Origin: Baffinella frigidus
Lineage: Eukaryota > Cryptophyceae > Cryptomonadales > Baffinellaceae
Reading direction: 5' to 3'
Length of the DNA: 34,588 nucleotides
Assembly: GCA_026770585.1 (NCBI GenBank)
Contig: MU646409.1
Coordinates: forward strand, 772,049-806,636
Under the pieces are notes generated by a model. That model saw nothing but the letters and a program-made list of their open reading frames with translations. It was not told the origin of the DNA and made no database searches. Positions 1 through 34,588 of the stretch are shown here, in pieces; position 1 is the stretch's first letter, and the number at the start of each line of letters is the position of its first letter. A program made the translations under genes and the position numbers.

Positions 1-22
1 GGGGGGGGGGGGGGGGGGGGGG
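1..22. repeat. Homopolymer G run at the left edge
   Basis: The first 22 bases are all G and directly abut coding sequence of the minus-strand gene. The run may be a real poly-C tract on the minus strand or an artefact at a contig end. It hides the continuation of the last visible exon. Confidence 0.9.
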
Positions 23-95
23 TTGCCTCGAGGGCAGAGGCATCGATCATGGCCTCGGAGTTGAAGCCGTAGGGGTCCGCTTTCTTGTCTCCATC
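23..95 (-). CDS. Exon of coiled-coil gene (last visible, truncated)
   Basis: The exon follows an acceptor AACAG and starts in phase 0, matching the phase-0 end of the exon at 314-256. It encodes DGDKKADPYGFNSEAMIDAS and then a few more residues before running into the poly-G edge, so the gene continues outside the window. The composition is acidic and polar. Confidence 0.65.
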
Positions 96-3000
96 CTGTT
101 TTTCCACCGGCCGGTCTTTGTGTCAACATACACAACAGCTTTGCAAACGAGCAGCTTTCTTCAAGCACTCGAATCTCGCATACCCACGGCAGAGCCCGGT
201 TTGATGGGCGATCGCACGGAGGCAACGTGATGGACCCTGGCTGTTGCGTGCGTACCTTGGTCGAGAGAGTGATGGCTGAGGAGCTGGAGGGCGACTCTGG
301 TTCCACTTTCTCAACTGCCATCACCATCCATCCCAGCAGGCGCTCCGTGTCAGCTCAGTTCTAGAATGTTCTAGAACTTTCGATCGGCTCAGCCTGCAAC
401 ACAGACAACGTGCCAGCCATGGAACGAGACACACAACATCCAGATGCTGCTGTCTTCAACCCCATCCTCGAACGTGAGTGTCTCGTGTTTCAAAGTAGCG
501 GTTGGGCATTGAGTTGACGATGGATGTGGATTTGATGGGACATGGGACGCTCGGTGCTCGTGTGGAGGATGGGAGTTGTCGGTGTGGATGGAAGGGACGG
601 GAAGGGCGACACAAGACACTCAGGAAGGCAAGGGGGAACGCAAGACGTTCTCGAGAAGGGCATGGAAGGGGAACACACGGCATTCGAGGAGCAGGCGCGG
701 GTCGTTATCGTCAGACACAACTGCCTCTGTTCCCAGGCATGCCTGCTCCCCCGCCAGGCCCTGTCACCGAATCCTCCCACACCGTGTGTAGCGGAGCACA
801 CGCCACAGCTGGTGGTCGCTCTGCCTGTCTGTCGGGAGACCAAGGAATGCACCCTCCTGATGGGGTGTGCCACCCTCATGGTGTGGCCAGGGTATCGGGC
901 ATGTCGGGTGGTTCGAAGCGTCTCGTAACTGCTAGGGGATGGCGAGAGCGCGGGTGGTGGGGATGGGTTCGGTGAAGAGAGCGCGGGTGGGGGGTAGGGT
1001 CATGTTCGGTGAGGAGAGAGAGGTTTTTTGGGGGGGGGGCTAGGGACCTGATCGGTCATGGCCAGGGCCTCATCCAGGAGCTCGCAGGCAGTTGTCGCCA
1101 GGTTCAGCGTCGTCTTGATCACCTGTCCGCCCCCACCACCAGAGCACATCACCACCACTCGCCTCACCGCACAACCTCCGCAAATCACCACCACTGGCCC
1201 CTGCGCGGCAGGGCACAGATCATGACATGTGCGGGAAAGCAGGGGAGGAGGACAGACGTTCTCGGGGCGGTGTTCGGCGATCCTGGCAAGTTCCTCCTCC
1301 GTGAATGCCACGCCTGCTCACCAACACCTCTCCCGCTTCAACTTTCCATCTCATCTGCAAGTTCCTCTGTGTGCCCCCCCCCCCACACACAAAGACATGA
1401 TGCGCCGTGCTCGACTGACTTGACTGCATCCTGCCACGCTCACGCCACACCCAGCCCCGGCGTGACGGTGCTCCACTCCAATCCAACTCCAATTCATGCC
1501 ACCTCCATTCACCGAATAATAGGGTGGGGGGGAGGGAAGGAGGGAGGGAGGGAGGGAGGGAGGGAGGGAGGGACGCAGAGAGGGGGCATGGGGTGCGGGT
1601 GCCGTGATCAGGAGTAGCACCAGCATCGTCACCACTCGCGCCAGGCTCCCCAGAGTGCGCGGGAATGGAGCGAACATCGCCGCCAGTCATCGCTTTCTCC
1701 TGCTCCAGGGTGGTTCAGCAGGCGCCTGGTCAGGCCAGACACTGCAGGTAGCGGGTGGTGTGCGGGCGACTGCTGCAGAGGGTGCAGCCAAGGGTACCCG
1801 GCGCCGCGGGGGGATGCACCGCACCCTCGCCGCGGAGATGCTGCACCTACCAAGCTACGCCCGCGGGTGGGCAGCAGGGAGGGGTAGAGGCGGGGGGTGG
1901 GGGGGGATGCCTGGGCCAGCGCGCCTTGCAACGCCCGCTCGCGCATCTGTTGCACCTGCGACCGACCAACACTCCCAACATGAGGTGCGCCTGCCGCGGT
2001 CATCGCTCGATTGCTCCCGCCCGCTCACGGTCCTTGCAGTGCACACGGCACACGCGCAAGGTGCAGGGCTGCAGGTCAAGAGGGAGACTTCCCCCGCCTG
2101 GACCCGGAAATGCACCCCAACGGTCTTGGCCGGGCAGAGGCTGGGGTGAACATGCCGCCCCCCGCAAGGGCAACACGCCCCCACACGCAAGCAGGTGCCT
2201 CGAGCATGCCAGAACGAGAGAAAGACAAGGGTATGTACCTGATTGAGCATCTGGGTTTCGCGTCTTGTCATTTCATCTTCGAACATCTGGAGTTGGCGTT
2301 CCAGCGTCATCACGCGCAGTCTGAACCTGCGCCCCCACCCCACCTTCCCGTGAGCACCGAGGAGGTGAGCCAGGATGCAGTGAGCAGTGGAGGTCACCAT
2401 CCCGACACCAGAGGTGGCCCAGGCACCAGAGGGTCACACGCCAGCAGAGGAGGTGAGAGCAGGACACCCCCGGGATGCAGCACGCCACGCGCCCGCCTGG
2501 GGGGGCGGGCGTCGAGGCACGGGCGTCCTCGCTAGCTACCACGCCAGACGGCACGATGGCAGACGCACGGAGGCGCTGGCAGGCGGTGACAGGTGATGAG
2601 TACCCGTCGATGCGAGCGTCGGCCGTCTTCAAGTCCTCCTCCATCCTCGCTTTCTCCTTGAGCATCACCTCCATCTGCCATCCGGAGGACGGTCAACCCC
2701 ACACGGCACGCCTTGTTGAGTCGACAAACGCACAGCGCGTCGAGTCGGCAGCAGGCACGTGTCGGCACCCGACGGACGGCAGCCAACGCCTCACGCGCCA
2801 CAATTCTTCCTCGTGGCACCACCACCCATCGAAACTTTCGAAACATTGCAGCGCATTCCCAGGAGGAGTGTGCATCGTCGACGCGCAAGCAAGTGCCCTA
2901 CGAGTGTGGCTGGCCGTGCGAGGAGGACAGGGATTGTGCGGTGGGAGGATGAGTGAGGGAGGGGGACCCGGGCTTCGAGGGCCTGAGCGCGCGAATGGAC

Positions 3001-5948
3001 CACGGCCGCCGTGCTCGAGAGGCGGCTCGACGCGAGGAGGTGCGGCGTCCGCGTGAACTCGAAGCCACTGCTCTCCCCCGCCAGGTCCGAGGGCACCACA
3101 TCTTGGTAGATCGCCGCGGCGAGGTCGTCGCGGATGCGCTTGAGAACATCGGAGAACGCACCCACCTCGCTGCCGCACGCCAGCCGCCCCAGCAGCGCCA
3201 GCGACACTGCCAGACACCGTCAGGTAGGGTCAGTGCCGCGAGCGATCATCCAGGGTGAGGCAGGGTGAGTGGTGCGAGCGATCATCGAGGGTGAGGCAGG
3301 GTGAGTGCCGCGAGCGAACAACGCCTGCGAGGAGCACTCCTGCGCGGCCGCCACGCCCGGCCGGGGACACACGGCAAGACATTTCACGGCTGAGACACGC
3401 GGGAGCACAGGGGGCGCCCCGGAGAGGCAAGGGCGAGGGTGCGCGGCATCACGGGACAGACAGACAGACACGGGAGGGGGCCTCGCCAGCGGCGCGAAAG
3501 ACTTCGATTCCATGACCCTCCCCGGGCCGCGCGTCGTCCCCCTGCAACCAACCCAACACCAACATCGTTACTCCCCCACCAAACACCAACATCGTTACTC
3601 CCCCACCAAACACCACCATCGTTACTCCTCCAACTCCAGTGTGTTGATCCGAATTTGAATCGAGTGGCAGCGGTTTGCACAAGTCGAAAAGGAAGCGGCA
3701 GGAGTGCCTGACCTGGTCCTCCCGGGAGCCCTCAGCAGCGTTCACTTCAGCGAGTTTGGTGGCCGCGTAGTTATGGGCAGACCGAAACTCAGAACTCTCG
3801 CGCGCAAAGCCCCCGGTCCATCTCCCCATCCAGGCCTTGGCTTCGTCGGCGGACATGTTGCTCGGCAGTGAATTGAGAGACCCGACGCCTGCTCGCGTGC
3901 CAAGCAGCGTCATCACGTCAGTAGCGTGCCACGGTGCTCATCGCCACCAGCCTCGCCTGTGGGTATCTAGGCTGTAAGGGCACGCGGGGCTTGCAGCGTT
4001 GACATGAGGCACGCAATGCTGGTGGACCACGGGTCGAGTGCGCACCACGCGCTGAGAAGCAGCGCAGCGCTGGGTGCCAAGCCCTGGGTGCAAAGGTGCG
4101 AGGCGGTGCAGCACAGGGAGGGGGGGGGTACCACGCGATGCAAGTTGGTCGATGGTTCCCATTGAGGGCCGCGGGCCTGCGCCAGACCAGGAGGCCAGGA
4201 TGCCACTCACTGTCAGCCACCCGTCATTGCCTGCCTGCCTGCCTGCCTTCCTGCCCTTCTGCCTGCTCGCTTGCTTGCCTGCCTGACTGCCTGCCTGACT
4301 GACTCACTCACTCGTCGCCACACGCCGCAGCGCCACTGCTATACCACACCACACGCACAGTGGCATGGTGATTCGGGGAAGGGCATCTGGGTGGCGCGCT
4401 GCGAAACGAAGCATGGCCTGGTAGGGGAGTAGCGTACCAGTGTGGGGCATCGGAAGCGAGAGCCCGATCGAGTTGGTCTCGAATGCGGCCGTCTCGTTCG
4501 CGGGGGGAACCTGCCACCGAAAGCCATTACTGCCTGCCATGCGCCTCTGGTGTGTGCCACGCTGCATCACGCTGCGTGTGTGTCATGCTAGAACACGGTG
4601 GCTGGCGAGAGTGAGGAGCGCGGGAAGGCAAGGAGGGCAAGTTACTGATAGGATCGAGGAAGCCAGGCGGCCTTTCCCCCCCGTGCGTCCACTGCGTTTT
4701 CTGCCCATCGTGGATGGCGGCCTGCCCAGGTGTGGCAGCGCATGCCGAGTCACTCTTCGCCCCAACAGTCCACGCAATCAGTGCTGTCTCTTGCGAACAT
4801 GCATCCCGCACTGCGAGTCCCGGGGAGGCAGGGAGGGAGGGGAGGCGCACGTTTCATTGTTGATGAAGATCATGGAACGAGGGGACATTCGACTGCCCGG
4901 GCGGCTGCCCCCTGCTCTCCGGGAAGCAGGTTGGTGTCTGCCGGTGGTTGCCGGTGCTTGCCGGTGCTTTCTGAAAGAACCCTCTTCTGCAAACCAACAA
5001 ACCGCGAGTAAAATACGGGAGACACCCTAGAATGTGTTGCAAACATTCATGCCGTTCGTTCCCCCAGAAATGCCCGTTCGACAGTACCCCCACGTCGTGG
5101 GATAATATTGCAACAGCGGGAGGTGATGGGCCCCAGGCAGGCAAGGCAGCAAGCACCGTAGTCGTCCGGAGTACCCGCACGAACTGAACTGCCAGGAGTG
5201 CCGACGCGAAACCCCCCGTCGCCCCCCCATCGAGCACCCCCGCCGACACCCCCGGAGCTCCGCCCCGCTGGCCACGACGCGTCGCCCCCCCAATCCGGGG
5301 CGGTGGCCGGGCGGTGGTCGTTTTGCAGATCGTGGGAGCGCTCCGCCGCCTCTGCTTCCATTCCATGCGAGCGAGCGAGCCTTCAGATCTCAATCAAGGC
5401 CTCCAATGCGTCCCAGCGATCTACCAGTGGCCCTGCGTTGTTGCACCCTTGCTGCCCAGTCATCAACGGGGTCGGGGCTGAAAGCCAAGCTGCCGTGGGG
5501 AGGGGAATGAGCACCGGCCGACTGGTGCATTGACGTCGACTCGGGCCTCCTGCGTGACGAGCTCAGATGTTCCTCGGTGGCGGGGATGCGTGACCCTGAG
5601 CGAAGCTGATCCCGCGGCGGCCCGCGGCCATCCAGCTGCTCAGACCAAGACCCTTGGTCTTGGTCTTGGTCGTGCGTGTCCGGAAACTGCCGCCTCGCCA
5701 GCATCGCTGCCAAATCGTCGCGAGACAGCTGTAAGCGTTTGCAGCCGCGCCCGCCAGATTCGGGGGGTGGCGCAACCTGGTCCTGGGCCAGGTGCTGTGG
5801 GATGCGCTTCTACAGTCAAAAATTTGCACATGTGGGGCTTGAGATGGAGGGCGGCCAGGTGAGGATGGGTACCTTTGGTGGTGATGTTCATTGAGTGTCC
5901 CGAGCCAGAGCGGCGGACAGGTTCTCTGAATGACATTGAATTGACGAC
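23..5948 (-). CDS. Multi-exon coiled-coil protein of unknown function, 3' end outside window
   Basis: This is the overall span of a minus-strand gene; its exons are listed separately. From 4510 down to 1048, eleven exons join with GT-AG borders and matching codon phase. Two more join at 314-256 and 95-23. The link across 1047-315 and the 5' end above 4511 are unresolved. I do not recognise the family. In protein order the visible parts are a hydrophobic-rich segment, an Ala-rich helical segment, a region containing FSDVLKRIRDDLAAAIY, a coiled coil of about 60-75 residues (EVMLKEKARMEEDL, RVMTLERQLQMFEDEMTRR, VQQMRERALQ), a Pro-rich linker, further helices (FTEEELARIAEHR, LATTACELLDEALAMTD) and a Ser-rich tail. 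The pattern suggests a structural, cytoskeletal or ciliary protein, but that is inference. Its introns carry minisatellites. It diverges from the AIR9-like gene. Confidence 0.7.
256..314 (-). CDS. Exon of coiled-coil gene, Ser-rich
   Basis: The exon lies between acceptor TGGCAG and donor GTACGC. It begins with 2 bases finishing a split codon and ends in phase 0. It encodes EKVEPESPSSSSAITLSTK. The upstream partner must end in phase 1 and was not found. Confidence 0.6.
315..1047 (-). other. Unresolved intron or exon region of coiled-coil gene
   Basis: At least one exon should lie here, because the flanking exons end in phase 0 and begin in phase 2-completing form. A possible small exon is at about 700-740 on the minus strand (reads LCLTITTRACSSNA between AG and GT), but I could not connect it. 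A palindromic TTCTAGAA-type motif, tctagaatgttctaga, lies at 360-375. Confidence 0.4.
1048..1122 (-). CDS. Exon of coiled-coil gene, helical
   Basis: A phase 0-0 exon of 25 codons between acceptor GGACAG and donor GTCCCT. It encodes an amphipathic helix including TTACELLDEALAMTDQ. The preceding exon (1313-1258) ends in phase 0, so the join is consistent. Confidence 0.75.
1258..1313 (-). CDS. Exon of coiled-coil gene
   Basis: The exon begins with 2 bases that complete a Gly codon from the previous exon and then reads VAFTEEELARIAEHRPEN to a phase-0 donor GTCTGT. The acceptor is GAGCAG. Phase agrees on both sides. Confidence 0.75.
1535..1572. repeat. GGGA microsatellite
   Basis: The sequence repeats ggga or ggag about nine times, inside an intron of the minus-strand gene. 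A read-through Pro/Ser repeat frame on the minus strand is a by-product of this tract. Confidence 0.9.
1633..1699 (-). CDS. Exon of coiled-coil gene
   Basis: Acceptor GGAGCAG, then EKAMTGGDVRSIPAHSGEPG and two more codons, ending in phase 1 at donor GTGACG. It joins in phase to the exon at 1313. The intron between them contains a GGGA microsatellite at about 1535-1572. Confidence 0.7.
1851..1955 (-). CDS. Exon of coiled-coil gene, end of coiled coil and Pro-rich linker
   Basis: A phase 0-0 exon of 35 codons. It opens with VQQMRERALQGALAQA, continuing the heptad pattern of the previous exon, and ends in a Pro/Leu-rich linker before donor GTAGGT. An earlier donor would be possible only without GT, so this end is preferred. 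Confidence 0.65.
2239..2326 (-). CDS. Exon of coiled-coil gene, core of coiled coil
   Basis: The exon starts with 1 base completing a Gly codon split with the exon at 2674-2604. It then reads 29 codons including MTLERQLQMFEDEMTRR to donor GTACAT in phase 0. Leucine and methionine fall at heptad spacing among many charged residues, as in a two-stranded coiled coil. Confidence 0.85.
2604..2674 (-). CDS. Exon of coiled-coil gene, start of coiled coil
   Basis: Acceptor GGCAG, then MEVMLKEKARMEEDLKTADA and three more codons, ending in phase 2 at donor GTACTC. The phase fits the next exon exactly. Confidence 0.85.
3001..3206 (-). CDS. Exon of coiled-coil gene
   Basis: Acceptor TCTGGCAG, then 2 bases finishing a Leu codon and 68 codons. 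Key stretches are SLALLGRLACGSEVGAF, SDVLKRIRDDLAAAIYQDVV and ESSGFEFTRTPHLLASS. Two phase-0 donors are possible, after 3001 or after 2968, so the 3' border is uncertain by 33 bases. I could not assign the domain. Confidence 0.75.
3232..3317. repeat. 36-bp tandem repeat in intron
   Basis: Units starting at 3232, 3268 and 3304 share the core gcgagcgatcat followed by agggtgaggcagggtgagt. There are two full copies and a partial third. The repeat is in an intron of the minus-strand gene. Confidence 0.85.
3472..3541 (-). CDS. Exon of coiled-coil gene
   Basis: Acceptor TTGCAG, then 23 codons including RPGEGHGIEVFRAAGEAPS, ending in phase 1 at donor GTGTCT. It joins in phase to the exons on both sides, at 3713 and 3206. 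Confidence 0.7.
3556..3632. repeat. 27-bp tandem repeat in intron
   Basis: Three copies, starting at 3556, 3583 and 3610, of a unit beginning acaccaacatcgttactccc. The third copy has a few changes. The repeat lies in an intron of the minus-strand gene. Confidence 0.9.
3713..3888 (-). CDS. Exon of coiled-coil gene, Ala-rich helical
   Basis: The exon starts with 2 bases completing a Gly codon, then has 58 codons to donor GTCAGG in phase 0. It includes NMSADEAKAWMGRWTGGF and HNYAATKLAEVNAAEG. Acceptor is GAGCAG and the phase match is exact with both neighbours. Confidence 0.8.
4132..4209 (-). CDS. Exon of coiled-coil gene
   Basis: The exon completes a split ATG codon (A from the previous exon, TG here). 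It then reads SGILASWSGAGPRPSMGTID and five more codons, ending in phase 1 at donor GTACCC. Acceptor is CTGACAG. Confidence 0.75.
4226..4310. repeat. CCTG-type microsatellite in intron
   Basis: A run of cctg, cttg and gact tetramers occupies most of the short intron between the exons ending at 4312 and starting at 4209. Confidence 0.85.
4312..4510 (-). CDS. Exon of coiled-coil gene
   Basis: Acceptor GGCAG, then 66 codons in phase 0 ending in phase 1 at the strong donor GTGAGTG. It includes PPANETAAFETNSIGLSLP, TLLPYQAMLRFAARHPDALP and the hydrophobic stretch LCVWCGIAVALRRV. This is the most upstream exon whose phase chain is secure. Confidence 0.75.
5046..5728 (-). CDS. Candidate 5' exons of coiled-coil gene, frame unresolved
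   Basis: The region after acceptor CTTACAG (exon start 5728) is open in more than one frame on the minus strand. One frame reads LSRDDLAAMLARRQFPDTHD and stays open to donor GTAGAT at 5424. Another, phase-compatible with the exon at 5948-5873, reads AVSRRFGSDAGEAAVSGHA and may end at 5652. A further candidate exon near 5340-5160 begins EAAERSHDLQNDHRPATAPD. I cannot choose between these models. Confidence 0.35.
5873..5948 (-). CDS. Candidate first coding exon of coiled-coil gene
   Basis: The frame contains an ATG at 5936 (reads MSFREPVRRSGSGHSMNITT) and ends in phase 1 at donor GTACCC. An acceptor-like CTTGCAG precedes it at 5955-5949, so the start could lie in a further upstream exon. The assignment as first exon is inference. 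Confidence 0.4.
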
Positions 5949-6268
5949 CTGCAAGAGGACCTATCTGCCAAAGACCCTCCAAGGCCACAGACGCGAAGAT
6001 TCTTTGGAGTGGGGGTGAGATTGAGGGAGAAAGACTGAAAGAGTAGGGATGGAGGGGAAGGAAATAACGGACTAGCCGCAAACAAGGCGTCGAAGGGGGG
6101 CGTTCCTGCCCAGTTATTGGAGCCATTACCTTGTTCTTGGAGCCGTTTGTCAACTTTTGGCTGAGATGGCCCTGGGCTCTTGCATAACCTGAGGAGATTG
6201 ACTTTTGAAATGCACCCCCTTCCCAGTCTTCGTGGGGCTGGGAAGAGAGGGGGTGCAACAAAGACTCA
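5949..6268. promoter_or_regulatory. Divergent intergenic region, possible bidirectional promoter
   Basis: About 320 bases separate the apparent start of the minus-strand gene from the ATG of the AIR9-like gene. I see no convincing TATA box or other motif. A weakly self-complementary stretch lies at 6216-6255 (accccctt and agggggtgc). The role follows only from the head-to-head arrangement. Confidence 0.3.
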
Positions 6269-6640
6269 ATGGCGGCGCCCCCGAAAGCAAAGCAGCGGGA
6301 GAAGCCGTGGGAAAGCCGCGGGGCGTCCGCCGCCCGGCTGACGTCGCAGCGTATTTCAAGATTTGCCCTTTCCAATTCTGCAGAAGGAGAGGACATTGCG
6401 AGGAGGCGAGAGGTGAAACCTCCGAGTCTTCAGCAGGTGCGGGACGGATGGGACAACACGCCAACGAAGTCGACCAGCAGGGGTCCGAAGGGCTCCAAGG
6501 TCTCACCCGTAGCGAATGGACATGCCCACCGACCTACGCAGCTCTCAAAGCTCCGCGCCGAGATCGGGCAACGAGGTCGCTTGGAAAATGCTGCCAAGGC
6601 TACAAGTGTCTCACACGAAACGGCACCGACCGGCACGCAG
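6269..6640 (+). CDS. AIR9: AIR9-like gene, probable exon 1 (basic N-terminus)
   Basis: An ATG in good context starts 124 codons that end in phase 0 at donor GTCCAC; reading on would give a stop at 6662. The product begins MAAPPKAKQREKPWESRG and is rich in Lys/Arg, Ser, Thr and Pro, like the microtubule-binding N-terminus of AIR9. If unspliced it would be a separate 131-residue basic protein. The next exon joining it to the LRR part was not found. Confidence 0.5.
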
Positions 6641-9600
6641 GTCCACCCGGTCTCTAATTCTTAAGGGCCTTGCGGATTGATTCGACCCCGCCATAGCCGG
6701 ACATTTCGCCCTTTCGTGGAGTCTAGGGGGTATGCGAGTTATCCCAAAGAGGAATGCGCTGACATACCCTGGACCTTCAGTCAATCAGACAAGCAAAGGT
6801 GCGGCTTCACAGAATCCGGCTGTGCAGCAGACTCAAAGAAAGGCCTGAAGAAAGCCAAACGAACACCAGAAAGAAAGTGGGTGTGCAAGTGAGGTCTCCC
6901 CCAATGTAGAATGAGTCAACCTTCAAGTGTCAGTACGTCAAACTCAACACCAATGAAGGCGTCAGACGACGAAAGCAAAAAATCGCAAAGCAGCGAGTGT
7001 AACCCTCCACGCCTTTCCATAACGCTCCTTTCTCTTCCCCATCCCCCCGCACTCGGCGTCTAGGTTTGAGTTCTCCACCCTTTCCCTCACATATCCCCGC
7101 CCCTGTCCACTATCCTCTACCCTCTCCGCCCCTCACTATCCTCGCCACCCCCCCTGCCTCCCTCGTTCGCTCTCCTCCGCCCTCCTCCGCCCTCCCCTAC
7201 CCTCCGTGACTCTCCTCGATCTTGGTCCACCCTCCTCGACTAGACAAAGCGAGTGTCCAAAGTTTCCCAGAATTGGCATGATGGGTGTGGTGTCGCATCC
7301 GCAGGCGGCAAGAGCAAAGCGAGGGGCAGCAACACCGACATCCTGCAACCTCTCGAATCGTCGCCTGGCCGGCGCCTGGCTCCACGCCACGCCTGACACT
7401 TGCTCCGGCCCGCGGCATGTCGACGCGTCCCCACGGTGACTCCTTCTGCCCACCTCCCAAGGGAGCACGCTCGCAGGCCGACACGCAGTCGAGTGTGGGA
7501 CACCTGGCCCCTGAGTGCAGAGTGTCGCCGAGGAATGGTGGTGCTCTCACAGTGCCAGATATGCGGCCCTTCCTCTGCGTTGTAGCCATCTCCAAAGCGC
7601 TCGCTCGCCGTGCCGTGTGCAGAGCAATCTCGGCTTCTCCCGTCGCAATGATCGCAGCAGAAGGATGTTGAATGTGGGGTCTCGCGGTGACATGCGAGGA
7701 CATGCTTGGCACAGGCATGCAGGGGCATCATCATCGCGACCTCTCCCTCAGCCAGCGCTGCACCCCCAGGCTCAACCCCCTATACCGCAAACCCTAAACC
7801 CTAAACCCTAAGCCTTAGAACCCTAAACCTCAATCCCTAAACCATAAACCCTAATCCCTAAGCCCTAAATCATAAACCTTACAGCACCCCTGCACCCCTC
7901 CACCATGTCCCTCTCCGCATCAACCGTGCGCCCTCCTCACCCTCGAAGCGGTGAAGCGTGAATGCTGAAGCCTGGCGGGAGTGGCGGCAGGCGTGGCATC
8001 ACGTGCAGTACCTGTACCTACGCGGGAACCTGCTGAAGCGCCTCTGGGACACGCGCCTCACTCCCGCCCTGGTCCTGCCCCCCCGCCCCCCCGGCAGGCA
8101 GGGCGCGCTGGCTGTTCGTACGAAGCCTCGTCAGTCACGGGCGTGGCAGGCAGCCTGAATCGCGCGATGGGCAACCTTGGTAGCCAGACTGGTCCTCCTC
8201 CCCGCGGGCAGCGCGCTCTTTTTATCCGGCCGGCACTCAGGCGGAAGGAGAGCACTCGTTGTGCGTGGCTCAGAAAGGCTTTCTCCACCCTCGCGACTGC
8301 GCGACGCCCTGCGCGGGAGCGTGGTGTGCTGCCTCGCTGCATCTCACCAACGCTGCTGCTGCCCAGGCCATCGCACGGTGATGCTGTCGACACGATCTGA
8401 CGGTGGGTGGTGCCTCGGGGGCAGGTGGTGCTCGACGTGTCCTTCAACTCTCTCACGTCTCTCGCGCCCCTGGGTACGTCCCCAGGCCCTCTCCTCCCAG
8501 CCTTGCACACATCAAGTGCCAGCCAGCCAGCCAGCCAGCGGCAACGCTCGGACGATGCGCGCTGACCCACGCCCGCCTCGATCAGCGGGGCTCGGGCGGC
8601 TTCGGCACGTGTACGCGAACAGCAACAAGATCTCTTCGATCGACGACCTCCCGCAGCTGACGTGCCTCCGAATCCTGTCTCTCTCGTCGAACAGCATCCC
8701 ATCGCTGCTTGGCCTGGCCCCGCAGCCGGCTCTCGAGGTGCCAGCGTGTGCCCCCTCTGCCCGACCGGCCCGTGTCATCTACGCTGGGCCTGGGTGGTCC
8801 TGCGTACCGGCGGCGCACAGGTTCTCGACGGGACGCGACACACGGCCTTCTGGGCCCTGCTGCTCAGCAGCGGGACTCCCGCGTTCTGCTGGCGCCACCT
8901 CCTTGCGTGCTTGCTTGCTTGCTGCAAGAGAGAGAGCGGCTGCCACCTCACATCTCAAACCTCAGACCTGCAAGTTAAAAGGTGGTCGGTGGTCGGTGGT
9001 CGGTGGTCGGTGATCGGTGGTGGGTGATCGGGCGTGCCCCCCTCGGCAGGTGCTGCTGGCGGGGGCAAACCAAGTCTCGTCTCTCGCAGGGCTGTCCGCG
9101 ACGCCGAACCTGCAGTCTCTGTCTCTGGCCGAGAACCCCGTGGCGTTGGAGCGCCGGTACCGCCTGGCTGTGTTGCTCTCAGCGGCTGCGGGAGGCATGC
9201 TCTCGCTGTCGCGCCTCGACGCGTGCCCGCTCGGGGCAGACGAGCTGGCGCAGGCGCGCACCATGGCCTGGCCTCAACGGTCCCGCCCGCCCCCACCCCC
9301 CCTCCTGCACTCCTGCACCCCCCTCCCCGCCCCTCCCTCCCGAGAGGCTCGGGCACTTGGTCCCAGCTGGCAAGCAAGGCGCAGCAAGCACGGGGGGGGC
9401 TGACCACGGCGCCTGCCGGCACACGGGGAGCAGTCTGGCGGCGCTCTACGGCTGGATGCCCCGCCACATTTCGAGATCATTCGACGAGAGCTTCATGTAC
9501 GTGAACCCCAGCGCATCTGCGTGCCCCCTGCCGGCCCGCCGCCCCTGCCCGCCCCTGCCCGCCCCTAGCAGCGCCTGCCCCCTGGCGCGCCCGGCCTGTC

Positions 9601-12600
9601 CTAGCCTTGGCGGTCGTGGCACCCGCCATCAAGTCGTGCCTGCCCTCACAAAGTCCTGCCGCCCTCACCAAGTCCTGCCGCCCTCCATCAGGTTCTTGCG
9701 AGACTTGCAAGTGAACAATTCGCACGTGGAGGTCTCGGTCCCTCCGCGAGGTGCTCCCTGCCCGCCTGCAGCGATTGGGCTGCGTGTGGCAGTGGCGTGC
9801 AGCATAGCGGCGTGTGGCAGTGGCGTGCTACATAGCGGCGTGTGCCAGTGGCGTAGATCCAGGCCTGTATGGGGCACGCGGCGGTCCTCGCATGCGGGCC
9901 ACCGCTTGCGCAAGGCATGTCTGACACCATCCATCCACGCCCCAGCCTGCCACTCACCTCACCGCACTCCATGTCAGCATCGCATGTGTCGTTAAGCGTA
10001 TCTTGCCGGGTGGCAGGCGCCGCAAAAGGGCAGGCAGGGGCATCGGGGGGAGGTGGGGCAGAGCGGTGGCGGTGTTCGCTGGTGGACATTCGGGGGGAAG
10101 GGGAAGCCACAGTGGGTAGCGCTGACCGCCCAGCCCCCGGCACCCACTGCTGCATGTTTGCTTGTCCCGGGGCGGCGCGGGTGCTCACTGGTGGGCGATG
10201 CCAAGGGTGCTCAATGTTGGGGGCTGCCGCGAGTGCTGCATGGTGGCTGCGGTTGGTCACAGGGGGGTGGGGGCGCAGGGCAAGAGGTGCGGTTGGCGTT
10301 CCACTGGAAGGCCACTTCGCTCCTCCTGGCAGGAGCACTCCCGGGGGAGGCTGCGCGCGACGCGCCCGACGGTCTGTCTTCGCTCGGGGGGGGCGTGCTC
10401 ACCAACGAGGTCCAGTGGTTCCGTGTCGACTCCATGGGGAGGACCCTGAAGCTTCGCTTCGGTGGGGATGCCGCGGCCAGCTGTGAGACATTCGAGAAGG
10501 GGGGCAGTGGGGACGGGGTGGAGTGCGCTGTGGGGGTGTTCAGGCCAACGGAGGAGTGTGTGGGGTGAGTGCCCCTGGCTGCCGGGATGAAAGTGCAGCG
10601 AGGTGTTGGGGGGTGGTTTCGCGTGGGCAGAGCGGTGGCGTATCGGGCAGTCGCGTGCCAGGGCTGATCGCAGGGAGGAAGGTGTTGAGAGAATGCCCCG
10701 CGTGCTCGCTCCCACCCTGTCTGTCTGGCCCAGTCCTGGACATCGTGGCCCTCCGTTGGGAGCTCTTCAAGTGACGCACGACCCTGCTGCTCAGTGGTCG
10801 ACGCGTTGCTGGTGCTGAGTAGGTGCGGCGTTGGTGGCCGGCCTGGTGCTGAGTGGTTGCAGCGGTGGTGCCCGGCCTTGTCGCGCAAGCTGATCTGCGG
10901 GGCGTGGTGGCATTCAGGTACACGCTCAAGGCAGAGTGCACGTGCACTCTTCACGTGCCCGGGCAGGCCGAGCCGGGCACACGGCAACTCAAAGCCTTCG
11001 CCTACACACGGGTCACGCCATGCCCCCGCTGGTGACAGTGTCAAGGTGTAGCGGCACTGCGTGCAACACTAGGGTAGATCGGGAGTGCGTGCAACACAGA
11101 CAAGGCTCCCTCACGTCCCTGAGACCGCGTGGTGGAGAGGCAGCAATCAAGCCTTGATTGCTGCTGGTGCCCGCCCGCGACCGGGACGACAGGGGAGGAA
11201 GAGGGTGGCGGTGCGCACAAGAGGAGGAGGGGAGGCGCAGTGCGCACATGAGGAGCAGGGGGGGGGTGATGGGCACGCGGGGCCGGGGCTGAAGTGGTCG
11301 GGCGCGCAGGTGGTGGCTCCCGCGGCCGCGGAGGAGGCGTTGGACTGCGCCGCGCCACTCGAGGCTACCGCGCCACTTCCTCGGGAGGAGGGAGAGGGCA
11401 GCTTGCTGGAGATAGAGGCGGCCGTGATCGTGGGGCTTCTCGAGGTTGGTGGCCCACCAACAACCTTGTTTTTGGCTGGGGCGGGGGTGCGCTGCTTCGA
11501 CAGTCACTCTTTCGCCTCGACGCGGAGCATGCCCCTCCCGCGTCTCGGATCCGTCTAGCGCCGCAGCGTGCGATGAGGGAGCGTCGGACATGGAGGGTGC
11601 GGTGTGCCTCTGTCTTGGCCCTGCGACGCTCGAGGATGAATGAGGCGACGCCGCGTGCCCTGCATCCTACGCCTGCTCCTGCTCCTGACGCGGGGGCGGC
11701 ACGCGCGCGCACGGTTGGCAGGTGGGGGGCAGCGTGACCGCGCGCGTGACCCTCTTGTCGGGAGCCTGGGACCCGTCCGCCTCTCCCATACAACTCGCAT
11801 GGTTCGTCGGGGTGCGCCCGCGTCCCCAGACCCCCGGGCTAGACCACCGTCCTTGTACGTGGTGTTTGACAAGCAAGACCCCTTCGCCCCTCGGCGGCAG
11901 CCCCCCCCTCATCGGCAGGCAGTGCTCGCTGGACCAACGGCTTGATGATCCCGAGGGGCGTGTTGACATGGCATGCCATGCCAGCGCTGCCTGCGGAGGT
12001 CTTCCCGAGCGGCGTGACAGTTGCCCTGGGCGCACCCCATCACCAACAAACGGTGACAGCGCCGCACTGCCGCGGCGTGACCCGTGTGTAGTCCAAGGGA
12101 ACACCATTTGGGCTGTCAACGCTGTCCCCACGAATATTGCTAGTCGGTGCTAGTAGGTGCGATGGCGAGAGGCTGGTGAGATGTGCATCCGCGACGGCCC
12201 TGACGCCACGCAAATGTCCTCACACTTCTCTTCTCGCGCCGCCGCAGGGTCCAGGGTCGGGCGGTTGCAGTGAGGGGCAGGAGCCCGATGGTGAACTCGA
12301 ACAAGTGTTGAGCACTGGAGGCGGCCCTGTTGGGGAGCACATGGGTGGCATCGGCGGAGCATGCGCGCACGATCTGGAGGATGCACGGCATGCTGGCGTT
12401 GGTCCCGGTGCAGGGGAGGCGGTCACTGTGCGAGGGACGACCGTCCTGGGCCCAGAGGGGCACCCAGTGCCTGGCGCAGAAGGGGCCGTCCCGGTGTCGC
12501 ACTTGACGCAAGTGTTGGAGTGGACGCGCGTGATTGCGTCAGAGGAGGCTGGCCGCTGGGTGTGGGCGCGCCTCACCCATTGTGCGACGGGGCACGACAC

Positions 12601-12771
12601 GGATGGGGGGGGGGGGCGCCCCCCCCGGTGGGTGCGGGGTAAGTCGCAGATTCGCGGGCGCGCGCGCGTGCAAGACTTGCCCAAGAAAACGTTTGCGGAA
12701 ATGCTGGATGATGAGGAGGAGGAGGTGGTGGGGGGGGGGCTGCGGGAGGCGCGTCGACCAGAAGGTGCGGC

Positions 12772-12816
<45 letters not shown>

Positions 12817-15800
12817 GGCGCCGTCTGCCGCATGGGGTGTGCCCAGGGCAACTGATAGTCACATTCCGTTGCGCCCGGAATCTGTTCCTCTCGAGTTTGC
12901 GCCCCCCCCAGGCAGCACCGCGCGCCCGGGAATGGCGGGGGCGGTTTGGGAGAGCGCCTTTGGGAGCCGCCCCCCACACCGCCCCTCACCCCAATTTCGA
13001 AAAGGCGCCCGGCGCAAGCCACAGGCGGTGGACTTTTCGAAAGTCACCAAAGTCGAAAACGTCGAGATTGCTGGGACTACACGAGCTGCGGCTTCTGCAA
13101 GTCCCACCTCGCCACCCACCACTTGTTGAAACGCTGCTGGCGCAATGGTGAGCGCCGAAGCCTACACGCGCAGGGATGGAGAGAGCAAGGTCGTCGCCCG
13201 GTGCGGACAAGTTGGCAGGCATTCGCCACCTCCCCGGTCTCCCGCCGTCGGCAATTGCCTTGTCCAGAGCACCCAGTCGTGGGGGGGGCTGGCTCGACGA
13301 TGAAGAGGGTTGCGAAGAGGGCCACGAGCAGAGGGGGAAGGGGGGGCGGAGCGTGGCTGCTCGGGAGGAAGAGGGGGGCAGGGCGACAGGGAGACTGAGG
13401 GTAGCGCTGCCGGGAGAGATTCAGCGGGGGGGCGCCGTGGAGTGGGAGGGGGGGGAGGGGGGGGGGGGTGCGTGGGACGGTCCACACGTTCGCGCGGAGG
13501 TGCGCTGCTCGTCTGGAGCACTCTCCGCCGAGCAGGAGGTCTTGCCACCGAAAGCCCCCCCGGCGAAGAAACCGCACTTGCTAGTGAGAGCCTGGTTGGC
13601 TCTCACGGCTGGCACCCCTTTCGGCAGTGCGCGCGCTGACCCCACCCCTCTGGCTGTCTCGGAGGCTTGGGCGGGGGCAGCGTGTTCTGACTCGGAGGCT
13701 CGGCAGGGGCGGTCGCGTCGGAACGGGTTTGCCTCTCCAACTTCGCTCTTCAGGTCCTCCTGGGATGCCGCATCTCCTGTCCACGATCACGATCACGATC
13801 ACGATCACGATCACAGTCACGATCACGGCCACGGTACCTCCCCTTCTCCATTCGATCACGGTGCCTCCCCTCCGGAGCCGCTCGCACCCGAAAACACTCT
13901 CGCAGCAAACATGAGAGTGATGCACGTAGTGCGGTCTCAGGTGTCCTCTAGCAAGACTCTGGGCGCCTCCTGCCTTTCGCGCACTGCCCTCCAACCGCCC
14001 TCGGACCCTATCGCACCCCCTGGTGCCGAGTCCAGGCGTGCCGCTCGACAGGTCAGAGGCCTTGCTCTGGCCAGAGCACTGGTCAGAGGCTTTGTCGCCT
14101 GTCACACGAATGCCCTGCGGCGGCGGCGGCGGCGGGGCAGGCACGCCCGACCAACAACTCACGCCCTCCTGCGGCAGGCACACCCGACCAAGCGTCCAGC
14201 CCCACATCACCCTCCAGCGAGATCCGAGTCTTCCACAGAGGGGAGGGCACGTCATCAGCAGTGAAGCACGCTTCGAAGAGCTCAGCAGCGGAGCAAGATG
14301 GTTCGCCGCTCGCTTCTCCCGGCGCCGCGTCTCCGAGCCTGCTTCTGCCCTCCCGACACCCACCAGTTGACCCCCACCAGGCCAGCGACGCGCTGTCTCG
14401 CCGTCACTCTCAGCCGTCGAGTGTTTCTTCTGGGGATCGTGGTGAGGAGGAAGAGGAGGGAGAGGAGGATGGGGGTGGCGAGGCTGGGGCGGGGGTGGGT
14501 TGGGACGCGGCGGATAGATTCGGGGGGATGACTGGATTCGGGCAGATGCCTGCGGGGCGCGGCGCTCGACGCGCGGCCGCGGAACAAGAGGAGGGCCATC
14601 GGGGGCGCCATTTGGGGGAGGGTCGGGAGGAGGGGGGGCAGGAGGAGGGTGGCGGGCAGCGTGCCTCGCCTGCGGTGTCCATGTCCTGGCGTTCCGCCGC
14701 CTCAGACTCTAACTGCTCCTGGCGCCAGGGTGCGCGTGCCGGGGGGGGGGCGGCTGGCCTGCGCTGCTGCTTTGTTACTGCTCAGGGTGCCCAGTGCCGT
14801 GTCCCGGTCGTTGGGCAGGCGTGTCTGGTCAGGTTGTGGTGGGAGGAGCGTGGTGGAGCTGCCGCTGCGCCCTACGCTGGTACGCTCACTCTCTCGCTCG
14901 CTGCACTCTCTCGGCCTGCTCTCTCTCGAGGCGCCCGTTCCCTCGTCTCCGGCGCCCTCCCCTCCCTTCCGTCACTCTGACCGTCACTCGTTGCGGCACT
15001 CTCTCTCTCTCTCGCTATGTCCCTCCTCGGCGGTTTCTCTCTGATGCATCGGGGCTGGTGAGCAGGTGGTGCGCTCTCGTTCGAGCGAGAGGCAGGACGA
15101 CGGGAGGGGGGGCGGGAGGGAGGGCGGGAGGGGGGGGCAGAAGAGCAGCAAGTCGATGTCCGGCAACTGAACTTGGACTTGGACGTTCGCACCTTCTCTT
15201 TCGCTTGGTCCCGCCCCCTCCCCATCCCCAAAGCGCCAAGGTACTCGTGAGGCATGAACAGCAATCGAGGTATGCCGCCGCTCCTTCGCTACTCCTGGCG
15301 CCATTCGATCGCTCACACCTGCCTCGCTCTGCCTCGCTGGTGGGTATCTGAAGGATGGTTCCTGGCGGTACGACGCAGGTACCGAGTGCCAAAAGAAGCG
15401 CACGCGCCGCGCGATGGGGATGCCTCGCCCGCGAGGTTGCTGCCTACCAACCCTTTCCAACCCATCTTGCTCTTCGCCCCCCTTGCTGTCTGCTGTCCAC
15501 CCCTCCCAACAGATGCGTCTCTTGGCCCCCCCCGCTGTCCACCCTTTCCACCGGCTGTGCCTCCTCGCCCCCCCCCATCTTGAACCGGGCGTTGCTTCTC
15601 GGTAACCGCACGTGCGTCCTGGTGAGCAGGCACATGGTGCTGGTGGACGAGGCCGAGCCCTCTCCCCTGCTCACGGCCCACACGTCGCTGCGCTCGTCCG
15701 TGGCGATTCAGCTGCCCAACAAGGTGTCTTGCCCGACTCCGTGCATCATGCCAGGCGATTGGGGGGGTGCAGGAAGGATTGCCGGGATCCGTGCAGGGAG

Positions 15801-17226
15801 GAGGAGGAGGAGCCGCGTTCCGGGCACCCAAGAATCTACTCGCTACCAGAACCTATCGTGCATCTGGAGTGCACGTTGCATGCGCGGGGCCCTGCAGCCT
15901 GACGGCACTCATGGTTGGAGTGGTGTGCAGAGTGCGCGGTACGTGCCTGGCGCGGGGGACGTGGGGCACCGCCTGATGGTTTCTGTCACTGCTCCCGACG
16001 CCACCGAGGCCGTCGCCGTTTCTAAACGTGCACCCAAACCCTCAACCCGAAACTCGAAACCCGAAACCCGAAACCCGAAACCCGAAACTTGAAACCCGAA
16101 TCCTAGCACCCGAAACCCAAAACCCGACACCCGAAACCCTGAATTCTAAACCTTCAACCCTAAACCCGAAACCCGAAACTCAACCCCTAAACCCTAAACC
16201 CGAAACGCAAAACTTTAAACCCTACACCCTGGACCCGAAACCATAAATCATAAATCATAAATCATACACCATAAACCAGAAACCATAAACTATAAACCTC
16301 AAACCCTCAATCCTAAACCATCAACCCTAAAACTCAATCCTGAATCATAAATCATGAAACCTAAACCCTAAACCCTAAACCCGAAGCCCTAAACCCTAGG
16401 CCCTAAATTCCACACGTCAACCCAAAACACTCAATCCGTAAACTCTAAACCTGAAACCCTCAACCCTCAACCCGAAACCCGAAACCCGAAACCCGAAACC
16501 CGAAACCCGAAACCCGAAACCCGAAACCCGAACACTAAACCCTAAACCCTGAACGCAAGACTCCAAATCCTACACCCTGAACCCGAAACCTTTAACCAGA
16601 AACCGTAAACCATAAACCATACACCATAAACCATAAACCATAAACCATAAACCATAAACCGTAAACCTCAATCCCCGAATCCTACAACCTAAACCCTCAA
16701 TCCTGAATCATGAATAAAAAAACCTTAACCCTAACCCCTAAACCCCAAACCCTGCATCCTCAGCCCTACGCCCTAAATCCCACACGGCAACCCTAATCCC
16801 TGAATCCTTGAACTCTAAACCTGAACCCCTAAACCCTAAACCCTAAACCCTAAACCCTAAACCCTAAACCCTAAACCCTAAACCCTAAACCCTAAACCCT
16901 GATTCCTGAACCCTGAATTATAAACCCTAAACCCTAAACCCTGAACCCGAAACCCCAAAATCCAAACCCTAAACCCTGAATCCTAAGCCCTTAATCACGA
17001 ACCCTAAACCCTAAATCCTAAACCCGAAACCCGAAACCCTGAGCCCTCAACCCTAAACCCTGAACCCTTAACCAGGAGTGGTTCACTCGTGACTGAGCAG
17101 CGTGGCGCGGTGCGTAAGGCCTGTACGATCGTTGATCCAGAAACCGGATCGGCACGGTGTTTGGAGCAGGAGCAGAAGCAGGGGGGAGAGGACGACAAGG
17201 CGGCGATGCCAGAACCGAGAGTGTAG
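6269..17226 (+). CDS. AIR9: AIR9-like microtubule-associated protein (LRR plus A9 Ig-like repeats)
   Basis: This is the overall span; exons are listed separately. AIR9 of land plants is a large microtubule-associated protein of the preprophase band and cortical division site. It has a basic Ser-rich microtubule-binding N-terminus, leucine-rich repeats, about eleven Ig-like A9 repeats and a conserved C-terminus. The same order is visible here: a basic S/T/P-rich first exon, then LRR exons matching AIR9 motif by motif (YLYLRGNLL, VLDVSFNSL, KISSIDDLPQL, LAGANQVSSLAGL, LAENPV), then GWMPRHISRSFDES, then A9-type W-F and FRPTEECVGYTLKAECT. From the LRR exon at 7991 to 11032 phases are consistent at every join. 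Between 11 and 16 kb only scattered exons are recognisable. The 3' end is uncertain. Exon 1 is not linked to the LRR exons by a traced exon. Identity is strong for the LRR and first A9 part, weaker beyond. Confidence 0.75.
6641..7990 (+). other. Region between exon 1 and the first LRR exon of the AIR9-like gene
   Basis: The region probably contains intron sequence and perhaps one or more small exons that I could not place. It includes C-rich low-complexity sequence at about 7010-7210 and a telomere-like array at 7771-7885. An open stretch at about 7400-7670 has no recognisable motif. Confidence 0.35.
7771..7885. repeat. Telomere-like array, CCCTAAA orientation
   Basis: Degenerate repeats of the ccctaaa type (aaaccctaaaccctaagcc and variants) run for about 115 bases. 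This is short and degenerate, so an interstitial tract and not a chromosome end. It lies just upstream of the first LRR exon. Confidence 0.9.
7991..8071 (+). CDS. AIR9: AIR9-like gene, first LRR exon
   Basis: The exon reads AWHHVQYLYLRGNLLKRL and ends in phase 0 at donor GTCCTG. Joined to the next exon, the distance from YLR to VLD is 27 residues, the same as I recall for Arabidopsis AIR9. The 5' border (after CGGCAG) is a choice; GTGCAG at 8006-8011 is another possible acceptor. Confidence 0.7.
8425..8473 (+). CDS. AIR9: AIR9-like gene, LRR exon 2
   Basis: Acceptor GGCAG, then VVLDVSFNSLTSLAPL, ending in phase 1 at donor GTACGT. The LxLSxNxLxxL pattern of one leucine-rich repeat is clear. 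Confidence 0.85.
8586..8737 (+). CDS. AIR9: AIR9-like gene, LRR exon 3
   Basis: Acceptor GATCAG, then 2 bases completing an Ala codon, then 50 codons to donor GTGCCA in phase 0. It contains LRHVYANSNKISSIDDLPQL followed by LRILSLSSNSIPSLLGL, two successive leucine-rich repeats. Confidence 0.88.
8981..9030. repeat. GGTCGGT tandem repeat in intron
   Basis: About seven units of ggtcggt with variants ggtgatcggt occupy the end of the intron just before the exon at 9050. Confidence 0.85.
9050..9279 (+). CDS. AIR9: AIR9-like gene, last LRR and LRR cap exon
   Basis: Acceptor GGCAG, then VLLAGANQVSSLAGL, LQSLSLAENPVALERRYR and LDACPLGADELAQARTMAWP, ending in phase 2 at donor GTCCCG. The ENPV ... LD ... 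EE-like order matches the LRR cap and following helix of AIR9. Confidence 0.88.
9434..9500 (+). CDS. AIR9: AIR9-like gene, post-LRR exon 5
   Basis: One base completes an Arg codon from the previous exon; then LAALYGWMPRHISRSFDESF and two more codons run to a phase-0 donor GTGAAC. It aligns with the GWEF ... ES segment that follows the LRR cap in AIR9. Confidence 0.8.
9692..9731 (+). CDS. AIR9: AIR9-like gene, exon 6
   Basis: A small exon in phase 0-1 that reads VLARLASEQFARG between acceptor CATCAG and donor GTCTCG. The phase match with exons on both sides supports it. Confidence 0.65.
9782..9856. repeat. 28-bp tandem repeat in intron
   Basis: Copies start at 9782, 9810 and 9838 and share gcgtgtggcagtggcgtg. 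The third is partial and has a base change. The repeat is inside an intron of the AIR9-like gene. Confidence 0.9.
10279..10564 (+). CDS. AIR9: AIR9-like gene, exon 7, first A9 repeat
   Basis: Acceptor GCGCAG, then 2 bases and 94 codons, ending in phase 2 at the strong donor GTGAGT. The exon includes EVRLAFHWKATSLLLAG, TNEVQWFRVDSMGRTLKLRF and the A9-type end FRPTEECVG. A9 repeats are Ig-like domains with a W-F near the middle and a YxPTxxDVGxxL motif near the end. Confidence 0.82.
10918..11032 (+). CDS. AIR9: AIR9-like gene, exon 8, end of first A9 repeat
   Basis: One base completes the Gly codon split with exon 7, then YTLKAECTCTLHVPGQAEPG and QLKAFAYTR follow. VGYTLKAECT continues the A9 motif across the splice site. 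The donor is uncertain: GTCACG after 11011 or GTGACA after about 11032. Confidence 0.75.
11310..11444 (+). CDS. Candidate exon of the AIR9-like gene, acidic helical
   Basis: A phase 0-0 open stretch of 45 codons between acceptor GCGCAG and donor GTTGGT. It reads VVAPAAAEEALDCAAPLEAT and EGSLLEIEAAVIVGLLE. No A9 motif is evident. Confidence 0.4.
11722..11866 (+). CDS. AIR9: Candidate A9-repeat exon of the AIR9-like gene
   Basis: After acceptor TTGGCAG the frame reads VGGSVTARVTLLSGAWDPSA and then IQLAWFVG. This resembles the first half of an A9 Ig-like repeat (alternating strand, then W-F). The 3' border is uncertain; donor GTGTTTG at about 11859 or GTACGTG at about 11855 are options. Confidence 0.5.
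12137..13129 (+). CDS. Long open frame with acidic and Arg/Glu repeat segments, status uncertain
   Basis: A 330-codon frame without stops on the + strand. Coding-like parts are EWTRVIASEEAGRWVWARLT, QDLPKKTFAEMLDDEEEEVV and QFRKGARRKPQAVDFSKVTK. A strong donor GTAAGT at about 12639 lies inside it, so it may be two exons. The GA microsatellite at 12776-12817 would encode alternating Arg-Glu. In GC-rich sequence such frames can arise by chance, so I give it low confidence. It could be a spacer between A9 repeats of the AIR9-like gene. Confidence 0.3.
12776..12817. repeat. GA dinucleotide microsatellite
   Basis: About twenty GA units, with one GAAAGA interruption near the end, within a long open frame. 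Confidence 0.95.
13176..14264 (+). CDS. Long open frame with a His/Asp repeat, status uncertain
   Basis: A 362-codon open frame, G- and A-rich early on, later encoding an alternating His-Asp run and HSHDHGHG from a GATCAC repeat. No domain is recognisable. It may be coding sequence of the AIR9-like gene, a separate gene, or chance openness of GC-rich intron. The opposite strand is also open for 260 codons at 13581-14363. Confidence 0.25.
   Translation: MERARSSPGADKLAGIRHLPGLPPSAIALSRAPSRGGGWLDDEEGCEEGHEQRGKGGRSVAAREEEGGRATGRLRVALPGEIQRGGAVEWEGGEGGGGAWDGPHVRAEVRCSSGALSAEQEVLPPKAPPAKKPHLLVRAWLALTAGTPFGSARADPTPLAVSEAWAGAACSDSEARQGRSRRNGFASPTSLFRSSWDAASPVHDHDHDHDHDHSHDHGHGTSPSPFDHGASPPEPLAPENTLAANMRVMHVVRSQVSSSKTLGASCLSRTALQPPSDPIAPPGAESRRAARQVRGLALARALVRGFVACHTNALRRRRRRGRHARPTTHALLRQAHPTKRPAPHHPPARSESSTEGRARHQQ
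13782..13835. repeat. GATCAC hexamer repeat
   Basis: Six or so units of gatcac, the last ones altered to agtcac and ggccac. In the + frame open across it the product is a His/Asp repeat. Confidence 0.9.
14265..15629 (+). other. Low-complexity region of AIR9-like gene, exons not resolved
   Basis: The + strand stays open at 14261-14980 with Glu/Gly-rich low-complexity sequence. From 15,000 to 15,140 there are CTCT and GGGA microsatellites. A stretch near 15153-15250 reads VDVRQLNLDLDVRTFSFAWS, which resembles the first half of an A9 repeat, and YRVPKEAHAPRDGD near 15380 resembles its end. I could not set borders. Confidence 0.3.
15630..15723 (+). CDS. Candidate exon of the AIR9-like gene
   Basis: Between acceptor GAGCAG and donor GTGTCT the frame reads HMVLVDEAEPSPLLTAHTSL and RSSVAIQLPNK. 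It begins with 1 base of a split codon and ends in phase 0. Strand-like alternation fits an Ig-like region, but the assignment is by position. Confidence 0.45.
15931..16027 (+). CDS. AIR9: AIR9-like gene, A9-repeat exon
   Basis: The frame reads SARYVPGAGDVGHRLMVSVT and APDATEAVAVSK, a clear A9 end motif (Y-x-P-x-x-x-DVG-x-x-L). The exon may start at 15931 after TGTGCAG or, without a splice there, extend back to about 15855, where a Trp and PDGTHGWSGVQ precede it. The proposed end is phase 1 at donor GTGCAC, directly followed by telomere-like repeats. Confidence 0.6.
16028..17075. repeat. Telomere-like array, CCCTAAA orientation, about 1 kb
   Basis: The tract is made of ccctaaa and variants (cccgaaa, ccataaa, ccctgaa, cctcaaa). 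A near-perfect ccctaaa block of about ten units is at 16828-16897 and a cccgaaa block is at about 16470-16530. It begins right after a donor-like gtgcac and ends at acceptor-like cttaaccag, so it may be an intron of the AIR9-like gene. Internal position and degeneracy argue against a chromosome end. Confidence 0.9.
17076..17226 (+). CDS. Candidate 3'-terminal exon of the AIR9-like gene
   Basis: After the telomere-like tract one + frame reads TEQRGAVRKACTIVDPETGS and ARCLEQEQKQGGEDDKAAMP before stop TAG at 17224-17226. The phase-compatible acceptor with the exon ending at 16027 is TGATCCAG at about 17141, which would leave TGSARCLEQEQK onward. Support is modest. Confidence 0.35.
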
Positions 17227-17712
17227 AGAGATCGCGCGATGTCGATGTCGAATACCTGCCGGATACGGCTGGAACCGACGGCCGGCGTCAGTGCTGCCTC
17301 TGCTTGAAAGGGAAAACGCTGAATCTGAATTCGAGAGTGGTGGTTCCTAGCACGTGCGAGGAGCAGAGCGTGTGGGTATCTAGGCTCTAAGGGCGCCGAA
17401 GGGTGCAAGGTTTCGGCAGAAGACCTCTTCTGAGCGGCGCGCGCGAGGCAGAATCTGCCCGGCAGAGTGGCGTGTCACCATCAAGTGGCGTGTCACCATC
17501 AATGAAACGTCGCCGTTTCGCACCGTTGGATAGTTGGGCAGCGTTCTAGTGGGTGCAGCGACGGCTCTGGGTGGGCAACATGCACACTTGCCTCAGCACC
17601 AACATGCACACTTGCCAGCACCCCGCCCGCATCAAGGCCACGACCCCGGCCCCATTCGCCGCGCATACCGCTCCATGCCGACTGCCACACGCGAGCTGAC
17701 ATGTATCCCAAG
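17227..17712. other. Spacer with short direct repeats
   Basis: I see no convincing gene. An 18-bp unit agtggcgtgtcaccatca is repeated in tandem at about 17465-17500, and aacatgcacacttgcc occurs twice at about 17577-17617. The telomere-like repeats switch strand across this spacer. Confidence 0.5.
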
Positions 17713-17787
17713 TTTAGGGTTTAGGGTCCAGGGGTTAGGGTTCAGATTGTTTTGGGGGGGGGGTAGGGTTTAGGGTTTAGGGTTTTG
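17713..17787. repeat. Telomere-like array, TTTAGGG orientation
   Basis: A short tract of gtttagggtttaggg variants with a ten-base G run. Its orientation is opposite to the tract ending at 17075. Confidence 0.9.
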
Positions 17788-18518
17788 GGAATTGTCCCCA
17801 TACTTTCAGATGTGCATCATGAGTTGCTCGGCTGACAGATTTCGAGAAAGCATACCATTCGGTGCGATACGAGGTGCACCATCTTTGCGATACAAGGGTA
17901 CCTCGTGTACAAGAAACCGTAACTTGAGAAAACGGAACGGATTCGACCCCCATGTTTTCTTAATTTATGAAAAAGGGGCTGACCGGATTCTCCCTCCGTT
18001 TCTTAAAATGAAAAAACGTCCGACCGGAATCTCGTTTTTTTTTGAAATTCAAGAAACCAGCGACCGGCCGGATTCTGCGTGTGTTAGAAAAACAATTGGC
18101 ACTGACACATCGCTTACCACCGGAGGGGGAGCTAGCGCATTTCGGGCCGAAAAAGATTCCAACATTTCCCGATAAAAACAGGTTCCCGGGCGGTGCAACT
18201 TTGAAAACAATCACCAACCCCCCACCGAACTCACCCTGTGACCAAAATCCAAAATCGGGAACCGCAATTGAAAGTGTCTCTGAAGGGAAAGAGCGTCTCC
18301 TATGCTCTTCGCCCTCCTCTGCCCTCACAATGGGTTTACTCTCCCTCGGGTCCCCGATTGTGGACACTGGACACTCCCATGGTCACAAGACACATGGTCA
18401 CAAGCCGCCTCGGGCCCGGAGTTTCCCACCCTCCTGAATCCTCAAGGAATCCGATGCACCCAGAAGCTCTTTTCGATGCCCCCCCTCCTTGCCTTCGCAA
18501 CCAACCTGTGGCGGCTAC
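17788..18518. other. Unique, AT-richer island with degenerate 40-bp repeats
   Basis: At 17940-18080 there are three diverged copies, about 40 bases apart, of a unit with gaccgga[at]tct preceded by an A-rich stretch. A + open frame of 127 codons at 17792-18175 has no recognisable motif. At 18380-18410 atggtcacaagacac occurs as a near-duplicate pair. Confidence 0.4.
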
Positions 18519-18929
18519 CTAGAGTGTACATGTACTTCCACACTCTCTCTCCTTCCTAATCACTTCCTCCCCCCCCCCCCTCCCCCCTTCGTTGGGCCTC
18601 ATAACCTTCATGTAGTGGCACATCTCTTCTGTGCAAAGATGCGGTTCTGCGGGTTTTACATGAGGCACATGTATCCTGAATTTAGGGTCCACACACCCGT
18701 TTTTCGAGGACCTCAAAAATTTAAGAACCGCACACACCCGTTTTCCGCGGACCGTAATCATCAAAGGTTCGCACACCAGGACGTCCATGGTGGACTTTAT
18801 CGAGTAAGGGCTGAGCTGTAGGGTCCTGGGGGGAGGCGGTTTCTTAAGAGCGAGGTACCCCTGTAATAGGACATCCAAAAGGATCCTACTTCTTCCACCA
18901 TTTAGAAAAACGCAACGCATCCTTCCCAT
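18519..18929 (-). CDS. Orphan open frame, 136 codons, status uncertain
   Basis: The minus strand has a true ATG start (MGRMRCVFLNGGRSRILLDV) and remains open for 136 codons. It includes MDVLVCEPLMITVRGKRVCA and EPHLCTEEMCHYMKVMRPNE. A direct repeat of cgaaaaacgggtgtgtg on that strand lies within it. I know no family that matches. It may be a gene fragment. Confidence 0.2.
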   Translation of the reverse strand: MGRMRCVFLNGGRSRILLDVLLQGYLALKKPPPPRTLQLSPYSIKSTMDVLVCEPLMITVRGKRVCAVLKFLRSSKNGCVDPKFRIHVPHVKPAEPHLCTEEMCHYMKVMRPNEGGRGGGEEVIRKERECGSTCTL

Positions 18930-19254
18930 CCAATGGTTGTTCTACAGCTTTCATAGTAGAATGAGAGACCCTGTACCCACCCTTAATCCCATCCCGTGAC
19001 TTTACTGCCGTTTATAAACACACTTTGTTGAAACACGACAGCGTTAAGCTGGACCCGGAAGGCCGAGATCTCTTACAGGGGTTACTCGCGAATCAGGACA
19101 CGCACCGTTCCCATCCCTTAAGTGGCAAGGGGTCGAAATTAACACCCGACATGTCCTAGGCAGGTCGTGGTTACGGCAGGCCCTGAATATGACAGGGCCC
19201 CTACGGCAGGCCCTGAATATGAGCAGTGAGTCGCGAGTCAAGCGCCGTAACCAC
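18930..19254. other. Spacer with 30-bp direct repeat
   Basis: The sequence tacggcaggccctgaatatg occurs at 19172 and again at 19202. No other gene signal was found. Confidence 0.6.
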
Positions 19255-19434
19255 CTGACGAATCTGCGTCGGCTCCTCCATGATGTCGAGGACGCCTACG
19301 TGTTGCTTGAAAAACACAACATCCCATGTCCACGCAGAGATCAAGTAATCTGACCCGCAGTAGCATGCAGCGATTAAGGTCGCAAGGACAGCGAACATGG
19401 CACACATGATCTGGAGATAGCTGACCTCTACCAC
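19255..19434 (-). CDS. Orphan exon encoding a membrane segment
   Basis: A 60-codon exon, phase 0 at both ends, between acceptor TGAACAG and donor GTGGTT on the minus strand. It reads VVEVSYLQIMCAMFAVLATL, then IAACYCGSDYLISAWTWDVV and FFKQHVGVLDIMEEPTQIRQ. The first 35 residues include a hydrophobic helix long enough to span a membrane. I could not find flanking exons or name a family. The sequence may belong to a minus-strand gene between 18.5 and 20.3 kb or be a relic. Confidence 0.5.
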
Positions 19435-19656
19435 CTGTTCAGAAGTGATGCTGTTTATTTCACAGCAAGATGTGCGTGCTCGGTTCGGCGCTCTTGTCGG
19501 GGCGGGGGTTGCAGCCGGGTGGCCCGAGGGGCTGTGTGTATGAAAAGGGTTGGTGTGGGGAGCTGGTGTGAGGGGGGGTTCGCAAAAGAGGGGTGTCCCT
19601 GAGAGGTCTCCCTGACGCACTCACGGATCCTGACGATGGATGGCTTTTTGGGACCT

Positions 19657-19738
19657 GAAGCGGATCAAATCCCCTCTACGCTCACCCCCTTTTCAGACTT
19701 TGAAAATTTGAGGCCCGAACGGGGATTTGATCCACTTC
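19657..19738. repeat. Inverted repeat, 18-bp arms
   Basis: Arms at 19657-19674 (gaagcggatcaaatcccc) and 19721-19738 (ggggatttgatccacttc) are complementary at 17 of 18 positions with a 46-base interior. This could be a small foldback element. Confidence 0.85.
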
Positions 19739-19878
19739 ATCTCCACGTGGCGTGCAGCGGTCGTGTTTGTCTAAATATGGTGCGTAAAAAGCTACTCGCC
19801 ACTTTGAATGACGAGGCCACCCATGCGAACAGAATAAATGTCTATCTTAAACATGTGTAGTAATTTTCCTTGAAAATC

Positions 19879-19915
19879 GGTCACGTGGCGCCCGCTTTTC
19901 GGGCGCCACGTGACC
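19879..19915. repeat. Perfect hairpin, 16-bp arms and 5-base loop
   Basis: Arms ggtcacgtggcgcccg at 19879-19894 and cgggcgccacgtgacc at 19900-19915 are perfectly complementary around the loop ctttt. Each arm contains CACGTG and GGCGCC palindromes. There is no T run after it on either side. Confidence 0.95.
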
Positions 19916-20163
19916 AATTGCTGACTTTTGGCGTGTTCTGGGTAATAATCCAATAATTGACTCAGAAATCTGTTTGCATAGATAGCCTCGTGTGGAAGGC
20001 TTGGATCTGACACACATAAACTAGGTTTAGCCCTAAATTGAAGTCAGGAGTTTTCACGTGTGAGTGGTGTTCAGGTCCTGGGAAATGCCTCTTGTTATCG
20101 GCGATTCAACCCTGTACGACGTGTCCCTCATTGAAGACATGTAATTGAGCAGAATCCGCCCCG

Positions 20164-20210
20164 AGCGCCACCGCGAGAGCCACTCGGGCGCCACCACGCG
20201 AGCCACTCGG
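20164..20210. repeat. Short tandem repeat, about 23 bp, two copies
   Basis: Two copies of gcgccacc[ga]cgcgag-type sequence ending gccactcggg lie side by side. An open frame on the minus strand crosses them but shows no motif. Confidence 0.75.
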
Positions 20211-20319
20211 GACGGATGAAGAAAGAAACGTACGTTTGTTGCGGATCGAAACCAACATGGCCACCATGTGTTTCTTTTCGGGAAGACCTTGTAACACTAC
20301 AAAAAATGAACGCCAGTGA

Positions 20320-21718
20320 AGATCAGGGTTCAGGGTTTGGGTTTGAGGGTTTAGGGGTTTAAGTTGAGCATTGAGGGTTGAGAAAATAGGGTTTAGGGTT
20401 TAGGGTTGGGGGTTGGGGGTTTGGGGATAGGGTGTAGGTTGTAGGGTTTAGGGTTTAGGGTTTAGGGTTTAGGGTTTAGGGGTTAGGGGTTGAGGTTTGG
20501 GGCTTGGGATTTAGGGTTCAGGATTATATGACCAGGTTCAGGTGTTTAGGGTTGAGGGTTCAGGGTTTAGGGTTTAGGGTTCAGGATTCAGGGTTGAGGG
20601 TTTTGGGTTTAGGATTTAGGGTTTCGGGTTAATGGATTATGGTTTAGGGTACAGGGTTTAGGTTCTAGGGTTTAAAGGTTCAGGTTTGGGGTGTGAGTCT
20701 GGGGTTCAGGGTTTGAGTGTTTGGGTTCAGCTTTGAGGGTTGAGTGTTCAGTGTTCAGTGTTTAGTGTTTAGTGTTTAGTGTTCAGGGTTTAGGGTTTAG
20801 GGTTTATGGTTTGGTTTTTAGGTATCAAGGCATAAGTTTAGGGTTTAGGGTTCAGTGCTTTAGGGTTTGGGGGTTTGGGGTTGAGGGTTGATGGTTGAGG
20901 GTGAGGGGTTTAGGGTTTAGGATTGAGGTTTTAGGATTGAGGGTTCATGTTTTTGGTTTCAAGGTTTAGGGTTTAGGATTTAGGGTTTAGGGTTTAGGGT
21001 TTAGGGTTTAGGGTTTAGGGTTGGAGGTTTGAGGGTTGAGGGTTGAGGGTTGAGGGTTGGAGGTTTACGGTTGAGGGTTCAGGGTTTACGGTATGGGGTT
21101 CAGGCTTGAGGGCTGAGGCTTGAGGTTTGAGGGTTTAGGGGTGATGGATGATGGTTTAGTTCTTCATTCTTAGTGCGTAGTGCTTTCAGCTCAGGGTTTA
21201 GGGTTGAGGGTGTAGGGTTTAGGGTTTAAGATTCATGGTTCAGGGTTTTGGGTTTAGGATGTAGGGGTTTGGGTTCAGGGTTCAGGGTTTGGGATTCAGG
21301 GCTCAGGGTTCAGGTTCGAGTGTTTAGGTGTCGGGGTTTGGGGTTTAGGTTTTACGGTGTGAGATTTTGGGTTTGGGATGATGGTTCAGGGTTTAGGGTT
21401 GGGGTTTAGGGTTTAGGGTTCAGGGTTCAGGGTTCAGGGTCTAGCGTTTAGGGTTTAGGGTTGAGGATGCAGGGTTAAGGATGGAGGGTTTAGGGTTCAG
21501 GGTTAAGGGTTAAGAGTTGGGGTGTAGGGTTCAGGGTTTAGAATTTCGTTCTTAGGGCTGAGGGCCTAGGGCTTAGGGTTTAAGGTTTAGGGTTTAGGGT
21601 ATAGGATTTAGGGTTTAGGGCTTGAGGTTTAGGGTTCAAGGTTTAGGGGTTTGGATTTAGGGTTTATGGCCTAGTGTGTAGGGTTCAGGGTTCAGGGCTG
21701 AGGGCGTAGGATTCATGG
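20320..21718. repeat. Telomere-like array, TTTAGGG orientation, 1.4 kb
   Basis: Continuous degenerate repeats of tttaggg, with ttgaggg, ttcaggg and tttgggg variants. Short perfect runs are at about 20438-20478 and 20975-21023. No open frame or unique sequence interrupts it. Confidence 0.95.
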
Positions 21719-21845
21719 TTGGTTGGTTTCCTTGGTTAAGGAAACCATCGTTGAATACTCAATCCGTCTGTTGGTGTCCTTAACCTCCCGCTCTCTCTCT
21801 CTCTCTCAGTTTTTCTGTCGCTTTCTCTCTCTCTATGTCTGTTTC

Positions 21846-21904
<59 letters not shown>

Positions 21905-22037
21905 TTTTCGAACGATACATGGATGACCACGAGCTACTCTCTGTGGAGCATCACTTGACCGAAAACGGTCTCAATCATGCACGCAGCATTGCGTGTCCGC
22001 CTTGATCAATTGCTTGTCCGCCTTGCTTTAGGCGTTC
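21719..22037. other. Unique island with hairpin and TC microsatellite inside the telomere-like array
   Basis: At 21725-21746 a perfect hairpin has arms ggtttcctt and aaggaaacc around ggtt. At about 21788-21906 lies a TC and TGTC microsatellite. At 21990-22025 tgtccgccttg occurs twice. The island separates two arrays of the same orientation. Confidence 0.7.
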
Positions 22038-23909
22038 GGGTTTAGGGTTCAGGGTTCAGGCTTCAGGCTTCAGAGTTTAGGGTTTAGGGTTTGGGGTTTA
22101 GGGTTTAGGGTTTAGGGTTGAGGGTCTAGGGTCCAGAATTTAGGGATGAGTGTTCAGTGTTCAGTTTTTAGTCTTTAGTGTTGAGGGTTGAAGGTTCAGA
22201 ATTTAGGGTCTAGGGTTTATGGTTTACGGTTTACGGTTTACGGTTGAAAGTTTACGGTTGAGGGTTTGAATGGTTAGGGTGTAGGGTTTCGAGTTTGGGG
22301 CTCAGGGTTGAGGGTTTGGAAATTGGGGTTTAAGGTTGAGGATTCAAAGTTTAGGGTTTAATTTACGGTCGAGAGTTTGATTTTAGGGTTCAGAGTGCAA
22401 GGTTCAGGGGTCAGGATTTAGGGTGTAGGGTTTGAGGTTTGGGGTTTGGGGTCTGGGGTTCAAGGTGTAGGGTGTAGGGTGTGGGGTTTGGGCTTAGGGC
22501 GTAGGGCGTAGGGTTTGAGGTTTAGGGTTCAGGATTTAGGGTTTAGGGTTTAGGATCTATTGGTGAATGTTTGGAGATTTAGGATTTGGTTCTGAAGTCT
22601 GAGGGAGTAGGGCTTGGGTTTTAGGGTTCAGGTTTTAGGGTTCAGGATTTTGTGTTTAGGGTTCAGGATTTAGGCTTTAAGGTTCAAAGGTTAGGGTTCA
22701 TGTTTTAGCGTTGGGGGTTTAGGATTCATGATTCAGGGTTCAGGGTTTAGGGTTTAGGGTTTAGGGTTTAGGGTTTAGGGTTTAAGGTTGAGGGCTGAGG
22801 GTTGAGGGTTGAGTGTTCAGGTTTTAGTGTGAGGGCTGAGGGTCCACGGTTGAGAGTTGAGGTTTGGAGATCGGGGGTTATGAGTTGAGTTTTTAGTTTT
22901 TAGTGTTTTCGGCTGGGGTTTTGAGGTTCAGTGTTCAGGGTTTGAGAGGGGGTTTAGGGTTAAAGGTTCAGGATTCAGGGTTAAGGGTTTAGGTTCTAGG
23001 GTTTAGGGTTCAGGGTTTAGGGTTTAGGATTTAGGGGTGAGGTTTTGTGGTACAGGATTCAGGGTGCAGGGTTTACGGTTCACGGTTCACAGCCCCTGAT
23101 CAAGTGTTTAGGGTTTAGGATTGAGGGTTTAGGGTTTAGGGTTTATGTTTTAAGGTTTAGTTTTCAGGGTTCAGGGTTTAGGGATTAGGTTTCATGGTTT
23201 AGAATTTAGGGTTCAGGGTTCAGGGTGTAGGCTTTAGGGTTGGAAGATTGGGGTTTAGGGTTGAGGGTTTAGGGTTTAGTGTTTAGTTTTGGGGGTTTAG
23301 GGTTTGGTTTTTGGGGTTCAGGGTTTGATGTTCAGTGTTCAGTTCTTAGATCTAAGGAATTCAGGTTTAGGGGTTGGGGTTTAGGGTTTAGGGTGTTGTG
23401 TTGTGGGTGCAGAATACAAGGTTTAGTAGCTGGTGTATAATGTTGAGTGTTTATGCTTTAGGGTTCAGGTATTATGTTTCAGGTTTCAGCTCTGAAGTCT
23501 TAGGGCTTAGGGCTTAGGTTCCAGGGTTTAGGGTTCAGGGTTCAGGGTTTAGGGTTTGGGGTTCATGGTTTAGTGTTTAGGGTTTAGAGTTTAGTTTTTA
23601 TGGTTTAGGGTTTAGGGTTTGGGATTTAGCGATTAGTTGTCAGTTTTCAGTGTTTAGTGTTGAGAGTTGATGGTTGAGGTTTCAGGGTTGATGGTTGGGG
23701 GTTTAGTTCGTAGTTTTTAGTTCTTAGTGCTTTGGGCTTGGGGTTTAGGGTTTAGGATTTGGGGTTTAGTTCGTAGTTTTTAGTTCTTTTTAGTTCTTAG
23801 TGCTTTGGGCTTGGGGTTTAGGATTTAGGGTTTAGGGTTTAGGGTTTAGGGTTTAGGGTTTGGGGTTTAGGGTTTAGGGTTTAGGGTTCAGGGTTCAGGG
23901 TTTAGAGCC
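22038..23909. repeat. Telomere-like array, TTTAGGG orientation, 1.9 kb
   Basis: Degenerate tttaggg repeats continue in the same orientation as the previous array, with many ttcaggg, tttacgg and gtagggt variants. A segment with gtttagttcgtagtttttagttct is repeated near 23704 and 23767. Near-perfect tttaggg runs occur at about 23825-23890. Confidence 0.95.
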
Positions 23910-24251
23910 GGTTTTTTGAGCGGGCTGGTCTGAAAAAGGGCCACCTCAATTTTTTAAAATGGCCGGATATCCTTGCATTTTCCCTTCGGCCCAAAATTTT
24001 ATATGGCCAGAAACGATCTGGAAAAAGACTTGACATTGTAAGGGACCCCTACAATTTTAAGTCTTTTTGCTTTACAATTTGTTTAAAAAAAAAATCCCCA
24101 TTTTTTTCAGTCTACGGTGCATCGCATCGCGCCCCCCTACTCCCCGCACCTCAACTGACCCTCAACCCCCCTCCCCCCCGCCTGGAACCTGAAAAAAAAT
24201 CGAAAAAAATCAGGGTTGAGATGGCCCTTTCGACAGGTTATTTGGACCAGG
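23910..24251. other. Unique AT-rich island with long imperfect hairpin
   Basis: The island contains an imperfect inverted repeat at 24022-24068, poly-A and poly-T runs, and a C-rich stretch at 24120-24182. No coding frame is convincing. Its sequence has nothing in common with the arrays on either side. Confidence 0.7.
24022..24068. repeat. Imperfect 23-bp-arm hairpin
   Basis: The arms aaaaagacttgacattgta and tacaattttaagtcttttt fold around 24045 with two mismatches and one G-T pair in 23 positions. The loop is essentially one base in DNA terms, so this is close to a perfect palindrome. Confidence 0.9.
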
Positions 24252-24401
24252 CCAGGGGTTTAGCTTCGGGGTTTGGTTCTATGGGCTGAGGGCTTTGGGC
24301 AAAGGGGTCACGGTTTAGGGTTTAGGGTCTAGAGTTTAGAGTTTAGGGTGCAGTGTCTAGGTTGCAGGGTTTAGTGCTTAGGGCTTAGGATTCAAGGTTG
24401 G
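24252..24401. repeat. Telomere-like remnant, TTTAGGG orientation
   Basis: A short, strongly degenerate continuation of the preceding arrays, followed by a TC microsatellite at about 24443-24476. Confidence 0.8.
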
Positions 24402-24440
24402 TACATTGCACCCTGAATCCGTCAAGGTTGGTTTTTTTAC

Positions 24441-24476
<36 letters not shown>

Positions 24477-24555
24477 TCTCTCACTCTCACTCCAGGGCTC
24501 ATAACCTCTGTGTTTTCCTGTGTATTCCTCACCAGGGGAATTCCAGAGTGAGGCG

Positions 24556-24627
24556 CGAAAATGGCCGGCGCGCCTCGTTGACGCAGTCGGCCACCGGCTA
24601 CGAAAATGGCCGGCGCGCCTCGTTGAC
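24556..24627. repeat. 27-bp direct repeat containing GGCGCGCC
   Basis: Two identical copies, 24556-24582 and 24601-24627, both with core atggccggcgcgcctcgttg, are separated by 18 bases. A + frame open across them has no recognisable motif. Confidence 0.9.
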
Positions 24628-24760
24628 CGAAAACGGCGCCATGATGCAGACGCTAAAATTGACGCCCAGGACAAAATATTACGTTTTCAGAGCAAAGGAG
24701 AGCCATTTCTTCTTTCTGAGGCTCGGCCAAAACTGCAAGACGCAAGCTGAGAAAATAAAC

Positions 24761-25757
24761 ACAAATTGGACATGTTGATTCACGAATTATCTGCGATTTA
24801 TTTCGGGATGCAAATGCGGCGAAAATTTTGTTGAGCCAAGGCACAGCTGACCGGCCTCCTGTCCGGAGTGGTCAAAACACTTAAAAAGAGAAAATAAGGA
24901 CTCCATCCAAGGATGGTTGGGGGACACATCTCCTACCAAACCTGCAAGACGCAAAGTTAGAAATTAAACACAAATTGGACATGTTGATTCACGAATTATC
25001 TGCGATTTGTTTCGGGTTGCAAATGCGGCGAAAATTTTGTTGAGCCAAGGCACAGCTGACCGGCCTCCTGTCCGGACTGGTCAAAACACTAAAAAAAGGA
25101 ATAGAAGGACTCCATCCAAGGATGGAATTGCGATGGGCCTTATTTCGAGAGGTGGTTGGGGGACACATCGCCTGCCAACTGTCCTCATCTCCGCACTACT
25201 ATTCCCCTTACCCTCCCCCTTTTGACCTTTTCCCTTGCCCAGCACGCTGCTGGCGAACACAAATTGGACATGTTGATTCACGATTTTCTCTTCGATTCAT
25301 TTCGGGATGCCAATTCAGGAAAAAAATTATTGAGCCAAGGCACAGCTGACCGGCCTCCTGTCCGGAGTGGTCAAAACACTTAAAAAGAGAAAATAAGGAC
25401 TCCATCCAAGGATGGTTGGGGGACACATCTCCTACCAAACCTGCAAGACGCAAAGTTAGAAATTAAACACAAATTGGACATGTTGATTCACGAATTATCT
25501 GCGATTTGTTTCGGGTTGCAAATGCGGCGAAAATTTTGTTGAGCCAAGGCACAGCTGACCGGCCTCCTGTCCGGACTGGTCAAAACACTAAAAAAAGGAA
25601 TAGAAGGACTCCATCCAAGGATGGAATTGCGATGGGCCTTATTTCGAGAGGTGGTTGGGGGACACATCGCCTGCCAACCGATCCTCATCTCCGTACTAAT
25701 ATTCTCCTTACCCCCCCCCCGACCTTCCTTTCCCCTTCCCCAGCGCGCTGCTGGCGG
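24761..25757. repeat. Tandem duplication of about 498 bp with internal A-B substructure
   Basis: The marker acaaattggacatgttgatt starts at 24761, 24970, 25259 and 25469. Spacings of 209, 289 and 210, with a fourth unit of about 289, show an A-B-A-B order with a period of about 498 bases. A and B share their first part; B carries about 80 more bases. Both B units end in a pyrimidine-rich tract, CCCAG and a gc-gctgctggcg sequence. The second of these is the entry to the first exon of the beta-helix gene. Small open frames inside (72 and 85 codons, nearly the same) are by-products of the duplication. Confidence 0.92.
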
Positions 25758-28700
25758 CGATGATGGCTCTTCGCGGCTGGCGCCGGAACTAGGAGAGGCA
25801 GCGGAGGGTGCCAGGGTGCGAGCCAGGAGCAGGTGCGAGGGTTTCGGGCGTGGACTTTGGAGGGATGCGGTCCCTGCGACGGGTGGTGGCAGCGCTGCTG
25901 CTGGTGGGGCTCGCGGCCACCGGGGGCAGGGCCACGGAGGTGACTTCACCGTAGGCAGCGGCGCCAGCGTCCGCATCGAGGGGCTCACGCTGGCTGGCGG
26001 CGCGGCTGCTGGGGGGAACCAGAGCGAGGGCGGCTGCCTGCTGGCCTCGGGCGATGGCGCGGCGCTAGCGGTGGCCGACTGCGTGTTCACGAATTGCAGC
26101 GCAGCGACGCGGGGGGGCGCTATCGCGGTTCGGGAGGGCGCGCAGCTCGACATCGCCCGATCCAACCTCACGCGCAACAGCGCCGGGCTGGGCGGAGGCG
26201 CGATCTACGCCACTGGCGCTGTGGTTGTGTTGAGCGAGGTGGTGGCGCGTCTGAACAGCGCCGCGGATGCGGGAGGAGCGATGAAGGCATCAGCAAGCAA
26301 TGTGTCTCTCTTCGCCGTTCGCTTCGAGAACAACGAAGCCACCTTCTCTGGTGGTGCCATCGATATCACTGGGTCTCACTCACGCCCTACACCCTACATC
26401 TGACGCCTTAAACCCGAAGGGAGTTGTCTCGCAGGTGCGTAGACGCGCCTGGCTGGACCTTACTCTTTACCCCTGTGGACCGCCCCCAGACGGTTCTTTC
26501 GAGACAGACTATGGAAGGGCGAGGTTTCTACATATGGCGGGATCGAATGTCTGAATATTACGTGATCGAGAATGAATCGTAACGGTGCTTGGTGGTGTCG
26601 GTGGCAGAGGGGATCTGGAGGTGCGCGATTCGGTGCTCAACAGCAACACCGTGCAAAAGGCTGTGTCTAACTATCGGGGGGGGGGCGCCATCTGCGCGGA
26701 GGGGACTCCCATCAGGTCCTTTCCGGTCCTTTGGGGTTTGAAAACTTTCACGATAGGCGGACACTGGGACTTACCTGCAGGATGGCCCTGTTTTTTTTCA
26801 AGCATCGGGCCTCTCGGTGCTGAGGAACTCAGCAGACACTGGCTGCAGGGTGATCCTCAATTGGGCGCATCAGTTACCCCAGAGAGGAGCTCACTCCCCC
26901 CCCCGCAGCTGACGGGTGGTGCTCCATGGATCAGGGTCTTCGGGCGCTCGGAGCTGTCTCACAACCGCATTGCCGAGGAGAGGACATCAGGTTTCGGGTT
27001 TCGGGTTTCGGGTTTCGGATTTCGGGTTTCGGGTTTCGGATTTCGGGTTTGGGGTGCGGGTTCATGTTTGGAGCGGGGCAGAGCCCGTTTGGTGATCCTG
27101 GGTTTAGGGTTTAGAGTTGGGAGGAAGAAGCGTGATGACATAGTCGATCTAACGGCCCGAGTGTGCGGAGATAGACTGGGACAAGCCTTGACCAACGCGG
27201 TCTCCGTGCTCGAAGAAGAGACTCTCAGGCGGGTGCCCCATGGCTTGGTTGCTGCGCAGGCACCTCCGCCGGAGGGGCGGTGATCCTCAACACCGACGCC
27301 ACGCTCCTCCTGCAGGGCCCGGTATGCTTGTCTCCCTCCTCTCGTCACCCTCGTTGTCACCCTCGTTGGGACCCTCCATTTCATCTCCTGTGCGCCGCAG
27401 ATGGCCATTCCGGGAACCGGGCAGGGTTTACGGGTTAGGGATTAGGGGTTATTAGGGGTTAGGGGTTAGGGGTTAGGGGTTAGGGTTTGGGGTTTGGGGT
27501 CGGTCGGGTTTGATGGACCCCCACCGCGGCATGACCTTCCCGCCGCGCAGGGCGTTGCTATTCCATTCAGAAATCACCGATCACTTCAGAACCACTCACC
27601 ACCTTACATCAACGAACCGCCCCCCGCCCCCGAAGCGTCCGTGATTGTCGATGCTTGGCCAAGCCTCCATATTGCAAGGCCTCAGGACTCTGAGGCACCC
27701 CCCTTGGTACTTGGTTGGTTGGTTGGTTGGTGAGACGTGACTAGGATTACGGTTTAAGGCTAGTGCAGCACCGTGTATAGTTATGCACATTGGTGCCCTA
27801 GGGGGAGGTGCAACAGACAGCCAAGGCCTTGACACGTGTCGACCCGTCAGGTGGAGATGTCGCGAAATCGAGCGCGCTCGGGCGGGGCTGTGTACGCCCG
27901 TCAAGGCGGCCAAGTCGAGGTCAACGCTACAACCCACACCCTACACTCTCCAACCCTGGACCCTAAAACCTAAACCTTACTCCCTAAATCCTAAACTCTC
28001 GAACCCTAAACCCTACACCCCAAACCCTAAACCCTAAACCCTAAACCCTAAAATCTCGAAACCTGCACCCTAAAATCTCGAAACCTACACCTCAAACACT
28101 GAACCCTAAACCCTACACCATACACCCTACACCCTACACCCTACACCCTACACCCTACATCCTACACCATACACCCTACACCCTACACCCGACACCCTAC
28201 ACCCTATACCCTACACCCGACACCCTACACCCTACACCCTACACCCTACACCCTACACCCTACACCCTACACCCTGAACTCGCGAAACATAAACCCTACA
28301 CCCTACACCCTACAACCTAAACCCTGAAAGGCGAAACCTGAAGCAGGTGACGGGGGGGGTGGTGATGGAGGGGAACTACGCCTACTGCTGCGGCGGCGCG
28401 GTACCAGCGCCTGCTCTGCCGGAACCCGAAACCCCAAACCTTGAGCCCTCAGCCCTGCACCCTGCACCCTACACCCTACACCCTACACCCTACACCCTAC
28501 ACACCAAACCTGAAGCCCTCAACTCTCAACCCTAAACCCTAAACCCTGATCCCGGATTTCTAAACCCTAAACCCTAAACCATGAACCGTAAACCCAACCC
28601 CTCAACCCTAAACCCTACACCCTTCACCGCAAATTCCAAACCCTAAACCCTAAACCCTAAACCCTAAACCCTAAACCCTAAACCCTAAACCATAACCCCA

Positions 28701-29769
28701 AGCCTTGAGCCACAAACCCTGGACCCTAAACCTGAAACCATAAACCCCAAACCCTGCACCCTTAACCCTTCACCCTGCACCCTAAACCCTAAACCCTTGC
28801 ATCCTGGACCCCGACCCATAACCCCAAGGACTCGACCCTCAGTCCTAAACCCTACACCCTGCACCCTACAACTCACACCCCAAGCCCTGGACAGGACACC
28901 CTGCTCCCTAAATGCTGAACCCTATACGCTGCGCCCGGCACCCTGCACCCGGATCACTAAACACTAAACCCTAATCACCAAAACCTGAACCCTAAAATCT
29001 GACCCTTAAAACCTAAACCCTAAACCCGAAACCCCACACCCTAAACCCTAAACTCTAAACTCTAAACTCTAAACTCTAAACCCTAAACCCCAACCCCTAT
29101 ACCGTAACCCCCCCCACCCCTGAACCCTAAACCCTAAACCCCAAGACCTCAATCCTCAACCCTAGTCCCTAAACCCTAAATCCTCATTCGTAAACCCTGA
29201 GCCCTACACCCTAAACCCTAAACCCTCAACTCTAAACCCTCAACCCTCAACCCTCAACCCTAAACCGTCAACCCTAAACCCCAAACCCTAAACCTTAAAC
29301 CCTAAACCCTAACCTTAAACCCTAAACCCTAAACTCTCAAACCTGAACCCTGAACCCTAAACCCCAAACCCTAAACCATAAACCATAAACCCTAAACTCC
29401 ACACCCTACACCCTACACCCTACACCCTGATCGCTGTACCCTGAACACTGTATCCTGAAGACTCAACACTAAGTTGTTGAGAAGAGATTGCCCTGCCGTC
29501 TGTCGACGTCTGTCGACGGCGAGCAGACGGCGCATGACGACATCGCGTCCCAGAGCGTTGCACTTTGTCGAGGCTCTTCACTAATCACTGCATTGCCCAA
29601 CGGGTCTTCGTAGAAAGTAAAGGATGCCCCGCTGACAAGTTTTGACTGACAGATGTACTTGGTGTTTGACGGCTCGCTGACCGCGCATGACAATGTGACC
29701 TTCCGCGAGAACGAAGCCGGCATCTCTACTGGCGGCGCGGTAGAGCCCTCTCCCAACCTCCGTCTCTCT

Positions 29770-29855
<86 letters not shown>

Positions 29856-32800
29856 ACAAGCCCCGCTTCTCTCTCTCTGTCTCTTTCTCTCTCTCCCTCT
29901 CTCTCTATCCGCCATGATCAAATGTCGTGCGCAGCCGTGTCGCTCTCTGACTCTCTTCCGCACCTTACCGTACCTACTCTCTGCAATACGTGTACGCGCT
30001 CTACAGTACTTGTACGCGCTCTTCAAAATCACTGACACCTGGTTTCATGTGGGCCAACGTAATCAACCGTGCAAGGGCCCACCTCGAATTGAGGCAAAAG
30101 TTGTATCGGCAGGATGAGGCAAGCTTTGTCCTGTGGCGCAGGTGTAATAGCTTGAGATGGGAATTTGGGATGCGAGTGTTGGTCTCTTGGGGAGAAAGAA
30201 GTGACTTGTGACCACGAGTGGGCAGGTTCGGTTTTACAACAACGGGAAAGCGGTGATCCACAACCGCGTGTTGTTCGATCACAACGAGGCCTATCACTCT
30301 GGCGGGGCGGTGCTGCCCCCTTCCATCTGAATCCGACTCTGCGTTTGCTGGTTTGATCTGATTTGATCTGTGTGGTTCTGCGAAAGCCTCCGGGAGGTGT
30401 GGCGCTCGACGTTTGTTGGGTTTGTTTGGGTTTGGCACACCAGGCCTCGCACGCCCCATAAATGGCTCACGGCTCGCAGGGTCTCGCACCAGGGTCCCCA
30501 GAAATGGCACATGTGCCAACCTCTGTTGGGTTCCAACGCCGGGCTCCTGGGGGCAAGACTGTAGACCGCACACCGCACTCCGTCCTGGGCCCCCACGACC
30601 CTGGAAAGACTGTAGCAGGCTTCATGGCTATGCTTTGCGCTGCACTCGCTCCCCTCCGCTTTGAAAACGTCCACCTATCCCCCACCTATCCCCCCGCTCT
30701 GCGAGGTTCTCGGTATGAAAGTGAAAGTGATCGGGATCGGACGTGTTCTCTTCTGCAGTTGGATTTCGCGAACTATGGCTTCCTGGAGGCATACGACAAC
30801 GTCATCTTCGACGGCCACCACAGCAGCTACTACGGCGGAGCGGTATCCCAAACCTTCTACCCTGTACCCGAAACTCTGCACCCGAAACCCTGAACCCGAA
30901 ACCCGAAACCTTGTACCAGACCCCCCCTCCTCTCGCTCCCCCTCCTGCTGGTCCCCTTCGAATCGATTGAGCGGCCTTGGAGCCAAGGCCCTTGTGTTGC
31001 CTTGTCCTGGTGTCTTGTCCCAGGAGGAGTCTCCTCTTAAGCTGCCAGGAGTACCTCGGAGTGCAGCTGCAAAGAGTTTCTCCTTGTAGAGTTTCCGTGC
31101 CTCAGCATCATGTCATCTTTTCGCGAACCTTGATTGGGCAACGAGAATTCCTAAATAAATAATTTTTTTCTACTCCACTCCCGACGGATAGACGTTGCCG
31201 ATGATGTGTTGACCCTTGCGAGTGTGTGTTGACCCTTGGCAGATTTCGATGGAGGCCTACTGCGTGATTCTCTTGCACCACAACGTAAACCACAATCCCT
31301 AAACCCTCAACCCTAAACCCTAGAACCCACACCCTAAACGCTAAACCCTGAACGCTAAACCCTAAACTCTAAACCCCAAACCCTAAACCCTAAACCCTAA
31401 ACCCTAAACCCTGAACCCTAACCCCTAAACCCTAAATCTCAAACCCTATACCCTATACCCTAAACCCTCAACCCTTAACCCTAAACCCTACACCCTCAAT
31501 CGCAACCACTAAACCCCAAACACTGAACCCTGAACCCTAAACCCTAAACCTCAAGCCCTAAACCCTGAACCTTACACGCTCAACCAGGTGTCCATCATGG
31601 ACAACTATGTCTACTACTACGGCGGCGCGGTATCATAGTCTTTACTTGTGGCGTGTAGTCTGTACGTGTGTTGTACGCCCTCACTCTCGATCACATAGTG
31701 TTTGAATTTATCGATAGTTTCGTAAGGTCGCTCTCATAGAAAAAATCCTAAACCCTACACCCGAAACCCTGAACCCCGAACCCTGAACCCTAAACCCTAA
31801 ACCCTAAACCCTGAACCCTGAACCCTAAACCCTGAAACCCAAAAACTAAATCCTAAACCCTAAACCCTAAACCCTTAAGCCTTACGCCTGAACCCTAAAC
31901 CCTAAACCCTAAACCCTAAACACTCAAGCCTCACGCCTAAAACCTAAACCCCACACCCTCAACCCTCAAGCCTCACGCCTGAACCCTAAACCCTCTACCC
32001 TAAACCCTCAAGCCTCACGCCCAAACCCTAAACCCTCAAGCCTCACGACCAAACCCCAAACCCTAAACTCTTCACCCTCAAGCCTCACGCCCAAACCCCA
32101 AACACTAAACCCCAAACCCTCAAACCTCACGCCTAAACCCTCAACCCTCTACCCTAAACCCTCAAGCCTCACGACTAAAAACTAAACCCCAAACCCTCAA
32201 CCCTCAAGCCTCACGCCTAAGCCCTAAACTCTAAATCCTAAAGCCTCAAGCCTCACGCCTAAACCCTAAAACCCTCTACCCTAAACCCACAAGCCTCACA
32301 CCTAAACCCTAAAACCCTCTACCCTAAACCCTCAAGCCTCTCGCCTCAACCCTGAACCTTACACCCCAAACCCTCAAACCTCACGCCCAAACCCAAAACC
32401 CTAAACCCCAAACCCTCAAGCCTCACGCCTGAACCCCACACCCTAAACCCTCAAGCCTCAAGCCTCACGCCTAAAACCTAAACCCTACACCCTAAACCCT
32501 CAAGCCTCACACCTCACGCCTAACCCCTAAACCCCAAACCCTCAAGCCTCACGCCTAAACCCTAAACCCTACACCCTAAACCCTCAAGCCTCACACCTCA
32601 CGCCTAACCCCTAAACCCCAAACCCTCAAGCCTCACGCCTAAACCCTAAACCCTCTACCCTAAACCCTCAAGCCTCACGCCCAAACCCTAAAACCTTCTA
32701 CCCTAAACCCTCAAGCCTCACGCCTCACCCCTAAACCCTCAACCCCAAACCCGCAAGCCTCACGCCCAAACCCCAAATCCTCAACCCTAAACCCTCAAGC

Positions 32801-34479
32801 CTCACGCCTGAACCCCAAACCCTAAACCCTCAACCCTCAAGCCTCACGCCCAAACCCCACACCCTAAACCCTAAACCCTCACACCTCACGCCTAACCCCT
32901 AAACCCCAAACCCTCAAGCCTCACGCCTAAACCCTAACCCCCAAACCCCAAACCCTCAAGCCTCACTCCTAAACCCTCTACCCCAAACCCTAAACCCTCA
33001 AGCCTCACGCCTAAACCTTAAAAACCTCTTCCCTAAATCCTCTACCCTCAAGTCTCACGCCCATACCCTACACCAGGGCACGGCACTGCCCCTAGCGTGT
33101 CGTTGACTTGACCTCCCCATCCAACCCTGAACCCCAAACTCCAAACCCTAAACTATAAACCATAAACCATGCACCATATACGATCGACCGTAAACCCTCA
33201 ACGCTGGGGCCGAGAAGCTGACGGCCCACACCGAAACCCTAAACCTGTCTGCCCTCACCCAAACCCTAAACTCTAGACCCTAAATGCATAAGCTCTAAAA
33301 TCCAAATCTTAGACCCTGAACCCTCACCGAGAGGGCCACACCGGCTCTCCGAGAGTTTCCTTGGTTGATCACATTTGGCAGCCCAGCATTTCAACTGACG
33401 TGTCCATTTTGTACAAGCGTATGGACGCGGCACGTCCAGTAAGTACCCGAGTAAGGACGCGATGTGGGGACACGGGCGCAGATTTACATGTGGTACAGCG
33501 CCGTTCTCAAGATGTGGGATGGCGTCTTGATGGAGGGGAATATCAACTACTACTTCTACGGAGGGGCGGTACGCTGCCCGTCCAACCAACAAAAATCAAA
33601 ACAAAAGCAGCGAAGCCGATTCAGGGAGTGCACATCCACCTCCGCTTCTGAACAGTGTCACGCGAGGTGTATCATCACCGTCAGACCGGGCCACAGGGTG
33701 GCTCTATCACCGTGAGACCGGGCCACAGAGTGGCTCTATCACCGTGAGACCGGGCCACAGGGTTGCTCTATGTTTCGACACTTGAGCTCCCCCTCTGGAT
33801 AATCTTTCCTCAGGTTCGAATCTTTCATGTTAAGAAAAACGCTGAGAGGGCGCGCGCGAGCGAGACATAGAGAGGGAGAAAGAGAGAGTGATCGAGCGAG
33901 AAAGAGGGAGAGCGAGAGAAAGAGCGGGCGACCGACTAAGGTTCGCGATCAAGGGACCGTGGCTGCTCACGTGCTGCCTCCGAAGCAGTGTTTGTCGCCA
34001 GCAACACCCGAGTGTGTGTGCCAGCACGTGCCAACTGCCAACAGCAGAGTTGCAACACCAGCGATCCACGACTCGTGACTAGACCGGGTCTTGCAAGTTT
34101 GGTGCCAGGGGTTTCGTGGCAGGGCGACAACTAACGCAAGCAGGACACGCAGGCGTTGTACCAAGATCAGCTCAAATTCGTCGATAGGAGGGACTGTAAA
34201 CAACACACACCACTTCAAAGTGAGTGGCACCAATCTTTTCGGAAAGTCCGGGGAAGATGGTTCACGTTACTGGCGAAAGGATTCGCAGTTTGAACGGGAA
34301 TCGGGTCGATGGGCTGCTTCCTTCAATGCCCTCGTGGATGCTGAGTGTCAACATCCGCCTCAACTTTTGCACGGCAGATATTCGCCGGAGGAACATACGG
34401 AGATTCTGAGATCGAGATCCGTGATGACGTCATTTTTCGCGATAACGAATGCCGGGGCTCCTCTGGTGTCGGCGCCGGG
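25744..34479 (+). CDS. PMP-type right-handed beta-helix protein with one-coil exons, 3' end outside window
   Basis: This is the overall span; exons are listed separately. The product has serial coils with an FxxN-type motif and a GGA[IV] motif about 26-29 residues apart. This is the pattern of chlamydial polymorphic outer membrane proteins and of related beta-helix surface proteins found in many protists. The first exon holds four coils; later exons hold about one or half a coil each. From 28,347 every exon is phase 0 at both ends and nearly all end exactly after Gly-Gly-Ala, with donor GT supplying what would be the next Val. Secretion and a surface or extracellular location are inferred from a signal-like N-terminus. 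The true start and the 3' end are not certain. A role in adhesion or recognition is only a family-level guess. Confidence 0.8.
25865..26372 (+). CDS. Beta-helix gene, first exon with signal peptide and four PMP coils
   Basis: An ATG at 25865 starts a signal-peptide-like sequence, MRSLRRVVAALLLVGLAATG, followed by GRATE. The PMP coils (DFTVGSGASVRIEGLTLAGG, CVFTNCSAATRGGAIAV, SNLTRNSAGLGGGAIYA, VRFENNEATFSGGAIDITG) are in a frame shifted by one base. That frame is open from 25621 and has no comparable signal. A missing base between about 25925 and 25945, or an error in a G run, would join them. A tiny intron is unlikely. An upstream exon starting at 25744 after CCCCAG is another possibility. 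The exon ends in phase 2 at donor GTCTCA. Confidence 0.75.
26608..26715 (+). CDS. Beta-helix gene, exon 2
   Basis: Acceptor GGCAG, 1 base completing a Gly codon, then DLEVRDSVLNSNTVQKAVS and GGGAICAEGTPI, ending in phase 2 at donor GTCCTT. It holds the end of one coil and the start of the next. Confidence 0.8.
26935..26990 (+). CDS. Beta-helix gene, exon 3
   Basis: Acceptor GATCAG, 1 base completing Arg, then VFGRSELSHNRIAEERTS, ending in phase 1. Joined to exon 2 it reads GTPIRVFGRSELSHNRIA, the expected coil. An alternative acceptor CCGCAG at 26926 gives a stop in this phase. The intron that follows begins GTTTCGGGTTTCGGG, so the donor is part of the repeat tract. Confidence 0.8.
26991..27062. 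repeat. GGGTTTC heptamer array at an intron start
   Basis: Nine or so units of gtttcgg, with gattcgg and gtttggg variants, start at the first base of the intron between exons 3 and 4. A second telomere-like fragment, gggtttagggtttagag, is at about 27100-27118. Confidence 0.95.
27260..27321 (+). CDS. Beta-helix gene, exon 4
   Basis: Acceptor GCGCAG, 2 bases completing Gly, then TSAGGAVILNTDATLLLQGP, ending in phase 0 at donor GTATGC. It joins exon 3 as ERTSGTSAGGAVI, restoring the GGAV motif. Confidence 0.85.
27422..27500. repeat. TTAGGGG array in intron
   Basis: Units of ggttaggggtta, then ggtttgg, on the + strand lie inside the intron between exons 4 and 5. Possible small exons flanking it (27401-27425 and from 27551) were considered and set aside. 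Confidence 0.95.
27851..27919 (+). CDS. Beta-helix gene, exon 5
   Basis: Acceptor CGTCAG, then VEMSRNRARSGGAVYARQGG and QVE, phase 0 at both ends, donor GTCAAC. Splicing exon 4 directly to this exon gives a 27-residue coil from GGAV to GGAV, matching the coils of exon 1. Confidence 0.85.
27934..28340. repeat. Telomere-like intron array, ACCCTAC dialect
   Basis: The array fills most of the 427-base intron between exons 5 and 6. The dominant unit is ccctaca, with ccctaaa at the 5' side. Confidence 0.95.
28347..28400 (+). CDS. Beta-helix gene, exon 6 (half coil)
   Basis: Acceptor GAAGCAG, then VTGGVVMEGNYAYCCGGA, 18 codons, phase 0-0, donor GTACCA. It completes the coil begun in exon 5 (QGGQVE then VTGG). 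Confidence 0.85.
28418..29465. repeat. Telomere-like intron array, CCCTAAA dialect, 1 kb
   Basis: The array makes up nearly all of the 1252-base intron between exons 6 and 7. Blocks of ccctaca, ccctaaa, actctaa and ccctcaa follow one another. A perfect ccctaaa run is at about 28640-28690. Confidence 0.95.
29653..29739 (+). CDS. Beta-helix gene, exon 7 (one coil)
   Basis: Acceptor TGACAG, then 29 codons with MYLVFDGSLTAHDNVTFREN and EAGISTGGA, phase 0-0, donor GTAGAG. FREN is the FxxN motif. Confidence 0.9.
29762..29855. repeat. TC microsatellite followed by 32 C
   Basis: A run of TC units from about 29762 to 29823 passes into an uninterrupted poly-C at 29824-29855. A further TC-rich stretch is at 29868-29906. 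All are inside the intron between exons 7 and 8. Confidence 0.97.
30226..30309 (+). CDS. Beta-helix gene, exon 8 (one coil)
   Basis: Acceptor GGGCAG, then 28 codons with VRFYNNGKAVIHNRVLFDHN and EAYHSGGA, phase 0-0, donor GTGCTG. FDHN is the FxxN motif. Confidence 0.9.
30310..30758 (+). other. Intron without telomere-like repeats
   Basis: This 449-base intron between exons 8 and 9 has ordinary unique sequence with a gatttgatctg duplication near 30352-30370. It is the exception among the later introns. Confidence 0.7.
30759..30842 (+). CDS. Beta-helix gene, exon 9 (one coil)
   Basis: Acceptor TCTGCAG, then 28 codons with LDFANYGFLEAYDNVIFDGH and HSSYYGGA, phase 0-0, donor GTATCC. The FxxN motif is altered to FDGH. 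Confidence 0.9.
30848..30918. repeat. CCCGAAA dialect at an intron start
   Basis: Within six bases of the donor the intron between exons 9 and 10 turns into cccaaac, cccgaaa and ccctgaa units for about 70 bases. The remainder of that intron is unique. Confidence 0.9.
31243..31284 (+). CDS. Beta-helix gene, exon 10 (first half of a coil)
   Basis: Acceptor TTGGCAG, then ISMEAYCVILLHHN, 14 codons, phase 0-0. The donor GTAAACC is followed at once by ccctaaaccc, so the 5' splice site lies in repeat-like sequence. Confidence 0.85.
31285..31587 (+). repeat. Telomere-like intron splitting a coil, 303 bases
   Basis: Practically the whole intron is ccctaaa-type repeats. It starts gtaaaccacaatccctaaac and ends cgctcaaccag. 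Removing it joins two 14-codon halves into one 28-residue coil. Confidence 0.9.
31588..31629 (+). CDS. Beta-helix gene, exon 11 (second half of a coil)
   Basis: Acceptor AACCAG, then VSIMDNYVYYYGGA, 14 codons, phase 0-0, donor GTATCA. IMDN stands at the FxxN position. Confidence 0.88.
31746..33075. repeat. Telomere-like intron array with a higher-order CCTCAAGCCTCACGCC unit
   Basis: The array fills most of the 1852-base intron between exons 11 and 12. From about 31870 a composite unit of one to three ccctaaa heptamers plus cctcaagcctcacgcc recurs more than two dozen times by eye. Variants are cctcacacc and ctcacgccc. Confidence 0.95.
33112..33345. repeat. Telomere-like remnant, CCCTAAA orientation
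   Basis: Degenerate ccctaaa and ccataaa units continue after a 40-base unique gap, still within the intron between exons 11 and 12. Confidence 0.85.
33482..33568 (+). CDS. Beta-helix gene, exon 12 (one coil)
   Basis: Acceptor GGCGCAG, then 29 codons with IYMWYSAVLKMWDGVLMEGN and INYYFYGGA, phase 0-0, donor GTACGC. MEGN stands at the FxxN position, as in exon 6. Confidence 0.9.
33674..33769. repeat. 32-bp tandem repeat in intron, three copies
   Basis: Copies start at 33674, 33706 and 33738 and share agaccgggccacag. One or two bases differ between copies. The repeat lies in the intron between exons 12 and 13. Confidence 0.93.
33846..33930. repeat. GA-rich microsatellite
   Basis: Degenerate GAGA and GAGC tract in the intron between exons 12 and 13. 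Confidence 0.85.
34378..34479 (+). CDS. Beta-helix gene, exon 13 (one coil, last visible)
   Basis: Acceptor CGGCAG, then 34 codons with IFAGGTYGDSEIEIRDDVIF and RDNECRGSSGVGAG, phase 0-0, donor GTACGC. FRDN is the FxxN motif. The coil is six residues longer than its neighbours and ends Gly-Ala-Gly instead of Gly-Gly-Ala. Confidence 0.8.
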
Positions 34480-34491
34480 GTACGCTCCTTT

Positions 34492-34588
34492 GGTTTGGGG
34501 TTTGGGGTTTGGGGTTTGGGATTGGGGTTTGGGGTTTGGGGTTTGGGGTTTGGGGTTTGGGGTTTGGGGTTTGGGGTTTGGGGTTTGG
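34492..34588. repeat. TTTGGGG heptamer array at the right edge
   Basis: Nearly perfect tttgggg units, with one ttgggat variant, begin 12 bases after the donor of exon 13 and run to the window end. This appears to be the start of another repeat-filled intron. Confidence 0.95.

Follow-up and report, generated by a model that had tools for sequence, protein, structure and literature searches.

The repeat of the chlamydial Pmp proteins (PF02415; TIGR01376) consists of an FxxN-type part beside GGA[ILVM] and is best known from intronless bacterial genes, the chlamydial Pmp autotransporters carrying in addition a C-terminal beta-barrel translocator. Concerning the distribution of repeats over exons, the arrays of LRR exons in brown algal ROCO genes are said to have been treated by Zambounis in 2012. 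According to the accessible part of PMC11378527, each LRR of these genes is encoded by one 72-bp exon of phase 2, with both splice variants and positively selected sites reported, and the accessible part of PMC4838330 gives 12 exons for an algal ice-binding beta-helix gene. The arrangement of one repeat per exon is known from earlier work on other repeat proteins and recurs here with another fold; neither coil exons in beta-helices nor Pmp repeats in algae are described in the titles and abstracts of the literature matches listed.

The gene considered here lies on the plus strand of a sequence from Baffinella frigidus, referred to below as the window, i.e. the whole stretch of DNA that was analysed, with a length of 34,588 nucleotides; the tRNA and Rfam scans of the whole window gave no hits. 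With the brown algal ROCO arrays the gene shares the presence of several one-repeat exons, a uniform phase and a proposed modular diversity. It differs from them in the fold—a beta-helix instead of LRR—and in its exons, which are 42-102 nt long and of phase 0 (nine of nine) instead of 72 bp and phase 2, four of the nine carrying partial repeats. Splice variants and positively selected sites are reported for the ROCO genes, whereas the window gene is known from genomic sequence alone. We consider it probable that the locus represents an algal gene for a secreted-type Pmp beta-helix with phase-0 introns at the coil boundaries and an old array, present in a copy that is probably non-intact. Its parts, all splice sites being inferred from the genomic sequence, are as follows:

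25865 to 25942, plus strand: signal-peptide-like start MRSLRRVVAALLLVGLAATGGRATEV, judged by eye, with an ATG at 25865 and a frame that differs from that of the following beta-helix
25942 to 26372, plus strand: beta-helix exon spanning several coils, with GGA unspliced at five places, based on relatives, TIGR01376 and AF2
27260 to 27321, plus strand: upstream exon TSAGGAVILNTDATLLLQGP with an unspliced GGAV (motif at 27271), from hand reading
27851 to 27919, plus strand: array exon of 23 aa, the end of a coil (unspliced GGA at 27881) and the first 10 residues of coil c1
27920 to 28346, plus strand: mid-coil intron with a CCCTAAA-like repeat, from exact 7-mer counts
28347 to 28400, plus strand: array exon with the remainder of coil c1 (18 aa), GGA end
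29653 to 29739, plus strand: one-coil exon c2 (29 aa), GGA end
30226 to 30309, plus strand: one-coil exon c3 (28 aa), GGA end
30759 to 30842, plus strand: one-coil exon c4 (28 aa), GGA end
31243 to 31284, plus strand: first half of coil c5 (14 aa), donor AAC/GTAAAC, away from GGA (here and below the slash marks the exon end)
31285 to 31587, plus strand: mid-coil intron with a CCCTAAA-like repeat, from exact 7-mer counts
31588 to 31629, plus strand: second half of coil c5 (14 aa), GGA end
33482 to 33568, plus strand: one-coil exon c6 (29 aa), GGA end
34378 to 34479, plus strand: exon c7 (34 aa), ending Gly-Ala-Gly before GTA, the final exon in the window

The nine array exons, i.e. those from 27851 onwards, encode when joined 217 residues with Gly-Gly-Ala (GGA) motifs at intervals of 28, 29, 28, 28, 28 and 29, and score 47.5 bits against PF02415, the chlamydial-Pmp repeat (cut-off 20.6; E 9e-13). 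The multi-coil upstream exon reaches 40.4 bits with TIGR01376 (cut-off 15) and, taken alone, 17.5 bits with PF02415, which is under the Pfam cut-off of 20.6. Its AF2 model, covering 25918-26388, is a beta-helix with a pLDDT of 88.8 and a pTM of 0.86, and the Foldseek search of the predicted model against the PDB returned no entry with an E of 0.001 or less. The repeat motif above the curated cut-off and the predicted right-handed beta-helix fold—the latter common also to Rhombotarget A (PDB 9cdu/9cdv)—support the assignment of the putative product to the Pmp-type right-handed beta-helix repeat proteins. What it shares with the chlamydial Pmp proteins is the repeat of GGA[ILVM] and FxxN type corresponding to one beta-helix coil, the FxxN part being exact, by eye, in three of the seven array coils. 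The difference lies in the inferred introns, most of them at the GGA turn, and in the autotransporter barrel, none of which was seen in the window, ending at 34588, 109 nt past the last exon.

It had been stated in the first-pass annotation that six of the exons end exactly after Gly-Gly-Ala and the exon 34378 after Gly-Ala-Gly, and both the reading of the sequence and a script bore this out. The border GGN GGN GCG/GTR, in phase 0, closes the exons 28347-28400, 29653-29739, 30226-30309, 30759-30842, 31588-31629 and 33482-33568, all six having a CAG acceptor in front, GTA or GTG as the donor and GGC or GGA as the first Gly codon of the border; the exon 34378-34479 terminates with GGC GCC GGG/GTA. 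The phase 0 at both ends, also put forward earlier, holds for all nine array exons, their lengths from 27851 on being 69, 54, 87, 84, 84, 42, 42, 87 and 102 nt, i.e. all multiples of three. Upstream of 27851 the phases seem, by hand reading, to be mixed: the exon 27260-27321 begins within a codon and ends in phase 0, with a GGA spacing of 27 to the next coil once joined, and the donor of the multi-coil exon, inferred by hand, reads ATC ACT GG/GT after 26372, where one of the relatives (P0007) diverges, too.

The border was searched for as YAG, 13-36 open codons and GGNGGNGCN/GTR, with dinucleotide shuffles as the null, the pattern of an exon with the coil border being YAG, open codons and GGNGGNGCG/GT. 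The scan yielded 8 candidates in 25868-34588, whereas 500 shuffles of this region gave 0.006 on average and never more than 1. Over the whole window, the plus strand had 10 candidates (mean 0.21 and maximum 2 in 100 shuffles) and the minus strand none. Six of the eight correspond to exons of the first-pass annotation, the remaining two, ending at 27279 and 27889, being no borders in the exon model, with GGA/GTGTAC at 27889 as a candidate alternative donor. A chance origin of the border pattern is ruled out by these shuffle tests. Moreover, if the introns were spread evenly over the 84 codon-phase slots of a coil, six or more of the nine would fall into one slot with a p of ~2e-8, and some cause is therefore needed, be it that the introns were copied together with the coils or that the turn is a place where introns are preferred or tolerated. 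The non-random pattern, i.e. coil-boundary phase-0 introns in an algal Pmp-type beta-helix gene, is real. It should be noted, too, that the GGA border is preferred rather than obligatory, the motif being unspliced in the same gene five times in the multi-coil upstream exon as well as at 27271 and 27881.

The spacing of the motifs is regular only if the exons 31243-31284 and 31588-31629, and likewise the tail of 27851-27919 and the exon 28347-28400, are joined, so that introns interrupt two of the seven coils; 27919 and 31284 are the mid-coil donors among the nine of the array. The idea of one coil per exon consequently stands for 29653, 30226, 30759 and 33482, whereas 28347 (18 aa) and 31588 (14 aa) are partial coils. 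Skipping any single array exon keeps the frame, and since phase-0 introns cluster at the coil boundary, skipping 29653, 30226, 30759 or 33482, or 31243 and 31588 together, keeps also the GGA spacing of 27-29 (computed with the exon 27260-27321 included and with 34378, the last one in the window, left out). The spacing becomes 32 without 27851, 39 without 28347 and 43 without both of them (the first split coil), and 14 and 43, respectively, without 31243 or 31588. The cassettes proposed to be skippable at will are thus skippable as far as the frame is concerned, and with respect to the spacing the same is true of the four one-coil exons, but not of 27851, 28347, 31243 and 31588 taken singly. 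In principle the array is modular, but in practice it is old and imperfect.

With the array as the query, four proteins were found, all of them with PF02415 and with identities of 28-32%. The multi-coil upstream exon retrieved P0005 (identity 84%, query coverage 69%), P0006 (76%), P0007 (63%) and P0008 (38%), and a profile of these latter four matched 43 proteins among 7994 candidates scored. Its closest organism-named match, P0009, is a 'pectin lyase fold/virulence factor, partial' from the cryptophyte Baffinella frigidus that shares 60% identity with P0005 and about 50% with the window; two bacterial MAG proteins, P0025 and P0039, also match the profile, much more weakly than P0009 does. The latter has the N-terminal cap and the coil repeat common to the family, with a period of 26-27, and differs by a two-coil periodicity inside its array, coils two apart being 54-81% identical and neighbours 29-44%, which points to a two-coil unit. 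The partial sequence of P0009 breaks off precisely at GGA, and an exon with this border may end there. Judging from titles and the match table, the bacterial MAG loci L001-L012 encode cap-plus-coil relatives of 27-42% identity, and the scans of IMG/VR revealed no relatives there. The Baffinella CCMP2293 draft comprises 534.5 Mb with 53.9% GC and 41.1% repeats, as given in the accessible part of PMC9756366. Cymbomonas, considered earlier as the source, was given up in view of P0009, and the passages retrieved from PMC10675990 and PMC5741210 mention neither telomeres nor TTTAGGG nor Pmp.

The N-terminal cap (the DC.G.GRH region) precedes the coils in frame in 13 of 13 relatives (P0005-P0017), and the window copy lacks this feature; its coils match P0005 at 84%. 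In tblastn, residues 98-211 of P0006 align to 25942-26286 (frame +1, E 8e-43) and residues 2-34 to 25817-25942 (frame +2, 57% identity), the latter segment abutting 25942 from upstream; this signal-peptide match, coming from one of four queries with an E of only 0.063, is weak alone. Sixty-three residues of the cap are absent, with a frame change at 25942 relative to P0006, and for the missing segment nothing above chance (tblastn, E 2 or worse) was seen elsewhere in the window. Because of the absent cap residues together with the frame change, either the copy is decayed or the assembly is wrong at this place, and the window copy is probably a decayed or mis-assembled member of the family. With the 5' end broken in comparison with the relatives, the secreted protein may therefore not be made.

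As to the history of the array, its growth by duplication of an exon-intron unit had been suggested. The seven array coils are 21-48% identical at the amino acid level (21 pairs), i.e. closely similar exon copies, a sign of ongoing duplication, were not found among them, and the six GGA exons have 20-34 positions in common over their final 54 nt. The third positions of these exons, with the shared GGA codons excluded, agree in 112 of 225 cases, compared with 100.2 expected from shuffling. The 5' ends of the introns are alike (z >3, mononucleotide shuffles) in 6 of 36 pairs, all among 27920, 28401, 30843 and 31285, and the 3' ends in 1 of 36, the likeness being limited to introns with telomere-like (CCCTAAA-like) repeats. 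Based on the coil identity, the third positions and the intron ends, a recent series of exon-intron duplications is thus not seen, which leaves room for an old one. The coils of the array align with a mean score of 27.6 to one another, of 20.7 to the 26 coils of P0001-P0004 and of 16.6 to the gene's own upstream coils (two of these four being cut one residue off), the value among the coils of P0001-P0004 being 44.5, suggesting some shared history within the array and little with the upstream exon. In the relatives, the number of coils changes otherwise than by the exon-intron unit: 26 residues, corresponding to one coil, are missing from P0007 inside a contiguous frame, and P0009 has the two-coil unit mentioned above.

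It appears, on the reading that we prefer, that a cryptophyte-type algal gene would encode a secreted-type right-handed beta-helix of Pmp-type repeats (FxxN ... GGA[ILVM]), in which a repeat of 27-29 residues would be one coil and GGA the turn preceding the first strand of the next one. With the downstream introns in phase 0, mostly at that turn, four coils would be one exon each, and the array could gain or lose a one-exon coil in evolution with both the frame and the helix register intact. The likely role, as judged from the family, is that of a long extracellular or cell-surface rod, adhesin-like. The sequence itself gives the borders, the phases, the periodicity, the family match and the 5' difference from the relatives; splicing, secretion, role and history are a matter of interpretation. 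The common border may go back to a coil-boundary intron copied long ago with the coils, or to introns gained there repeatedly. That the border arose by repeated independent gain at the conserved codons of the GGA turn, and not by exon-intron copying, seems to us somewhat unlikely. The intron ends, alike only where telomere-like repeats are present, agree with it, as do the third positions, little above expectation, although old duplications would likewise have lost the intron similarity; the presence of relatives in bacterial contigs is also in its favour. The codon GCG ends six of six spliced GGA motifs and three of the five left unspliced in the upstream exon, as a site preference would predict, though plain selection for G before GT would do so, too, and a common downstream half-site is lacking, the exons after a GGA border starting with ATG, GTT, TTG, ATT, ATT and ATA. 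A proto-splice site G/GTN was also considered and is unsupported, the GTN start being present in one of the six exons after a GGA border.

The first-pass annotation had gone further in proposing that the coil exons, skipped, duplicated or swapped, serve to make helices of varied length and surface. Such use as a diversity generator, by alternative splicing or recombination of the coil exons, is a guess, and an improbable one in our opinion. It would agree with the nine symmetric 0-0 exons, four of which, or the pair 31243 and 31588, can be skipped with frame and spacing retained, and it has a precedent in the 72-bp phase-2 LRR exons with splice variants of the Ectocarpus ROCO genes (PMC11378527, accessible part). 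It accords poorly with the partial coils in four of the nine exons, with one split coil that allows no clean skip, with the 5' end broken in the window copy and with a coil identity of only 21-48%. A pseudogene or an assembly artefact, i.e. a decayed or collapsed locus whose exon structure would be only a relic, is a serious possibility, even if we lean against it: the 63 missing residues and the frame change at 25942 speak for it, whereas the nine array exons are all open and flanked by GT..AG sites, with a third-position GC of at least 0.70 in eight of them. The preferred reading, an old array with phase-0 introns at the coil boundaries, would mean that the intron positions in a repeat-protein gene follow the structural repeat of a beta-helix, and the joint growth of repeats and introns—an old question—would become testable in one gene family. 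The generation of diversity, if true, would matter more.

Concerning the telomere-like repeats, the CCCTAAA model scored 1100 over 25868-34588, the best of the other 19 heptamers of the same composition reaching 423 and the rest at most 193. The intron 27920-28346 contains 56 exact repeat 7-mers (mean 1.86, maximum 10 in 200 shuffles) and the intron 31285-31587 contains 102 (mean 1.26, maximum 9 in 200 shuffles), the repeat leaving 3 nt free at the donor and 8 nt at the acceptor in the former, and 0 nt and 2 nt, respectively, in the latter. The exact counts are relied on since a loose repeat alignment, covering both introns to 0.99, covers the shuffled 27920 and 31285 to 0.80 and 0.69 (two shuffles each) and thus fails to discriminate; the one-mismatch distance measure is lenient as well, matching also the array-free introns 30310 and 33569. 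In none of the six coil-boundary introns does the repeat run from end to end: 28401-29652 and 31630-33481 possess long arrays inside, with 22/180 and 113/155 nt left to the splice sites, 30843-31242 opens with a short array, and 29740, 30310 and 33569 have zero exact 7-mers. The end-to-end repeat is found in two of three mid-coil introns (27322, 27920 and 31285) versus none of the six GGA introns (Fisher p 0.083, calculated by hand), and with too few introns the link with the mid-coil position is suggestive, a lead only.

Insertions of telomere repeats into older one-coil exons might have given rise to the introns 27920-28346 and 31285-31587, and a few changes would make the repeat spliceable, the donor GTAAAC being one base from the CTAAAC of the repeat. 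We regard it as unlikely that new spliceosomal introns of this lineage are made from telomere-type repeats. If they were, the coil array would be a clock telling the old introns (at GGA) from the new ones (mid-coil), and, should the telomere-like introns be truly new, a source of intron gain would have been named. The search for four CCCTAAA units followed by CAGGTG within 30 nt gave no match in the window. Introns of telomere repeats are not described among the matches listed in the literature search, and the accessible parts of PMC12747079, PMC12220804 and PMC8226300 contain nothing on such introns in cryptophytes.

Other CCCTAAA-like arrays of the window are located at 20325-23905 (G strand) and from 34492 on, and the ends of P0006 and P0007, read from the protein letters, consist of residues that telomere-like DNA would encode. 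A further such repeat, 16032-17073, nearly fills the space from a GT at 16028 to an AG at 17075, which is likely an intron beside the neighbouring LRR-type gene: the stretch 8400-17090 (plus strand) is gene-like, with leucine-rich repeats (LRR_4 with E 0.005 and LRR_9 with E 0.01 on 9014-9403, both below the cut-off), and presumably resembles the AIR9-type proteins. Runs of 32 C at 29824-29855 and of 22 G at 1-22 are possible trouble spots of sequencing or assembly. Upstream of the beta-helix gene, at 24727-25125, a 209-bp unit is arranged in tandem, with more copies, by eye, to about 25700.
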